This document shows, in pieces, positions 1-64,000 of a DNA stretch of 64,000 bases (its first letter is position 1; the number at the start of each line of letters is the position of its first letter). The notes beneath the pieces were generated by a model. The model did no database searches and had not been told where the DNA came from. It saw nothing but the letters and a program-made list of their open reading frames with translations. The translations under genes and the position numbers were made by a program. Origin of the DNA: Mycolicibacterium arabiense (GTDB taxonomy: Bacteria > Actinomycetota > Actinomycetes > Mycobacteriales > Mycobacteriaceae); contig NZ_AP022593.1 of assembly GCF_010731815.2 (NCBI RefSeq), positions 5,084,001 through 5,148,000 of the forward strand, read 5' to 3'.

Positions 1-37
1 CGGCCCGGTGACCGCCAATTCCGCACCGGCACGCCAA

Positions 38-70
38 AACCCCCGCCGGCGCGAGGCGCGGACGGGGGTT
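38..70 (-). terminator. Rho-independent terminator of the WGxxG protein gene
   Basis: Inverted repeat AACCCCCG (38-45) / CGGGGGTT (63-70). Read leftward the stem is followed by GTTTTGGC, a short U-tract. It begins 15 bases past the stop codon of the leftward gene ending at 86. Confidence 0.7.
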
Positions 71-85
71 CTGCTGGCTCACGTG

Positions 86-355
86 TTACACGCGAGGCGG
101 GTTCACGTTCGGGTTGGGATTGGCGACCACGCGGTGGTCGACGTCCTTGCGCCGCTTGAGGCCGGCCAGTCCGAGCAATCCGAGCAGGCCTGCGAGGCCC
201 CACAGACCCGTGTTGTCGCCGTCGTCTTCCTGGGTCTCTGCCGCGACGATCGTCGTCGTCGGTGCGGGGTTCGCAAACTCAGTGGCGTTGGCGACGCCCG
301 CGCCTCCGAACATCAGGGCGAGGGTGGTAGTGCCGATCACGAGTTGCTTGCGCAT
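86..355 (-). CDS. Small secreted WGxxG-type surface protein
   Basis: An 89-residue protein with an N-terminal signal peptide (MRKQLVIGTTTLAL, cleavage probably after VANA). The middle is a Thr/Glu/Asp-rich linker. The C-terminal half contains WGLAGLLGLLGLAGLKRRKD, the tryptophan-glycine helix followed by a basic stop seen in WGxxGxxG proteins, which resemble C-terminal sorting signals. It is probably exported and held at the membrane by this helix; the function is unknown. The start at 355 was chosen over an upstream in-frame ATG (397) because AAGGAG lies at correct spacing and the signal peptide then starts at residue 1. A GTTT-N15-GGGAAG sequence (469 down to 445) resembles a weak SigF promoter. 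Confidence 0.75.
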   Translation of the reverse strand: MRKQLVIGTTTLALMFGGAGVANATEFANPAPTTTIVAAETQEDDGDNTGLWGLAGLLGLLGLAGLKRRKDVDHRVVANPNPNVNPPRV

Positions 356-661
356 TGATTGCTCCTTGGGTGTGCGTGTTTGCAGGTGTGTTCGCAAGTC
401 AGCGGGCTCGAGCGCGTCCGCTCACACTCACTTGCGTCGTACTACTTCCCTGGCAAACAGCGGATAAACCACTCCGCAACACCGGCTTCCAGACGACGGT
501 GGCAAAAGAACTGCTGGCAGCCGTTATTGGACACTTAGGCCAAGATCTCCCATAGCTTGGCTAACCGTAGGGCTGACCATCGCAACCAAATGCCATGCCG
601 TGACAGTTCGGGGCGTCCTTGGGTGCCTTCCATCGACACGGAGCTATGCCACCATGGACTG

Positions 662-1351
662 ATGATTCGCCGATCTAACTTTCACCGGGTGTCCAGCTTC
701 GTCGCCGCTGCAGTGGTCGGAAGCACCGCGACGCTGCTCCCGATCGCAACGGCAACGTCGTCGGCCGCCTCCTGCTCCGACGTCGAGGTGGTCTTCGCCC
801 GCGGCACCACGGAGCCCGTCGGTCCGGGCTTCGTGGGGCAGAGCTTCACGGACTCGCTGCGTGGCCAGGTCGGGGACAAGACGGTCGGCCTCTACTCGGT
901 CGACTATCCGGCCACCGACAACTGGCCCACGGCGGTGGTCGGCGTGAACGACGCGGGCGCTCACATCCGTCAGGTCGCGGCGGACTGCCCCGACACCAGC
1001 ATCGTGCTCGGCGGCTTCTCCCAGGGGGCCGCGGTCGCCCAACTGGTGACCGCCGACGCGGCTGCGGTGCCACCGAACTCGTTCGCCTACGGCACCACCG
1101 CCCCGCTGCCGCCGGACGTCGCCGATCGCGTCGACGCGGTGGCGCTCTTCGGCAAGCCGAACCAGCGGTTCCTGTTCCTCATCGGCCAGCCGTACGTGCC
1201 ATTGGGCTCGGCGTTCGTGTCGAAGACGATCGATCTCTGCGCCATCAACGACCCGATCTGCTCCGGCGGGCTCGACCCAGCGGCGCACAACGCCTACCCG
1301 GCCAACGGCATGGTGGCGCAGGCGGCCGCCTTCGCGGCGGGTCGCGTCTAG
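662..1351 (+). CDS. Secreted cutinase-family serine esterase
   Basis: A 229-residue protein with a signal peptide (about residues 1-36, ending AASC). Mature sequence matches the cutinase fold: GGFSQG places the nucleophile at Ser120, and Asp197 and His209 complete the triad. Cysteines 38, 109, 193 and 200 could form the two usual disulfides. Members hydrolyse esters, lipids or polyesters outside the cell; mycobacteria carry several Cfp21-like copies. The ATG at 662 is preferred because the signal peptide begins there; an upstream ATG at 557 would add 35 non-conserved residues. It stands alone, and 264 bp of non-coding DNA separate it from the divergent gene ending at 355. Confidence 0.9.
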   Translation: MIRRSNFHRVSSFVAAAVVGSTATLLPIATATSSAASCSDVEVVFARGTTEPVGPGFVGQSFTDSLRGQVGDKTVGLYSVDYPATDNWPTAVVGVNDAGAHIRQVAADCPDTSIVLGGFSQGAAVAQLVTADAAAVPPNSFAYGTTAPLPPDVADRVDAVALFGKPNQRFLFLIGQPYVPLGSAFVSKTIDLCAINDPICSGGLDPAAHNAYPANGMVAQAAAFAAGRV

Positions 1352-1468
1352 CCGCGACCCGCGGCCTCCCTTCGTTCGCACCGAAGATCAAATCGCCGTT
1401 TCCCGGCACCAGCGGCCGGCGACGCGTAATTTTCGGCCAAGTGAGCGCGTAGACGAAGGGAATCGTTG

Positions 1469-3652
1469 ATGGGTTACGCAAGGCACGTCGGCCGCGTCGG
1501 AGCGTTGGCGGTGGCACTGGGCGTCGGCGTCGCCGTGGCTTCCACGCCGGGCATCGCATACGCCGACCCCGCCGGTGGCTCGTCGTCGGACTCGTCGGCG
1601 TCGGATTCCTCCTCGTCGGGTCCCGCTTCTGGGACCTCGTCTTCGGGGACGTCGGGAGGGACGTCCGCGGGCGGGTCGGCAGCCGGCTCGTCGAAGCCGG
1701 CCGACGGCACGTCGGGCGATTCCGCCTCGGCGTCGGACCCGGGCACGTCACAGAGCCCGTCCGACGATACGTCGGACGCTGACGACTCCGCAGACTCCGA
1801 CGCTCCCGCCGACGCCCCCGTTACTGGGGGCATCACCGACGAGGCGTCCGATGCCGCCGGCGCACCGAACCCGGCCGTCGATCCGTCGACCGTCGAACCC
1901 ACTGTCCCCGAGCCTGCCGACGTCCAACCCCCTGAGATGACGGACGCCTCAACCGAGCCGTCATTCGACGAGCCCGCCAAGGACGACGACACCAACCCGC
2001 AGCCGGAGCAGGCGGCACCGGCCCAGCCCGCCGTATCCGTGGCCGCCGAGGCACCCGAGACGTCGTCGACCGCCCCTGTCGCCCTCGACCCTCCCGCACC
2101 GGTGCAGACCGTCGCGACATCGGCGATGACGGCGCTGTCGACGAGTCAACCCTCGACCCAGCGGGCCGCATCGTCCACCACGACAGCGTCGCTGGCGGCC
2201 GCTGCGCCTGCGGTGCCACAGCAGCCGCGCACGCTGATCACCGCGGTGACCCAGCTGGTCGCCGCGGTGCTGCAGCCGCTGCTCGACGCCGCAGAGAACT
2301 CGCCCATCCAGATTCCGTTCCTGTCCGCGGCACTCTCCCTGGTGCGCAACGAGTTCGAGCGAATCCTGGGTCAGCGCCAGGCCGCGCCCCAGCAGGGCAC
2401 CACCCTCGTCGCCGACCCCACCAAGCAACGCGTGCTGGTGATCGGCATCGACGGCACCAACCTCAGCAGGATCCTCGCCGACGACTACAACCAGAACTTC
2501 CTCGAGCTGATGGGGACCAGCACGACCGCCGCGTCGAGCATCGTCGGCCACACCACGATCTCCAACCCGTCGTGGACGTCGATCCTGACCGGGGTCTGGG
2601 GCGAGCGCACGGGCGTCATCAACAACGTGTTCACGCCGTGGACGTACGACACGTGGCCGACCGTCTTCACCCAGCTCGAGTCGATCGACCGGGACATCCA
2701 GACGATGACGGTCGCGAACTGGAACGTCATCAACGGCATCGCAGGCGCAGGCGCCATCCCCGTCGACGAGAACCTCTACGTCGCCCAACTCGAGGGCGAC
2801 AGGGACTGGCTGCTGACCGACGACGCCGTCGCCGACCTGACGGTGAACGCGATCTCGGGCGCCGACGCACCCAACTTCCTCTTCTCGTACTTCGTGGGCG
2901 TGGACGAGAACGGCCACTTGTACGGCGGCGCGTCACAGCAGTACAAGGACGCCATCCGCAACATGGACGACAACCTCGGCGAAATGATGGACGCCGTCGC
3001 GGCGCGGGAGTTGGCCACCGGCGAGGATTGGACCATCATGGTCGTCACCGATCACGGCCACCAGCCGCAGGTCGGCTTCGGCCATGGGTTCCAATCGCCA
3101 GCCGAGACAGAGACTTTCGTCATCGCCGACGGTCCGGACTTCAAGGACGGCTACGTCAACCTGGAGTACGAGATCGTCGACACCACGCCCACGGTGGTGA
3201 GCCTGTTCGGCGGGACGCCGAGGGCGGGTTCCGACGGCGTGACGCTGCAGTCGCTCGCAGCCGGTGACGAACTGCCCGACGACTTGGTCCAGGCGCTCCG
3301 GGATGCGATCGCCGACAACGACTATCCGGACCTGATCACGAACATCGCCCTGGGTGCGCGGACCGTGTTCGCGACGGTGCCGTACTACGTCTTGGAACTC
3401 AAGCGCGATCTGGGCGCGGGGCTGCCGAGCTTCCTCCTGCTGCCGTTCGACGCGGTGTTCGACGGCCTCTACGTCGCGACCAACGTGCCCGCGCAGATCG
3501 TCGCGTTCCTGACCGGCGTCACCGGCGCCCGGATCTTCCCGCTGCTCCCGCCGGAGCAACCGGACTTCGCGCCGACGCCTGCGCCCACGGCGGACGCAGG
3601 ATTGCTCGCATGCGGGTCGGTGTCCGAGAAGGGCTGCACCACGGCGGCTTAG
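1469..3652 (+). CDS. Secreted alkaline-phosphatase-superfamily phosphodiesterase with low-complexity N-terminus
   Basis: A 727-residue protein with a signal peptide (cleavage near AYADP), then about 250 residues of low-complexity Ser/Asp/Pro/Ala/Thr sequence, then a nucleotide pyrophosphatase/phosphodiesterase domain. Metal and catalytic motifs visible: VIGIDGTN (Asp ligand), NPSWTSILTG (nucleophile region), GVDENGHLYG, VTDHGH and GFGHGF. Such enzymes cleave phosphate mono- or diesters using two metals. The acidic region probably spans or decorates the cell wall. ATG at 1469 follows GAAGGG; a TTG three bases upstream is less likely. A hydrophobic stretch near the C-terminus (about residues 650-690) could touch the membrane. 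Substrate unknown. Confidence 0.85.
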   Translation: MGYARHVGRVGALAVALGVGVAVASTPGIAYADPAGGSSSDSSASDSSSSGPASGTSSSGTSGGTSAGGSAAGSSKPADGTSGDSASASDPGTSQSPSDDTSDADDSADSDAPADAPVTGGITDEASDAAGAPNPAVDPSTVEPTVPEPADVQPPEMTDASTEPSFDEPAKDDDTNPQPEQAAPAQPAVSVAAEAPETSSTAPVALDPPAPVQTVATSAMTALSTSQPSTQRAASSTTTASLAAAAPAVPQQPRTLITAVTQLVAAVLQPLLDAAENSPIQIPFLSAALSLVRNEFERILGQRQAAPQQGTTLVADPTKQRVLVIGIDGTNLSRILADDYNQNFLELMGTSTTAASSIVGHTTISNPSWTSILTGVWGERTGVINNVFTPWTYDTWPTVFTQLESIDRDIQTMTVANWNVINGIAGAGAIPVDENLYVAQLEGDRDWLLTDDAVADLTVNAISGADAPNFLFSYFVGVDENGHLYGGASQQYKDAIRNMDDNLGEMMDAVAARELATGEDWTIMVVTDHGHQPQVGFGHGFQSPAETETFVIADGPDFKDGYVNLEYEIVDTTPTVVSLFGGTPRAGSDGVTLQSLAAGDELPDDLVQALRDAIADNDYPDLITNIALGARTVFATVPYYVLELKRDLGAGLPSFLLLPFDAVFDGLYVATNVPAQIVAFLTGVTGARIFPLLPPEQPDFAPTPAPTADAGLLACGSVSEKGCTTAA

Positions 3653-3663
3653 AGGAAGCCTGC

Positions 3664-4875
3664 TCAGAGGAAACCAATGTCCCGTCGGCCGAGCCCCACC
3701 GACGGGACGGGATCCGTCTTGAGCGTCTTGCTCAGGAGTTCGTGATAGACGTCGCGGAAGTCCGTCGTGGTCTTCAGGTCCCCGTCGACGAGGTCGGTCA
3801 GGCTGGGTTCGTCGCCGTAGAAGCCGCCCTTCACCGGTGCGCCCATCAGGAAGACCGGACCCGCCGCGCCGTGGTCGGTGCCCTGGGAGCTGTTGGCAGC
3901 CACGCGCCGACCGAACTCGGAGTACGCCATCACCACCAGGTTGCGGCCGTACATGTTGGTGCGCATCTGGGCCAGGAACGGCGTCAGCGCATCATCGAGG
4001 GTGCGGAGCAGTTCCTCCTGCGTGCCTCGTTCGTCGGCGTGGGTGTCGAACCCCCCGAGGGAGACCATGTACACCCGGGTCGGCACGGCAGCCTTGACGC
4101 ATCGCGCGACGACGTCCAGTTGGGCGGAGAGGGATTCGACGTCGGCGCTGCGGCCCGCCGTCGCGGGATCGACGCCCTTGATGACCCTGCCGAATTCGGG
4201 TTCGGTGACCCTCGTCGCCCGGTACGTCCGCCGCACCGCCCGCATCGCAGGGGTGTCGCGGGGATCGTCGTCCGCCATGGCGCTGAGGGTGTCCGCGATG
4301 TCGATCGGGATGCGGGGGATCGTTTCGGACAGCGCGGACGCGACGTGCTTCTCGCCGACTGCCATCAGCGGTAGGACGGCGCCGACGTTGATGGCGCGCA
4401 GGGGATCGTCGCCGCTGGCGTCCAGCCACCGTCCTATCCAGCCCGTCGGCACGGCGTCGTTGGGCGACGCCGTCTGCCAGATGTCCATGGACCGGAAGTG
4501 GCTGCGGTCCGGGTTGGGGTAGCCGACGCCACGCACGATCGCCAGACGCTTGCGGCGCCACAGCTCCGCCATTCCCGTCAGGCCCGGGTTCAGGCCCAGC
4601 TGCCCGTCCAGTGGCAGCACCTCACCCGGCGCGTACGCGAGGTCGGGCCGTGCATCGTGATAGGCGTTGTCCGCGTACGGGATCACGGTGTTGATGCCGT
4701 CGTTGCCACCGTAGAGGGTGACGATCACCAGGATCCCGCTCTTCTCCGGCATCGGCCGCTGTCGGCCGGCGTCGAGCAGGTCGGGCAGCGACACCGCTGC
4801 CACGCCCGACAACAGGCCTGCGGCACCCACGCCGGCTCCGGCGATCAGGAACTTGCGACGGTTCATCTCGGGCAT
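3664..4875 (-). CDS. DUF1501 family Tat-exported protein
   Basis: A 403-residue protein of the DUF1501 family, which is distantly related to sulfatases and alkaline phosphatases. The N-terminus (MNRRKFLIAGAGVGAAGLLS) is a twin-arginine signal, so export folded and possibly with a cofactor is expected. Family blocks include LYGGNDGINTVIPY, YPNPDRSHFRSMDIW, SLGGFDTHADE and YSEFGRR. It lies 5 bp downstream of a DUF1800 gene on the same strand; this pairing recurs widely in bacteria and implies a joint function. Neither candidate ATG (4875 or 4866) has a clear ribosome site, consistent with translational coupling. Biochemical role unknown. Confidence 0.85.
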   Translation of the reverse strand: MPEMNRRKFLIAGAGVGAAGLLSGVAAVSLPDLLDAGRQRPMPEKSGILVIVTLYGGNDGINTVIPYADNAYHDARPDLAYAPGEVLPLDGQLGLNPGLTGMAELWRRKRLAIVRGVGYPNPDRSHFRSMDIWQTASPNDAVPTGWIGRWLDASGDDPLRAINVGAVLPLMAVGEKHVASALSETIPRIPIDIADTLSAMADDDPRDTPAMRAVRRTYRATRVTEPEFGRVIKGVDPATAGRSADVESLSAQLDVVARCVKAAVPTRVYMVSLGGFDTHADERGTQEELLRTLDDALTPFLAQMRTNMYGRNLVVMAYSEFGRRVAANSSQGTDHGAAGPVFLMGAPVKGGFYGDEPSLTDLVDGDLKTTTDFRDVYHELLSKTLKTDPVPSVGLGRRDIGFL

Positions 4876-4880
4876 CGCGG

Positions 4881-6212
4881 CTACACCGTCAAATACTCGG
4901 GGCTGTTGACGGCGGCCGCGACCATGCGCCGAGGGTCGTCGGCCAGGCCGTCGAGCACCGCGGCGGTGCGATCGGTCCAGCCGCCGACGCCGATGAGATA
5001 GCCGACGGCGTCGACGCGGTCGGTGCGCGCGGCCTGCTCGACGGTGGAGAGGTCTCCGAGGCTGGCGAACTTCTCCGCCGCCCATACACGCGCTGCCGTG
5101 CCGATCGTGGACAACCACGCGGGGCCGTGGGGCCACCCGTTGACGTCCGGCGGGTAGAAGGGGCGTTGCCGCATCACGGTCAGCGCAATCAGGATGGCGT
5201 CCAGTAGGTGCGGGTCGACGAGAGGCACCTTGAGTGAGCGGATCACTCCGACGGTCCACTCGACCGGCGAGCACACCATCGTCCCCGTCGCGGAGGCGAA
5301 TTCGGGATCGAGCAGGATCGCCTTCGTCAACGCACGCAGGTCGCGGCGGGGACCGTAGGCAGCGATCAGGCGGCTCAACGTCGCGGGCGACGCGGGCTCG
5401 TCGGACGCCAATTGCCGCCACAGCCTGCCCGCGACGAACGCCGCGGACTGAGGTTGGCTGAGCACGACGTCGCAGAACTCGGCATGGTCGAAGTTGCCGG
5501 TGCGGCCCAGGATCGTCTTCGTCGCACCGTCGTGGAAGCCGTACGCCACGCGCGTGCTGCCGCCGTACCCGATGTACCAGCCGGTGAGCGTCCGGGCGCC
5601 CTCACGAACGTCGACCTCGGAATAGCCGTTGGCGTGTCCGAGCGTGAACAGTTCCATGAACTCGCGCGACAGGTTCTCGTTGGTCCGCGCGGCGGTGTTG
5701 CTCACGCCGTCGAGCCAGTACAGCATCGCGGCGTCGGACAGCATCGCCACGGCCAGTGTCCGGAAGTCGCCCAGTTTGAGCGTGCGCAGCGTTTGATTCT
5801 GCTGACCCATCCACTCGGCGACGGGCACCTTTTGCGCCGACGTCGCGAAGTGGTTGTGCCAGAGAAAGGTCAACTTCTCGTGCACGGGTTCCTCGACTGC
5901 GACCATGCGGCGGACCCACCACGAGGTGAGTTCGTGCATCTGCGCGGCCAGCGTGTCGGTGAAGGCGTCGAGATCACTGGCACGGGCGCCGTTGCCCGGA
6001 AGCGGTGGCGTGACCGGGGTGGGTCGGGGTGTGGCCACGGCGCCCGGATCGCGGTCCGGGTCCAGGCCGAGTGCGACGTCGAGGTGTGCGGACCAGTCGC
6101 GCCCGACGAGGGCGTCGATCTGCGGCCCCGTGGCGCCGAAGCCCGAGCGCCGGAGCATCCGTGCGGCGGTCTGCCACCGCGGCGACTGTCCGCTCAAGGG
6201 CCGCCGACCCAC
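4881..6212 (-). CDS. DUF1800 family protein
   Basis: A 443-residue DUF1800 protein. Characteristic blocks are present: AARMLRRSGFG near the N-terminus, KLTFLWHNHFATS about residue 115, NENLSREFMELFTLGHANGYSE, and the PPDVNGWPHG motif near residue 355. The family is of unknown function and almost always sits next to a DUF1501 gene, as here. No signal peptide is obvious, unlike its partner, so if the two act together this one may depend on the Tat partner for export; that is inference. The annotated start is the most upstream ATG of the frame. Confidence 0.85.
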   Translation of the reverse strand: MGRRPLSGQSPRWQTAARMLRRSGFGATGPQIDALVGRDWSAHLDVALGLDPDRDPGAVATPRPTPVTPPLPGNGARASDLDAFTDTLAAQMHELTSWWVRRMVAVEEPVHEKLTFLWHNHFATSAQKVPVAEWMGQQNQTLRTLKLGDFRTLAVAMLSDAAMLYWLDGVSNTAARTNENLSREFMELFTLGHANGYSEVDVREGARTLTGWYIGYGGSTRVAYGFHDGATKTILGRTGNFDHAEFCDVVLSQPQSAAFVAGRLWRQLASDEPASPATLSRLIAAYGPRRDLRALTKAILLDPEFASATGTMVCSPVEWTVGVIRSLKVPLVDPHLLDAILIALTVMRQRPFYPPDVNGWPHGPAWLSTIGTAARVWAAEKFASLGDLSTVEQAARTDRVDAVGYLIGVGGWTDRTAAVLDGLADDPRRMVAAAVNSPEYLTV

Positions 6213-6332
6213 CTTCTCGCTTTGACGCGTATTCCCCTACCGCGCTGCTGTTGCGACCAGCGTAAACCTGGACGAAGGTTAGCTGGGCCAAAGCCCTGCC
6301 ACCCCGACCGGGCAAGAGGCGCACCAACGGAA

Positions 6333-6367
6333 GGTCGGCTGCGCGAATGGATCTCGCGCAGCCGACC
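6333..6367 (-). terminator. Terminator downstream of the 158-aa repeat protein gene
   Basis: Perfect 14-bp stem GGTCGGCTGCGCGA / TCGCGCAGCCGACC with a 7-base loop, 17 bp beyond the stop of the leftward gene ending at 6384. No U-tract, as is common in mycobacteria. Confidence 0.65.
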
Positions 6368-6383
6368 GTCTTTCGTTGCCGTA

Positions 6384-6860
6384 TCAGCCCCGGTTGAACA
6401 AGTTCCCGATGCCGCTCAGGAAGCCGTTCCAGGCTTGTCCCAGCTGAGTGAGCGCATTGGTGCCTGCGGTGCCCACCTGGGTCTGGCCGTTCTGGATGGC
6501 GGTCCCGGTTTGCGAGATTGCGTTGGTGCCGGCGGTTCCGGTCTGGGTCTGGCCGTTCTGAATGGCAGTACCCGTCTGCGAGATCGCGTTGGTGCCTGCC
6601 GTGCCGAGCTGGATCTGCGCGTTCGAGATCGCGGTGCCGACGTTGGTCAGGAAGTTCGTGCCCGGGTCGGCGGCTGCTGCCGAGACGCCCGAACTCGGTG
6701 CGAACCTGTTCCCGTCTCCGGTGAGCACGTTCTGCTGATTGTCCGCAGCAGCGGTTCCGGCGCCGGCCAGCGCCATTCCCGTCGCAAGCGCCGCGGCGCC
6801 TCCGGCGACTGCCACGCCCGACATGATCCTGCGGCCGAATGAAATGTGTGTGTGAGCCAT
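6384..6860 (-). CDS. Secreted 22-residue-repeat protein, copy A
   Basis: A 158-residue protein: signal peptide (residues 1-39, ending GTAAADN), a variable linker, then tandem copies of a 22-residue unit of the form GTAIQNGQTQTGTAGTNAIS, closing with LSGIGNLFNRG. The unit is rich in Gly, Thr, Asn and Gln and has a Q-x-G-x2-G-x-N-A pattern reminiscent of curlin repeats; there are no cysteines. The gene at 7972 encodes a paralogue of the same length on the opposite strand. Start ATG follows GGGAG. A GTTT-N15-AGGTTAC promoter-like element lies 43 bp upstream. Family and function not recognised; secretion is likely, assembly into fibres is speculation. Confidence 0.8.
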   Translation of the reverse strand: MAHTHISFGRRIMSGVAVAGGAAALATGMALAGAGTAAADNQQNVLTGDGNRFAPSSGVSAAAADPGTNFLTNVGTAISNAQIQLGTAGTNAISQTGTAIQNGQTQTGTAGTNAISQTGTAIQNGQTQVGTAGTNALTQLGQAWNGFLSGIGNLFNRG

Positions 6861-6902
6861 GAGCTACTCCCTTGCAGCAACGGTTGTGAAGACCTCCTAG
6901 AA

Positions 6903-6928
6903 GTAACCTGGCGCCATGTGACTCAAAC
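6903..6928 (-). promoter_or_regulatory. SigF-like promoter of repeat protein A
   Basis: Leftward GTTT (6928-6925), 15-base spacer, then AGGTTAC (6909-6903). It deviates from the SigF consensus GTTT-N15-GGGTA but matches the element before the paralogue (GTTT-N15-TGGTAAC at 7902-7927) in spacing and sequence, and gives a similar 5' leader of about 40 bases. Confidence 0.4.
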
Positions 6929-7832
6929 CACCGAAGCCAGAAAATTTTCGCATGGCACATTTTCGGGGCCGCTCAGGTGGGTTTGCCAGCCACGATGAAC
7001 CCCTCTTGCCCGACGTCGAGTTCGTCCAGCAGGTCCCCGAGGCCGGTGGACAGCGCCGCGCACACGTCGCGGGTATGTGCTCAAGATCAGCGAAAAGCAC
7101 GTTCCGACAATGACATGGCTCGCCGTCACGGTGCGATGGTCCTCGGTGGACGCCGTGCTTGCCTCGCGAATCCGCCGAGATGGGTGAAGGTGATCCGGTG
7201 GCCATTTCCCGGGCGATCGTCTCTAGGTAGCTTGGCCTCGATTCATGGGCCATCTCTGCGAAGGCCGTGGCGGGGCGTGAGCGCCCTCCGGGGGGCTGGT
7301 GAGCGATAGCTGCTGGCAAACTGCAGCAAACCCGGAGGCCCTGCAGGGGTGGTGCAGTGCGGGTTTTGGGTGCCAAACGCCGTGCGGCCGGCCCGGGCGG
7401 ACGGCAGTTGGCGTCGGTCGATGGCGCACCGTCCGGGTGCAACGCCCGGGGAGCGCCTCGGCGGTACGGCGCATCCGACGCGAAGCACTTCGTGACAGTT
7501 TGCTGACGTTTGCCTGTGGCAACTTTACGGACACGTCAAATAAAACACTCGCGATAACCCTCCTGTGCCGCCTCGACGATTGCTAGCGGCAAAGTCAACC
7601 GCCCATTCCCGGTCTCGAAAGCCAGGTAGCTGGGTATTCGCGGCGTCGCCGACGCGCCCGCGTGTGCGCCACCCTCCTCGACCAACGACACGTGCGTCCT
7701 GGACTGGCAATACGACCGGTTCGTGCAGCTCATTCACCTCTGTGGCGGGGGTGGTCGGCGGGTTTCGGCGATGGCGTCGAGGCCCCGAAGTCGTTACTCG
7801 CAGCGTGGTCCAGACGGGTTTTGCGGCATTCC

Positions 7833-7847
7833 TTTGCCAGTGGCAAA
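7833..7847. promoter_or_regulatory. Palindrome TTTGCC-AGT-GGCAAA, candidate operator
   Basis: Perfect 6-bp arms around a 3-base centre. A near-copy, TTTGCCTGTGGCAAC, occurs at 7509-7523. It sits about 55 bp upstream of the promoter-like element of the gene at 7972. The binding protein is unknown. Confidence 0.35.
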
Positions 7848-7901
7848 CCAAAGAATGGTCACGAATCCGAAAAGAAACCAAAGGTTTTTCCCGTCGTTAA
7901 T

Positions 7902-7927
7902 GTTTCCGACGCCCATGCAGTGGTAAC
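7902..7927 (+). promoter_or_regulatory. SigF-like promoter of repeat protein B
   Basis: GTTT (7902-7905), 15-base spacer, TGGTAAC (7921-7927). One step from the GTTT-N15-GGGTA consensus. A start site near 7932 would give a 40-base leader containing AGGGAGG. Confidence 0.4.
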
Positions 7928-7971
7928 TTCGGGACACACAACAACACCGTTGCTGACAGGGAGGACATCTC

Positions 7972-8448
7972 ATGAGTGGATTCATCGGACGCAAGATCGT
8001 GTCGGGCGTGGCAGTCGCCGGCGGTGCTGCTGCACTCGCCACGGGCTTCGCCCTCGCAGGCGCGGGTACGGCTGGTGCCGACAACCTGCAGAACACCGTG
8101 ACGAACAACGGCAACAAGTTCACCCCGGGCAGCAGCTCGGTGTCGTCCACCACCTCGGTGGGCAACGCGGGCACCAACTTCCTGACCCAGCTGGGCACCG
8201 CCATCTCGAACGGCCAGATCCAGGTAGGCACCGCCGGTACCAACGCGATCTCGCAGACGGGCACCGCGGTCTCCAACGGCCAGATCCAGGTCGGCACCGC
8301 CGGTACCAACGCGATCTCGCAGACCGGCACCGCCGTCCAGAACGGTCAGACCCAGGTCGGCACGGCGGGCACCAACGCCATCAGCCAGCTGGGCCAGGCC
8401 GGAAACGGCCTGCTGAGCGGCATCGGCAACCTGTTCAACCGGGGCTAA
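7972..8448 (+). CDS. Secreted 22-residue-repeat protein, copy B
   Basis: A 158-residue paralogue of the protein encoded at 6384-6860. The signal peptide (to about residue 37, GTAGADN) and the C-terminus LLSGIGNLFNRG are nearly identical between the two. Between them lie at least three copies of a 22-residue unit (for example VSNGQIQVGTAGTNAISQTG). Copies within this gene are more alike than those in copy A. It is preceded by AGGGAGG and a SigF-like element and followed by a strong terminator. The regular Gln/Asn spacing suggests a stacked beta or amyloid-like fold, unproven. No assigned function. Confidence 0.8.
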   Translation: MSGFIGRKIVSGVAVAGGAAALATGFALAGAGTAGADNLQNTVTNNGNKFTPGSSSVSSTTSVGNAGTNFLTQLGTAISNGQIQVGTAGTNAISQTGTAVSNGQIQVGTAGTNAISQTGTAVQNGQTQVGTAGTNAISQLGQAGNGLLSGIGNLFNRG

Positions 8449-8487
8449 GTCTCCGACAGGGTCGGTCGAGACCGAACCAACCGCGAG

Positions 8488-8520
8488 AGGCGGCCGTGCG
8501 ATTCGTTCGCACGGCCGCCT
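8488..8520 (+). terminator. Terminator of repeat protein B
   Basis: Perfect 13-bp stem AGGCGGCCGTGCG / CGCACGGCCGCCT with 7-base loop, followed by TTCG, 40 bp after the stop codon. Confidence 0.7.
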
Positions 8521-8581
8521 TTCGCGTGCCCGAGCCGCCGACACTTACCCTTGACCGTCGCCGAGGGAAGGAGGGCGAGGG

Positions 8582-9385
8582 GTGAACCCCGTTTGGATCG
8601 CCGACTGCCTGCGGATGGAGGACGTCGACGTCGTCGAGTACCCCGGGTGGCGCACCCGCGGGCACGGCGACTTCGCAGACGTCCGAGGTGTGATGGTCCA
8701 TCACACGGGATCGGACCGGGCCACTGCCGCATCGATCGCCGAGGGTCGGCCGGACCTGAGGGGTCCGCTGTCCCAACTACACGTCGCGCGCGACGGCACC
8801 GTCACGGTCGTCGCCGCCGGGGTCGCCTGGCACGCGGGCGCAGGCCGCTATCCCTGGCTGCCGACGAACGGCGGGAACCGGCACACGATCGGGATCGAAT
8901 GTGCCAACAGCGGGACGAGTCCCACCGCGCCACACCGTGAGAATTGGCCGGACGCACAATATTCCGCGCTCATTCGATGCTGCGCCGCGATTCACCGTCG
9001 ACTCGGGCTTCCCGTCACCCGCACCATCGGGCATCGCGAATACGCGGGCCGATCACAAGGAAAGTGGGACCCCGGCGCGATCGACATGAACGTCCTCCGC
9101 GAGGACGTGGGCCGACGACTCGGCGACGTCTCGCCAGCCGTGCTGCTGGAGCGGGGCTCGACCGGGCAGCTGGTCGCAGAACTCCAGCGCCGGCTCAAGC
9201 ACGCCTACCGGTCGTACGCGGGAGACTTGGCGATCGACGGCGTGTTCGGCCCGGCCACCGAAGCGGCGGTGCGCGAGTTCCAGCGGCGCACGCCGGGCCT
9301 CGACGTCGATGGCGTCGTCGGGCCGCTGACCGCCGCGGCGCTGCGGCTCACCGTCGTACCGTCGGCCCAGGCGTCGCCGCAGTAG
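8582..9385 (+). CDS. N-acetylmuramoyl-L-alanine amidase with peptidoglycan-binding domain
   Basis: A 267-residue two-domain enzyme. Residues about 30-180 are an Amidase_2/PGRP domain; the zinc ligands are His40 (or 41) in VMVHHTG, His151 in GHREY and Asp163 in KWDPG. Residues about 187-255 are a PG_binding_1 domain (GSTGQLVAELQRRL… DGVFGPATEAAVREFQRR). It should cut the bond between muramic acid and L-alanine in the cell wall. No signal peptide is visible, which resembles phage endolysins and the mycobacterial Rv3594 type; export route unclear. GTG start at 8582 is supported by AAGGAGGG six bases upstream. Confidence 0.88.
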   Translation: MNPVWIADCLRMEDVDVVEYPGWRTRGHGDFADVRGVMVHHTGSDRATAASIAEGRPDLRGPLSQLHVARDGTVTVVAAGVAWHAGAGRYPWLPTNGGNRHTIGIECANSGTSPTAPHRENWPDAQYSALIRCCAAIHRRLGLPVTRTIGHREYAGRSQGKWDPGAIDMNVLREDVGRRLGDVSPAVLLERGSTGQLVAELQRRLKHAYRSYAGDLAIDGVFGPATEAAVREFQRRTPGLDVDGVVGPLTAAALRLTVVPSAQASPQ

Positions 9386-9404
9386 ACAGGAAACTCGGTG
9401 GCGG

Positions 9405-9701
9405 TCAGCGCGAGCAGTCCAGTGACACCGAGATGGTCCGCTTGAACACGACCTCGATCAGGTCGTCCCCGATGCGCTCGAAGCGCTTCTGCTCGCGGCC
9501 GTTGCGCACGTCGGTCACGTCACACTCGTCGAGCGGCGCACTGCCGATCCGGTTGACCTTCACGTCGAAGCCCTGCGCCTCGAGCTGAGCAATGGTCAGT
9601 TCGGCCGACGATGCGGCTGCGGCAGGAGACGCCGGGGCGAGCATCAGTGCCGTTGCAGCGGCGGTCGCGGTCAGAGTGGCCCGGATGATGGTGGTCTTCA
9701 T
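9405..9701 (-). CDS. Small secreted Cys-pair protein, paralogue 1
   Basis: A 98-residue protein with a signal peptide (to about PAAAAS) and a short mature domain: a helix ending LEAQGFDVKVNRIG, then PLDECDVTDVRN and a C-terminal SVSLDC. Two other genes in the window (27207-27515 and 27596-27913) share this L-x3-G(Y/F)xVxxxxxGSxxxxxCxVTxVRN…SVSLxC layout. The two conserved cysteines probably form a disulfide. Function unknown. ATG at 9701 has AAGGAG upstream; it diverges from the ABC importer operon. Confidence 0.75.
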   Translation of the reverse strand: MKTTIIRATLTATAAATALMLAPASPAAAASSAELTIAQLEAQGFDVKVNRIGSAPLDECDVTDVRNGREQKRFERIGDDLIEVVFKRTISVSLDCSR

Positions 9702-9918
9702 GATGTGTCTCCTTGTCGGGGTGGACCGTCGTGCGGTCCCGATCTGTCTCTCGTCGATGCTGTCGCGGACCGGGCGACGGTGCATGGAGGTCGTGTGGAG
9801 ATTGGCTGGAGATCGCCGGGAGTGCGCCCACGGCGCACGTCGGCCGAAACGTGCGTGACGAATGCCGCCGCCCGACTAGCGTGTGACTGCCCGATCCCGG
9901 GCCAGATGGGAGATCAGC

Positions 9919-11397
9919 ATGCGAACCGGTTGGCCATTGCGGGGCCGCGAAGTGGACGAACGACGATCGACACGCGGTCTCGTGGTCGTCGTGACGGCAC
10001 TCCTGCTCGGCGCGCTCGGCGCCGCCACGCTCGCGGCGCCCGACGCGAAAGCCGAGGGCGAGAACTACGTCGTCGCCACCGACACGACCTTCGCACCGTT
10101 CGAATTCCAGGACGCGCAGGGCAAATTCGTCGGCATCGACATGGACCTGATCCGGGCGATCGCCGAGGATCAGAAGTTCAACGTCGACATCAAGCCGCTC
10201 GGCTTCGACGCGGCCCTGCAAGCGGTACAGGCCAATCAGGTGGACGGCGTCATCGCCGGGATGTCGATCACCGACGAGAGGCGGAAGGTCTTCGACTTCT
10301 CCGAACCGTACTTCGAGTCGGGCATTCAGATGGCCGTCCTCGAGTCCAACGAGGACGTCAAGTCCTACGACGATCTGCGCGGCAAGCGCGTCTCGGTCAA
10401 GAACGGGACCCAGGGCGCGGAGTTCGCCAACTCGATCAAGGACCAGTACGGGTTCGAGGTGGTCTCGTTCGCCGATTCCTCGACCATGTTCGACGAGGTG
10501 CGGACCGGAAACTCGGTGGCGGCCTTCGAGGACTATCCGGTGCTGCTCTACGCGATACAGCAGGGCAACGGGTTCAAGACCGTGACGCCCAAGGAGGACC
10601 CGACGGGCTACGGGTTCGCGGTGAACAAGGGCCAGAACGGCGAACTGCTGCAGAAGTTCAACACCGGCTTGAACAACCTCAAGGAGTCCGGTCGCTACGA
10701 CGAGATCCTGTCGACCTACCTCGGTGAGGGTGCCGCCGCGAGCGACGGCTCGTTCTTCGGGCTGATCAAGAGCACGACACCAATGCTGCTGGCCGGTCTG
10801 AAGATGACCGTCATCCTGACGGTCTCGTCGATCTTCTTCGCACTCATCCTGGGCATCGTCTTCGGGCTGGCCCGGGTGTCCCGCTCGATCTGGCTACGAG
10901 CCATCGGCACCACCTTCGTCGACATCTTCCGCGGCACACCGCTGATCGTGCAGGCGTTCTTCATCTACTTCGGCATCCCCACGGCGCTGGGCTTCCAGAT
11001 GTCGGCGGTGACCGCGGGCATCATCACGTTGTCGCTCAACGCCGGCGCCTACATGACCGAGATCGTCCGCGGCGGCATCCTCTCGGTGGACAAGGGGCAG
11101 ATGGAAGCCGCCCGCAGCCTGGGCATCGGATACCTGCCGACGATGCGCAAGGTGATCCTGCCGCAGGCCATCCGGACGATGATCCCGTCCTACATCAACC
11201 AGTTCGTCATCACGCTGAAGGACACCTCGATCCTGTCCGTGCTCGGCATCGCCGAACTCACCCAAAGTGGCCGCATCATCATCGCGGGCAACTACAAGGC
11301 CTTCGAGATGTGGCTGATCGTCGGCATCATCTACTTCATCGTCATCATGGCGTTGACCAAACTCTCCGACCAGGTAGAGAAGAGAATCGTGAAATGA
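9919..11397 (+). CDS. Amino-acid ABC importer, fused substrate-binding protein and permease
   Basis: A 492-residue fusion. Residues 1-46 hold a membrane anchor or signal segment; about 48-270 are a polar amino-acid binding domain ([34 protein letters not shown]); about 280-490 form a His/Glu/Gln-type permease with the EAA loop [20 protein letters not shown] contacting the ATPase. Such GlnH-GlnP fusions import glutamine or similar amino acids. The ATG at 9919 has GGGAGA upstream; an earlier ATG (9883) lacks one. The stop overlaps the ATPase start by four bases (ATGA), so the two form a coupled operon. Confidence 0.9.
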
Positions 11398-12167
11398 GCC
11401 AGCTGGTACCCGAGGCCGCGGCCACCGAGCCGAAGGACAAGGTCAAGATCCGCATCGAGGGGCTGAAGAAGTCCTTCGGCGAACTGGTCGTCCTCGACGG
11501 CATCGACACCACGGTCAAGCACGGCGAGGTCGTGTGCGTCATCGGGCCGTCGGGGTCGGGCAAGTCGACGTTCCTGCGGTGCCTGAACAAACTGGAGGAC
11601 ATCACCGGCGGCACGGTGATCGTCGACGACTTCGACCTGTCCGATCCCAAGGTCGACCTCGACGAGGTGCGCCAGCACATCGGCATGGTGTTCCAGCACT
11701 TCAACCTGTTCCCGCACATGACCGTCATCGAGAACGTCACGCTGGCACCGCTGCTGACGAAGAAGATGAACAAGGCCGCAGCGGAGAAGCGGGCGCTGGA
11801 ACTGCTCGAGCAGGTGGGCCTCGGCGAGAAGGCGCACGTCAAACCCGCCACGCTGTCGGGCGGGCAGAAGCAGCGCGTGGCCATCGCCCGCGCACTGGCC
11901 ATGAACCCGTCGATCATGCTGTTCGACGAGGCCACCAGCGCGCTGGACCCCGAGATGGTGGGTGACGTCCTCGAGGTGCTGCGCGAACTCGCGTCCGGCG
12001 GAATGACCATGGTAGTCGTCACCCACGAGATGGGTTTTGCGCGCGAGGTCGCCTCCCGGGTGCTCTTCATGGCCGACGGCAACATCGTCGAGGACGACAC
12101 GCCAGCCGAGGTGTTCGACAACCCGAAACACCCACGGCTGCAGGAGTTCCTCTCCAAGGTGCTGTAG
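11394..12167 (+). CDS. Amino-acid ABC transporter ATP-binding protein (GlnQ type)
   Basis: A 257-residue ATPase with all motifs: Walker [10 protein letters not shown] (51-59), Q-loop in [11 protein letters not shown], signature LSGGQKQR, Walker B IMLFDEAT, switch His in VTHEMG. The [10 protein letters not shown] and [13 protein letters not shown] blocks are typical of the polar amino-acid uptake family. It powers the fused binding/permease protein encoded immediately upstream, with which it overlaps by 4 bp. Confidence 0.93.
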
Positions 12168-12182
12168 ATGGGAGAGTTGGGA

Positions 12183-12923
12183 ATGGACCGCGAGGAAGAT
12201 CCGGAAGCGCGCATCAGAGCGCTCGAGCAGCCGCTCAGCGACATCGCCCGCACGTCGGAACTCGGTTCGGCGCACGACCATTCGGCCTACGGGTACATCC
12301 CGGCGCCGTCGGGACCGCACCCGCCACCGCCACCGGGGGCGTACCACCAGCCTCCGGCGCTGCCCTACCCGGAGACCGGGGACGCGGTCTTCCACGCGCC
12401 GGCGGCACCGCCCCGAGCGCACGGTGGGGCCGGCGTGGTCCCGGTCGTCATCGGCGTGCTCGCGCTGCTCATCGCCGGCGGCGTCACGCTGTTCCTGATG
12501 CTCAGGCCGTCGCCGCCCACGGTGGCCGGCGGTGGTGCCACCCTGACGGAGGGGCCCGTCGACGTCTCGACCGACCGTGACGGCGAGGCGCGAAACCCCA
12601 GCCGGACCAACATCTTCGTCCCACCGATCGTGCCGCGAACCGATCCGGCGCCGCCGCCGGGGACCAACGTCAGCATCGCAGGCATCGGCGAGGACAAGGC
12701 GTTCGCCTGCGACGACCACCTCGTCAGCATCAGCGGTGTGGAGAACACCGTCGTCATCACCGGGCGATGTGCGAGCGTGTCGGTCTCCGGCATCGACAAC
12801 GTGGTCACGATCGACGCCTCACCACAGATCTCCGTGTCGGGGTTCGACAATCGCGTCGTGTACCGCCAGGGCGAACCGGAGGTCACGACGTCGGGGACCG
12901 GCAACACCGTCGAGCGCGGCTGA
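12183..12923 (+). CDS. DUF3060 membrane-anchored protein
   Basis: A 246-residue protein. The N-terminus is acidic then Pro/Tyr-rich (about residues 45-75), a single membrane helix follows (VVPVVIGVLALLIAGGVTLFLM), and the exported part ends in a DUF3060 domain of short repeats (VSISGVENTVVITG, VSVSGIDNVVTID, ISVSGFDNRVVY) that probably form a small beta-solenoid. Function unknown; similar domains occur on mycobacterial lipoproteins. The ATG at 12183 is well spaced from GGGAGAG; an ATG directly after the upstream stop (12168) is an alternative. It may belong to the ABC importer operon. Confidence 0.75.
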   Translation: MDREEDPEARIRALEQPLSDIARTSELGSAHDHSAYGYIPAPSGPHPPPPPGAYHQPPALPYPETGDAVFHAPAAPPRAHGGAGVVPVVIGVLALLIAGGVTLFLMLRPSPPTVAGGGATLTEGPVDVSTDRDGEARNPSRTNIFVPPIVPRTDPAPPPGTNVSIAGIGEDKAFACDDHLVSISGVENTVVITGRCASVSVSGIDNVVTIDASPQISVSGFDNRVVYRQGEPEVTTSGTGNTVERG

Positions 12924-12933
12924 GCCCGGCCGC

Positions 12934-14289
12934 TCACCACGCCAGACTGGTGTGGGGATCGGCGGAGGTCAATCCCACCGACTCCGCGGCCAGGACCACG
13001 TTCTCGCCGATTCGATCGACGTCTGCCGAGTCGGTCAGCCGTACCGGGCCCGACGTCCAGCGCCGCGCCCGGTTCGCCGCCCACGACGCCCGAATCAGAA
13101 GTGCGGCACCGTCACCGGTGACGCGTACCGAGCCGACGCCGGGCCGGGCACAGGATTCGATCAGTCGTGCGACGGCCTCGCGCGACAGCACCGGCCTGCC
13201 GCTGGTCGAGATCGTGAACCGGCACCGGCGCCTTATCGATTCGGGTATCTGGCCGGCGTTGATCCGCGAATCCTGAACGCCCAGTTCGTGAAGCAGCGAT
13301 TCGGCCTGCTCCCCGACGAGCCAGATGCCGACGTCGAGAGCGAGCAGCGATCCGAGCGTGGCGACGAGGGACCCGGCTGCGTGCCCGGTGGTGTCCACCT
13401 CGACGGCGACGTCGGGCACGGCGTAGTGCAGTCCGGAGCGGCGGGCATCGGGGTCGGTGACCAGGCGTGCCACCGCCAGCGCCTCCTGGTTCTTCGCCGC
13501 AGCCCGGTCGGCGACGTCACGGGCGCCCCAGTCGGCGCCGTCGTGCCACGCCACCGCATCGCGGGCGTGATGCAACACGGCGCCGTTGACCACGGCGCGG
13601 TGGGCGAATTCCCAGTCTTCGCCGCCGTACCCGACGAACGACTCGTCGAACCCGCCCACGTCGACGAAGAGGTTTCGGCTGCAACACATCACGGAGCTGA
13701 TCACGTAGCGGTAGGAACGATGGTCGATGCGCAGCAGGTCGCAGCTGTCGCGGTATTCGTCGGACAGCCAGCGGGGCTCCTCGAGTACCGGGGGAGCGGT
13801 TTCGCCCGTCCACCACGACGGCAACCGCCGCGCCGTCCATCCCGCCAGGTCGGCATGCCTGCGGCGCCCGACCACCAGGGCGTCGGGGAGCATCGACGGC
13901 AGCCTGCTGATCCGGCGCAGGTAGGACGGCTCGGGCACGGTGTCGGCATCCAGGAAGCAGAGGACGTCCGCGTTCGTCTGTGCCGCACCGAGATTGCGCG
14001 CTGCCGCGGCCCTGAATCCGCGGTCCTCCTGCCGGATCACAGTGATCCGCAGCGGCGACTCCGGCACCCGCGGCGGCTCGGCCGAACCGTCGTCGGCCAC
14101 CACGACCTCGACGAGTTCGAGCGGGTAGTCCTGCAACTCTAGCGCGCCCAGCGTCAGCTCGAGTTCGCGCTGCTGCTGGAAGTGCGGGATCACGACGGCG
14201 ATTCGCACGGGGTGCGGGTCACGGTCGGCGAGCAGATCCCACCGGTTGGCCGGAACCGTCACCCGGCCGTCGTTCAGCGGCAACGTCAC
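12934..14289 (-). CDS. Family 2 glycosyltransferase, glycan locus
   Basis: A 451-residue GT-A enzyme. VVIPHFQQQ (33-41), DDGS (66-69) and the metal-binding DAD (114-116) are the nucleotide-sugar site; GYGGEDWEF near residue 220 is the acceptor-side motif shared with GalNAc/galactosyl-transferases. The last 150 residues form an additional domain I do not recognise. GTG at 14289 overlaps the stop of the upstream gene (GTGA). It is the last gene of the leftward arm, and only 10 bp separate its stop from the convergent DUF3060 gene. Sugar and acceptor unknown. Confidence 0.85.
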   Translation of the reverse strand: MTLPLNDGRVTVPANRWDLLADRDPHPVRIAVVIPHFQQQRELELTLGALELQDYPLELVEVVVADDGSAEPPRVPESPLRITVIRQEDRGFRAAAARNLGAAQTNADVLCFLDADTVPEPSYLRRISRLPSMLPDALVVGRRRHADLAGWTARRLPSWWTGETAPPVLEEPRWLSDEYRDSCDLLRIDHRSYRYVISSVMCCSRNLFVDVGGFDESFVGYGGEDWEFAHRAVVNGAVLHHARDAVAWHDGADWGARDVADRAAAKNQEALAVARLVTDPDARRSGLHYAVPDVAVEVDTTGHAAGSLVATLGSLLALDVGIWLVGEQAESLLHELGVQDSRINAGQIPESIRRRCRFTISTSGRPVLSREAVARLIESCARPGVGSVRVTGDGAALLIRASWAANRARRWTSGPVRLTDSADVDRIGENVVLAAESVGLTSADPHTSLAW

Positions 14290-15284
14290 GGGTGCCACGC
14301 AGCCAGCACCTCGGCGTAGCGCTGCGCCGCCCCGGCGACCGACGGCTCGCACACCGTCGAGGGCGACAGCCACGTCGAGTCGGGGCGGGCGAGTGCCGAG
14401 GCGATCGCCGAGGCCAGGCCCGCCGGATCATCCGGGTACAGCAGCAGCGCACCAGGGTTGCGTTCCGCGATCTCGCTGGTGTAGCGACCGACCGGGGCGA
14501 GCGGCCGGCGACCGGTGGCGATCCAGCTGTTGAGCGAACCGGACGCAGAGACGTGCCGATGGTGGGCCACCGGAACGGTGATCGCCTGCAGCGTCGCCCG
14601 CAGAGCGTGCCGGGGGACGTGACCGGTGACGGCGAACGGCCGCCGCACGAGCCGGGCGGACTCCGACAGTGATTCGACGAGATCGTCGTGCCCCGGCGAC
14701 GGCTCCCCGATGGCCATGAACCACACGTTTCGCGGCACGGCGGTCATCGCCGCGAGCACGTCGTCGTGGCCCTTGCCGGGATACAGGTAGCCGAAGACGC
14801 CGACGGACGGGGGTTGCGCGGGTGGTCGCGACGGGCGCGCGGCCGGAGTCGCCAGCGGCAGCGGGATGACGGCGACTTCGGGCGGCCGAGCGTCCACTTC
14901 GTCGAGCAGCATCGCCTCGTGGGCGCTGCTCACGACCACGGCGTCGACGGCTGCACAGATCTTGCGGTACGCCTCCGCGCGTCCGGCGAAGTGGGTGCCG
15001 TCCGAAGGCTGGGGCAGGTCGTGCAGGGTGGCGGTGACGCGGTGGCCCGCAGCGCGAACTCGCGCGGCGAGTTCGACGATCGACGTCGCGGCCTCGGCGG
15101 CGGTCCGGCCGAACAGGCGATCGGTGAACTGGACGTGCACGCCGGAATCCAGATCGGTTGGCACACAACGGGCCAACCGGGTGTCGACGTCCGTCGCGCG
15201 CAACGCCTCGTCGAGTTCGATGCCGAAGCGGACGACGCCGTGCCGGGCGGGGCCGACGGCCAGGTGCATCACGGCCGCCGTCAC
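14286..15284 (-). CDS. GT4-like glycosyltransferase, glycan locus
   Basis: A 332-residue GT-B type protein. N-terminal half has the acceptor domain (HLAVGPARHGVVRFG, VTATLHDLPQPS); C-terminal half has the donor domain (VGVFGYLYPGKGHDDVL, ASGSLNSWIATGRRPLAP). The usual Glu-x7-Glu motif is not obvious, so it is a divergent member or has a changed mechanism. GTG start overlaps the WcbI-like gene stop by 4 bp (GTGA), and its own stop overlaps the next GT the same way, so translation of the three leftward genes is coupled. Confidence 0.75.
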   Translation of the reverse strand: MTAAVMHLAVGPARHGVVRFGIELDEALRATDVDTRLARCVPTDLDSGVHVQFTDRLFGRTAAEAATSIVELAARVRAAGHRVTATLHDLPQPSDGTHFAGRAEAYRKICAAVDAVVVSSAHEAMLLDEVDARPPEVAVIPLPLATPAARPSRPPAQPPSVGVFGYLYPGKGHDDVLAAMTAVPRNVWFMAIGEPSPGHDDLVESLSESARLVRRPFAVTGHVPRHALRATLQAITVPVAHHRHVSASGSLNSWIATGRRPLAPVGRYTSEIAERNPGALLLYPDDPAGLASAIASALARPDSTWLSPSTVCEPSVAGAAQRYAEVLAAWHP

Positions 15285-16231
15285 CTGGCCGACCTACCCG
15301 TCGGCAGACCGAGGATGTCCATCATCTCGCCGTGGCGTTCGACGGCCAGATCGAGGAAGTCGGGGTTGTCCGCATACCACCGCATCTGAATCTCGTGCAC
15401 GTCCTGGATGGACAACCGTCGCGACTCCAGCGTCCAGTCGGTCCTGGCCGGTGCGCTCACGCGCAGCGCGTCGAGCACACGGCTCTCCAGCGGCGCGTAC
15501 ACCGATCCGAGCAGAGTGCGATCGACGGCGCCCACCGGCAGCCGGACGCCTGCGGCGTCGAGCACCCGTCGGGCCAACTCGATCAACACCGGGTTGCCGG
15601 GGTGGTTGATGACGTGGCAGGCGTCGGCACCGCACGAGGCGAATACGTCGGACACGGCCACGTCGGTGTCGCGGCGTTCCCGCGCCGCGAGCGTCGCCCG
15701 GCTCGCCTCGGCGGCGGCGACGAACCGGTCGGCGGGGACGTCGACGTCCCACGGGTTCTCCGGTGCCCGGCCCGACCGCGCCGCGACGACGGTGCGCAGA
15801 TCGTGGTAGGGCACCCCGGGCGGCGTGATCGACCGGTCGGACGGACGGCGCACGATCGCCTGAAACGGGTAGAGCCCCGCGTATCGGATGACGGGCCAGC
15901 GCACCACGCGGGCGCCCGCGGGCAACCGCCCGGCCATCTCGTCGGTACCCAGGGGCAGGTCGCGGTAGTTCGCTCTGATCGGCTGGCTGACCAGCACCTG
16001 GGCTTCGCCGAGCAGGGCGTCGAGATGGGGCAGGTCCGCAGCGGTCAGCTCGTGCACAGGGGGCACCAGCACAGTGCGATACGGCCGGTCCGCCACGGTA
16101 TCGAGCACCTGACGCAGCGCCTCGGCTTGACAGTTCCCGATCACCAGCCACAGGGGCAGCGATGAGGGCCGCTCGGCGTCGGGATGTCGGTAGAACTGGC
16201 GGTAGTGCCAGGTCCTTCCATCGTGCTGCAT
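15281..16231 (-). CDS. WcbI-like polysaccharide biosynthesis acyltransferase
   Basis: A 316-residue protein with the WcbI signature WLVIGNCQAEALRQVL (Cys34 in GNCQ), followed by a block resembling other members (QVLVSQPIRANYRDLPLG, VVRWPVIRYAGLYPFQ). WcbI of Burkholderia capsule binds CoA and is a putative acetyltransferase; acylation of a surface sugar is the best guess here. It is the first gene of the leftward arm. A perfect TAAACT -10 box lies 6 bases before the ATG, which suggests a leaderless mRNA and fixes this start. Confidence 0.75.
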   Translation of the reverse strand: MQHDGRTWHYRQFYRHPDAERPSSLPLWLVIGNCQAEALRQVLDTVADRPYRTVLVPPVHELTAADLPHLDALLGEAQVLVSQPIRANYRDLPLGTDEMAGRLPAGARVVRWPVIRYAGLYPFQAIVRRPSDRSITPPGVPYHDLRTVVAARSGRAPENPWDVDVPADRFVAAAEASRATLAARERRDTDVAVSDVFASCGADACHVINHPGNPVLIELARRVLDAAGVRLPVGAVDRTLLGSVYAPLESRVLDALRVSAPARTDWTLESRRLSIQDVHEIQMRWYADNPDFLDLAVERHGEMMDILGLPTGRSAR

Positions 16232-16330
16232 TTCACGAGTTTAGATTCGCGATTGGCGTGCTATACCTGCGGTGCGAGCAACCGTCTAGTAGATGGCGAT
16301 GTCCTGCCGCCACTTTTCGATTGGTACTTC
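16232..16330. promoter_or_regulatory. Divergent promoter region of the glycan locus
   Basis: The core AGTTTAGATT (16238-16247) holds TAAACT on the minus strand (16243-16238) and TAGATT on the plus strand (16242-16247). The leftward box sits 6 bases from the ATG at 16231, typical of mycobacterial leaderless promoters. The stretch is poorer in GC than its surroundings. Confidence 0.5.
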
Positions 16331-17389
16331 GTGATAACGCTTGCCTCGGTCCCCGCTGGGCATCCCTACGTGGATGCCGTCGTCGACCCTGAAAGCGTTG
16401 TGCTGCTGCCAGATCCGACGCCGCCCGGCGCCACGGCGCCGGGCCAGTGGTGGCCACCGCGGTGGCTCGACCCCGAGTTCGTGAGCGCCCACGTGCCCGA
16501 CATCGACGTCATGCACGTGCACTTCGGCTTCGACTCGGCAGACCCGGTCGACCTGGAGGACGTCGCGAAGCAGCTCGCGCGTCGCGGCGTTCCACTGGTG
16601 GTGACCGTGCACGACCTACACAACCCGCACTTCGAGGACGCCGGACTGCACGCCGCGCGGCTCGGCGTGCTGCTCGGCGCGGCCGATGCCGTGATCACTC
16701 TGACCGACGGCGCCGCAGCCGAAATCGAGAGCCGCTGGGGCCGCCGTTCGGTCGTGCTCCCGCATCCGCACCTACTTCCGCTCGACGAGGTCGGCGGCGC
16801 GCGCGTGCAACGCTCCGTGCCGGTCGTGGCCGTGCACGCAAAGGGGTTGCGCGCCAACATCGATCCGTGGCCGCTGCTCGACGCACTCGTCGAGGCTGGT
16901 CGGGACGGCTACCGGCTGCGGCTCGATCTCGACGTCGGCGCGTTGGCGTCGCCGCGCGCAGCCGAGGTCACCGACCGGCGGCTCGAGGCCTACCGTGCCG
17001 CGGGAGTGGACGTCCGCGTGCACCCGTGCTTCGACGACCGCCAACTGTCGGACTACCTCGCCGACGTCGACGTCCTGGTGCTGCCCTACCGCTTCGGCAC
17101 CCACTCCGGCTGGGTCGAGGCAGCTCACGACGCCGGTGTGCACACGGTGGTGCCCGACTGCGGGTACTTCCACGAGCAGCATTCCAGCGCCCTATTCCAC
17201 TACGGCAGAACCGAATTCGATGCGACGAGCCTGACCGACGCGGTCGAGGCGGCCGTGAGCCGGGCACGCGGAGGTCAGGCATCGGCGGACGAGGCGCGGC
17301 GGCGCAGGAGGGCCGACGAGCGGCACCGGGTGCGAACCGCCCACACACGGCTCTACCGTCAGGTCCTGGCCGACCGGAACGCCGCGTGA
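16331..17389 (+). CDS. Glycosyltransferase, first gene of rightward glycan operon
   Basis: A 352-residue GT-B type protein. The family opens with a block like ASVPAGHPYVDAV, then QWWPPRWLDPEFV and VMHVHFGFDS, and a C-terminal donor domain (VLVLPYRFGTHSGWVEAAHDAGVHTVVPD). The open frame runs back to an ATG at 16184, but that would overlap the divergent gene by 48 bp, and its codons (TTA, CTA, GTA, AGT) are unlike the rest, so GTG 16331 is preferred; the start remains uncertain. The stop overlaps the next gene (GTGA). Confidence 0.7.
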   Translation: MITLASVPAGHPYVDAVVDPESVVLLPDPTPPGATAPGQWWPPRWLDPEFVSAHVPDIDVMHVHFGFDSADPVDLEDVAKQLARRGVPLVVTVHDLHNPHFEDAGLHAARLGVLLGAADAVITLTDGAAAEIESRWGRRSVVLPHPHLLPLDEVGGARVQRSVPVVAVHAKGLRANIDPWPLLDALVEAGRDGYRLRLDLDVGALASPRAAEVTDRRLEAYRAAGVDVRVHPCFDDRQLSDYLADVDVLVLPYRFGTHSGWVEAAHDAGVHTVVPDCGYFHEQHSSALFHYGRTEFDATSLTDAVEAAVSRARGGQASADEARRRRRADERHRVRTAHTRLYRQVLADRNAA

Positions 17390-18477
17390 GGCGGCCACTC
17401 CGCATCGCGCTCCTGGCATCGTCCCGATACGCGGTGCGCCAACCGTTCGCCGGCGGCATGGAGTCGTTCGTCTACGAGTTCGCCCGCGCACTCACCGCAG
17501 AGGGCCACCACGTCACGCTCTTCGCCGCACCCGGGTCGGGGACCGACCTGCCGTGCGAGGTGCTGCCCGTGCACACCTTCGAGATGAGCGAGGAGTCACG
17601 GCGCGAGCCATTGACTCCCGAGTGGATCGTGCACGAGACCCACGCCTACCTGTCGGTGATGCTCGACCTCGGCGACAGGCTGCGCGACGCCTTCGACATC
17701 GTGCACAACCACAGCCTGCACTACCTGCCGCTGGCCATGGCCAGGTCGTTGAGCACACCCATGCTGACCACCCTGCACACGCCGCCGTTGCCGTGGCTCG
17801 AGCAGGCCGTGGCCCTGCCGCAGGGGGTCGCCAGCGACTTCGTCGCCGTCAGCGCCTTCACCGCACGACAGTGGGATCCCATCAACGGGCCGGTGTCGGT
17901 CATCCCCAACGGCATCGACCTCGACGCCTGGGAACCCGGACCGGGCGGCGACTACGCGGTGTGGTCGGGACGGCTGGTACCCGAGAAGGGCACGATCCTG
18001 GCGATCGAGGCGGCCCGACGAGCAGGGCTCCCGCTGCGCATCGCCGGGCCGGTGGGCGACCGCAAGTACTTCGACCAGTACATCGCGCCCGAACTCGACG
18101 ACACCGTCTCCTACTGCGGCCACCTCCGTCAGGACGAACTCAACGATTTGGTGGGCGGGGCAGCCGTCGCGCTCGTCACCCCGACCTGGGAGGAGCCGTT
18201 CGGTCTAGTGACGGCCGAGGCGATGGCGTCGGGCACCCCGGTGGCGGCGTTCGCGCGGGGAGGCATTCCCGAGATCCTCGACGCCGGCAGCGGTCGCCTT
18301 GCCGCACCGGACGACGTCGATGCGCTGGCGGGCGCGGCGCTCGAGGCCGCCGAACTGCCACGCGCCGCCGTGCGGGCCAAGGCGGAGGCGGACTGCAACC
18401 ACGCGGTGATGGTGCAGCGCTACCTGCAGCACTACGACGACATGCTGTACCGCGAGCGGCGCCAGGTCCCGGCGTGA
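17386..18477 (+). CDS. GT4 family glycosyltransferase
   Basis: A 363-residue retaining GT-B enzyme. N-terminal domain: RIALLASSRYAVRQPFAGGME and HNHSLHYLPLAMA. Donor domain: VIPNGID (172-178), phosphate-binding Arg196 and Lys201 in SGRLVPEKG, and the Glu-x7-Glu motif EEPFGLVTAE (269-278). Members often use UDP-glucose, UDP-GlcNAc or GDP-mannose. GTG start at 17386 overlaps the preceding stop, and the stop overlaps the next GTG, keeping it within the coupled operon. Confidence 0.88.
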   Translation: MRRPLRIALLASSRYAVRQPFAGGMESFVYEFARALTAEGHHVTLFAAPGSGTDLPCEVLPVHTFEMSEESRREPLTPEWIVHETHAYLSVMLDLGDRLRDAFDIVHNHSLHYLPLAMARSLSTPMLTTLHTPPLPWLEQAVALPQGVASDFVAVSAFTARQWDPINGPVSVIPNGIDLDAWEPGPGGDYAVWSGRLVPEKGTILAIEAARRAGLPLRIAGPVGDRKYFDQYIAPELDDTVSYCGHLRQDELNDLVGGAAVALVTPTWEEPFGLVTAEAMASGTPVAAFARGGIPEILDAGSGRLAAPDDVDALAGAALEAAELPRAAVRAKAEADCNHAVMVQRYLQHYDDMLYRERRQVPA

Positions 18478-19457
18478 TCGCCTACTACGTGCATCACCAC
18501 GGACGGGGACACCTCAACCGGGCGCTGGCGATCACCCGCCACCTGACCGACGGCGTCGTCTTCCTGTCGTCTCTCGCGCCGCCGTCCGGCCTACGCCCCG
18601 GCGACCGCTGGGTCCAGCTGCCCATGGACGTCGGATCGGCGGGCGACCCGCCGCTGGATCCCACCGCCAACGGCCGGCTGCACTGGGTTCCCGAGCACGT
18701 CGACGGGCTGGCGCGCCGTGCTGCTCTGATCACCCAGACACTGGCGGCCGAGCAGCCCCGGCGGATCGTCGTGGACGTCTCGGTCGAGGTGACCCTGCTG
18801 GCGCGGCTGGCCGGGATACCGGTCACGGTGATGGCCATGCCGGGAGAACGTGACGACGCCGCGCACCGGCTGGCCTACGACGTCGCCGACTCGATCGTCG
18901 CCCCATGGTCGGACGACGTGTACCGGCCGTCCTGGTCAGCGCGCTACGCCTCGCGCGTCCACTACGTCGGCTCGATCAGCCGGTTCGACGGACGGGAGCG
19001 GCCCGCAGCGGCGCCCGGCGCAGGACCGTGCGGGCTGCTGCTGGCGGGCGCAGGCGGCTCGGCCGTGCCCGCCGACGGCGTGACCGACCTGCAGGCGGCC
19101 GCACCGGAGCTGACCTGGCGGGCGATCGGTGGCACGGCAGGCTGGGTCGACGACCCGTGGCCGATGATCGCCGGCGCGGACCTCGTCGTCTGCCACGCCG
19201 GCCAGAACGCGGTCGCCGACGTGGCGCTCGCCGAGGTACCCGCGATCGTCGTCCCCGAGGAACGGCCGTTCGACGAGCAGTGCAGCACCGCGGCTGCCCT
19301 GGACCACGCGGGCGTCGCCGTCTCCGCACCCGGCTGGCCGACCCGTGACCAGTGGCCCGAACTGGTGGCGCGGGCCCGATCCATCGATCGCCGCGGATGG
19401 CGCCGACTGCGCGCCGTCGGCGCCCCGGCGCGCGCGGCTCGGGTCATCTCCGCGTGA
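18474..19457 (+). CDS. MurG-like (GT28-type) glycosyltransferase
   Basis: A 327-residue GT-B protein. It opens with HHHGRGHLNRA (residues 7-17), the glycine-rich loop of MurG/MGT-like transferases, and the C-terminal half has the donor site: LLLAGAGGSAVP, ADLVVCHAGQNAVADVALAEVPAIVVP and a following ERPFDEQ block. Inverting transfer from a UDP-sugar is expected. It is bounded by GTGA overlaps on both sides. The acceptor is unknown. Confidence 0.8.
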   Translation: MIAYYVHHHGRGHLNRALAITRHLTDGVVFLSSLAPPSGLRPGDRWVQLPMDVGSAGDPPLDPTANGRLHWVPEHVDGLARRAALITQTLAAEQPRRIVVDVSVEVTLLARLAGIPVTVMAMPGERDDAAHRLAYDVADSIVAPWSDDVYRPSWSARYASRVHYVGSISRFDGRERPAAAPGAGPCGLLLAGAGGSAVPADGVTDLQAAAPELTWRAIGGTAGWVDDPWPMIAGADLVVCHAGQNAVADVALAEVPAIVVPEERPFDEQCSTAAALDHAGVAVSAPGWPTRDQWPELVARARSIDRRGWRRLRAVGAPARAARVISA

Positions 19458-20314
19458 GCGCGCCCCGCGTCGCGGTCGTCACCGTGGTCCACGGGCGCCA
19501 CGACCACTTGCGTCGGCAGCAGGACGGGTTGCGGGCGAGCCTCCGCACGCCCGACGTCCGGTGCGTCGTCGCGATCGACGACGACCCGACGGACCTCCTC
19601 GACGAAGACGTCGAGGTCATCCCGTGCGATCGGACCTCGCGGGGCCTGCCGCTCGCGCGGGCCCGCAATCTGGGTGCCGAGCGGGCCATCGCGCTCGGCG
19701 CGGACCTGGTGATGTTCCTCGACGTCGACTGTATACCGGGGGCGACCATGATCGACCGGTACTTCGCGGCGCACGCCTGCGTCCGGCGTCCGGCCCTGCT
19801 GGCCGGCCCCGTCACGTACCTTCCGCCGTCGGAGCACGGCTACCCCCTGGCAGGCCTGCCCGACGCGACGAACCCTCACCCGGCCCGGCCCAACCCGCCC
19901 GCCGGCGCGGTGCTCGAGGAGACCAACTACGACCTGTTCTGGTCGCTTTCCTTCGCCACGACGCCTGCGGTGTGGCGTCGCATCGGCGGGTTCTGCGAGG
20001 AGTACGTGGGGTACGGCGCCGAGGACACCGACTTCGCCACCCAAGCCGCACGCCGTGACGTCGCGCTGTACTGGGTGGGGGGTGCGCACGCCTATCACCA
20101 GCACCATCCGGTGTCGAACCCTCCCGTCGAACACCTCGGCGACATCGTGGCCAACGCCGCGACCTTCCACCGCCGCTGGCGCCGCTGGCCCATGCCTGGT
20201 TGGCTCGACGAGTTCGAACGCCGCGGTCTCATCACCCGCGCCGACGACCAGATCTCCCTGACCACCCCTGCCGACGCCGCCTCGGCCCTCGCGAAAGGCC
20301 CACATCCGACGTGA
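19454..20314 (+). CDS. Family 2 glycosyltransferase
   Basis: A 286-residue GT-A enzyme with VAVVTVVHGRHDHL, the acidic pair in AIDDD (41-44), GLPLARARNLGAERA and the metal-binding DVD (90-92), then GYGAEDTDFATQAARR near residue 180. It resembles the GT2 at 12934-14289 in its GYGxED motif, so the two could act on the same type of acceptor. Start and stop both share 4 bases with neighbours. Confidence 0.85.
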   Translation: MSAPRVAVVTVVHGRHDHLRRQQDGLRASLRTPDVRCVVAIDDDPTDLLDEDVEVIPCDRTSRGLPLARARNLGAERAIALGADLVMFLDVDCIPGATMIDRYFAAHACVRRPALLAGPVTYLPPSEHGYPLAGLPDATNPHPARPNPPAGAVLEETNYDLFWSLSFATTPAVWRRIGGFCEEYVGYGAEDTDFATQAARRDVALYWVGGAHAYHQHHPVSNPPVEHLGDIVANAATFHRRWRRWPMPGWLDEFERRGLITRADDQISLTTPADAASALAKGPHPT

Positions 20315-20928
20315 ACTCCCCAGCGCCCCACAAATTCGCCGCCGACGTCGACCACTGGTCGGACATCCCGGGGTGGTTCCAGTGGCGGGAGGGCCAGGAG
20401 GATGCCGCTGCGACGTTCCCGGAGGGGAGCACGTTCGTCGAGGTGGGCTGCTATCTGGGCAGGAGTCTGTGTTCGCTGGCCGAGGTGGTGCGCGACTCGG
20501 GACGCGACTTCACGGTGATCGGCATCGACACGTGCCGGGGCAGCGGCGCCGAGGGTCAGTCGAACACCGACGCCCACGGTGCCGCCGTCGAGTACGGCGG
20601 CGGAACGTTCGCCGGGCTGCTGCACCGCAATCTCATTGCGTGCGGTGCCGCCGACGACGTCCACCTGCTGGTCAGCACCTCCCCGGCCGCGGCTAACCTG
20701 TTCGCCGACGGGTCGCTGACCTGGGTGCACCTCGATGCGCGGCACGACTACGACAGCGTGGTCGCCGACATCGACGCGTGGGCACCCAAGGTGGCCCCCG
20801 GCGGTTGGCTGTCTGGCGACGACTACGACTCCCTGTGGTGGCCAGGGGTCGTCGCGGCCGTGGGGGACAGGTTGCCCGACGCGCACGGCTGGCTCACTGC
20901 ACAGTGGCGTTGGTGCAAACCGTCATGA
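20311..20928 (+). CDS. SAM-dependent methyltransferase-like protein
   Basis: A 205-residue protein of the class I methyltransferase type seen in Methyltransf_24. VEVGCYLG (43-50) is the SAM-binding loop, VIGIDTC supplies the acidic second strand, and WVHLDARHDYDSVVADIDAWAPKVAPGGWLSGDDY is the region that in relatives binds a metal and the acceptor. In this locus it could O-methylate the sugar product. GTG at 20311 overlaps the GT2 stop; its own stop overlaps the regulator's ATG. Confidence 0.78.
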   Translation: MNSPAPHKFAADVDHWSDIPGWFQWREGQEDAAATFPEGSTFVEVGCYLGRSLCSLAEVVRDSGRDFTVIGIDTCRGSGAEGQSNTDAHGAAVEYGGGTFAGLLHRNLIACGAADDVHLLVSTSPAAANLFADGSLTWVHLDARHDYDSVVADIDAWAPKVAPGGWLSGDDYDSLWWPGVVAAVGDRLPDAHGWLTAQWRWCKPS

Positions 20929-21779
20929 CCGACCAGCGGGTGTCCGTCGCAGAGTCCTGTTTGAATGGCGGGGTGTACACCTTTCCAGCGCCCACCCCGC
21001 GACCCGGTGAGGAGCTGCCCCCAGGAGTGACCGCCCCACTCGATCGTCAACTGGCGGACGGCTCGGTCGAAGGGGTGGCTCGCGGGCTCGCCGGCCTCGA
21101 CGAGGTGGCCTGGAACAGCCTCGACCAGTTGAGCCGCGCGCTGCGCGTGGAAGAGGGCAACCTGGAGGCGACGCTGGCGGCCATCCTGGTCGCGGCCGTC
21201 GACCTGATCGATGGCGCCAACGCCGCGGGCCTCAATCTGCTCGTCAAGAAGAAGTTCGTGCCGCAGGTGGTATTCGGCGCGGCGCCCCCGGTGCTCGACG
21301 AGTTGCAGCAGCGCACCGAGCGCGGACCCTGCATCGACGCCTCGCGCGAACAGCGCACCGTCGACCTAGCCGACACCCGAACCGACTCGCGTTGGCAAGA
21401 ATTCACTGACACGGCAGTCGAACTGGGCGTCCTGTCCATGCTGTGCGTGCCCCTGTGGGTCGACGAACGCAAGCTCGGGTCGCTGAGCCTCTACTCGTCG
21501 GAGCCCCACGCCTTCGACCAGACTGCGGCCCGGCTCGCGAACCTGTACGCCACCCACGCCGCGCTCGCCCTCGCCGATGCCCAACGCGTCGACCAGCTGC
21601 ACCGCGTGGTGACCAATCGCGACCTCATCGGTCAGGCCAAGGGCATTCTCATGGCCACCCAGCGCATCACCGCCGACGACGCCTTCGCGTTGCTCACCAA
21701 CGCCTCGCAACGGCTCAACAGGAAGCTGGTCGACATCGCCGAGGTGGTCGCCACCACCGGCGCGCTGCCCACCCGGTAG
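20925..21779 (+). CDS. GAF-ANTAR regulator
   Basis: A 284-residue regulator with a GAF domain (about residues 65-205; LEATLAAILVAAVDLI… SMLCVPLWVDERKLGSLSLYS) and a C-terminal ANTAR domain (about 215-275; NRDLIGQAKGILMATQRITADDAFALL). ANTAR domains bind paired RNA hairpins and prevent transcription termination. The ATG at 20925 overlaps the methyltransferase stop (ATGA), placing it in the glycan operon, but a GTG at 20943 or 20972 would give a separate unit; this start is uncertain. Confidence 0.85.
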   Translation: MTDQRVSVAESCLNGGVYTFPAPTPRPGEELPPGVTAPLDRQLADGSVEGVARGLAGLDEVAWNSLDQLSRALRVEEGNLEATLAAILVAAVDLIDGANAAGLNLLVKKKFVPQVVFGAAPPVLDELQQRTERGPCIDASREQRTVDLADTRTDSRWQEFTDTAVELGVLSMLCVPLWVDERKLGSLSLYSSEPHAFDQTAARLANLYATHAALALADAQRVDQLHRVVTNRDLIGQAKGILMATQRITADDAFALLTNASQRLNRKLVDIAEVVATTGALPTR

Positions 21780-22245
21780 TCGAGCCGGGGGCAATGAACG
21801 CGGCGTGAACCGGCGATGTCGAGCTAATTCGGACGCGTGCGGTACCGAAGCTCACGCACACCGTCAGTCACTCGCGTAAGCCGCGCAGCACGCGGCATTC
21901 GATTAGCTGTCGTGTCGCGCTGTGATTTACTTCTCAATTTCTCCGGCGAATACTAAGAAACGTTTTCGCGAGGCCGCGTTCGAGGCTCGCCGAAGGCGTT
22001 GCCAGAACGTGAAATATGCTGCTGCAGGCTGTGAAACGAGTTGCCGACGCAACATAACATTCGGATAACGAAGAGTTTCCTAAGCATGTACTGAGAGCTT
22101 CGGCGAGCGGGTACGCGACCCTTGGTCGACGACGAATGGAGCGTCACTCCTCGTCGCTACACTCGATGTCGACCGCGTCTTTCCAATGACGCTGACCAAT
22201 CGAAATCTAGGCCGGCGCATGCCATGCCGGCGGAGGTGCCAAACA
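21780..22245. other. 466-bp non-coding region before the beta-propeller gene
   Basis: No gene is supported. The centre (about 21900-22090) is markedly more AT-rich than the surroundings and is likely promoter DNA. In M. tuberculosis the corresponding gene Rv1057 is stress-regulated; no confident box for its known regulators could be placed here. A short dyad, GTTGC-CGAC-GCAAC, lies near 22040. Confidence 0.4.
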
Positions 22246-23277
22246 GTGGCTAACGGCTTCGTGCGCTCGAACAGCGCGACCGTCGACAGTGCGACCCCGA
22301 CTGCGACAGCGACCCGGCAGGGCACCGCGTCCATCGGACACGGTCCGATCGCAGACATTGCCGTCGACGGCCGGACCGTCGCCGTCACGAACTACGGCGA
22401 TCACTCGCTCGCGGTACTCGACGCCAACGACCTCACCGTCAAGGGCGGAATCAGCGCCCGCGAACCGTTCGCACTCGCCGTCGCAGGCGACAAGGCCTAC
22501 GTCGGCGTGGCGTCGGTGGCCTACGACGCCGTCGCCGTGATCGACACCCGCACCGGCGCGGTCAGCGCCTCCTACCCGCTGTCCTACAGCGTCACCGCGA
22601 TGACCACGAGCCCCGACGGCAAGCGCATCTTCGCTGGTCGCGCCGCCGACGGTGGCGTGGACGTCGCGGTGATCGACGTCGTCGCGCAGCGCGTGGGCAC
22701 CATCTACCTGGCCAAGGGCGACGACGTCGTGATCGACGCCATGCAGGTCGACCCCTCCGGACGCCGCCTGTACGTCGCCACGTCGGATTCCCGCGGTAGC
22801 CGCCTGGTGATCGTCGACCTGGAGAACGCCAGGGCCCGACGGACGCTCGAGATTGGCGCACCCATCCGCGGGCTGGCGATCGGGCTGGACAACACCGCTT
22901 ACGTCCTCACCTCCGACATCGAGGACCGCGGCGTCGTGCACGTCGTCGACCTCGTCGCGGGCCGCATCATGGTGAGCGCCGAGATCGCCACGGCGCCAAC
23001 ACAACTCGCGCTGTCGGTCGACGGCACGCGCGCCTACGTCGTCGACTACGACCGCGTGGTCGTGCTGAGCACCGCCAACCTCGACGTCATCGACACCATC
23101 ACGGTGGACGCCAGGCCGTCGTGCCTCGCGGTGAGCACCGACCGCGTGTACGTCGCGGACTACGCCGGCGGCGTGACCGCGTTCGCCGTCCCCGCACCGT
23201 CCCCGATGCTGTACGCGCCGTCCATGGTCGCCAACCCGGCCGCGCGGCCGCAGGTTCGCGAGCTGGCTCCCGCCTGA
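22246..23277 (+). CDS. YVTN-type beta-propeller protein, Rv1057-like
   Basis: A 343-residue protein made of about seven YVTN-like blades, visible as repeats such as AVLDANDLTV, AVIDTRTGAV, VDPSGRRLYVATSD, YVVDYDRVVVLSTANLDV and VYVADYAGGVTAF. It corresponds in fold and position (just before fadD14) to M. tuberculosis Rv1057, whose role is unknown but which responds to envelope stress. No classical signal peptide follows the chosen start. GTG at 22246 is preferred because GGAGG lies 9 bases upstream; in-frame ATGs at 22186 and 22219 lack a site. Confidence 0.8.
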   Translation: MANGFVRSNSATVDSATPTATATRQGTASIGHGPIADIAVDGRTVAVTNYGDHSLAVLDANDLTVKGGISAREPFALAVAGDKAYVGVASVAYDAVAVIDTRTGAVSASYPLSYSVTAMTTSPDGKRIFAGRAADGGVDVAVIDVVAQRVGTIYLAKGDDVVIDAMQVDPSGRRLYVATSDSRGSRLVIVDLENARARRTLEIGAPIRGLAIGLDNTAYVLTSDIEDRGVVHVVDLVAGRIMVSAEIATAPTQLALSVDGTRAYVVDYDRVVVLSTANLDVIDTITVDARPSCLAVSTDRVYVADYAGGVTAFAVPAPSPMLYAPSMVANPAARPQVRELAPA

Positions 23278-23296
23278 AACGGCAGGGGCGCGTGAG

Positions 23297-24010
23297 TCAG
23301 CGCCACTGGTAGCGGGTCTTCGGCCTGCCCTTGCCGTAGTCGGTGTGCCGGATCACGGTGCCCTCGTCGGCCAGTCGCTCCAGGTAGCGCCACGCGGTCA
23401 CCCGCGACACACCCACGCGCCCGGCCACCTCGTCCGCGGTGAGGCCGTGGGCGTGATCGCGCACCGTGCGCGCGATCTCGTCGTTGGTCTGCGGCGCGGC
23501 ACCCTTGGGTGTGGCGGACTTCTCATTGCCGGTGCGCAATTCGGCGAGAGCGCGGTCGACCTCTGCCTGGCTTGCGGCATCCACTCCGGCCGGCAGTGCC
23601 ACGCGGTAGCGACGGTAGCGCTCCAGACGGTCGCGGAACGCGGCGAACGTGAACGGTTTCAGCAGGTACGCCAGCGCGCCGTGCGCCACGGCCGCGCGCA
23701 CCATCTCGAGGTCGCGCTCGGACGTGATCGCGATGATGTCGGGCGCCGGGCGCAACCCCGCGAGGGCGGAGGCAAGGCTGATACCGCTCGCGTCGGGCAG
23801 TCCGAGGTCGAGCAGTACCAGGTCGATGGGGGTGTCGCCGGCCGACGCCTCCGCCGCCGCCTGCATCGCGTCACGCGCGGTGTGTACCACCGCGGTCGCC
23901 GAAAAGCCCTCCACCCGTTCTAGATACGTTCTGTGCGCCTCCGCGATCAGGTGGTCGTCCTCGACGATCAGAACCGAAATCACCCGGACTCCTTCGGTGC
24001 GCGACGTCAT
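23297..24010 (-). CDS. CitB/DcuR-type response regulator
   Basis: A 237-residue regulator. Receiver domain about residues 10-130 with the acidic pair VEDD and phosphoacceptor Asp68 in VLLDLGLPD, plus the conserved Lys in YLLKPF. The C-terminal DNA-binding part (ARTVRDHAHGLTADEVAGRVGVSRVTAWRYLERL) is a helix-turn-helix of the CitB/DcuR class. The ATG overlaps the sensor kinase stop by 4 bp (ATGA), so the pair is one transcript. Its target is probably the symporter gene at 25765; see the direct repeats there. Confidence 0.88.
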   Translation of the reverse strand: MTSRTEGVRVISVLIVEDDHLIAEAHRTYLERVEGFSATAVVHTARDAMQAAAEASAGDTPIDLVLLDLGLPDASGISLASALAGLRPAPDIIAITSERDLEMVRAAVAHGALAYLLKPFTFAAFRDRLERYRRYRVALPAGVDAASQAEVDRALAELRTGNEKSATPKGAAPQTNDEIARTVRDHAHGLTADEVAGRVGVSRVTAWRYLERLADEGTVIRHTDYGKGRPKTRYQWR

Positions 24011-25659
24011 GACGTGACCACTGGCACCGTCACGGTCACCACTGAACCGTAGGTGACGTCCGCGGTCAGGGTGCCGCCGTGACGTTTCACCACCTGCGCC
24101 ACCAGCGCCAGACCCAGGCCGTGGTGGTTGACGTCGGACTTCGTGGAGTAGCCGCGCTGCATTGCCCGCTCGAAGGCGTCGGCGTCCATGCCCGCGCCGC
24201 TGTCGGCGACCCGGATCACCAGTTCGTCGTCGTCCGAAGTGACGGTGACCTCCACCCACGGATCGTCGCGATCACATGCGTCCATGGCGTTGTCGACGAG
24301 ATTGCCGAGTACGGTGACGATCTCCTGCGCCGAGAGCGGCAGGTGCGCCGTGGCGGCCGACGTCGTCGGCAAGTGGGTGTCCTCGGTGACGGTCAGCGCG
24401 ATGCCGCGCTCGTCGGCCTGGGCGGTCTTGCCCAGCAGCAGGGCCACCAGCGCAGGCTCACCCACGTCGGCGGAGAGTCGGTCGACCAGGCGTTGCGAGA
24501 GGGCGAGTTCCTCGGTCGCAAACGTGACGGCATCCTCGGGTCTGCCCATCTCCACCATCGTGATCACGGCGTGCAATTTGTTGGCGGCCTCGTGGGCTTG
24601 GGCCCGCAGGGAGTCGGTGAGCACCTGCAGTGAACTCAATTCGCCCAGGGCGCCCTGCAATTCGGTTCGGTCGCGGATCGTGACCACCTCCGACCGCTTC
24701 GAGGTGGGACGGTCGTCGGACCGGTCGGCGTCGGAGCCGCGCACCGTGGACCGGTTCACGACCAGGACGCGGTCGTCGGTCACGTGCACCTCGTCGCGGA
24801 CGCCCGGATCGTGGTCGTGGAGGAATGCGGGCAGGTCCGATGGCGAGATGGTGCCGGGCGGTAGCCCCAGCAGTCGCCGCGCCTCGTCGTTCACGATCGC
24901 GACCCTGTCGCCGTCGAGGACCACCAGGCCCTCGGACACCGAGTGAAGGATCGCGTCGTGGTGCTCGTACATCACCCTCAGCTCGTCGGGTGCGAGGCCG
25001 TGGGTCTGCCGCAGCAGGCGGCGGCGAATGGCCCACACGCCCAGAAGCGAGACCGCAAGCGCGCCAAGGCCGACGACGACGATCGCGGGAATCTGCTCAC
25101 GCCAGCGCTGCGCCAACGTCTGCTGCGTGATGCCCGCCGACACGAGACCCACCACGTCGCCGTCCGGGTCGAGCACCGGTACCACCGCGCGGATCGACGG
25201 TCCCAGCGTGCCGGTGTACACCTCGGTGAATGTCTCGCCCCGCAGCGCGGGGGCGATCGTGCCGAGGTACTTGCCGCCGATCTGGCGCGGATCGGTGTGG
25301 GTGAAGCGGATGGCATCGGGCGACATGATCGTGATGAACGCGATGTCGGTGTTCGTCCGCACCGCCTCGGTGACCGGTTGCAGTATCTCGGTGGCGCGTC
25401 CCGACTGGATCGCCGACGCAGTGGACGGCGCATCGGCCAGGGCGGTCGCGATGCTCACCACCTGCTGTCGCGCTGCCTCGTCGCCATCCTGGCGGGCGTC
25501 CACGAGCGCGAGCGCGCTGCCGATCATCACGATCACCGCGATCACGATCACCTGCAGGGCGATCGCCTGACCGGCCAGCGACCGGGGCCACGAGCGGCTC
25601 ACCAGCCCGCGCCACGACCTGCCCACCAACACCTCCGCCTCATCACGATCAAACGTCAC
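24007..25659 (-). CDS. CitA/DcuS-type sensor histidine kinase
   Basis: A 550-residue kinase. Membrane helix about 31-53, an extracytoplasmic PAS/Cache sensor to about 187 containing RFTHTDPRQIGGKY (118-131), the ligand motif shared with citrate and C4-dicarboxylate sensors, a second helix about 190-210, a cytoplasmic PAS (about 225-330), then the H box (RAQAHEAANKLH, His356) and ATPase domain (VDNAMDACD; DSGAGMD; GLGLALV). It should sense an external carboxylate and phosphorylate the regulator encoded downstream. It diverges from the symporter gene. Confidence 0.9.
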   Translation of the reverse strand: MTFDRDEAEVLVGRSWRGLVSRSWPRSLAGQAIALQVIVIAVIVMIGSALALVDARQDGDEAARQQVVSIATALADAPSTASAIQSGRATEILQPVTEAVRTNTDIAFITIMSPDAIRFTHTDPRQIGGKYLGTIAPALRGETFTEVYTGTLGPSIRAVVPVLDPDGDVVGLVSAGITQQTLAQRWREQIPAIVVVGLGALAVSLLGVWAIRRRLLRQTHGLAPDELRVMYEHHDAILHSVSEGLVVLDGDRVAIVNDEARRLLGLPPGTISPSDLPAFLHDHDPGVRDEVHVTDDRVLVVNRSTVRGSDADRSDDRPTSKRSEVVTIRDRTELQGALGELSSLQVLTDSLRAQAHEAANKLHAVITMVEMGRPEDAVTFATEELALSQRLVDRLSADVGEPALVALLLGKTAQADERGIALTVTEDTHLPTTSAATAHLPLSAQEIVTVLGNLVDNAMDACDRDDPWVEVTVTSDDDELVIRVADSGAGMDADAFERAMQRGYSTKSDVNHHGLGLALVAQVVKRHGGTLTADVTYGSVVTVTVPVVTS

Positions 25660-25675
25660 CGCGGCATCTTGCTCA

Positions 25676-25693
25676 GAACTAAATGAACTAAAG
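25676..25693. promoter_or_regulatory. Tandem 9-bp direct repeat, candidate response-regulator site
   Basis: GAACTAAAT (25676-25684) is followed at once by GAACTAAAG (25685-25693). It lies in the 105-bp gap between the kinase and symporter genes and abuts the CRP-like palindrome. Confidence 0.4.
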
Positions 25694-25710
25694 CGTGACC
25701 TGGGTCACGC
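25693..25710. promoter_or_regulatory. CRP-type palindrome
   Basis: GCGTGACC-TG-GGTCACGC, a perfect 18-bp palindrome containing CGTGA-N6-TCACG, the form expected for mycobacterial CRP (Rv3676-type) sites. It ends 54 bp before the symporter ATG. Confidence 0.55.
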
Positions 25711-25764
25711 CGAGTAACACCATCATCTCAGAACACCCCACCCGCTCCAGCCGAAGGAGAACCC

Positions 25765-27147
25765 ATGGCCACCCCGCTAGATGCGACGGCGCCGCCGGAA
25801 CCACCCAAGAAGCGTGACCGTACGCACTGGCTCTACATCGCCGTCATCGTCGCCGTCGTCGCGGGTGTGATCGTCGGACTGGTGGCACCCGACGTCGGCA
25901 AGAGCGTCGGAGTACTCGGCACGATGTTCGTGGCACTGATCAAGATGATGATCGCGCCGATCATCTTCTGCACGATCGTGCTCGGCATCGGCTCGGTCCG
26001 CAAGGCAGCCACCGTCGGCAAGGTCGGTGGTCTCGCCTTCCTGTACTTCCTGCTGATGTCGACCTTCGCCCTGGCCATCGGCCTCGTCGTCGGCAACATC
26101 ATGCACCCGGGAAGCGGTCTCCAGCTGACGGAGAGCGCCTCGGGCAAGGGCGCCGAACTCGCCGAGACGGCACACGAAGCAGGTGGCCTGCTCGACTTCG
26201 TCCAGGGCATCATTCCCGAGACGCTGTTCTCGGCACTGACGGCCGGCAGCGTCCTGCAGGCACTCTTCGTCGCACTGCTCGTCGGTTTCGCGCTGCAGGG
26301 GATGGGCGCCGCGGGGGAGCCTGCACTGCGGGCCATCGCCTCGCTGCAGAAGCTGGTGTTCAAGATCCTCGTGATGATCCTGTGGCTGGCCCCGATCGGC
26401 GCCTTCGGCGCCATCGCCAACGTCGTCGGCCAGACCGGCTGGTCTGCCGTCACGCAGCTGCTCGGCCTGATGCTCGGGTTCTACATCACCTGCGCCGTCT
26501 TCGTGTTCGGCGTGCTCGGCATCCTCCTGCGGGTGGCCGCCGGTGTGTCGATCTTCAAGCTGGTCCGCTACCTGGCACGGGAGTACCTGCTCATCGTGTC
26601 GACGTCCTCCTCCGAGTCGGCACTGCCCCGGCTGATCGCCAAGATGGAGCACCTGGGCGTCGAACGCACCACCGTCGGCGTCGTCGTGCCCACCGGGTAC
26701 TCGTTCAACCTCGACGGCACGGCCATCTACCTGACCATGGCCTCGCTGTTCATCGCCGGAGCGATGGGCGACCCGCTCACCGTGAGCGAGCAGATCGGCT
26801 TGCTGGTGTTCATGATCGTCGCGTCCAAGGGCGCGGCCGGTGTCACCGGTGCCGGTCTTGCCACGCTGGCGGGCGGCCTGCAGGCCCACCGCCCCGACCT
26901 TCTCGACGGCGTCGGACTCATCGTGGGCATCGACCGGTTCATGTCCGAGGCTCGCGCCGTGACCAACTTCTCGGGCAACGCGGTGGCCACCGTTCTGATC
27001 GGGACCTGGACCAACACCATCGACAAGGAGCGGGTCGACGAGGTGCTGCGCGGCGACGATCCGTTCAACGAGTTGACGATGGTCGACGACGACCACGGCA
27101 CCCGCGACGAGGAGACCCCGAAGGACAGGGTGCCCGCGCCGGCCTAA
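25765..27147 (+). CDS. SDF-family sodium or proton/carboxylate symporter (DctA-like)
   Basis: A 460-residue membrane protein of the dicarboxylate/amino-acid:cation symporter family. Landmarks: the first helix YIAVIVAVVAGVIVGLVAP, LIKMMIAPIIFCTIVLGI, the serine-rich STSSSESALPRLI (re-entrant loop) and YSFNLDGTAIYLT (substrate/cation site), and the late GAAGVTGAG block. AAGGAG stands before the ATG. The divergent CitA/CitB-like pair points to citrate, malate, succinate or fumarate as substrate rather than glutamate. The C-terminal tail is acidic and soluble. Confidence 0.9.
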   Translation: MATPLDATAPPEPPKKRDRTHWLYIAVIVAVVAGVIVGLVAPDVGKSVGVLGTMFVALIKMMIAPIIFCTIVLGIGSVRKAATVGKVGGLAFLYFLLMSTFALAIGLVVGNIMHPGSGLQLTESASGKGAELAETAHEAGGLLDFVQGIIPETLFSALTAGSVLQALFVALLVGFALQGMGAAGEPALRAIASLQKLVFKILVMILWLAPIGAFGAIANVVGQTGWSAVTQLLGLMLGFYITCAVFVFGVLGILLRVAAGVSIFKLVRYLAREYLLIVSTSSSESALPRLIAKMEHLGVERTTVGVVVPTGYSFNLDGTAIYLTMASLFIAGAMGDPLTVSEQIGLLVFMIVASKGAAGVTGAGLATLAGGLQAHRPDLLDGVGLIVGIDRFMSEARAVTNFSGNAVATVLIGTWTNTIDKERVDEVLRGDDPFNELTMVDDDHGTRDEETPKDRVPAPA

Positions 27148-27162
27148 CCGAAGGACGACGAA

Positions 27163-27187
27163 GGGCCCGGCCGCAATGGCCGGGCCC
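27163..27187. terminator. Bidirectional terminator
   Basis: GGGCCCGGCC / GGCCGGGCCC with a 5-base loop, extended by CGAAG…CTTCG flanks. It lies between the convergent symporter gene and the small secreted protein gene. Confidence 0.65.
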
Positions 27188-27206
27188 ATCTTCGTGTCGG
27201 TTCGGA

Positions 27207-27515
27207 CTAGCAGACCAGGGAGACCGAGACCGTCTGACTGGTGATCTGCGGAACGAGGATGCGATTGTCGCCGTTGAACCCGGGCCCGATGTAGGGCACC
27301 AGCTGTGAGACCGACTGCGGGTTGCGCACACTCGTCACGGTGCACGAGTCGATCGGACCGCTGCCGACCTTGTCGATGTTGACGGTGTAGCCCTCGGATT
27401 GCAGCCGCGCGATGACCTCGCTGGCCGACTCCTCCTCGGCCACGGCGACGCCCGCCGGGATCACGGCGGCAGCGGCGATGCCCATGGCCGCTGCGAGCGT
27501 TCTCTTCGTCCTCAT
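27207..27515 (-). CDS. Small secreted Cys-pair protein, paralogue 2
   Basis: A 102-residue protein: signal peptide to about VAVAEEE, then IARLQSEGYTVNIDKVGSG, SCTVTSVRNPQ and a C-terminal SVSLVC. It is closely related to the neighbour at 27596-27913 and more distantly to 9405-9701. Both cysteines are conserved, so a disulfide is likely. ATG at 27515 follows GGAAGG; the frame is open further upstream but without family resemblance. Function unknown. Confidence 0.78.
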   Translation of the reverse strand: MRTKRTLAAAMGIAAAAVIPAGVAVAEEESASEVIARLQSEGYTVNIDKVGSGPIDSCTVTSVRNPQSVSQLVPYIGPGFNGDNRILVPQITSQTVSVSLVC

Positions 27516-27595
27516 GACCGTGCCTTCCGTTGGGTACTCCACATCATCCACCTGTTTCATCGCGTTGGGAACGCTGACCATTCCCTCAGGCGGCG

Positions 27596-27913
27596 CTAGG
27601 AGCAGTTCAGCGAGACCGAGATGGACTTGCTCTTGATGACCGGGACCAGTTCCCAGTCGATGCTGCCGTCTTCGTTGCGGCCGTCGTGCACGCGGATGTA
27701 CTCGGTGACGGTCTGCGGGTTGCGGACGCCGGTGACGACGCAGTCGTCGATGCGGCCGCTGCCGACCCGGTCGACGTTGACGGTGTAGCCGGAGTCCTGC
27801 AGCCGGGAGATGGTCTGCTGAGCAGTCTCCTCCGCGTTCGCGACGGCGGCTGGACCCAGTAGCACCGCGGCGACTGCCGAGGCGAGTGTGGCGAGGATGA
27901 TCGATGGACGCAC
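27596..27913 (-). CDS. Small secreted Cys-pair protein, paralogue 3
   Basis: A 105-residue protein with a signal peptide (VRPSIILATLASAVAAVLL, cleavage near ANAEE), then SGYTVNVDRVGSG, DDCVVTGVRNPQ and SVSLNC. It lies 80 bp upstream of paralogue 2 on the same strand, so the two look like a tandem duplication. The GTG at 27913 is chosen over ATG 27952 because AGAAGGGGG precedes it and the signal peptide starts there. Function unknown. Confidence 0.75.
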   Translation of the reverse strand: MRPSIILATLASAVAAVLLGPAAVANAEETAQQTISRLQDSGYTVNVDRVGSGRIDDCVVTGVRNPQTVTEYIRVHDGRNEDGSIDWELVPVIKSKSISVSLNCS

Positions 27914-28074
27914 GCTGCGCCCCCTTCTGCACTCAAGCGTTGATTGATTCACCTAGTTCATCGCCGCGAGCTGCGATTTCGTTCCAATTACGGCTGTCTC
28001 GAACATCACCATCACCACGGGAACCAGCGCTACCATCGGGCCCACCGGCGTGCGAACCGACAGGGGCGATCGAC

Positions 28075-29706
28075 ATGCGCAGCACGATGCAGGACTTCCC
28101 ACTCACCGTCACCACGATCCTGCGCTACGCCGTCGAGCGGAACGGTCATCGCACGGTCACCACCGCGCTCGGCGATGGGCGATACCGCACCAGCACCTAC
28201 CGCGAACTCGGCGATCGGGTGGGCAGGCTCGCCAACGCACTGCGCGGCCTCGGCGTCACCGGCGACCAGCGCGTGGCGACGTTCATGTGGAACAACGCCG
28301 AACACCTCGCGGTGTACCTGGCCGCGCCCGCCATGGGAGCGGTCCTGCACACGCTGAACATTCGGCTGTCGGCCGACCAGATCGCGTTCATCGCCAACGA
28401 AGCGCAAGACTCGGTGATCGTCGCCGACCTGTCACTGACCGCCCAGCTCGCTCCCGTACTGCCGATGCTGGAGACCGTGCACACCGTGATCGCGGTCGGG
28501 GAGGGGGACCTCGAGCCCTGGACCGCCTCCGGCCTCGCCGTGCTGCGGTACGACGACCTGCTGGCGGGGCAATCACCGGAGTTCGACTGGCCCGACATCG
28601 TCGAGACCGACGCCGCCGCGATGTGCTACACCAGCGGTACCACCGGCAACCCGAAAGGCGTTGTCTACAGCCACCGTTCGAGCTACCTGCACTCGACGAT
28701 GGTGTGCAGTGCCAACGGGATGGGACTCGGCTACGACGATCGTGCGCTGCCCATCGTGCCGATGTTCCACGCCAACGCCTGGGGGCTGCCGTACGCCGCG
28801 CTGATGGCGGGGGCGGACCTGGTGCTGCCGGACCGCTTCATGGACGCCGCCTCGCTGATCGACCTGATCTCCTCGCAGCGTCCCACGGTGTCGTGTGCGG
28901 TGCCGACCATCTGGAACGACGTCATCCACTGCCTGGCCAAGAACCCGGGCCGGGACATCTCGTCGCTTCGTCTGGTCACCTGCGGCGGTTCGGCGGTCCC
29001 GCTGTCGATGATGCAGACCTTCGAACGCGAGCACGGCGTCAAGATCATTCAGGGCTGGGGGATGACGGAGACGTCGCCGCTGGCCACCCTCGCCAGGCCG
29101 CCGGCGTCGACCTCGGGAGACGAGCACTGGGCGCTGCGCGGCACCCAGGGCAAGATCGTGTGCGGAGTCGAGGCGCGCATCGTCGACGAGGACGGCGACC
29201 CAATCCCCAGTGACGGCAAGGCCGTCGGCGAGATCGAGGTGCGCGGCCCATGGATCACCGCGAGTTACTACCGCGGCCACGACGAGTCGAAGTTCGACCA
29301 CGGCTGGCTGCGCACCGGTGACGTCGGCCGCATCGACCCGTCCGGCTTCGTCACCCTGACCGACCGCGCCAAGGACGTGATCAAGTCCGGTGGCGAGTGG
29401 ATCTCGTCGGTGGAACTGGAGAACCACCTCATCGCCCACCCGGCAGTACTCGAGGCGGCCGTCGTGGCCGTGCCCGACGACCGGTGGCAGGAACGCCCAC
29501 TGGCAGCAGTCGTGCTGGAGGAGGGCGCCACCGCCACGCCCGAGGAGTTGCGCGAGTACCTCGCGGACAAGGTGGTCCGGTGGTGGCTACCCGAGCGGTG
29601 GACCTATGTCGACGGCGTGCCGCGAACCAGCGTCGGCAAGTACGACAAGAAGACCATTCGGGCGCGGTACGCCGACGGCGCCTACGAGGTGGTGACGCTC
29701 GACTGA
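28075..29706 (+). CDS. fadD14: Fatty-acid-CoA ligase FadD14
   Basis: A 543-residue adenylate-forming enzyme, equal in length to M. tuberculosis FadD14 (Rv1058). Motifs: TSGTTGNPKG (186-195, ATP loop), QGWGMTETSP (A5), GWLRTGDVG (A7) and the catalytic Lys522 in SVGKYDKK. It activates medium- or long-chain fatty acids to acyl-CoA via acyl-AMP. The ATG at 28075 has only a weak AGGGGCG site. In M. tuberculosis it is next to Rv1057 and Rv1059; here both intervals carry inserted genes. Confidence 0.88.
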   Translation: MRSTMQDFPLTVTTILRYAVERNGHRTVTTALGDGRYRTSTYRELGDRVGRLANALRGLGVTGDQRVATFMWNNAEHLAVYLAAPAMGAVLHTLNIRLSADQIAFIANEAQDSVIVADLSLTAQLAPVLPMLETVHTVIAVGEGDLEPWTASGLAVLRYDDLLAGQSPEFDWPDIVETDAAAMCYTSGTTGNPKGVVYSHRSSYLHSTMVCSANGMGLGYDDRALPIVPMFHANAWGLPYAALMAGADLVLPDRFMDAASLIDLISSQRPTVSCAVPTIWNDVIHCLAKNPGRDISSLRLVTCGGSAVPLSMMQTFEREHGVKIIQGWGMTETSPLATLARPPASTSGDEHWALRGTQGKIVCGVEARIVDEDGDPIPSDGKAVGEIEVRGPWITASYYRGHDESKFDHGWLRTGDVGRIDPSGFVTLTDRAKDVIKSGGEWISSVELENHLIAHPAVLEAAVVAVPDDRWQERPLAAVVLEEGATATPEELREYLADKVVRWWLPERWTYVDGVPRTSVGKYDKKTIRARYADGAYEVVTLD

Positions 29707-29719
29707 CGGCCGAGCGGCG

Positions 29720-29842
29720 TCACTCGTTGTCGTCGTCGCCGCCCTCGGCCTGATTGGGCTGGTCGGCGCCCGAGCGCATCATGTCGGGATCGGCGTCCGG
29801 ATCGCCGTCGTTGCCGTTACCCACGGAGTCTGGTCTGGTCAT
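29720..29842 (-). CDS. Possible 40-residue acidic peptide
   Basis: An open frame for a 40-residue Asp/Asn/Gly-rich peptide (MTRPDSVGNGNDGDPDADPD…) between convergent fadD14 and the divergent DUF5709 gene. No ribosome site is evident. The composition resembles small acidic mycobacterial proteins, but at this length the frame could be chance. Confidence 0.35.
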   Translation of the reverse strand: MTRPDSVGNGNDGDPDADPDMMRSGADQPNQAEGGDDDNE

Positions 29843-29878
29843 GCACACAGACGTACCCACCGGGAGCGACGGCAATCC

Positions 29879-29903
29879 GTTTAGTCGCGCGCCAGATGGA
29901 TAC
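29879..29903 (+). promoter_or_regulatory. SigF-like promoter of the DUF5709 gene
   Basis: GTTT (29879-29882), 15-base spacer, GGATAC (29898-29903), two bases off GGGTAT. A transcript would start only a few bases before the ATG at 29913. Confidence 0.35.
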
Positions 29904-29912
29904 GTGTGCTTG

Positions 29913-30329
29913 ATGAGCACCGACGACCTCGACGACACCTCCGCCAACGACTTGGGCGGCGCCGACGACATGCTGAGCCCCATGGAGGGCACCGACTCCG
30001 ACGAAGTGCACAACGCCGACGGCGACGAGGTGGTGGATCCACCCGACGATTGGAGCGGTGTGGACAAGTTCGGGATGTCCTCCGAAGAGGAGCGCGAAGG
30101 GGAGTCACTCGACCAACGCCTCGCCGAGGAGGTGCCCGACGTGACCCCCGACGACATCAACCTGAGCCTGGCCGACGGCGAGGCCGGCGTCGGCGAGGTG
30201 ATGGAGGGTTCCGACGTGGCGCCCGGTGAACCGGGCGTGCACCACGGACAGGTGGGCGGCGCCCCCGAGGACGGCGACTCGCTGTACACGGTCGTCGAAG
30301 ACGTGACGAGAAAGGCCGATCAACCATGA
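29913..30329 (+). CDS. DUF5709 family acidic protein
   Basis: A 138-residue, strongly acidic soluble protein. The block GESLDQRLAEEVPDVTPDD in the middle is the DUF5709 signature, found in many actinobacteria, often near stress genes. No signal peptide or membrane helix. The ATG at 29913 begins the conserved region; the stop overlaps the next gene's ATG by four bases (ATGA). Function unknown; a general stress role is suggested only by the neighbouring catalase and SigF-type promoters. Confidence 0.72.
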   Translation: MSTDDLDDTSANDLGGADDMLSPMEGTDSDEVHNADGDEVVDPPDDWSGVDKFGMSSEEEREGESLDQRLAEEVPDVTPDDINLSLADGEAGVGEVMEGSDVAPGEPGVHHGQVGGAPEDGDSLYTVVEDVTRKADQP

Positions 30330-30661
30330 GCAAGCACGAAGACCTGCCCCTGCCCGACTACGACGAGATGTCGCTGGGTGACCTGCGCAGCCGCATCCGT
30401 GCGCTGGACGCGGCCGAGTTGGACGCCGTGATGACCTACGAAGCCGGCCATGCCGCGCGCGTGCCCGTCCTCGAAGTGCTGGAGGCGCGGTCGCGCGAAC
30501 TCGCCGACGGCGCCCAGCCGTCGGGCGGGGACCCGAGCAATGCCCCGTCCGTCGAGCACGGCTCGGGCGGCTCGAGGGTCTCGGAATCGACTGCTGCGCA
30601 AGCGAACACACCGCTACGGCATGGCGTCGCGGAGCAGACGCCCAACCGCGGTCTGCCGTGA
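30326..30661 (+). CDS. DUF8129-like small protein
   Basis: A 111-residue protein. Residues 6-60 (DLPLPDYDEMSLGDLRSRIRALDAAELDAV… HAARVPVLEVLEAR) match the domain found at the C-terminus of mycobacterial lipid-droplet-associated proteins (LPLPDYDEL-type). The last 50 residues are low complexity and polar. Overlap with DUF5709 implies joint translation. The role is unknown. Confidence 0.65.
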   Translation: MSKHEDLPLPDYDEMSLGDLRSRIRALDAAELDAVMTYEAGHAARVPVLEVLEARSRELADGAQPSGGDPSNAPSVEHGSGGSRVSESTAAQANTPLRHGVAEQTPNRGLP

Positions 30662-30675
30662 CCGTCCCCATCTGA

Positions 30676-30720
30676 ACGACGGTGCCGGTTCATCCCTCGT
30701 GGATGAACCGGCACCGTCGT
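30676..30720. terminator. Bidirectional terminator with 20-bp stem
   Basis: Perfect stem ACGACGGTGCCGGTTCATCC / GGATGAACCGGCACCGTCGT, loop CTCGT, between the convergent DUF8129-like and Mn catalase genes. Confidence 0.75.
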
Positions 30721-30737
30721 CTAGAGGCCGTCGCAGA

Positions 30738-31649
30738 CTACGTCTTGTCGGGGTCGACGGCGTCCTTGAGCTTGCCCATCAGGCCCTTCTCCGTTCCCAT
30801 CGCCGGGGTGCGCGGCTCGCCGAGCGACCCGTCGTAGGTGACGTAGAGCTTCGGGTCCGGCGGCGGGCCCGACTGCATGTCACCGAGCGGCTGCGGGTCG
30901 GCCAGGAACTTGCCGGTGTGGCGGCCGTCGGGCAGCGGCGCGTTCACCCAGCGGCCCTTGTCCGAGTCCGGACCGTCGGAGAGGTGCCACAGCGTCTCGG
31001 CGTGCTCCTCGTACTCCTCGTCGAACAGGTCGTTGGGCGCGATGACGCCCTCGAGGCCGTCGGCCTGCAGTTCCTCGATCGCCGCGAGCCACATGTTCTG
31101 GTGGTAAGTGTCGCGGGCGAGGTTGAACTTCAGCATCGCCTTGACGCCCGGGTCGTCGGTCATGTGCCACAGCCGCGCGGTCTGCACCCTGCCCTGTGCC
31201 TCGGCGGTCACGTTGGCGTGGAAGTCGGCGAGCAGGTTGCCCGATGCAGTGACGTACCTGCCATTCCACGGCACGCCCTGGCTGTCCGACAGCGTCGGCG
31301 CGCCGCCCGCGATGATCGCGTGCTGCGGATCCATGCCGCCCATGACGGCTGCGACGACGGGATCGCCGAGGGCATTCTTCGTGGAATCCGTTGCGGGAGT
31401 GCTCTCCAACAGTCGGGCGATCATGGTGGCGATCATCTCGACGTGACCGATCTCCTCGGTCGCGATGTCCATGATGAGGTCCTTGTACTTGCCCTTGATG
31501 CGACAGTTCCAGCCCTGCATCAGGTATTGCATCGTCACGGTCATCTCGCCGTAGGCGCCGCCGAGCAGCTCCTGCAGCTTCTGGGCGTACACGGGGTCCG
31601 GCTTCTCCGGCTTCACGTCGAACTGCATGTAATCGGTATGTCTGAACAT
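30738..31649 (-). CDS. Manganese catalase
   Basis: A 303-residue dimanganese (ferritin-like) catalase. Helical metal-binding blocks: LLGGAYGEMTVTMQYLMQG, DIATEEIGHVEMIATMIARL, ASGNLLADFHANVTAEAQGR and LKFNLARDTYHQNMW supply the Glu and His ligands. It removes hydrogen peroxide without haem. The C-terminal 80 residues form the usual subunit-wrapping tail. ATG 31649 follows GGAG. A near-perfect SigF promoter lies upstream, so expression in stationary phase or stress is likely. Confidence 0.93.
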   Translation of the reverse strand: MFRHTDYMQFDVKPEKPDPVYAQKLQELLGGAYGEMTVTMQYLMQGWNCRIKGKYKDLIMDIATEEIGHVEMIATMIARLLESTPATDSTKNALGDPVVAAVMGGMDPQHAIIAGGAPTLSDSQGVPWNGRYVTASGNLLADFHANVTAEAQGRVQTARLWHMTDDPGVKAMLKFNLARDTYHQNMWLAAIEELQADGLEGVIAPNDLFDEEYEEHAETLWHLSDGPDSDKGRWVNAPLPDGRHTGKFLADPQPLGDMQSGPPPDPKLYVTYDGSLGEPRTPAMGTEKGLMGKLKDAVDPDKT

Positions 31650-31691
31650 CAACTACTCCAATCGAAAGCTCGGGTAACGGCTTCCACGCAC

Positions 31692-31715
31692 TACCCGAGC
31701 GGGTGTCGGAAAAAC
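31692..31715 (-). promoter_or_regulatory. SigF promoter of Mn catalase
   Basis: Leftward GTTT (31715-31712), 15-base spacer, GGGTAG (31696-31691). Matches the mycobacterial SigF consensus GTTT-N15-17-GGGTA. Predicted start near 31684, 35 bases before the ATG. Confidence 0.65.
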
Positions 31716-31789
31716 ACCTGCGGCCGAAAAGTCGTTGTCCTGAACATCTTTTCGCTTCTTGGATAGTCGGTCGTCGTCAGGCGGCGTTT

Positions 31790-31810
31790 GTGCCCGCGAG
31801 CCGCGGGCAC
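31790..31810. promoter_or_regulatory. 9-bp-arm palindrome upstream of the hemerythrin gene
   Basis: GTGCCCGCG-AGC-CGCGGGCAC, perfect arms. Together with GTTT at 31786 it also places GGGCAC at SigF spacing, so it may be an operator, an RNA hairpin or a degenerate promoter. Confidence 0.35.
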
Positions 31811-31862
31811 GCTCTGCGTCGCCCCTCGGGCACGGACCTGCGACCCTGAAGGACGGTCGGCG

Positions 31863-32579
31863 ATGGAGTCGTTGAGCAATCAGACCGAGCAGCAACTCGG
31901 CGGACCGATGAGCGTGCTGGTGCGCCAGAAACGCGACCACGTCGAGCTGGACAGGCTGCTCCACGCCATCGACGCGGCGTCGGGCAGCGAACGTCAGGAA
32001 CTGCTGAATGAGTTGTGCCGCACGGTGTTCCCGCACGCCTTCGCCGAGGAGTCGGTGCTGTGGCCTGCGCTGCGCCGCATGGTGCCCGACGGCGAAGCGC
32101 TGACGTTGGAGATCGAACGCGAGCACCAGGAGATCAACGAGCTGTTCACCGATCTCGAGCAAACCGATCCCGACTCAGACGAACACGAAGGACTGTGGCA
32201 GCGCATCGTGACGCTGCTGCGCGAGGACGTCCGCGACGAGGAGGACGAGCTGTTCCCTCGGCTGCAGGCCGTCGCATCGCCGCGCACCCTGGTCGGTCTC
32301 GGGCTCGCGTGGGAGGCGGTCCGCCGTACGGCCCCGACGCGTCCGCATCCCGTCGTGGCCCGGCGCCCTCCCGGCAACGCGGTCGCCGCACTGCCGCTGA
32401 CCGTCATCGATCGCAGCCGCGACCGTCTCGACAAGCTTGCTCGCGGTGGTTCCCGCGTCGCAGGGACGAGCCGGCGGGCAAGCGGCATGCTCGCCCGCGC
32501 GGCTGGCGTCATCGAGCACGTACCGCCGATGACCCGCGGCGAGGACCCCAGCACCTCGACGGCGAACCGGCACCCCTAG
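31863..32579 (+). CDS. Hemerythrin HHE-domain protein
   Basis: A 238-residue protein with an N-terminal hemerythrin fold (about residues 15-145): RDHVELDRLLHAI, FPHAFAEESVLWPAL, IEREHQEINELFTDLE and EDVRDEEDELFPRL provide the His and Glu ligands of a di-iron site. The C-terminal 90 residues are basic and unassigned. Such proteins bind oxygen, nitric oxide or peroxide. It diverges from the Mn catalase, and both fit an oxidative or nitrosative stress group. ATG 31863 follows AAGGA. Confidence 0.85.
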   Translation: MESLSNQTEQQLGGPMSVLVRQKRDHVELDRLLHAIDAASGSERQELLNELCRTVFPHAFAEESVLWPALRRMVPDGEALTLEIEREHQEINELFTDLEQTDPDSDEHEGLWQRIVTLLREDVRDEEDELFPRLQAVASPRTLVGLGLAWEAVRRTAPTRPHPVVARRPPGNAVAALPLTVIDRSRDRLDKLARGGSRVAGTSRRASGMLARAAGVIEHVPPMTRGEDPSTSTANRHP

Positions 32580-32580
32580 C

Positions 32581-32645
32581 CCGCCGAACGTAGGTTACCG
32601 CCACGCCTTTCGCGAAACGGCGTGGCGGTAACCGACATTCGGCGG
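32581..32645. terminator. Long intergenic hairpin HP1
   Basis: Inner stem GGTTACCGCCACGCC / GGCGTGGCGGTAACC (32593-32607 / 32619-32633) plus outer CCGCCGAA / TTCGGCGG. It lies between convergent hemerythrin and ltp1 genes and probably stops transcription both ways. Confidence 0.65.
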
Positions 32646-32653
32646 GTCGCCGC

Positions 32654-33844
32654 CTAGCGGTCGGCGCGCTGGTAGGCGGTCACGACGGCCGCGCCGCCGA
32701 GGCCGATGTTGTGCTGCAGCGCGGCCGTGACGCCGTCGACCTGACGCTTGTCGGCGGTACCGCGGAGCTGCCACGTCAACTCCGCGCACTGGGCGAGGCC
32801 GGTCGCGCCCAGCGGGTGGCCCTTGGAGATCAGCCCGCCCGACGGGTTGACCACCCAGCGCCCGCCGTAGGTCGTCTGGTCGTCGTCGATGAGCTTCGGT
32901 GCCTCGCCCTCGGCGCACAGTCCGAGCGCCTCGTACAGCAGGAGTTCGTTGGCCGAGAAGCAGTCGTGCAGCTCGATCACCTGGAAGTCCTCGGGACCGA
33001 GACCGGACTGCTCGTACACCTGCCGCGCGGCCTGGACGTTCATGTCGTAGCCGATGACGTTGGCCGCGCTGCCGTCGAAGGTGCTCGCGAAGTCCGTCGT
33101 CATCGCCTGACCGACGATCTCGACGGCGCGGTCGGCGAGTCCGTGCTTGGCGACGTACTCCTCGCTGACCACGATCGCTGCACCGGACCCGTCCGACGTC
33201 GGCGAGCACTGGAGCTTGGTCAGTGGATCGGAGATCATCCGTGCGCCCAGGATGTCGTCGAGGCTGTATTCCTCCTGGAACTGCGCGTAAGGATTGTTGA
33301 CCGAGTGCTTGTGGTTCTTGTAGCCGATCTTCGCGAAGTGCTCGGCGGTGGTGCCGTACTTCTTCATGTGCTCGCGCCCGGCCGCGCCGAACATCCACGG
33401 CGCCACGGGGAATGCGAACTCGTCGATCTCGGCGAGCGCCTTGACGTGGCGGCCCAGCGGTGACTCGCGGTCGTCGGCACCGCCACCGAGGGAGCCGGGC
33501 TGCATCTTCTCGAAGCCCAGGGCCATGACGCAGTCGGCGAGGCCGCCGCGGATGGCCTGTGCGGCGAGGTAGAGCGCCGTCGACCCGGTGGAGCAGTTGT
33601 TGTTCACGTTGACGATCGGGATGCCCGTCATGCCGAGTTCGTAGAGCGCCCGCTGCCCCGACGTCGAGTCGCCCGAGCAGTAGCCGACGTAGCCCTGCTC
33701 GACCTCGTCGTACGAGATGCCCGCGTCCTCGAGCGCCTTCGTGCCCGACTCCCTGGCCATGTCCGGGTAGTCCCACCCCTCGCGGCGGCCTGGCTTCTCG
33801 AACTTGGTCATCCCGACCCCGACGACGAACACTTTGTTGGGCAT
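32654..33844 (-). CDS. ltp1: Lipid-transfer protein / thiolase-like Ltp1
   Basis: A 396-residue SCP-x-type thiolase without the sterol-carrier domain, very like M. tuberculosis Ltp1 (Rv2790c) in the opening blocks ([40 protein letters not shown]). The reactive Cys84 lies in [19 protein letters not shown] and [13 protein letters not shown] complete the site. Family members shorten or activate branched or sterol side-chain acyl-CoAs. It diverges from the Rv1059-like gene across an interval holding a KstR-type operator. Confidence 0.85.
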
Positions 33845-33863
33845 GTGGGCACTCCTTCTCGTC

Positions 33864-33925
33864 CGCGAGCGTGCGTGTTCGTACGCCCAATATCGGCGTG
33901 TTGCGTACAGACACGCACGCTCGCG
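33864..33925. repeat. Long intergenic hairpin HP2
   Basis: Perfect 15-bp arms CGCGAGCGTGCGTGT / ACACGCACGCTCGCG with nested GTACGC / GCGTAC. It sits within a divergent promoter region, so it is not simply a terminator. Confidence 0.55.
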
Positions 33926-33940
33926 CCAGAATCATCTGAG

Positions 33941-33954
33941 TAGAACGCGTTCTA
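33941..33954. promoter_or_regulatory. KstR-type operator
   Basis: TAGAACGCGTTCTA, a perfect 14-bp palindrome fitting TnnAACnnGTTnnA, the motif bound by the cholesterol-catabolism repressor KstR. It ends 28 bp before the ATG at 33983 and lies 97 bp from the ltp1 start. Confidence 0.65.
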
Positions 33955-33982
33955 GTTTTCTGGTCAAGGGTCGAGGAGTCCG

Positions 33983-35038
33983 ATGACGTATTCAGTGGTG
34001 CAGTGGGCGACCGGTGGTGTGGGGGTTGCGGCGATCAAGGGCGTGCTCGAGCACCCCAATCTCGAACTCGTCGGATGCTGGGTGCACTCGGAGGGCAAGA
34101 GCGGCAAGGACGTCGGTGAGCTGGTCGGCGTGGAACCGCTCGGCGTCACCGCTACGAACAGCGTCGACGAGATCCTCGCACTCGACGCCGACGCGGTCAT
34201 CTACTCGCCGCTGATGCCAAACCCCGACGAGGTCGCCGCCCTGCTGCGCTCCGGCAAGAACGTCGTCACCCCGGTCGGGTGGTTCTACCCCGGCGAGAAG
34301 GAGGGCGCCCCACTGCGGGCCGCGGCGCTCGAGGGCAACGTCACGCTGCACGGCACCGGCATCGCCCCCGGCGGCATCAGCGACAAATTCCCGCTGATGA
34401 TGTCGATCATGTCGACCGGCGTGACATTCGTTCGCGCCGAGGAGTTCTCGGACCTGCGGACCTACGACGCACCGGACGTGCTGCGGTACGTGATGGGTTT
34501 CGGCGACACTCCGGAGAAAGCGCTCACCGGGCCGATGCAGAAGCTGCTCGACGGCGGCTTCATCCAGTCGGTCAAGATGATCGTCGACGAGATGGGCTTC
34601 GCGGCGGACCCGAAGATCCGCGCCAACCAGGAGATCGCGGTCGCGACCGCGCCGATCGACTCGCCGACGGGCGCGATCGAACCGGGGCAGGTCGCGGCCC
34701 GCAAATTCCACTGGGAGGCCCTCGTCGGCGACGACGTGGTGGTGCGCGTGACGGTCAACTGGTTCATGGGCCAGGAGAACCTCGATCCGGCGTGGACGTT
34801 CGGCCCCGCGGGCGAGCGTTACGAGATGGAGGCGAAGGGCAACCCCGACTTCACGGTCGTCGTCAAGGGCTTCCAGCCCGAGAGCGTCGCGGCCGGCCTG
34901 GAGTCGAACAACGGCATCGTCGCGACCGCCGCGCACTGCGTGAACTCCGTGCCCGCCGTCTGCGCCGCGGCCCCGGGCATCGCGACCTACCTCGACCTCC
35001 CGCTCATCAGCGGCAAGGCTGCGCCCCGGTTGCGCTAG
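33983..35038 (+). CDS. Rv1059-like dihydrodipicolinate-reductase-fold protein
   Basis: A 351-residue NAD(P)-binding protein. The start VVQWATGGVGVAAIKGVLEHPNLELVG is a Rossmann nucleotide fold like that of DapB, and the C-terminal half resembles the family of M. tuberculosis Rv1059. Several steroid-degrading actinobacteria carry homologues; the reaction is unknown. It lacks the DapB active-site signature that I would expect for lysine synthesis, so a reductase or dehydrogenase in lipid or sterol metabolism is likelier. ATG follows CGAGGAG; a KstR-type site overlaps its expected promoter. Confidence 0.78.
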   Translation: MTYSVVQWATGGVGVAAIKGVLEHPNLELVGCWVHSEGKSGKDVGELVGVEPLGVTATNSVDEILALDADAVIYSPLMPNPDEVAALLRSGKNVVTPVGWFYPGEKEGAPLRAAALEGNVTLHGTGIAPGGISDKFPLMMSIMSTGVTFVRAEEFSDLRTYDAPDVLRYVMGFGDTPEKALTGPMQKLLDGGFIQSVKMIVDEMGFAADPKIRANQEIAVATAPIDSPTGAIEPGQVAARKFHWEALVGDDVVVRVTVNWFMGQENLDPAWTFGPAGERYEMEAKGNPDFTVVVKGFQPESVAAGLESNNGIVATAAHCVNSVPAVCAAAPGIATYLDLPLISGKAAPRLR

Positions 35039-35043
35039 CTCCT

Positions 35044-35109
35044 CCGCCGAACTGGAGAGTCACGTCGCGATTCGCCCTGTGGGAACGACGTGACTCTCCA
35101 GTTCGGCGG
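35044..35109. terminator. Long intergenic hairpin HP3
   Basis: Perfect 24-bp arms (35044-35067 / 35086-35109), beginning CCGCCGAACTGG and ending CCAGTTCGGCGG, with an 18-base loop containing GATTCGCCC. It lies between convergent genes. Confidence 0.65.
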
Positions 35110-35125
35110 GAAATGGGGGGACGGG

Positions 35126-36169
35126 TCAGGGCTGCACGAGGATGCGGATCGGGTCGCCCTCGGCCTTGTCGAGCATCTCGATGCCGCGGGCGACGTCCTC
35201 GAGTGGCACCACGTCGCTGATCGAGCGGGACAGGTCGAGACGACCACGCGAGACCAACGTGGCCAGCGTGCCGATGTCGGCATTCTGATAACCCAGGTGG
35301 CCCAACACCTTTCGCTGGAAGAGGTTGAAGATCGACGTCGGCCCGATGTCCGGGGTGTCGGCACTCATCCCGATGCCGACCATGCGGCCACCGACGGTGA
35401 GGCTGTTGAGCGACTGTTCGAAGGTGGACTTGATCCCTACCGCGTCGAAGGCGACGTCGAGGTTGCGCCCACCGGTCGCCTCGGCGATCTTGGCGGCCAG
35501 GTTCTCGTCGCGCGCATCGAAGGCGTAGTCGGCGCCGACGGTAAGCGCCCGGTCGAGGATGGCCGGTTTGACGTCGACCGCGATGATCGGCGCGGCGCCC
35601 ACCAGGCGGGCCAGCTGGACGACGTGCGTGCCTAGGCCACCGACGCCCCACACGCCGACCGATTCGCCGATGCCGACCCCGGCCGTGTGCACGACGGCGC
35701 CGAACGGCGTCGAGACGGCATCGGCCAGGATGGCGGCCTGCTCCATCGGCACGTTGTCGGGGATCCTCGTCAGGCCGAATGCCTGGGCGACGGTGTACTC
35801 CGCCCACCCGCCGTCGTAGGCGAAGGCCATGAGCCGGATGGCCAGGCAGTTGGCCATGTCGCCGCGCATGCAGTTCGGACACGTCATGCACGGCTTGCCG
35901 GCAGCGACGACGACGCGGTCGCCCTCCGCCCAGCCGGTAACGCCCGGTCCGAGCGCCGCGACGGTGCCCGACGCCTCGTGCCCCTGCGTGACGACGGGGA
36001 GCTGCGACGGGAACGTGCCGTTGATCAGGCTGAGGTCGGAGTGGCAGATCCCGCAGAAGGCGATCTTGACCAAGACCTCGCCGGGCCCTGGCTCGGGAAT
36101 GGGAACGTCCTCCACCGCAATGGTTTTCGAATCGGCGTAGAACCGTTGGGCTCGCATCGTGTCAGCCAT
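35126..36169 (-). CDS. Zinc-dependent alcohol dehydrogenase
   Basis: A 347-residue medium-chain dehydrogenase. Catalytic zinc: Cys in CGICHSD and His in GHEASG; structural zinc: four cysteines in CMTCPNCMRGDMANC; NAD site: GVGGLGTHVVQLARLVGA. It should oxidise an alcohol or reduce an aldehyde. ATG at 36169 is about 85 bp from the divergent patatin gene. Substrate unknown; its placement after the Rv1059-like gene suggests lipid-derived alcohols. Confidence 0.88.
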   Translation of the reverse strand: MADTMRAQRFYADSKTIAVEDVPIPEPGPGEVLVKIAFCGICHSDLSLINGTFPSQLPVVTQGHEASGTVAALGPGVTGWAEGDRVVVAAGKPCMTCPNCMRGDMANCLAIRLMAFAYDGGWAEYTVAQAFGLTRIPDNVPMEQAAILADAVSTPFGAVVHTAGVGIGESVGVWGVGGLGTHVVQLARLVGAAPIIAVDVKPAILDRALTVGADYAFDARDENLAAKIAEATGGRNLDVAFDAVGIKSTFEQSLNSLTVGGRMVGIGMSADTPDIGPTSIFNLFQRKVLGHLGYQNADIGTLATLVSRGRLDLSRSISDVVPLEDVARGIEMLDKAEGDPIRILVQP

Positions 36170-36254
36170 GTCGCTCCGTTCGTCGCGTGCCCGGATCGGC
36201 CGGGGGCACCGTCGCCCACCCTAGCGTCGCGGTCGTTTGGCAGACTCGGATCCC

Positions 36255-37112
36255 GTGACCAAACGCGGGCTCGTACTGGCGGGCGGGGGATTGGCGGGCA
36301 TCGCCTGGGAGACGGGCGTCCTGTGCGGGATCGCCGACGAGTCGCCCGCCACGGCGACGGCGCTGCTGGAGTCCGACGTCCTCGTCGGCACCTCGGCGGG
36401 ATCGACGGTCGCCGCCCAGCTCGGCAGCGGCACCGGCCTCGAGGAGCTGTTCGCCCGTCAGGTCGCCGAGACCTCTTTCGAGATCGACTCCGGAGTGGAC
36501 GTCGCCGCCATCACCGAGCTGTTCGTCACCGCGATGGTCTTGCCTGGCGCCACCACGGAGCAGAGGCTGCAGCGGATCGGCGAGATCGCCGCGACGACCG
36601 ACACCGTTGCCGAATCGGTCCGCCGCGACGTCATCGCCCACCGGCTGCCGTCGCACGACTGGCCCCGGCGGGTGCTGCGGGTCACGGCCATCGACATCGA
36701 GACCGGCGAACTGGTGGTCCTCGACGCGAATTCCAAAGCAGGCCTGGTCGACGCGGTCGCCGCAAGCTGCGCCGTGCCCGGTGCGTGGCCGCCGGTGACG
36801 ATCGACGGCAGGCGGTACATGGATGGCGGCGTGGGCAGCACCGTGAACATGGGGGTGGCGCAGGACTGCGACACCGTCGTCGTGCTGCTGCCGTCGGGCG
36901 AGAACACGCCGTCGCCGTTCGGTGACGGCGCACGACAGGAGATCGACGCCTTCGACGGCCGTACGCTTACCGTCTTCGCCGACGACGGCGCGCTCGACGC
37001 GTTCGGGCCCAACCCGCTGGACCCGGCGTGCCGGATCCCGTCCGCCCGAGCCGGGCGCGCCCAGGGTCGACGCGAAGCGGCCCGGGTGGCCGCGTTCCTC
37101 GGCCTGTCCTAA
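36255..37112 (+). CDS. Patatin-like phospholipase, Rv1062-like
   Basis: A 285-residue patatin. Oxyanion loop GGGLAGIAWE, nucleophile Ser in GTSAGS and the catalytic Asp in MDGGVGS are present, forming a Ser-Asp dyad that hydrolyses phospholipid or other acyl esters. Length equals that recalled for M. tuberculosis Rv1062. GTG at 36255 is preferred over a TTG at 36237. No export signal. It converges with a second patatin gene 7 bp away. Confidence 0.85.
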   Translation: MTKRGLVLAGGGLAGIAWETGVLCGIADESPATATALLESDVLVGTSAGSTVAAQLGSGTGLEELFARQVAETSFEIDSGVDVAAITELFVTAMVLPGATTEQRLQRIGEIAATTDTVAESVRRDVIAHRLPSHDWPRRVLRVTAIDIETGELVVLDANSKAGLVDAVAASCAVPGAWPPVTIDGRRYMDGGVGSTVNMGVAQDCDTVVVLLPSGENTPSPFGDGARQEIDAFDGRTLTVFADDGALDAFGPNPLDPACRIPSARAGRAQGRREAARVAAFLGLS

Positions 37113-37119
37113 GACGCAG

Positions 37120-38142
37120 CTACGAGTCGCCGCTGGGGCGGTCGACGAACGTGTCGAGGGCCAAGGCCGCGAGTTCCTGGCCGATTTCGATGACCTCGTT
37201 CGCGCGGTAGAACTCGAGGCTGCGGCACGTGGTGCGGGGTACCTCGATGAGCAGATCGGGTGGGTAGGCGGCGAGCGTGTGACGCATCAACGCGGCCTGG
37301 GCGATGTCGATCGCGCGGTTCATCACCTCGAAGCCGCCCAGACGCGGCACCGGCATCGGATCCGCCTCGCGGACTGGGCCGAGGTCGGCGGTCAGCTCCC
37401 CGGCAGCGTCCTCGGCGGCGGCTTCTGCGGCGGCCGACGCGCTGAAACGGCTCAACACCGTTCGGGCAGCAGGAGTCTCGAGCAGGGTGCGCGCCGTCGC
37501 GGAGTCGAGCAGCGCCGTGGTGCTGCGCCACATCCGGTTCAGCAGTTCGGCGCTCGGCCGTGGTCCCTCCGGCGGGTCGTGCCGGAACGGGTCGTCGCCG
37601 TTGAGGCTGACGGCGATCGTGACGTCGGCGTTCACCGCGGCGATGGGCGCCATCGGTAGCGGGTCGAGGATGCCGCCGTCGGCGAGCAGTCGGCCGTCGA
37701 GTTCGTGAGGGGTGATGACGCCCGGGATCGCGATCGACGCGCGGATGGCCACGTCGACCGGGCCGCGTTGCAGCCACACGGATTTCCCGCTGATCAGATC
37801 GGTGCTGACCGCGGTGAACGGGATGGGCAGGTCCTCGATCAGGAGGTCGCCGAGTATTTCGCGGACGGCGTCGAGGATCTTCTCCGCCCGCAGCACGCCC
37901 GCGGCGGTCAGCGACGGGTCGAGCAGACGCAACACGGCGCGTTGGGTCAGGGTGCCTGCCCAGTCGGCGTACTCGTCGAGTTTCCCGGCGGCCTGCAGAC
38001 CGCCGACCAGAGCGCCCATGGACGACCCGGCGATGCCGACGATCTCGTGCCCGCGATCGCGCAGTTCGTTGATGACGCCGATGTGGGCGTATCCCCGCGC
38101 TCCGCCGCTGCCAAGGGCCAATGCCACGCGCATGGACGTCAT
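37120..38142 (-). CDS. Patatin-like phospholipase, Rv1063c-like
   Basis: A 340-residue patatin of the NTE/RssA type: LGSGGARGYAHIGVI (oxyanion loop), GSSMGALVGG (nucleophile Ser) and DGGILDPLP (Asp). A C-terminal extension of about 130 residues is helical and alanine-rich. It should deacylate membrane lipids. It is convergent with the first patatin, the same arrangement as Rv1062/Rv1063c in M. tuberculosis. Confidence 0.87.
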   Translation of the reverse strand: MTSMRVALALGSGGARGYAHIGVINELRDRGHEIVGIAGSSMGALVGGLQAAGKLDEYADWAGTLTQRAVLRLLDPSLTAAGVLRAEKILDAVREILGDLLIEDLPIPFTAVSTDLISGKSVWLQRGPVDVAIRASIAIPGVITPHELDGRLLADGGILDPLPMAPIAAVNADVTIAVSLNGDDPFRHDPPEGPRPSAELLNRMWRSTTALLDSATARTLLETPAARTVLSRFSASAAAEAAAEDAAGELTADLGPVREADPMPVPRLGGFEVMNRAIDIAQAALMRHTLAAYPPDLLIEVPRTTCRSLEFYRANEVIEIGQELAALALDTFVDRPSGDS

Positions 38143-38188
38143 TGTGCCCCGGCCACATCCGGGCCGGCGGGCTAGGCGGTGGTCGGAG

Positions 38189-38410
38189 CTAGCAGCCGAT
38201 GCGGCTGAAGAAGGCGACGGCGACGAGGCCGATGATGAATGCGACGGTGGGCTGGCCGCTGCTGAGCGCGAACACGACGCCGGTGATCGACGCCACGGCG
38301 ATCAGCAGGAGGAGCAGGCCCATCAACACCCGCGTGCCGCTGATGGATCCGCCGACGGCGGGGGGCAGCGCGGCCTTGGTCTTCGACCCGTCGTCCGGCG
38401 ATCCAAACAT
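38189..38410 (-). CDS. Small two-helix membrane protein
   Basis: A 73-residue protein with two hydrophobic segments (VLMGLLLLLIAVASITGVVF and FIIGLVAVAFF) after a polar N-terminus. GAGAGGA lies at good spacing before the ATG. Family not recognised; function unknown. Confidence 0.6.
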   Translation of the reverse strand: MFGSPDDGSKTKAALPPAVGGSISGTRVLMGLLLLLIAVASITGVVFALSSGQPTVAFIIGLVAVAFFSRIGC

Positions 38411-38533
38411 CTATCGGTCCTCTCGAAGAGTGATGCGGGACACATCATAACCAATTTTGTGACCCGCACCACTACACGTAGCCGGTCTAAATGACCTTGT
38501 GTCGAGCACGGGCCGCTGCCGAATCGGAATAAA

Positions 38534-38547
38534 GGTGACATATCACC
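38534..38547. promoter_or_regulatory. Imperfect palindrome GGTGA-CATA-TCACC
   Basis: Five-bp arms flanked by AT-rich DNA, 57 bp before the SDR gene start. It could be the operator of the MarR-type regulator encoded downstream of the SDR gene. Confidence 0.35.
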
Positions 38548-38603
38548 GAGTTATGCCGATCGAGCCAGCGGAACGGCCGCTGACGGAATCCGAGGAGACC
38601 GAC

Positions 38604-39350
38604 ATGTCACAGCTCAGTGGGAAGACCGCACTCGTCACCGGCGGAACGTCCGGCATCGGACTGGCCGCAGCCCAGCGCCTCGCCGCCGACGGCGCCCACG
38701 TCTTCGTCACCGGACGCAAGCAGGAGGGGGTCGACGAGGCCGTCCGCACGATCGGCGACGCGGCCACCGGGGTGCGCGGCGACATCACCGTGATGGCCGA
38801 CCTCGACCATCTCGTCGAGGTCATCGCCGCCCGGGGCGCCGGGCTGGACGTCCTCTTCGCCAACGCAGGCGGAGGCGAGTTCGCGACCCTGGAGGACGAG
38901 ACCCCGGAGCGTCTCGCGGACACGTTCAACCGCAACGTCGCAGGCACCGTGTTCACGGTGCAGAAGATGCTGCCGCTGCTCAACCGCGGAGCCTCGATCG
39001 TGCTGACCGGCTCGACGGCCGCCACGAAGGGCGGGCCCGCATTCGGCGCCTACGCGGCGTCCAAGGCGGCCGTCCGTTCGTTCGGCCGCACGTGGGCCGC
39101 CGAACTCGTCGACCGCGGCGTGCGTGTCAACACCGTCGTACCGGGCCCCATCGAGACGCCCGGGCTACGGGAACTCGCGCCGGCCGACCAGCAGCAGGCG
39201 CTCCTGGACGGGCAGGCCGAGACGGTGCCGATGCGGCGCGTCGGCCATCCGAGCGAGATCGCCTCTGCCGTGGCGTTTCTCGCCTCCGACGACAGCAGCT
39301 TCATGACCGGCTCCGAGGTGTTCGTCGACGGCGGCGCGAACCAGGTCTAG
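38604..39350 (+). CDS. Short-chain dehydrogenase/reductase
   Basis: A 248-residue classical SDR: cofactor loop TGGTSGIG, NAG in NAGGG, catalytic Ser in LTGSTA and Tyr/Lys in YAASK. Arg and Lys near the first strands (TGRK) suggest NADPH. Substrate unknown. ATG 38604 follows GAGGAG. Its stop shares CTAG with the convergent MarR gene, so the two stops overlap by 4 bp. Confidence 0.87.
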   Translation: MSQLSGKTALVTGGTSGIGLAAAQRLAADGAHVFVTGRKQEGVDEAVRTIGDAATGVRGDITVMADLDHLVEVIAARGAGLDVLFANAGGGEFATLEDETPERLADTFNRNVAGTVFTVQKMLPLLNRGASIVLTGSTAATKGGPAFGAYAASKAAVRSFGRTWAAELVDRGVRVNTVVPGPIETPGLRELAPADQQQALLDGQAETVPMRRVGHPSEIASAVAFLASDDSSFMTGSEVFVDGGANQV

Positions 39351-39841
39351 AGAACGTCGGGCCGCGGCAGGGTGCCCTCGCGCAGCAGGTTCTCGTACAC
39401 GGCGGCGAGCACCTCGGCGAGGGCATCCTCCTGCGCGGGATCGACGTCGGCGAAGAACGACCGCCGCACCCACGCCGCGTGCCTGGGTGCGGCGTCGCGC
39501 AGGCGGTCCCAGCCCGCCGTCGTCAGCGTGACGTCGGTACCCCTGCCGTCGGTCTCCGACGGCGTCGTCGCCACCAGATCCCGGCGGACCATCCGCTGCA
39601 GGTGGTGCGACAGCCGGCTGCGCTCCCAGCCAATGGTGGTCGCCAGCGCCGAGAGCTGCATCCGCTGCTCCGATGCGTGCGAGAGCGCGTTCATCACGGT
39701 GTAGTCGCCCAGCGACAACCCGCAGTCGGTCTGCAGGTGCCGATTCATCTCGTACTCCAGGCGGTGATACAGCCGCATGTAGTGGAACCAAGCCCGCTGC
39801 TGAGACGGCGTGAGTGTCGTCGGGTCGTCGGCTGAAGTCAT
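39347..39841 (-). CDS. MarR-family transcriptional regulator
   Basis: A 164-residue winged-helix protein: RLYHRLEYEMNRHLQTDCGLSLGDYTVM (dimer helix), LSALATTIGWERSRLSHHLQRMVRRDLV (recognition helices) and the wing SETDGRGTDVTLT. Such proteins usually repress a nearby gene until a small aromatic or lipophilic ligand binds; the convergent SDR is the likely target. No ligand is suggested by sequence. Confidence 0.87.
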   Translation of the reverse strand: MTSADDPTTLTPSQQRAWFHYMRLYHRLEYEMNRHLQTDCGLSLGDYTVMNALSHASEQRMQLSALATTIGWERSRLSHHLQRMVRRDLVATTPSETDGRGTDVTLTTAGWDRLRDAAPRHAAWVRRSFFADVDPAQEDALAEVLAAVYENLLREGTLPRPDVL

Positions 39842-39878
39842 GCCAGGCCGGTTTCTCGCACCCGTGATTCTAAGGCGA

Positions 39879-40328
39879 TCAGCCGCAGAGATCGTCGGCT
39901 GCGGCCTCGGCGGCCACGATGACGGCGGACTGCCGGTCCGGCGTCAGCTTGGACCACGGCGTGCCGAACGTGCCCGGCCCAGGGGCGTCGGTGGACTGCA
40001 GATCGGCGAGGTACGGCTCGAACTGTGCCTTGAGGTCGCCGCCCTTGGCCGCCATCCACGTCTTGGCCGCCGAGCAGGCCTGGAAGTACTCGTCCTCGGT
40101 CGACACGGCCGCCGCTCCGACGGCCGTCGTCACGCCGCCGGGCGACAGGCCGACCTGGCCTGGCTCGGCGGCGCGCGCCTCGGTCGTCTGCGTCGTCGTC
40201 GCGGTGGTCGACGGCTGCGCCTCCGACGACGAGGCGCCGCCCTGCTCCGAGCCCGACGAACAACCGGAGAGGAGGGCCACGCCGACGGCGGTCGCCGCGG
40301 TGAACGTCGTTATCGCGTTGGTGCGCAT
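39879..40328 (-). CDS. lpqV: LpqV-like lipoprotein
   Basis: A 149-residue lipoprotein: signal peptide with lipobox LLSGC (Cys23), a Ser/Thr/Gln linker, then VGLSPGGVTTAV, STEDEYFQACSAAKTWM and LTPDRQSAVIVAAEAAADDLCG, which match the recalled M. tuberculosis LpqV (Rv1064c). Two cysteines in the mature domain may pair. It is anchored outside the membrane; function unknown. Its neighbours (patatins, Rv1065-like gene) are as in M. tuberculosis. Confidence 0.82.
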   Translation of the reverse strand: MRTNAITTFTAATAVGVALLSGCSSGSEQGGASSSEAQPSTTATTTQTTEARAAEPGQVGLSPGGVTTAVGAAAVSTEDEYFQACSAAKTWMAAKGGDLKAQFEPYLADLQSTDAPGPGTFGTPWSKLTPDRQSAVIVAAEAAADDLCG

Positions 40329-40356
40329 GCCGCCAATCTATGCAACACTCGCGGTC

Positions 40357-40398
40357 GTGATGGAACGGACCGCCTTTGGGGAGTGTTGTCGGGCTTGA
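40357..40398 (+). CDS. Polycysteine leader peptide (candidate attenuator)
   Basis: A 13-codon frame, GTG-ATG … GAG-TGT-TGT-CGG-GCT-TGA, encoding VMERTAFGECCRA. AACACT (40344-40349) sits 7 bases before the GTG, as for a leaderless -10 box. Tandem cysteine codons are followed by nested inverted repeats. Leaderless polycysteine frames are known cysteine-responsive attenuators in mycobacteria; the downstream gene is a cysteine-dioxygenase-like cupin, which fits well. Confidence 0.55.
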   Translation: MMERTAFGECCRA

Positions 40399-40412
40399 CG
40401 CCCGCCCCCCAA
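40376..40412 (+). promoter_or_regulatory. Nested inverted repeats after the cysteine codons
   Basis: TTGGGG (40376-40381) can pair with CCCCAA (40407-40412), enclosing CGGGC / GCCCG (40390-40394 / 40400-40404). The cysteine codons (40384-40389) lie inside, so a stalled ribosome would block the structure. GGGAG of the next gene follows at 40427. Confidence 0.4.
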
Positions 40413-40440
40413 CCGTCCGCATCCCTGGGAGTCCACACCC

Positions 40441-40995
40441 ATGTCCGTTGCATCCCTCGCGTCCCCATCCGTCGTCGCACCCACGCGGCTGCGCCTTCCG
40501 GATCTGCTGCACGCCACCGATCGCGCCGCCGACGACGTCCTGTCCGGCCGCTACCGCCACCTGCTGCCCGCGGGCGGTCCGCCCGCCGACGAGCGGTGGT
40601 TCACCCGACTGCACGGTGACGACGAACTCGACGTCTGGCTCATCAGCTGGGTGCCCGAGCGCGCCACCGAACTGCACGACCACGGCGGGTCGCTCGGCGC
40701 GCTCACCGTGGTGTCCGGCGCCCTGCACGAAACCCGTTGGGACGGTAGCGCGCTACGTCGCCGCCGGCTCGACGCGGGAGACCAGGCCGGCTTCCCGCTG
40801 GGTTGGGTGCACGACGTGGTGTGGGCACCCGAGAGCATCGCCGTGAGCCCGGCCGTGAGCCCCGCTGGGGGTCCGACGCTCAGCGTGCACGCCTACTCGC
40901 CGCCGCTGACGGCCATGTCGTACTACGACGTGACCGAGCGCAACACGCTGCGGCGCAACCGAACCGAACTGACGGACAAGCCGGAGGGCGACTGA
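40441..40995 (+). CDS. Cysteine-dioxygenase-like cupin, Rv1065-like
   Basis: A 184-residue cupin. LHDHGGSLGALTVVSGALHETRW is the first metal box (two His) and LGWVHDVVW with a third His the second, as in cysteine/thiol dioxygenases that use Fe(II) to oxidise a thiol to a sulfinate. It corresponds to M. tuberculosis Rv1065. The stop and the next ATG overlap (TGATG), coupling it to the rhodanese gene. A cysteine-codon leader precedes it. Confidence 0.8.
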   Translation: MSVASLASPSVVAPTRLRLPDLLHATDRAADDVLSGRYRHLLPAGGPPADERWFTRLHGDDELDVWLISWVPERATELHDHGGSLGALTVVSGALHETRWDGSALRRRRLDAGDQAGFPLGWVHDVVWAPESIAVSPAVSPAGGPTLSVHAYSPPLTAMSYYDVTERNTLRRNRTELTDKPEGD

Positions 40996-41387
40996 TGAGC
41001 CGCATCGACGCCGTACTCGCCTCCGCGCGGGCCAAGCTCACCCGGATCGAGGCGGCCGACGTGCCCGACGCCATCGACCGCGGCGCCCTGCTGGTCGACA
41101 TCCGGCCCGCCGCACAGCGTGCCGCCGAGGGCGGTGTCGACGCGGCACTGGTCATCGAGCGCAACGTCCTCGAGTGGCGGTGCGACCCCACCAGCGACGC
41201 CCGCCTGCCGCAGGCCGTCGGCGACGACGTCGAATGGCTGATCCTGTGTTCGGAGGGCTACACCTCGAGCCTGGCCGCCGCGGCGCTGCAGGACCTGGGT
41301 CTGCACCGCGCCACCGACGTCGCAGGCGGGTATCAGGCGTTGAAGGCCACGGGCGTTCTCGCGCAACTGGATTCGCGAGCCGGCTAG
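40995..41387 (+). CDS. Rhodanese-like protein, Rv1066-like
   Basis: A 130-residue single rhodanese domain. VDIRPAAQRAAEG is the CH2A-type block and LILCSEGYTSSLAA carries the catalytic Cys in a CSEGYTS loop. It probably carries sulfane sulfur as a persulfide, handling sulfur from the thiol oxidised by the adjacent dioxygenase-like enzyme; the substrate is inferred. CCGGAGGG precedes the ATG. Its stop overlaps the convergent Rv1069c-like gene by 4 bp. Confidence 0.85.
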   Translation: MSRIDAVLASARAKLTRIEAADVPDAIDRGALLVDIRPAAQRAAEGGVDAALVIERNVLEWRCDPTSDARLPQAVGDDVEWLILCSEGYTSSLAAAALQDLGLHRATDVAGGYQALKATGVLAQLDSRAG

Positions 41388-43081
41388 CTCGAGTAGCCCC
41401 GCAGCAGCAGAGGCCGGAGCCGCTCGGTCTTCTCGGGCGTCCAGCCGGGCGGCTGCAGCACCGCGGCCCAGGCGTTCGCGACGTCGCGGATGTAGACGTG
41501 GCCGTGACCGTCGGGCACGTCGACCGCCACCGCCATGTCCGCAGACACCTGCAGGAACGTCACGACCGGGATCCACTCCATCTCGGGCAGTACGTCGTAG
41601 CCACGCTCCTCGCGCAGCCAATCCGGTTTCTGGAACAGCAGATCCGGTGTCCACCATGCGATCGGGTCCGACGCGTGCTGCAAGTACGCCACCCGCGGAT
41701 CGCCGAACGGATCGTCGGGCCGCGCCAGGTTCGGTGGCTCGGCGACGAAGCGGACGTTGCGGCCCTTTTCGTAGATCGGCAGCCACTCCGGCGACCCGGG
41801 ATCCCGGTTGGCGGTCAGGTCGGTCCAGATCGTGTTGTTGAACGTCGGCCCGGAGAACAGTGCGCCGTCGGTGCGGGCCACCAGGTTGTTCAGCGCCAAG
41901 AACGGAGCCTCGCCGCCGAACGACCCGAGACTCTCGCCGAACACCACCAGCTCGGGCCGCTGCGCCTCGGGCATGGCCCGGATGAGCCCGTCGACCGCCT
42001 CGAACAGCGCCTGCCCTGCCTGGCGGGCGTTCTCCTTGTCCACCAGGAACGACAACCAGCTCGGCAGGAACGAGTACTGCATCGACACGATCGCGGTGTC
42101 GCCGTTGTACATGTACTCCAGCGCGCCTGCCTCGGCCTCGTTGATCCAGCCCGTTCCGGTGGTCGTCGCCACCGCCACGACCTTCCGCTGCAGCCCGCCG
42201 GTGCGCACCAGCTCGGCAGCGGCCAGTGCCGCCGTGGCCTTGATGCCGTCGGCGGAGTTGAGCCCCGCGTAAGCCCGGATCGGCTCGATGGCGGGGGCGC
42301 CGTTGAACGTCGAGAGTTCCTCGACCGTCGGCCCGTTCGACATGAAGACGCGGCCCTGGTGGCCCAGGGACTCCCAGCTCGCCAGTGAGCCAGGCCCGCC
42401 CGACCGCAGCGGGGTGCTCGGGGCAGTGTTGTCGGGGTCGGTCTCGTCGTTGACGGCCTCGAACGTGTTGTTGACGACGTCCATCCCGACGCGCGCGACG
42501 ACGCCGTTGAGCAGCGCGATGGTCAGTGCGAGCAGCGCGGCCACCACCACGACGGCCGAGACCCGGGGCGGCGCAACGCGTTCGAGCTGGCGAACGAGGA
42601 AGCGGACCATCCTGCCGACGAGCTGGCCGATCTCGACGAACAGGAACAGCACGACGATCGACAGCACCGCGGTCAGCGGGTGGTCCCAGAAACCCAGCCG
42701 CGGCACGCCCATCAGGTCGCGGACGTCGTCCTGCCAGTGGTGGAACCAGACGATGGCGAGGACCTGCCCGATGACGCCGACGACCAGGAGCGTCAGCCAG
42801 GCGGGCTTGCGCGCTCGCGGCGAGGTGTCCGCCGAGCGCATGTACCGCACCAGCCACACGCCGAACACGCCGAGCCCGTAGCCGATCGCGCCCGCCGCCC
42901 CGCTCACCAGCGCCTGGAACAGCGGCCCGCGCGGCAGCAGCGACGGGCTCAGCGAAAGCCAGATGAACACCAGCCCCACGGCGGTGCCGAAGAACGTGTA
43001 GTGACGCAGCCACCACGCCGGTTCGGCAGGCGGTTCCGGATCGGCCGACGCCGCGGGTGCCCTGGTGTCGGTGTCGGTCAC
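41384..43081 (-). CDS. Membrane alpha/beta-hydrolase, Rv1069c-like
   Basis: A 565-residue protein. Four or five membrane helices occupy about residues 25-195 (for example YTFFGTAVGLVFIWLSLSPSLLP and AVLSIVVLFLFVEIGQLVG); the rest is an alpha/beta-hydrolase of the Abhydrolase_9 family with nucleophile loop VFGESLGSFGG and an earlier VAVATTTGTGWINE block. Probably a membrane-tethered esterase or lipase. In M. tuberculosis two PE_PGRS genes separate the Rv1066 and Rv1069c genes; here they abut. Confidence 0.83.
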   Translation of the reverse strand: MTDTDTRAPAASADPEPPAEPAWWLRHYTFFGTAVGLVFIWLSLSPSLLPRGPLFQALVSGAAGAIGYGLGVFGVWLVRYMRSADTSPRARKPAWLTLLVVGVIGQVLAIVWFHHWQDDVRDLMGVPRLGFWDHPLTAVLSIVVLFLFVEIGQLVGRMVRFLVRQLERVAPPRVSAVVVVAALLALTIALLNGVVARVGMDVVNNTFEAVNDETDPDNTAPSTPLRSGGPGSLASWESLGHQGRVFMSNGPTVEELSTFNGAPAIEPIRAYAGLNSADGIKATAALAAAELVRTGGLQRKVVAVATTTGTGWINEAEAGALEYMYNGDTAIVSMQYSFLPSWLSFLVDKENARQAGQALFEAVDGLIRAMPEAQRPELVVFGESLGSFGGEAPFLALNNLVARTDGALFSGPTFNNTIWTDLTANRDPGSPEWLPIYEKGRNVRFVAEPPNLARPDDPFGDPRVAYLQHASDPIAWWTPDLLFQKPDWLREERGYDVLPEMEWIPVVTFLQVSADMAVAVDVPDGHGHVYIRDVANAWAAVLQPPGWTPEKTERLRPLLLRGYSS

Positions 43082-43090
43082 CCGCGCATG

Positions 43091-43867
43091 TTATCGATGC
43101 GTGAAGTTCGGTGGGCGCTTCTCGACGAACGCTGCCATGCCCTCGGTCTGGTCGTCGGTCGCGAACGCCGAGTGGAACAGCCTGCGCTCGTAGAGCAGGC
43201 CTTCGGCGAGCGTCGACTCGAACGCACGGTTGACCGCTTCCTTGGCCATCCGCGACGCCGACAGCGACATCCCGGCGATGATGGCGGCGGTCGCAGCAGC
43301 CTCGTCGAGCAGCGAGTCGGCAGGCACGACACGCGAGACCAGGCCTGCGCGTTCGGCCTCCTCGGCGTCCATGTTGCGGCCGGTGAGGATGAGGTCCATG
43401 GCCTTGGCCTTGCCGATCGCCCGGGTGAGGCGCTGGCTGCCGCCCATGCCGGGCAGCACGCCCAGCTTGATCTCGGGCTGACCGAACTTCGCGGTGTCGG
43501 CCGCGATCAGGATGTCGCACATCATCGCAAGCTCACAGCCACCGCCGAGCGCGTAGCCGGCGACGGCCGCGATCGTGGGGGTCCTGGTGGCCGCGAACGC
43601 CGCCCAGGGAGCGAAGAAGTCGCGGCCGTACACGTCGGCGAACGACAGCTCCGACATCTCCTTGATGTCCGCACCCGCCGCAAACGCCTTGGCGCTGCCG
43701 GTCAGGACGATGGCGCCGACGCCCTCGTCGGCATCCAGTTGCGCTGCCGCACCGGTGACTTCGGCCATCACCTGGCTGTTGAGCGCGTTGAGCGCCTTCG
43801 GCCGGTTCAGGGTGATGGTCGCCACGCGGTCGGTGCGCGTCACCAGGATCGTCTCGTACTCACTCAT
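43091..43867 (-). CDS. echA8: Enoyl-CoA hydratase EchA8
   Basis: A 258-residue crotonase. Catalytic glutamates are Glu112 (GGCEL) and Glu132 (GQPEIKLG); the oxyanion hole is formed around AAGADIKEM and LGGGC. It hydrates trans-2-enoyl-CoA in beta-oxidation. It starts 2 bp after the echA9 stop, so the two are one transcript with the same order as Rv1071c-Rv1070c. Confidence 0.93.
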
Positions 43868-43869
43868 GG

Positions 43870-44916
43870 TCACTCCTGTCCGGGAAAGGTCAGATCGGGG
43901 TCGGCGGGGGCGAAGTAGGCCGCCACCTCGTCGGGGCTGCACAGGGTCAGCGACGACGGCTGCCACTTGGGGTTGCGGTCCTTGTCGACCAGCTGGGCGC
44001 GAATGCCCTCGACCAGGTCGTGCGACTTCAGCGCTGCGCAGGACGTCCGGAACTCCTGTCGCAGAACGTCTTCGAGGCTGGGGAGATCGGCTGCTCGACG
44101 CACCGCCTCCAGCGTCACGGAAAGGGCGATGGGGGAGCGGGTGGCGATGAGGTCGGCCGCGGCGTTCGACTGTTCGGCGTCGTGCCCGCGCAGTGCGGCG
44201 ACGATGTCGGAGACCGTGTCGCCCGCATAGCACTCGTCGATCCACTGCCGTTGCGCGAGAAGCGGGCTGGCGGGCGGCTCGACGGCGTGGGCCGCGATCG
44301 CCGCGTTGGCGCCATCGGCGATCACGGCCGCCTTGAACGCGTCGAGGGCGGTGTGCGGCACGAAGTGGTCGGCGAAGCCCATCGCGACGGCGTCGGCACC
44401 GGTGAACGGAGCGCCGGTCAGCGCCGCGTGCGTGCCGAGCCGACCCGGCGCCCGGGACAGGAGGTGGGTGCCGCCGACGTCGGGGATGAAGCCGATGCCG
44501 ACCTCGGGCATGCCCATCTTGGTGGTATCGGTGACCACCCGGACGCTGCCGTGCGCGCTCACGCCGACCCCGCCTCCCATCACGATGCCGTCCATCACGG
44601 CGACGTAGGGCTTCGGATACTCGGCGATGCGGGCGTTGAGCACGTACTCGTCGTGCCAGAAGGTGCGCGTCTCGGCGCCGCCGGCCTTCGCGTCGTGGTA
44701 GATCGCGACCACGTCACCCCCCGCGCACAGTCCGCGCTCACCCGCACCCGTCAGCAGCACGGTGTGGACGGCGTCGTCGCCCTCCCACTCGTCCAACGCC
44801 TCGGCGAGGCTCGCCACCATCGTCGCGGTGAGCGAGTTGAGTGCCTTCGGCCTGTTCAGCGTCACCTGCCCGACACCGTTCTCGACACTTACTAGGACGT
44901 CCTCGTTTCGAGTCAC
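43870..44916 (-). CDS. echA9: EchA9, 3-hydroxyisobutyryl-CoA hydrolase-like
   Basis: A 348-residue crotonase of the longer 3-hydroxyisobutyryl-CoA hydrolase type: [17 protein letters not shown] (oxyanion loop), [16 protein letters not shown] and [20 protein letters not shown] carry the CoA site and acidic residue. Members act in valine degradation. M. tuberculosis EchA9 (Rv1071c) has the same length class and position. Confidence 0.88.
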
Positions 44917-45088
44917 GATTGCAATCTAGATCGTCGTCTCCTCGCAACATGCCACGGGTAGCTTCATGCTGAGGAAGTTCACAGAATTCACCGAGGGAAA
45001 GTCGACGGCAGGGAACCATGTCTGCCACGCTGATCGTTGGTGGAGTATTCGTCAGCAGACGAAACACAGCACAGGAGAGGATCCGACG

Positions 45089-45946
45089 GTGCGCGAAAGC
45101 AGCAACCCGGTATTCCGTTCGCTGCCCAAGGGGCAGCAAGGGGGATACGCGCAATTCGGTACCAATGCCGCCGGCTTCGGCGCGGCAACGGCACAGGCTG
45201 ACCCGTACGCGGCTCAGCCGTACACGACAGATCGCCAGCAGGCCGGTGTTTCCCGGCCGCTGACCATCGACGACGTCGTCACCAAGACCGGCCTGACGCT
45301 GGCCGTCGTCGCGGTGGTGGGTGTCCTGTCGTACTTCATGGTCTCGATGAACACCGGCCTGATGATGCCGTTCACCCTGATCGGTGGCCTCTGTGGCTTC
45401 GCTCTGATCATGATCGCGACGTTCGGTCGCAAGCAGGACAACCCGGCCATCGTGCTGAGCTACGCCGCGCTCGAAGGCTTGTTCCTCGGCGCCGCGTCGT
45501 TCCTGTTCGCCAACCTGGTGTCCACCGGTGGCCCCGGCATGATCGCGCAGGCGATCTTCGGCACGGTCGGCGTGTTCGTCGGCATGCTCGTCGTCTACAA
45601 GACCGGCGCCATCCGCGTCACGCCCAAGTTCACCCGCATGCTGGTCGCGGCGCTCTTCGGCGTGATGGCCATCGCGCTGCTCAACCTGGTGCTCGGTCTG
45701 TTCGGCGTCGGCGGCGGCGAGGGCTTCGGCCTGCGCAGCGGCGGCCCGATGGCGATCATCTTCTCGCTGGTCTGCATCGGGCTCGCGGCGTTCATGTTCC
45801 TGATCGACTTCGACTCGGCCGATCAGCTCATCCGCGCCGGTGCGCCGGAGAAGGCAGCATGGGGCATCGCCCTCGGCCTGACCGTCACGCTGGTCTGGCT
45901 CTACCTGGAGATCCTGCGACTGCTGTCGTACTTCAACAGCGACTAG
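45089..45946 (+). CDS. Bax inhibitor-1/YccA-like membrane protein, Rv1072-like
   Basis: A 285-residue protein with a polar Gln/Ala-rich N-terminus (about 60 residues) and seven membrane helices. The sequence LSYAALEGLFLGAASFLFANL and the terminal LYLEILRLLSYFNSD are typical of the actinobacterial BI-1/YccA group (M. tuberculosis Rv1072). A role in membrane proteostasis or ion leak is known for other members, not shown here. GTG 45089 is favoured by AGGAGAGG eight bases upstream. Confidence 0.82.
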   Translation: MRESSNPVFRSLPKGQQGGYAQFGTNAAGFGAATAQADPYAAQPYTTDRQQAGVSRPLTIDDVVTKTGLTLAVVAVVGVLSYFMVSMNTGLMMPFTLIGGLCGFALIMIATFGRKQDNPAIVLSYAALEGLFLGAASFLFANLVSTGGPGMIAQAIFGTVGVFVGMLVVYKTGAIRVTPKFTRMLVAALFGVMAIALLNLVLGLFGVGGGEGFGLRSGGPMAIIFSLVCIGLAAFMFLIDFDSADQLIRAGAPEKAAWGIALGLTVTLVWLYLEILRLLSYFNSD

Positions 45947-45959
45947 TAGTCACACTCGG

Positions 45960-45991
45960 AAAGCCCGGCACGTTTCCACGTGCCGGGCTTT
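45960..45991 (+). terminator. Terminator of the Rv1072-like gene
   Basis: AAAGCCCGGCACGT / ACGTGCCGGGCTTT, loop TTCC, 14 bp after the stop codon; U-rich flank CTTTCCTTCGTTT. Confidence 0.8.
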
Positions 45992-46018
45992 CCTTCGTTT
46001 GGGGGCGTTGGCCGGGCG

Positions 46019-46076
46019 CCGAGACTGCTAACAGATCGCGATTCATCCCCAGATTGCGCTCTGACAGCAGTCTCGG
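46019..46076. repeat. Long intergenic hairpin HP4, left flank of the DUF559 gene
   Basis: CCGAGACTGCT (46019-46029) / AGCAGTCTCGG (46066-46076), with an imperfect inner stem CAGATCGCGAT / ATTGCGCTCTG. The left arm resembles that of HP5 at the other end of the gene. Confidence 0.6.
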
Positions 46077-46113
46077 GGGCCTCGGGCGACGGTCGAGCGG
46101 CGATCGTCGACAC

Positions 46114-46965
46114 ATGCGCATCGACGATCAGCCGTTCATCGGCAGCGAGGCCCTGACTGCGGGACTCGTCGGCAAGTACGACCTGCGGAAGAGCTACCGC
46201 GCGATCTTCCCCGACGTGTATCTGGCCCCGCGCGTCGATCCCACGCTCGCGCGGCGTGCGCGTGCCGCATGGCTGTGGTCGCACCGCGAAGGCGTGATTG
46301 CGGGCCTCACTGCATCTGCGCTTCATGGCGCGAAGTGGATCGACGATTCCCTGCCGATCGAATTGATCTGGCCCAACGCCAGACCGCCAAAGGGCATGCG
46401 GACCTACGACTACCGCCTCTTCGCCGACGAGTACGCCGAACACGACGGGATGTCGGTGACCACGCCTGCGCGCACCGCCTTCGACATTGGCCGTCTTCAT
46501 CGGCCCGGTGAGGCAGTCGCCCGACTGGACGCGTTGGGCAACGCCGTTGCTCTCTCCGTCGAGGACGTCATCCACCTGGCGGCACGCCACCGCGGCGCCC
46601 GGAACCTACGGCGACTCGAGGCCGCACTCGATCGACACGATCCAGGCGCAGAGTCGCCTCAAGAAACCTGGCTTCGGCTGCTCCTCGTAGACGCTGGGTT
46701 TCCGCGTCCGCAGACTCAGATTCCGGTGTTTGGACCGAACGGTCGAGCGCGCTACTACCTCGACATGGGGTGGGAGGAACTGAAGATCGCGGTCGAGTAT
46801 GACGGCGAGCATCATCGGCTGGACCGCCCGAGCTACCGGAAGGACATCGTGCGGTTGGAGTACTTGAACTCCATCAAGTGGATGGTGATCCGCGTCGTCG
46901 CCGGCGATCGTCCGGACGAAATCGCGCGTCGGGTTCGGTCCGCATACGACGCGAGACTGCGGTGA
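46114..46965 (+). CDS. DUF559 nuclease-like protein, Rv1073-like
   Basis: A 283-residue protein. The N-terminal part resembles AbiEi-type winged-helix proteins (ALTAGLVGKYDLRKSYRAIFPDVYLAP, TASALHGAKWI); the C-terminal DUF559 domain is a Vsr-like nuclease fold with DMGWEELKIAVEYDGEHH (VEYDGEHH at 227-234). M. tuberculosis Rv1073 occupies this position. It may process DNA; no partner antitoxin or methylase is adjacent. Related hairpins (HP4, HP5) flank it, with HP5 overlapping its last codons. Confidence 0.78.
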   Translation: MRIDDQPFIGSEALTAGLVGKYDLRKSYRAIFPDVYLAPRVDPTLARRARAAWLWSHREGVIAGLTASALHGAKWIDDSLPIELIWPNARPPKGMRTYDYRLFADEYAEHDGMSVTTPARTAFDIGRLHRPGEAVARLDALGNAVALSVEDVIHLAARHRGARNLRRLEAALDRHDPGAESPQETWLRLLLVDAGFPRPQTQIPVFGPNGRARYYLDMGWEELKIAVEYDGEHHRLDRPSYRKDIVRLEYLNSIKWMVIRVVAGDRPDEIARRVRSAYDARLR

Positions 46966-47006
46966 GATCGCGAATTCGGGTGAAAACGCGATCTCACCGC
47001 AGTCTC
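46953..47006. terminator. Long hairpin HP5, right flank of the DUF559 gene
   Basis: Perfect 20-bp arms GAGACTGCGGTGAGATCGCG / CGCGATCTCACCGCAGTCTC (46953-46972 / 46987-47006). It includes the last codons and stop of the DUF559 gene and faces convergent fadA3. Confidence 0.7.
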
Positions 47007-47026
47007 GGCGAGGAAACCAAAGAGAA

Positions 47027-48244
47027 CTAGCTCAGGCGCTCCACGACCATCGCCATGCCCTGGCCGCCGCCGACGCACATCGACTCGATGCCGAACGTCT
47101 TGTCGTGCGTGGCAAGGTTGTTGAGCAGCGTGGCGGTGATGCGGGCGCCGGTCATGCCGAACGGGTGGCCGAGGGCGATCGCCCCGCCGGACACGTTCAG
47201 CTTGTCCTCGTCGATGCCCAGTTCGCGGGCCGAGCCGAGCACCTGCACGGCGAACGCCTCGTTGATCTCGACCAGGTCGATGTCCGAGATCTGCTTGCCC
47301 GCAATGGCGAGCGCCTTCTTGATGGCCTCGATCGGACCGAGGCCCATGATCTCGGGCGACAGCCCGGACACGCCGGTCGACACGATGCGCGCGAGCGGGG
47401 TCAGGCCCAGCTCCTTGGCCTTGGTGTCACTCATGATGACGACGGCGGCAGCACCGTCGTTCAGCGGGCACGCGTTGCCCGCGGTGATCGTGCCGTTCGG
47501 GCGGAAGACCGGCTTGAGCTGGCTAATCTTCTCGTAGTTGGTGCCGGCGCGCGGGCCGTCGTCGGTCGAGACGACGGTGCCGTCGGGCAGCGTGACGGGC
47601 ACGATCTCGCGCTCGAAGAAACCGCTCTTGATGGCCTCCTCCGCGCGGTTCTGCGAGCGAACGCCCCAGTGGTCCTGGTCCTCTCGGCTGATGCCGGTGT
47701 GCAGCGCGACGTTCTCGGCCGTCTGGCCCATCGCGATGTAGACGTCGGGCACGCTGCCGTCGTCGCGCGGGTCGTGCCACTCGTCGGCGCCCTCGGCCTG
47801 CTTGGCCGTGCGTGCCTGAGCATCCTCGAACATCGGGTTCTTGCTGTTGGGCGCACCGTCGGCCGCGCCGACGCCGAAGCGCGACACCGTCTCGACGCCT
47901 GCGGAGATGAACACGTCGCCCTCGCCGGCCTTGATCGCGTGGAACGCCATGCGGGTGGTCTGCAGCGACGACGAGCAGTAGCGGTTGACCGTGGTGCCGG
48001 GCAGGAAGTCGTAGCCGAGTTCGACGGCGACCGCACGGGCGATGTTGTAGCCGGCCTCACCGGCGGGCTGCGCGCAACCCATCATCAGGTCGTCGATGTC
48101 GCGCGGGTCCAGCGACGGCACCTTGTCCAACACCGCGCGCACCATCTGGGCGGCGAGGTCGTCCGGGCGCATGGTGGCCAGCGACCCCTTGACGGCGCGG
48201 CCGATCGGCGAGCGCGCGGTGGCGACGATGACGGCTTCGGGCAT
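47027..48244 (-). CDS. fadA3: Acetyl-CoA acyltransferase FadA3
   Basis: A 405-residue thiolase, the length of M. tuberculosis FadA3 (Rv1074c). Acylated nucleophile Cys90 (NRYCSSSL), His360 (ALGHPFGMTG) and base Cys390 (SMCVGGGQGMA) are present. It performs the thiolytic last step of fatty-acid beta-oxidation and fits with echA8 and fadD14 nearby. ATG at 48244. Confidence 0.92.
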   Translation of the reverse strand: MPEAVIVATARSPIGRAVKGSLATMRPDDLAAQMVRAVLDKVPSLDPRDIDDLMMGCAQPAGEAGYNIARAVAVELGYDFLPGTTVNRYCSSSLQTTRMAFHAIKAGEGDVFISAGVETVSRFGVGAADGAPNSKNPMFEDAQARTAKQAEGADEWHDPRDDGSVPDVYIAMGQTAENVALHTGISREDQDHWGVRSQNRAEEAIKSGFFEREIVPVTLPDGTVVSTDDGPRAGTNYEKISQLKPVFRPNGTITAGNACPLNDGAAAVVIMSDTKAKELGLTPLARIVSTGVSGLSPEIMGLGPIEAIKKALAIAGKQISDIDLVEINEAFAVQVLGSARELGIDEDKLNVSGGAIALGHPFGMTGARITATLLNNLATHDKTFGIESMCVGGGQGMAMVVERLS

Positions 48245-48303
48245 GGCGGTCTCCTCGGGTGGAGCGGCGTTGTCACGCCTAGTGGACGACGGTTACCCCG
48301 AAC

Positions 48304-49263
48304 CTAACCGGTGACCGGAGCGACGATCGGCGCGGGTACGCCGGTGGTGCGCCGCCACAACCGGCCGACGCCACCGATCCGCGCCAGCAGGGCCGCCGCG
48401 TGGGACGAGCGTTGCTCGAGCGCCGGCTCGACGGCCTGCCCGTGCGACCCGACTCCGAGCGCGGTGCACAGCGCGGGCAGCAGCTGCGAGGCCGCCAGCG
48501 AATAGCCGACGGCCGACGGGTGGAACATGTCCGACGAGAAGTACCGCTCCGGCGCCTTGAGGAACTCGGGCGCCATCAGATCGGCGAACGGCACGGGCAC
48601 ACCACCCGCCGAACGGACCGCGACCGCCTGCGCATGCGCGAGGCGCAACCCCAACGTGCGGGCCACCGTCCGCAGCGGCTGCGGAATCGCGGTGATGACG
48701 CCGAAGTCGGGGCAGGTGCCGACGACGACCACGGCGCCGCTGGCCCGCAACCGGCTGACGGCGGCGCCCACCCGACGCGCGGACTGCGGGATGCCGTTGA
48801 GGGCGGTGATGTCGTTGGCGCCGATCATGACGACCGCCGCGTCCGGCGGCGGCCCGGCCACGAACATGGCGTCGATCTGGCCGGACAGTCCCTTGGAGGT
48901 GGCGCCGACGATGGCCTTGGTGCTCAGGCGCACCCGTTGGCCCGACTCCTCGGCGAGGCCGCGTGCGATCAGCACTCCGGGCACCTCGTCGGCCGACGTA
49001 CAGCCGTAACCCGTCGCGGTCGAGTCGCCGAAGATCATCAGGTGAAGGTCGAAGGCGACGCCGCGGTGCCACTTCTCGACCGGTCCTCCGCCCGGCGAGT
49101 ACACCCCGTCGGCGCGTGGCGGAACGTCCCATGCCTTGGGGATGACGCTGCGGGCCTGATCGGCCTGTCCGCTCAGAAGGTTGCGGACGCCGACGTAACC
49201 CGTCGATGCCAGTGTCGCGGTCGCCGCCAGGGCGAGCGACCGACGCGGTGCACGGATGCCCAC
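48304..49263 (-). CDS. GDSL/SGNH esterase, Rv1075c-like
   Basis: A 319-residue exported esterase. N-terminal signal segment (about 1-30), block I FGDSTATG (Ser81), block III GAND (148-151), and block V SDMFHPSAVG (Asp245, His248) define a SGNH hydrolase. M. tuberculosis Rv1075c, its positional counterpart, is a cell-wall GDSL esterase. It probably hydrolyses short acyl esters at the envelope. Confidence 0.87.
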   Translation of the reverse strand: MGIRAPRRSLALAATATLASTGYVGVRNLLSGQADQARSVIPKAWDVPPRADGVYSPGGGPVEKWHRGVAFDLHLMIFGDSTATGYGCTSADEVPGVLIARGLAEESGQRVRLSTKAIVGATSKGLSGQIDAMFVAGPPPDAAVVMIGANDITALNGIPQSARRVGAAVSRLRASGAVVVVGTCPDFGVITAIPQPLRTVARTLGLRLAHAQAVAVRSAGGVPVPFADLMAPEFLKAPERYFSSDMFHPSAVGYSLAASQLLPALCTALGVGSHGQAVEPALEQRSSHAAALLARIGGVGRLWRRTTGVPAPIVAPVTG

Positions 49264-49456
49264 GCAGCAAGTTTAAGCGCGACCCCGCGGGATATCAGCG
49301 TCGCAACGAACGAGGGCGGTCACGGTGCGATATCAACTGCGGTACGAAACCGGTTCCCTTGATTGTTGAAACGAACAGCAGGTGTCAGGCTAAGTTACCT
49401 GGGTTGACTAACAAGTAGCTTGACCTGGCACTACAACGGCGTAGGAAGTGGTGGCG

Positions 49457-50509
49457 ATGACGGCACCGAGCAAGATCCACGGGTCCCACGGATCGCCCAT
49501 CGGGGCAGCTAGGGCGCGCAAGACGCGTCGATTCCCGGTGAGCGACGGTGCCCCCGTCGAGATCGTCGAGGACGGTCCGAGCGTGGCCGGTCGGCTGTTT
49601 GCCCTGGGAGCTGCGCTGACCATTCGGCCAACGCTGGCGATCGGTAGCCTGGCGCCCCGTATGTCCTGGCCCTGGGGAGTCCTCGACTTCGCTGCGCGAG
49701 CGCTCCGTCCCGCCCCGGGCACCATCCGAGCAACGATCAAGCTGCCCAACACCACCGCCCAGCTGGTCCGTGCGGCCGGCGTGCTTCCCGCGGACGGCAA
49801 GCGCAGCATCGTGCTCTACATGCACGGCGGCGCGTTCCTGACGTGCGGCGTGAACACCCACGGTCGGATGGTCACCGCGTTGTCGCGGTTCAGTGACTCG
49901 CCGGCGCTGGTCGTCAACTACCGGATGATCCCCAAGCACTCGGTCGGCCAGGCCCTCGACGACTGCTACGACGCGTACCAGTGGCTGCGACTGAAGGGCT
50001 ACGAGCCCGAACAGATCGTGCTGGCCGGTGACTCGGCCGGCGGCTACCTCTCGCTGGCGCTGGCCGAACGGCTGCACTCCGAGAACGAATTGCCCGCCGC
50101 AGTCGTGACCATGTCGCCGCTGTTCGAGATCGACAACGACAGCCGCACCCAGCACCCGAACGCCCACACGGACGCGATGTTCCCGCCCCGGGCGTTCCCC
50201 GCCCTCGTCGAGCTGATCGAGGCCGCCGCCGAACGACACCTGGTCGACGGCAAGCCCGAGGCGATCTACGAGCCCCTCGATCACATCGAGCCGGGCCTGC
50301 CACGCACGCTGATCCACGTGTCGGGCTCGGAGGTTCTGCTCAACGACGCGCGGAAGGCGGCCCACATGCTCGCCGCGGCCGGCGTCCCGGTCGAGGTACG
50401 CATCTGGCCTGGTCAGATGCACGTCTTCCAGCTAGGTGCGCCCGCAGTCAAGGAGGCGACGCGGTCGCTCAAGCAGATCGGCGACTACATCCGAGAGGCC
50501 ACCTGGTAG
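49457..50509 (+). CDS. lipU: HSL-family lipase/esterase LipU
   Basis: A 350-residue alpha/beta-hydrolase of the hormone-sensitive lipase group: oxyanion HGGA (123-126), nucleophile Ser193 in GDSAGG, and a late His in WPGQMHVFQ. It hydrolyses carboxyl esters. It matches LipU (Rv1076) by position but has a longer N-terminus. ATG 49457 is preferred over GTG 49448 because AGGAAG is then eight bases away. It is followed by cbs. Confidence 0.87.
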   Translation: MTAPSKIHGSHGSPIGAARARKTRRFPVSDGAPVEIVEDGPSVAGRLFALGAALTIRPTLAIGSLAPRMSWPWGVLDFAARALRPAPGTIRATIKLPNTTAQLVRAAGVLPADGKRSIVLYMHGGAFLTCGVNTHGRMVTALSRFSDSPALVVNYRMIPKHSVGQALDDCYDAYQWLRLKGYEPEQIVLAGDSAGGYLSLALAERLHSENELPAAVVTMSPLFEIDNDSRTQHPNAHTDAMFPPRAFPALVELIEAAAERHLVDGKPEAIYEPLDHIEPGLPRTLIHVSGSEVLLNDARKAAHMLAAAGVPVEVRIWPGQMHVFQLGAPAVKEATRSLKQIGDYIREATW

Positions 50510-50552
50510 ATCTGCCTGGTGCGCCGTCCTGTCGGCCTGACACGATGGACAC

Positions 50553-51953
<1,401 letters not shown>

Positions 51954-52134
51954 CGCCACGATCCTCTGCGCTCGTCGATCACCGGCGATGAGCAGGCCGC
52001 AGTGTCCCGATTTCGTGGGGTGGTGCGAAAGTGGCAGTCGGTGCCGAACTTTCGCCTTTTGGCCCCGGAATTGATCATGTTCTCAGGTAGGGTTACACCG
52101 CTCGTGCCTCGCACATGATCACCGGAAGGCGCCC

Positions 52135-52533
52135 ATGACCGATCAACCGCCACCTCCCCCGGGGAACTACCCACCGCCCCCGCCGCAGGGTGGCGGTTAC
52201 CCACCCCCACCACAGGGTGGCGGTTACCCGCCGCCGCCGCAGGGTGGCGGATACCCACCCCCACCGCAGGGTGGCGGATACCCGCCGCCGGGTGGCTTCG
52301 GTGGTGGTGCACCGACGAAGACGAACACGCTCGCCATCGCGTCGCTGGTCTGCGCCGTCCTCGGTCTGCTGTGCGGCGTCGGTTCGATCCTCGGCATCGT
52401 GCTCGGCGTCGTGGCGCTCAACCAGATCAAGCAGACCGGTGAAAACGGTCGCGGCCTGGCGCAGGCCGGGATCGTGGTGGGCGCGATCTTCGTCGTACTC
52501 GGCATCGTCGGTTACGCGATCTACTTCAGCTAG
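52135..52533 (+). CDS. Proline-rich DUF4190 membrane protein
   Basis: A 132-residue protein. Residues 5-55 are repeats of the type YPPPPQGGG; the remainder is a DUF4190 domain of two helices (LAIASLVCAVLGLLCGVGSI and GLAQAGIVVGAIFVVLGIVG) joined by LNQIKQTGENGRG. The proline-rich arm is likely cytoplasmic or in the cell wall. Function unknown. Confidence 0.82.
   Translation: MTDQPPPPPGNYPPPPPQGGGYPPPPQGGGYPPPPQGGGYPPPPQGGGYPPPGGFGGGAPTKTNTLAIASLVCAVLGLLCGVGSILGIVLGVVALNQIKQTGENGRGLAQAGIVVGAIFVVLGIVGYAIYFS
52150..52290 (+). repeat. Tandem coding repeat (YPPPPQGGG unit)
   Basis: At least four 27-base units in the 5' part of the DUF4190 gene, with nearly identical DNA. Liable to slippage or length variation. 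Confidence 0.7.
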
Positions 52534-52647
52534 CGAGCAGCACTGCACGAGTCGGTCGCCTGGTACGACTAGGCGATCGGCGCTGTCACAACACTTTTGG
52601 CGCACTGCGCCGCGAACACGTCACTTGAAAGAGAACAGAGGTAAGTC

Positions 52648-53799
52648 ATGACCAGTCCTCCGCCCCCGCCGTCGTCCGACGGCGACGACGTCCCCCAGTC
52701 CAACGAGGGCGGGTTCGGTTCGCCGCCGCCGCAGAATGAGCCGCCCCAGGGCGGGGGATACCAGCCGCCCCAGGGCAACTATCCGCCCCAGGGCAACTAC
52801 CCACCGCCGCAAGGCGGGTACCCGCCACCGCAGGGGAACTACCCACCCCCGCAGGGCAATTACCCGCCGACCCAGGGCAACTACCCGCCGCCGCAGGGCA
52901 ACTACCCGCCCACCCAGGGCGGTTACCCGCCGCCTCCGCAGGGTGGCTATCCGCCGCCTCCGCAGGGCGGCTACCCGCCCCCGCCCCAGGGCGGTTATCC
53001 ACCGCCACCGCAGGGCGGTTACGCGCCGCCGACCCCAGGCGGATACGCCCCGGCCGGCTACGCCTCCGCCGGTGGTCAGGGCTTCGGTCAGCAGCAATTC
53101 AGCGCCGGCGAGGGCTTCTCGTGGGCCTGGAACAAGTTCAGCAAGAACGCCGTCCCGCTGATCGTCCCAACGCTGGTGTACGGCCTGATCTTGGTCGTGC
53201 TCTACGCAATCGTGCAGGGCATCGCGGTGGCGCTGGCACCCACCAGCACGTACGAGTCCTTCGAGACGGACACGAGCTTCTCCTACTCCTACAGCGCCGG
53301 GCTCGGCGGTGCGAGCATCGCCGTGCTCGTCCTCGGTGGCCTCCTGACACTGATCGTCGCCGCCGCGGCGCAGTCGGCGTTCCTCGGCGGCGTGCTCGAC
53401 ATCGCAGACGGCCGGCCGGTGACCATCGGCTCGTTCTTCAAGCCGCGCAACATCACCAACGTCATCATCGCCACGCTGATCGTCGGGGTGGCGACGTCGA
53501 TCGGTTCGGCGCTGTGCTTCCTCCCCGGGCTCGTGGTGGCGCTGTTCGCCATCTTCACGACGGTCATCGTGGTCGACCGCAACTGCGGTGCCATCGACGC
53601 GATCAAGGCGAGCTTCCAGCTCGTCAAGGCGAACTTCGTCCCGGTCCTCATCGTCTACCTGATCACGGTGGCGATCACGATCGTCGGAGCGCTGCTGTGC
53701 GGTGTCGGCCTCCTCGTCGCGGTACCGGTGGCCTCGCTGCTGCTGGTGTTCACCTACCGCAAGCTCAGCGGTGGTCAGGTCGCACCCCAGACGCCGTAG
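52648..53799 (+). CDS. Proline-rich multi-helix membrane protein
   Basis: A 383-residue protein. About the first 135 residues are Pro/Gln/Gly/Tyr repeats (GNYPPPQ and GGYPPPPQ units); the rest has five or six membrane helices (ALIVPTLVYGLILVVLYAIV-like, GASIAVLVLGGLLTLIVAAA, VIIATLIVGVATSIGSAL, FVPVLIVYLITVAITIVGAL) and resembles the DUF975/YciC-type glycerophosphodiesterase-associated membrane domain. It follows the DUF4190 gene and shares its repeat type; the two may bind the same partner. Confidence 0.8.
   Translation: MTSPPPPPSSDGDDVPQSNEGGFGSPPPQNEPPQGGGYQPPQGNYPPQGNYPPPQGGYPPPQGNYPPPQGNYPPTQGNYPPPQGNYPPTQGGYPPPPQGGYPPPPQGGYPPPPQGGYPPPPQGGYAPPTPGGYAPAGYASAGGQGFGQQQFSAGEGFSWAWNKFSKNAVPLIVPTLVYGLILVVLYAIVQGIAVALAPTSTYESFETDTSFSYSYSAGLGGASIAVLVLGGLLTLIVAAAAQSAFLGGVLDIADGRPVTIGSFFKPRNITNVIIATLIVGVATSIGSALCFLPGLVVALFAIFTTVIVVDRNCGAIDAIKASFQLVKANFVPVLIVYLITVAITIVGALLCGVGLLVAVPVASLLLVFTYRKLSGGQVAPQTP
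52756..53040 (+). repeat. Tandem coding repeats (GNYPPPQ and GGYPPPPQ units)
   Basis: About a dozen units of 21-27 bases encoding Pro/Tyr/Gly/Gln repeats; a first block of GNYPP units grades into GGYPPPPQ units. Confidence 0.7.
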
Positions 53800-53813
53800 T
53801 CTCGTCTCACGCG

Positions 53814-53856
53814 AACACGACGGCCCCGTGGTTCACCACCGCGGGGCCGTCGTGTT
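53814..53856 (+). terminator. Terminator after the proline-rich protein gene
   Basis: AACACGACGGCCCCG / CGGGGCCGTCGTGTT, 15-bp perfect stem, 13-base loop, 14 bp after the stop codon. Confidence 0.75.
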
Positions 53857-53894
53857 CGGTGAAGGAGGTCTACGCGCCCGAGGAGAGGAAGACA

Positions 53895-54395
53895 GTGGTC
53901 GTTCGATTCGACACCGATCATGCGCCGTGGTTACGGCGTTGCGCGGCGTTCGCCGTCGACCTGCTTCCCATCATCGCGGCCATGGCGCTCGCGCTGGCGA
54001 TCATGTGGCTGACCAGGATTCGCGAGTGCGATGCCGACACGTCGGCACTGGACCTCGGCGCTCAGTGCGGGTCGGGCATCAGCACCGCCGGCACACTCGC
54101 GTACGGGGTGGCGTGGCTGGCCTCGGTCGTCTTCACGCTGTGGAACCTCGGGTGGCGTCAGGGCCGGACCGGAGCCAGCATCGGCAAGTCGGCGCTGGGG
54201 CTGCGCGTCGTCGGCACCGAAACGGGTGAGCCGGTAGGCCTGTGGTGGTCACTCGGGCGCGCTGCCGGCCACGTGCTCAACGCGGTACCGCTCGGCCTGG
54301 GCTATCTGTGGCCGCTGTGGGATCGAAGGCACCAGACGTTCGCCGACAAGCTGGTCGCGACGGTGTGCGTCAGCGGAACGCGCTCACACCCGTGA
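53895..54395 (+). CDS. RDD family membrane protein
   Basis: A 166-residue RDD protein with three helices (CAAFAVDLLPIIAAMALALAIMWL, STAGTLAYGVAWLASVVFTLWNL and a weaker late one) and the signature WLRRCAAFAVDLL, GRTGASIGKSALGLRVV and DRRHQTFADKLVATV. RDD proteins may act in ion or small-molecule transport. GTG 53895 is chosen because AGGAGAGGAAG precedes it. The 3' end overlaps the convergent acyl-CoA dehydrogenase by 26 bp. Confidence 0.8.
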   Translation: MVVRFDTDHAPWLRRCAAFAVDLLPIIAAMALALAIMWLTRIRECDADTSALDLGAQCGSGISTAGTLAYGVAWLASVVFTLWNLGWRQGRTGASIGKSALGLRVVGTETGEPVGLWWSLGRAAGHVLNAVPLGLGYLWPLWDRRHQTFADKLVATVCVSGTRSHP

Positions 54396-55548
54396 GCGCC
54401 TCGCCGATGACGAGCTGGTGTACCTCCGACGTGCCCTCGTAGGTCAGCACCGACTCCAGGTTGTTGGCGTGCCGGATCACCGGGTACTCCAGCGTGATTC
54501 CGTTGGCGCCGAGCAGCGTTCGGCACTGCCGGGCGATCTTGAGCGCCTCGCGAACGTTGTTGAGCTTGCCGACGCTCACCTGCTCGGGCCGGATGCGCCC
54601 CTCGTCCTTGAGCTTGCCCAGGTGCAGCGCCAGTAGCTGTGCCTTGCCGAGTTCGACCGCCATGTCGGCGATCTTGGCCTGGGATAGTTGGTAACCCGCC
54701 AGCGGCTTGTCGAACACCTCGCGCGTACCGACGTAGGCCAACGTCGCCTCCAAGCAGTCGCGGGCAGCGCCCACCGCCCCGAACACGATGCCGAACCGGG
54801 CCTCCGACAGACACGCCAGCGGACCCGAGAGCCCTCGGGCGCCAGGGAGTTTCGCTGCGTCGGGCACGCGGACGTCGTCGAGGCTAAATTCCGAAGTGAC
54901 TGATGCCCGCAGCGACATCTTGTGCGTCATCTCCCGCGCGGAGAAACCAGGCGTCGAGGTCGGCACCGCGAACCCCAGCACCCCTTCCTCGGCGCGCGCC
55001 CACACGATCGCGACGTCGGCGATCGACGCGTTGGTGATCCACATCTTCGAGCCGTTGAGGATCCAGTCGGAACCGTCGCGCTTGGCGGTGGTGCGCATCC
55101 CGCCCGGGTTGGAGCCGAAGTCCGGTTCGGTCAGCCCGAAGCAGCCGATCAATTCACCGGCCGCCATGCCGGGCAACCACTGCTCGCGCTGCTCCTCGCT
55201 GCCCCAGTGGTGAATCGCGAACATCGCGAGCGATCCCTGCACCGAGACCAGGCTGCGCAAGCCGCTGTCGACGGCCTCCATCTCCTGGCACACCAGCCCG
55301 TAGGCGGTCGCCGACGATCCGCTGCAGCCGTAGCCGGTGAGGTGCATCCCGAGCAGGCCGAGCTTGCCGATCTCCACGGCGAGGTCGCGCACCGGCACCA
55401 CGCCGCTCTCGAACCACTCCGCGACGTGGGGACGCAGGCGTTGTTCGCCGAACTGCCGGACCATGGTGCGCAGCTCGAGGTCCTCGGTACTCAGCAGCGA
55501 GTCGAGGTCCAGCAGGGTTTCAACCGTCGAAGTCCCGTGGGTCGGCAT
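54370..55548 (-). CDS. Acyl-CoA dehydrogenase, glutaryl-CoA dehydrogenase-like
   Basis: A 392-residue FAD enzyme: CFGLTEPDFGSNPGGM and WILNGSKMWITNA contact FAD, ARFGIVFGAVGAARDCLEATL is a core helix, and the catalytic Glu is in TYEGTSEVH. The sequence is closer to glutaryl-CoA dehydrogenases than to straight-chain enzymes, which would place it in lysine/tryptophan or dicarboxylate degradation. It starts 30 bp from divergent metB, and it is not part of this segment in M. tuberculosis as I recall it. Confidence 0.87.
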   Translation of the reverse strand: MPTHGTSTVETLLDLDSLLSTEDLELRTMVRQFGEQRLRPHVAEWFESGVVPVRDLAVEIGKLGLLGMHLTGYGCSGSSATAYGLVCQEMEAVDSGLRSLVSVQGSLAMFAIHHWGSEEQREQWLPGMAAGELIGCFGLTEPDFGSNPGGMRTTAKRDGSDWILNGSKMWITNASIADVAIVWARAEEGVLGFAVPTSTPGFSAREMTHKMSLRASVTSEFSLDDVRVPDAAKLPGARGLSGPLACLSEARFGIVFGAVGAARDCLEATLAYVGTREVFDKPLAGYQLSQAKIADMAVELGKAQLLALHLGKLKDEGRIRPEQVSVGKLNNVREALKIARQCRTLLGANGITLEYPVIRHANNLESVLTYEGTSEVHQLVIGEALTGVSAFR

Positions 55549-55578
55549 GGTCTTGTTCTACACGGTTACCCTTCGAGG

Positions 55579-56757
55579 ATGAGCGAGAGGCGTAGCGCAG
55601 CAGATCACTACCGGGCCTACGGTCCGGCCACCAAGGCCATTCACGCCGGTTATCGGCCCGACCCGGTCACCGGGGCGGTCAATGCGCCGATCTATGCCAG
55701 CTCCACCTTCGCCCAGGACGGGGTGGGCGGCCTGCGCGGCGGCTTCGAGTACGCGCGCACCGGCAACCCCACCCGCTCGGCCCTGGAGTCCTCGCTCGCC
55801 GCGGTCGAAGGCGGTGACTACGGCCGTGCGTTCAGCTCCGGCATGGCCGCCACCGACTGCGCGCTGCGGGCGATGCTGCGCCCGGGTGACCACGTCGTCA
55901 TCCCCAACGACGCCTACGGCGGCACCTTCCGGCTCATCGACAAGGTGTTCACCCAGTGGGGCATCGAGTACACGCCCGCGGTGCAGGCCGACCTCGACGC
56001 GGTGCGCGAGGCCATCACGCCGAAGACCAAGCTGATCTGGGTCGAGACGCCGACCAACCCGATCCTCACCATCGCCGACATCGCCGGGATCTCGCAGCTG
56101 GCGTCGGCGTCGGGCATCAAGGTGTTGGTGGACAACACCTTTGCCTCGCCCGCGTTGCAGCAGCCGCTGTCGCTGGGTGCCGACGTCGTGCTGCACTCCA
56201 CCACCAAGTACATCGGCGGGCACTCCGACGTCGTCGGTGGTGCGCTGGTCACGAGCGACGAGGAACTCGACGCCGCGTTCGGCTTCCTGCAGAACGGAGC
56301 GGGCGGCGTGCCCAGCCCGTTCGACGCCTACCTCACCATGCGGGGTCTGAAGACGCTGCCACTGCGGATGCAGCGGCACAGCGAGAACGGTGCCCAGGTC
56401 GCGGAGTTCCTGCAGCAGCACCAGGCCGTCGAGTCCGTCCTCTACCCGGGTCTGCCCAGCCACCCCAACCACGACGTCGCCGCACGGCAGATGTCCGGTT
56501 TCGGCGGCATGGTGTCGGTGCGTCTCAAGGGCGGGCGCGATGCCGCGCACCAGCTGTGTGCGCGGACCGAGATCTTCATCCTCGCCGAGTCCCTGGGCGG
56601 CGTGGAGTCGCTCATCGAGCATCCCGGTGCCATGACCCACGCCTCGACGGCGGGCTCGCAGCTCGAGGTGCCCGACGACCTGGTCCGACTGTCGGTCGGC
56701 ATCGAGGACGTCGCCGATCTGATCGGCGACCTCGAGCAGGCGCTACAGCAGCGCTGA
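55579..56757 (+). CDS. metB: Cystathionine gamma-synthase/lyase MetB
   Basis: A 392-residue PLP enzyme of the Cys/Met metabolism family. Blocks: EYARTGNPTRSALE, FSSGMAATDCALR, WVETPTNP and PLP Lys210 in HSTTKYIGGHSD. It makes cystathionine from an activated homoserine and cysteine, or runs the lyase reaction; mycobacterial MetB (Rv1079) can do both. It shares its 3' end (15 bp) with the convergent GPP34 gene. No cysteine-codon leader was found before it. Confidence 0.92.
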   Translation: MSERRSAADHYRAYGPATKAIHAGYRPDPVTGAVNAPIYASSTFAQDGVGGLRGGFEYARTGNPTRSALESSLAAVEGGDYGRAFSSGMAATDCALRAMLRPGDHVVIPNDAYGGTFRLIDKVFTQWGIEYTPAVQADLDAVREAITPKTKLIWVETPTNPILTIADIAGISQLASASGIKVLVDNTFASPALQQPLSLGADVVLHSTTKYIGGHSDVVGGALVTSDEELDAAFGFLQNGAGGVPSPFDAYLTMRGLKTLPLRMQRHSENGAQVAEFLQQHQAVESVLYPGLPSHPNHDVAARQMSGFGGMVSVRLKGGRDAAHQLCARTEIFILAESLGGVESLIEHPGAMTHASTAGSQLEVPDDLVRLSVGIEDVADLIGDLEQALQQR

Positions 56758-57405
56758 GCGCACCGCGGACGCGGTGACGGCGAGGTTGACCTCGGGCAGC
56801 GCGGTCGCGGACTCGTCGACCCAACTGCCGCTGGAGATTTCGCTCGCCCTGGTGTGCACCCACCGCCAGCCACGGTCGTTCAAGCTGAGCAGCGCGCCGA
56901 GTCCGTCGGCGGCGTGCAACAGCGTGACGATCGCAGCGGTGGCCGGTGTGGGCGGCGTGCGGTCGAACAACGCGGATAGCAGTGCCGCGCGGGCAGCGCC
57001 GACCCGGTGGCGGTCGAGCAGCGGCCAGGCGTACTGCTCGGCGGAGCGCTTCGGCGTCAGCTGAACCCGGCGGATCTGGCCCTGCTGCTCGAGTTGAGCC
57101 ACCACCCGATCCTGGCTCGGCCCGCCCAACTTCGCCAGAGCGACCTTCGGCCGCAACGGCTTTCGCGTCAGCAGCTCGAATGCCGGTCCGGTGACGTGAT
57201 CCAATGGGGCGCCGCCCGCGAGCGCCACCAGCCGGCCGGACTCCACGGCGTCGCCGGGAGCGGCGGGCCGGATGCGGCAGGCGTGCGCGAGGTCGAGCAG
57301 CACCGCGCCTGCGAGCAGCCGTTCGCGACGGTCACGCTCCAGCGCGGGTCGAGCGGCCGCATTGTCGAGCAGGAGCAGGAAGAGGTCCTCCGCGATCTGC
57401 GCCAC
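56743..57405 (-). CDS. GPP34 (GOLPH3-like) family protein
   Basis: A 220-residue helical protein. ERLLAGAVLLDLAHACRI, LLTRKPLRPKVALAKLGG and RVGAARAALLSALFD match the GPP34 fold, which in eukaryotes binds phosphatidylinositol-4-phosphate in the Golgi; in actinobacteria the role is unknown. No signal peptide or membrane helix. It does not appear in this gene order in M. tuberculosis as I recall it. Confidence 0.75.
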   Translation of the reverse strand: MAQIAEDLFLLLLDNAAARPALERDRRERLLAGAVLLDLAHACRIRPAAPGDAVESGRLVALAGGAPLDHVTGPAFELLTRKPLRPKVALAKLGGPSQDRVVAQLEQQGQIRRVQLTPKRSAEQYAWPLLDRHRVGAARAALLSALFDRTPPTPATAAIVTLLHAADGLGALLSLNDRGWRWVHTRASEISSGSWVDESATALPEVNLAVTASAVRSALL

Positions 57406-57478
57406 GCAAGGGACCGTAGATCAGCGCCCCGCCCGCGGTCTAACCGCGACGGCGCCGAGGCGTGAGACCCGACCCGCC

Positions 57479-57973
57479 CTAGGAGTGGTAGGGCTTCGCC
57501 TCGACCAGCGTCACCTTGACGATGTTGCCGTTGGGCACGGTGTACTCGCGGGTCTCGCCCTCCTTGGCGTCGATCAGCGCGCCACCGAGCGGGGAGTTGG
57601 GGGAGTAGACCTCGAGCTTGCCGTCGCTGACGCCTTCCTGGCGCGTCGCGATCAGGAAGGTCTCCTTGTCGGACTCGTCGCCGTCGTAGTAGACGGTGAC
57701 GACCGAGCCGGGCAGTGCGACGCCCGACTGCTTGGGCGCCTCGCCGACCTTGGCGTTGTTCAGCAGCTCCTGCAGCTGACGGATGCGGGCTTCCTGCTGG
57801 CCCTGCTCGTCGCGGGCTGCGTGGTAGCCGCCGTTCTCGCGCAGATCGCCCTCTTCGCGACGGTCGTTGATCTCCGCGGCGATGACGGGCCGATTGGCGA
57901 TCAGCTGGTCGAGTTCCACCTTCAGGCGATCGTGGGCTTCCTGGGTCAGCCAGGTGACCTGGGTGTCAGTCAT
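57479..57973 (-). CDS. greA: Transcription elongation factor GreA
   Basis: A 164-residue GreA: N-terminal coiled coil (about 10-75) with acidic tip in [21 protein letters not shown], and a C-terminal FKBP-like domain ([26 protein letters not shown]). It enters the RNA polymerase secondary channel and stimulates cleavage of backtracked RNA. Length equals M. tuberculosis GreA (Rv1080c). A 238-bp interval separates it from the Rv1081c-like gene, with a likely promoter. Confidence 0.95.
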
Positions 57974-58074
57974 GTCGTCGCGCTCCTGTCGTCGTCGCTC
58001 GCGCTTGTCCGTATGTCGAGTTCGTGTGTGCCGCCGCGATCGCAGTCGGTCTTCCCCCGTGCGCAAATGCAGCA

Positions 58075-58116
58075 ATACACGGCCCCAGTGCAGGAACCGT
58101 GTATCGGTCCAGTCTA
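58075..58116 (-). promoter_or_regulatory. greA promoter and leader dyad
   Basis: Leftward TGG-TAGACT (TAGACT = 58116-58111) is an extended -10 box. Directly after it lies ATACACGG-N14-CCGTGTAT (58075-58082 / 58097-58104), a dyad at or just after the expected start site. Confidence 0.4.
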
Positions 58117-58211
58117 CCACCGCGAGGTCGACGAGCTTTCACGATTTCGCCGCCGAGCGTTCGCCCATCCGTTGCCGGAGAGCCTCCATCGTCGGCTTCG
58201 AAGAGGCGTTC

Positions 58212-58634
58212 CTAGGGAGCCACGAGATAGGCGGGCACGTCGCCTCCGCAGCCGTAGACGTCGCCGACGGCGGGCGGCTTGGTCGTCTTCACCAGCGTGT
58301 CGACCTGCACCGTGACCTGCGACGACGGCGGCACCAGCAGCTCGCGCCTGCCGGTCTCGCTGCCGTCGACCGAACGGGCCCGCACGATGCAGACCACCGG
58401 CTGGGACGGATCCTCGCGGGTCACGCCGACGGTGACCTCGACGGTCCGGTCGTCGATGATCCGGTAGGCGCTCAGTTCGCCCTTCACCTCGGCCGACCCG
58501 AGGCGCTGGAAGCCGATGAGCGCGATCACCACGCCGAGCGCGACAATGAGGAGGGTCATCCCGATCGCGACGCGGCGCCGGCCTCGCCGGGACAGCCGCT
58601 GACGGCCGTAGCGGTCGGCGGGACGCTCGATCAT
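58212..58634 (-). CDS. DUF4307 membrane protein, Rv1081c-like
   Basis: A 140-residue protein with a basic N-terminus (RYGRQRLSRRGRRRVA), one membrane helix (about 23-44) and an external beta-rich domain typical of DUF4307 (VEVTVGVTREDPSQPVVCIVRARS … GCGGDVPAYLVAP). It matches M. tuberculosis Rv1081c in position. Function unknown. It diverges from mca. Confidence 0.83.
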   Translation of the reverse strand: MIERPADRYGRQRLSRRGRRRVAIGMTLLIVALGVVIALIGFQRLGSAEVKGELSAYRIIDDRTVEVTVGVTREDPSQPVVCIVRARSVDGSETGRRELLVPPSSQVTVQVDTLVKTTKPPAVGDVYGCGGDVPAYLVAP

Positions 58635-58773
58635 GAGAGGTTGGTTGTCCCTTGCGGAGGTCTCGAGACGGGTCTGGGTTCAGAGCAGTCGACTAGGACT
58701 GGAACTATAGGGCTACCGGATTTGTTGGAACCACCGACGACACCCGACGAACGAAGCGAGCAGGTAGGAACGA

Positions 58774-59640
58774 GTGAGCGAACTGCGATTGATGGCGGTG
58801 CACGCCCACCCGGACGACGAGTCCAGCAAGGGCGCCGCGACGATGGCGCGGTATGCCGACGAAGGCGCCCGCGTGCTGGTCGTGTCGCTGACCGGTGGGG
58901 AACGCGGCGACATCCTGAACCCGGCGATGGATCTCCCCGAGGTGCATGGCCGCATCCACGAGATCCGGCGCGACGAGATGGCCCGCGCGGCGGAGATCCT
59001 CGGCGTCGAGCACGCGTGGCTCGGGTTCATCGATTCGGGTCTGCCCGAGGGCGATCCACTGCCCCCACTGCCGGAGGGGTGCTTCGCGCTGGTGCCCCTC
59101 GAGGAGTCGACGGGCGCGCTGGTCAAGCTGATCCGCGAGTTCAAGCCGCACGTGATGACCACGTACGACGAGACCGGCGGCTACCCGCACCCCGATCACA
59201 TCCGCTGCCACGAGGTCTCCGTCGCGGCGTACGAGGCCGCGGGCGACTATCGGCTGTTCCCGGACGCCGGGGAGCCGTGGAACGTGAGCAAGCTGTACTA
59301 CAACCACGGATTCCTCCGTCAGCGCATGCAGGTACTCCAGGACGAGTTCACCAAGCACGGCCAAGAGGGACCGTTCGGCAAGTGGCTGGAGAGCTGGAAG
59401 TCCGACGACGACCTGATGTCGCGTCGGGTCACCACGCGGATCGAGTGCTCGAAGTACTTCGAGGTGCGTGATCAGGCGCTGCTCGCCCACGCGACGCAGA
59501 TCGACCCCAAGAGCTTCTTCTTCACCACCCCGATGGAGTGGCAGCAGCGGCTGTGGCCCACCGAGGAGTACGAGCTGGCCCGCTCGCGTGTGCCGGTGAC
59601 GCTGCCCGAGGACGACCTGTTCGCCGGTGTGGAGCCGTGA
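58774..59640 (+). CDS. mca: Mycothiol S-conjugate amidase Mca
   Basis: A 288-residue zinc amidase of the PIG-L/LmbE family. AHPDDE (His12, Asp15) and [11 protein letters not shown] (around His142) hold zinc and catalytic residues. It cuts mycothiol S-conjugates so that the mercapturic acid can be exported, a detoxification step special to actinobacteria. Length equals M. tuberculosis Mca (Rv1082). GTG 58774 follows TAGGAA; the stop overlaps the next gene's GTG by 4 bp. Confidence 0.94.
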
Positions 59641-59865
59641 CCGACTCGCTGCTGATGATTGCCGGGCTGCTCGCGGAGGAAGCCCCTCGCGAGACGGGTC
59701 CGGACTTCGGCAAGGCCAGCCCGTTCGGGCTGGTCATCGTCGTCATCCTGCTCATCGGCACGTTCCTGCTGGTGTGGTCGATGAACCGGCACCTCAAACG
59801 GCTGCCGGAGTCGTTCGACCCCGAGCATCCCGAGCCCGATCAGGCGGTCGACGACGGCACGACCG

Positions 59866-59888
<23 letters not shown>
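59637..59888 (+). CDS. Small single-helix membrane protein, Rv1083-like
   Basis: An 83-residue protein with one membrane helix ([20 protein letters not shown]) and a charged C-terminal tail of about 30 residues. Overlaps mca (GTGA) upstream and the thioredoxin-domain gene downstream (23 bp). It may anchor or support the mycothiol pathway; function unproven. Confidence 0.78.
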
Positions 59889-61872
<1,984 letters not shown>

Positions 61873-61882
61873 CGTGCCGCTC

Positions 61883-62257
61883 ATGTCGAGCGCGGAGCTG
61901 AACACGCAGACCGTCCACCGGTACCTCGAGGCGGTCGAGAAGGGTGCGACCGACGACATCGCCAACCTGTACGCCAGCGACGCCACCGTCGAGGATCCGG
62001 TCGGCGGCGAGGTGCACATCGGCAGGCAGGCCATCCACGGCTTCTACGCGAACATCACGGGCGCGCAGTGCCACGCCGAGATGGTGACGTTGCGGGCGCT
62101 CGGTCACGAGGCGGCGTTCTTCTGGCGGTTGACGGTGAAGTTCGGCGAGTCCGGCGGCATGCGCATCGAGATCATCAGCGTCATGACGTTCGACGACGAG
62201 GCGAAGATCACGTCGATGAAGGCCTACTGGTCCCAGGACGACGTCACGCAGCTGTAG
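61883..62257 (+). CDS. NTF2-like/steroid delta-isomerase family protein
   Basis: A 124-residue cone-shaped protein. LYASDATVEDPVGGEVHIGRQAIHGFYANI and the closing SMKAYWSQDDV match ketosteroid-isomerase-type members, with a possible catalytic Asp in VEDPVG. The substrate may be a steroid or another hydrophobic molecule; annotations in this family are unreliable. ATG 61883 starts the conserved part; a GTG at 61874 is also possible. Confidence 0.75.
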   Translation: MSSAELNTQTVHRYLEAVEKGATDDIANLYASDATVEDPVGGEVHIGRQAIHGFYANITGAQCHAEMVTLRALGHEAAFFWRLTVKFGESGGMRIEIISVMTFDDEAKITSMKAYWSQDDVTQL

Positions 62258-62264
62258 CGGTCGG

Positions 62265-63020
62265 CTAGAAGACGGCAAACCACATCGCGATGTAGTGGCA
62301 GATCGCCGCAACGGCAGTGCACGCGTGGAAGAACTCGTGGTGCCCGAACGTCGTCGGCCAGGGGTTCGGCCACTTCAGCCCGTAGAGCACGCCACCGATG
62401 CTGTAGAGCGCGCCGCCCACGATCAGCAGCACAACGGCCGCGACACCGGCGCCGTCCATGATCGGGCCGATGAACCACGCCGCCACCCAGCCGAGCAGCA
62501 GGTACAGCGGAACGCCGACCCAGGCGGGCGCCGACGGCCACAGCATCTTCAGCGCCACCCCGGCCAGTGCGCCGCCCCACACGATCCAGAACAGCACCAT
62601 GCCCTTCTCGGCGGGCAGGGCCAGGAGGGCGAACGGCGTGTAGCTGCCCGCGATGAAGACGAAGATCATCGAGTGGTCGGCGCGCTTCATCCACTTGCGC
62701 GCGGTCGGCGACGTCCACGTCACCCGGTGGTAGGTACCGCTGACGGCGAACATCGCGACGATCGTCAACGTGTAGATCAGGGTTGCGATGCCCGCGGTGG
62801 TCGACTCCGCCGACCACGACACCGACACCAGCGCGGCGCCGGCGATGGTCGCGACGATCGCGGAGTAGACGTGGATCCAGCCGCGGGCGCGGGGTCGCCC
62901 GATGAACTGGGCGACGCCGTCGGCGACGGCCTCGGGCAGATCCTCGGCGTACACCCGCGGTGGCGGTTGCTGAGCCTCGTCGGCGGCCTCGGCGGTGGCG
63001 TTGGTCCGTGCTGATTCCAT
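62265..63020 (-). CDS. Hemolysin III/progestin receptor-like membrane protein, Rv1085c-like
   Basis: A 251-residue PAQR/hemolysin III protein with seven helices. [40 protein letters not shown] block holds the His/Asp of the zinc site and [23 protein letters not shown] completes it with two histidines. Related proteins are thought to be zinc-dependent amidases or signalling proteins. It diverges from the prenyl diphosphate synthase gene. Confidence 0.87.
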
Positions 63021-63090
63021 CTACGTCACCTCCGATCGACCCGCCCCAACCGGCGTGGGGATTCGATACGCCACAGTAGTCTTGATCCCC

Positions 63091-63885
63091 GTGGAGATCA
63101 TTCCCCCGCGTCTCAAGGAGCCGGCCTACCGGCTCTACGAGCTGCGGCTGCGCCAGGAGTTGGCCCGCGCCAGCGACGACCTGCCGCGACACATCGCCGT
63201 CCTGTGCGACGGGAACCGCCGCTGGGCCCGCGACGCCGGGCACGACGACGTCAGTTACGGCTACCGCGTGGGTGCCGCCAAGATCGCCGAGATGCTGCGG
63301 TGGTGCCAGGAGACCGGCGTCGAGATGGCCACGGTGTACCTGCTGTCGACCGAGAACCTGCAGCGCGATCCGGCCGAACTCACCGAGCTGATCGGCATCA
63401 TCACCGACGTCGTCGAGCAGATCTGTGCGCCGGTCAACAAGTGGAGCGTGCGCACGGTCGGCGACCTCGAGCTGCTCGGCGGTGAGCCCGCCAAGCGGCT
63501 ACGGGACGCCGTCGACTCCACCAGCAGCGCGGCCGAAGGCGTCTTCCACGTCAACGTCGCCGTCGGGTACGGCGGGCGCCAGGAGATCGTGAACGCCGTG
63601 CGCGCGCTGCTCGGCAAGGAACTGGCCAACGGCGTGACCGGCGAGGGCTTGGTCGACGCCGTCACCGTCGACGCCATCTCGGAGAACCTCTACACCTCGG
63701 GTCAGCCCGACCCCGATCTCGTCATCCGCACGTCTGGCGAGCAGCGGCTGTCCGGGTTCCTGCTGTGGCAGAGCGCGTATTCGGAGATGTGGTTCACCGA
63801 CGCGCACTGGCCCGCGTTCCGCCGCGTCGACTTCCTGCGCGCGCTGCGCGATTACACGATGCGTCATCGCCGCTACGGCCGCTAA
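63091..63885 (+). CDS. Z-prenyl diphosphate synthase, Rv1086-like
   Basis: A 264-residue cis-prenyltransferase. VLCDGNRRWA (Asp40) binds the magnesium-diphosphate; later blocks VYLLSTENLQRDP, VGYGGRQEIV and DLVIRTSGEQRLSGFLLWQSAYSE complete the active site. In M. tuberculosis Rv1086 makes Z,E-farnesyl diphosphate for decaprenyl phosphate, the carrier for cell-wall sugars. GTG 63091 starts MEIIPPRLKEP, the expected N-terminus. Confidence 0.93.
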   Translation: MEIIPPRLKEPAYRLYELRLRQELARASDDLPRHIAVLCDGNRRWARDAGHDDVSYGYRVGAAKIAEMLRWCQETGVEMATVYLLSTENLQRDPAELTELIGIITDVVEQICAPVNKWSVRTVGDLELLGGEPAKRLRDAVDSTSSAAEGVFHVNVAVGYGGRQEIVNAVRALLGKELANGVTGEGLVDAVTVDAISENLYTSGQPDPDLVIRTSGEQRLSGFLLWQSAYSEMWFTDAHWPAFRRVDFLRALRDYTMRHRRYGR

Positions 63886-63906
63886 CGCGCGTGCGAGACT
63901 AGGCAC

Positions 63907-64000
63907 GTGGCTGCGATGTCCGCAGTGGTCTTCGCCTTGAGCTGGTGGCTCGGGCTGTACCTGCTGGCCCGTGGCCCGCGCAAACCCGTCCTGGCGCTCG
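63907..64000 (+). CDS. Start of a membrane protein gene, cut by the window edge
   Basis: The visible codons from GTG 63907 read VAAMSAVVFALSWWLGLYLL, followed by ARGPRKPVLAL, one hydrophobic helix with a basic end. Open to the window edge. Product not identifiable. Confidence 0.5.
   Translation, partial: MAAMSAVVFALSWWLGLYLLARGPRKPVLAL

Follow-up and report, generated by a model that had tools for sequence, protein, structure and literature searches.

Pairs of a glycosyltransferase and a PIG-L deacetylase, MshA/MshB and BshA/BshB, carry out the first steps of mycothiol and bacillithiol synthesis. Other described systems lie close to the locus considered here. WcbI acts in capsule synthesis in Burkholderia pseudomallei, and the available part of the report states that the capsule requires WcbI and that the purified protein had no detectable activity (PMC4104973). 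The cyanobacterial glucosylsucrose synthase and the tetrahydrobiopterin glucosyltransferases (PMC9909042; 5ze7) are solved sugar transferases, MftF oligo-glycosylates mycofactocin (available part of PMC7491314), and the polymethylated polysaccharides MGLP and MMP are, in the accessible portion of PMC4555173, intracellular, methylated, and acylated glycans. For the mycobacterial SigF regulon, the accessible portion of PMC4694148 gives the promoter consensus GTTT-N14-19-GGGTA and lists catalase, Mn-catalase, and hemerythrin genes as members.

The locus occupies positions 12934–21779 of the window (the whole 64,000-nucleotide stretch of DNA analysed). Three ORFs run leftward on the minus strand: gene A, a GT2 glycosyltransferase (12934–14289; Pfam Glycos_transf_2, 1.8e-15); gene B, a GT4-like glycosyltransferase (14286–15284; Glyco_trans_1_4, 9.9e-07, 29.5 bits against a cut-off of 27); and gene C, a WcbI-family putative acyltransferase (15281–16231; Pfam WcbI, PF18588, 1.2e-67, 228 bits against a curated cut-off of 29.2). 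Beyond a divergent intergenic region (16232–16330), which has blocks conserved in 15 Mycobacterium rows and is presumed to hold the promoters of both operons, six ORFs run on the plus strand: gene D, a GT4-like glycosyltransferase starting with GTG (16331–17389; Pfam GT4-like, 28.1, just below the cut-off of 28.5); gene E, a GT4 glycosyltransferase (17386–18477; Glyco_transf_4, 1e-21); gene F, a GT28-like glycosyltransferase (18474–19457; alignment and the C-terminal domain Glyco_tran_28_C, 6.5e-08); gene G, a GT2-like glycosyltransferase (19454–20314; Glyco_tranf_2_2, 1.2e-06); gene H, a SAM-dependent methyltransferase (20311–20928; Methyltransf_24, 3.2e-19); and gene I, a GAF-ANTAR regulator (20925–21779; ANTAR, 1.5e-17; GAF_2, 2e-15). 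As an earlier note on this DNA had described, GTGA overlaps join C/B, B/A, D/E, E/F, F/G, and G/H, an ATGA junction attaches the regulator at H/I, and the eight-enzyme block itself contains neither a transporter nor a polymerase nor a priming transferase. Its title counted five glycosyltransferases, but there are six (A, B, D, E, F, and G), as its own gene list implied.

The DNA of the locus is 93% identical to that of Mycolicibacterium lacusdiani. Third-position differences between the two were the largest class in every gene (positions 1/2/3: 7/5/49 in F and 3/3/23 in H), indicating that the frames are under purifying selection. The start of A was placed at GTG 14289, the mechanically called ORF reaching 14373. 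For D, the mechanical start at ATG 16184 was dropped in favour of GTG 16331, because the homologues begin there, the GTG is present in the sequence, and the preceding 99 bp differ from M. lacusdiani at three places, one per codon position. Immediately to the left of the block are genes for a glutamine-type ABC transporter (9883–12167). Relatives were compared in the best 80 of 582 loci, every one found through D; some of these stop at contig edges, so that gene-content counts among the 80 are undercounts. Within this set, GlnH, GlnQ, and a 251-aa gene occupied the same place only in M. lacusdiani and one further locus (L040), and gene I accompanied A–H in only 2 of the 80, suggesting that it is lineage-specific here.

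None of the nine proteins reached a curated NCBIfam cut-off, and searches of NCBIfam, PADLOC, and PDB sequences assigned the locus to no named pathway; at an E-value of 0.001, none of the eight enzymes matched a PADLOC anti-phage defence model. The E-x7-E motif is characteristic of GT4 and GT-B retaining transferases. It is present in E, where Glu270 and Glu278 are invariant in 18 rows, whereas B has HRHxSASGS in its usual place and D has GTHSGWxE, of which the second Glu alone is invariant (16 rows). The structure model of D has a GT-B fold of the GT4 class. The best solved-structure matches of E were 5ze7, a tetrahydrobiopterin glucosyltransferase (2.5e-41), and tll1591 (9.5e-39), so that its nearest relatives in sequence act on pterin or sucrose. 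These enzymes share GRLxPEKG with E; however, the catalytic Tyr18 of glucosylsucrose synthase is Ala at the aligned place in E, and E is accompanied by five further transferases. E shares its GT4 fold class, as does D, with MshA and BshA, but falls far below the cut-offs of both (45.5 bits against 462.5 for TIGR03449, and about 45 bits against 274, respectively). A is a GT2 enzyme related to MftF but scored only 81 bits against TIGR03965 (cut-off 280); by profile it matched the chondroitin synthase GT2 domain (4.4e-37), as did G chondroitin synthase (1.2e-11).

The assignment of C to the WcbI family, proposed in the earlier note, stood: a profile match to 4bqn (WcbI) was obtained (3.3e-10), and Cys34 and His210 of C align with the acetyl-CoA contacts Cys14 and His201 of WcbI and are invariant in 15 rows. 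PF18588 was found in none of 14 control genomes. The residue comparison covers these two acetyl contacts only, and since no activity was detected with purified WcbI, according to the available part of PMC4104973, acylation by C can be put forward only as a prediction from sequence. The setting also differs from that of WcbI, in that the window block lacks capsule export, polymerase, and priming genes and is predicted to act in a soluble setting. The methyltransferase assignment of H was borne out by its Pfam match and by a remote profile likeness (4.6e-06) to the solved methyltransferase 6g7d, which we take to be an MMP methyltransferase. The locus nevertheless differs from the MGLP and MMP systems, which use a homopolymer machine, whereas six transferases of four kinds are found here and the block contains no glucosyl-3-phosphoglycerate synthase (NCBIfam).

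The earlier note had read the locus as one compact pathway. A conserved neighbourhood was indeed found in several actinobacterial families, but it splits into a core module, D-E-F-G, and a decoration module, A-B-C with the methyltransferase H, which is nested in the core and is often unlinked from it while co-occurring with it. DEFG stood without A-B-C in 22 of the 80 loci. Among 148 Mycobacterium genomes, A and C occurred in the same 14, D in 30, F and G in 31 each, E in 33, and H in 24. Every genome with A and C also carried D, E, F, G, and H, and E, F, and G accompanied D in all 30 D-bearing genomes; the p-values for co-occurrence ignore kinship. In the 14 genomes with A and C, EFG lay apart from ABC in seven and H lay apart from ABC in eight. 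Twenty stretches around H contained no A–G gene, and one genome carried E, F, G, and H and lacked D. Phylum-wide, the genomes with C (n = 4) all had F, but the C of one of them, at 42% identity, is probably a paralogue.

The core without ABC also has a regulatory signature. Of 34 loci without ABC, 22 had the SigF pattern upstream of D; once near-identical upstream regions were removed, 20 of 31 had it, against 0.14 expected from shuffled sequences. It was found at 3 of 282 genes in arbitrary loci and at 22 of 401 other genes in the no-ABC loci, the latter being the clean version of a first control (40/489) that had included A–H genes; its excess over the arbitrary loci suggests that these places are rich in such promoters. 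In loci with ABC, the strict pattern occurred in 3 of 41 (60 before near-identical upstream regions were removed, the window's own copy excluded), and a looser score gave candidates in some, many with p values of 0.02–0.08, and none in others. The window copy differs from the SigF regulon in this respect: no strict match (spacer 14–18) was found on either strand of the C/D gap, where the highest-scoring D-strand site was AGTTTA-N15-TGCTAT (p about 0.2). GAF-ANTAR genes lay near 17 of 28 EFG loci without ABC versus 0 of 20 control loci, and the query, gene I of the window, is independent of the loci tested. Counts of any stress gene (16/16 and 11/12, versus 2/20 in controls and 8/17 and 2/17 in ABC loci) are partly circular, because most query proteins, including the sigma factor (L152), came from the loci under test. 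The survey also includes several Terrabacter and Terracoccus loci that are close kin. Catalase, Mn-catalase, and hemerythrin genes, which the accessible part of PMC4694148 places in the SigF regulon, also lay near some loci. By promoter pattern and neighbouring genes, the core without ABC is thus tied to a predicted SigF-type stress regulon, and the window copy may itself be stress-controlled.

From these data, we propose, with confidence a little short of even, that these genes specify a pathway of two modules, located in the cytosol, to a small soluble oligosaccharide that is linked to stress and, in the presence of ABC-H, bears acyl and methyl groups. Flippase, polymerase, and priming genes are all absent from the block, in keeping with this reading. 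D, E, F, and G would add sugars in turn from nucleotide sugars onto a soluble acceptor, the first bond being made by E or D; ABC and H would then lengthen and decorate the core product, A and B by adding sugars, C by transferring an acyl group from CoA, and H by O-methylation. Because the core without ABC appears to belong to a general stress programme of the SigF/SigB type, the product would most likely be a stress protectant resembling a compatible solute or a stress-made glycosylated metabolite. The modified oligosaccharide on a pre-existing acceptor suggested previously agrees with the absence of transport, polymerase, and priming genes, the WcbI residues, and the methyltransferase; what changes is that one compact pathway gives way to two modules.

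A broader claim is doubtful although still plausible, namely that DEFG represents a widespread, unnamed actinobacterial stress pathway that makes small soluble oligosaccharides of a new family, with acylation and methylation contributed by the separable ABC and H, and that the product is a protectant or glycosylated redox metabolite of the rank of trehalose, mycothiol, or mycofactocin. It might be based on an amino sugar, given the PIG-L deacetylase and NodS-like methyltransferase module that joins DEFG in some genomes. If true, this would be an overlooked stress-made metabolite common to Mycobacterium, Rhodococcus, Nocardia, Williamsia, Terrabacter, and other genera, and a soluble pathway in which to seek the substrate of WcbI, whose activity is only proposed. 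The nested pattern would allow a direct test, with a four-gene core, four decoration genes, and natural genomes carrying the core alone or both. Searches of the open-access (PMC) literature yielded no description of this gene cluster and nothing joining WcbI, mycobacteria, and glycosyltransferase; the titles and abstract openings of open-access work on WcbI included no actinobacterial study.

Glycolipids bearing methyl and acyl groups are produced in large variety by mycobacteria and Rhodococcus. The product might accordingly be a glycolipid or other envelope glycan built or trimmed on a lipid acceptor and exported by a transporter encoded elsewhere, which we consider rather unlikely. PimA and PglA are among the fold neighbours of the modelled D, and the Burkholderia capsule requirement for WcbI, reported in the accessible part of PMC4104973, points the same way. 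So does a distant C homologue whose exopolysaccharide cluster includes a priming glycosylphosphotransferase, but at 42% identity and in that setting it is probably a paralogue. Against an envelope product, the recurring neighbours of the relatives' loci, in crude ORF calls, included no conspicuous gene for transport, a polymerase, priming, or acyl-chain synthesis, the nearest solved relatives of E use soluble acceptors, and D without ABC shows stress-type control.

Glycosylation of a small cofactor or natural product (a pterin, thiol, or peptide cofactor), with the sugars as a tail, is less probable again. It would suit the closeness of E to tetrahydrobiopterin glucosyltransferases, the relationship, far below cut-off, of A to the mycofactocin-glycosylating MftF (available part of PMC7491314), and the PIG-L deacetylase gene near EFG in five loci. 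These are a minority, however, no PIG-L gene lies in the window block, and no aglycone gene recurred with DEFG among the crudely called neighbours. Finally, two unrelated glycan functions sharing D by history, with ABC-H acting apart from DEFG, would fit the unlinked genomes and a D tree (pieces <280 residues dropped) in which rows with and without ABC form old separate clades with 2 label changes on 96 rows, but this is very improbable, as A and C were always accompanied by D, E, F, and G across the 148 genomes and one ABC-H locus without its own D had a D-E-F-G set elsewhere in its genome.

The proposed core was also encountered outside chromosomes. D had matches on seven Rhodococcus plasmids (41–44%), and C had one plasmid match, in Sulfitobacter (28%). 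The one Rhodococcus plasmid inspected carried D-E-F-G, with glycosyltransferases and one hypothetical protein as their annotations, which shows that the core is able to ride on plasmids and implies nothing about the window copy.

The block at positions 12934–21779 of the window, in a host genome of two contigs and 6.45 Mb, consists of two arms that diverge from a 99 bp gap: the leftward genes A (GT2, GTG start at 14289), B (GT4-like), and C (WcbI), and the rightward genes D (GT4-like, GTG start at 16331), E (GT4), F (GT28-like), G (GT2-like), H (Methyltransf_24), and I (GAF-ANTAR). GTGA or ATGA overlaps join the genes within each arm. The locus, with its genes and overlaps, was confirmed as the earlier note had described it, except that the note's title counted five glycosyltransferases and the block contains six. 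The locus of Mycolicibacterium lacusdiani (L037) shared 93% DNA identity with the window across 19.5 kb, including the block; most differences in each gene were at third codon positions, and the C/D gap contained three differences in 99 bp. No enzyme of the block had hydrophobic segments matching those of the neighbouring membrane proteins (2.6–2.8); with peaks of 1.92 in A and 1.6–1.7 in B, F, and I, these lower values are no proof that the enzymes are soluble. To the left of the block lie a binding-protein/permease fusion and its ATPase (9883–12167) and, adjoining A, a DUF3060 protein that probably has a membrane segment (12168–12923); to the right are a beta-propeller-like protein, a response regulator, and a sCache-domain sensor kinase (22186–25659). 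All of these keep their positions in L037 and in another relative's locus, L040.

A D-profile scan of genome contigs yielded 582 relatives, and in the best 80 a gene within 7 kb of D was counted if it matched with 40% identity or more across 40% or more of its length. Among these 80 loci, 36 contained all of A to G, 22 DEFG without ABC, 13 ABCD without EFG, four ABCD and FG with E missing, and five the remaining partial sets; H was linked to D in 12. The loci came from Mycobacterium/Mycolicibacterium, Rhodococcus, Rhodococcoides, Williamsia, Nocardia, Terrabacter, Pedococcus, Nocardioides, and other genera, and the flanks outside A–H varied from lineage to lineage. The loci of Kitasatospora arboriphila NRRL B-24581 (L072) and Williamsia muralis (L073) had the same gene order and 87–96% DNA identity, and the former contig may represent contamination or a mislabelled strain.

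Because all 80 loci were found through D, a co-occurrence test independent of D and of linkage was needed. Among 148 Mycobacterium genomes, including the window's own, A and C were found in the same 14, D in 30, F and G in 31 each, E in 33 (at 1e-55), and H in 24 (at 1e-20). Each of the 14 genomes carrying A and C also had D, E, F, G, and H, and each of the 30 carrying D also had E, F, and G; H occurred in 14/14 genomes with A, 2/16 with D but without A, and 8/118 without D. The hypergeometric values, which ignore kinship, ranged from 4e-8 to 1e-32. EFG lay apart from ABC in seven of the 14 genomes (G030, G035, G055, G124, G130, G177, and G182), at 1.19 versus 2.84 Mb in G124; in G055, an ABC-H locus at 0.28 Mb had no D match, and the sole D was located with EFG at 3.52 Mb. 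H was separated from ABC in eight (G014, G028, G030, G035, G052, G107, G135, and G177), on other contigs or, in G014, 226 kb away, and no A–G genes surrounded H in the 20 stretches fetched. The most parsimonious interpretation is a single pathway made up of a DEFG core and a dependent add-on of ABC and H. The candidate undescribed pathway proposed earlier is supported in part and extended to a modular cluster; no description of it was found in the open PMC papers searched. On a tree of 96 D entries, the ABC label required two changes, so D with ABC and D without ABC are old lineages. In a phylum-wide set of 346 genomes, F was found in 14 and C in four, all within those 14; one of these C genes (in G323) is probably a paralogue.

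The M. smegmatis SigF consensus is given as GTTT-N14-19-GGGTA in PMC4694148, and we searched for GTTT or GGTT, a spacer of 14–18, and GGGTA. Of 34 loci without ABC, 22 carried this pattern upstream of D, with a single common spacing in 20 of the 22 sites; after near-copies were removed, the count was 20 of 31 (0.14 expected from shuffles). It was found at 22/401 other genes of the same loci (A–H removed), at 3/282 within 20 stretches taken arbitrarily from 11 of these genomes, in 3/41 loci with ABC, and nowhere in the window's C/D gap. With gene I as the query, GAF-ANTAR genes were detected near EFG without ABC in 9/16 mycobacterial and 8/12 other loci, in 0/20 control loci, and in 2/34 loci with ABC; the corresponding values for sigma-factor genes were 3/16, 8/12, 0/20, and 1/34. 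Together, the SigF pattern and these neighbours assign the core without ABC, by sequence, to a stress regulon. Stress control of the window's copy is a guess from gene I, its sole support. In M. smegmatis, the GT2 gene MSMEG_1097 is listed as strongly SigF-dependent in Table 1 of PMC4694148. A D-E-F-G set was also located on a mobilizable-type 517 kb plasmid of Rhodococcus qingshengii (L178, NZ_CP096567.1, 140769–144823), with GAF and ANTAR as split genes approximately 5 kb downstream.

A PIG-L deacetylase gene lay near the cluster in L095 (module at 3151–6096), L140 (6646–8738), L154 (13399–14796), L181 (3492–5900), and L182 (10204 and 14033–16374), accompanied by a GT2 relative in all but L154 and by an acyl-CoA-dehydrogenase-like gene in L095, L181, and L182. 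In L199 (8289–12439) and L200, module genes accompany an E paralogue, and the PIG-L protein of L154, L182, and L199 includes a NodS-like methyltransferase domain. These recurring genes are a possible third module of the cluster, absent from the window's block, and their presence near some clusters suggests that some products may include an amino sugar. The GT2 relative occurs without PIG-L in L138 (genome G056), where E-F-G and H are present, D is absent, and a catalase-like gene and this GT2 relative precede the E-F-G set. In one locus only, that of a distant relative (L192), an N-acetylglutaminylglutamine amidotransferase (12001–13824; 928 bits, cut-off 570), an osmoprotectant enzyme, lies approximately 3 kb past F, and a sulfotransferase gene separates G from D.
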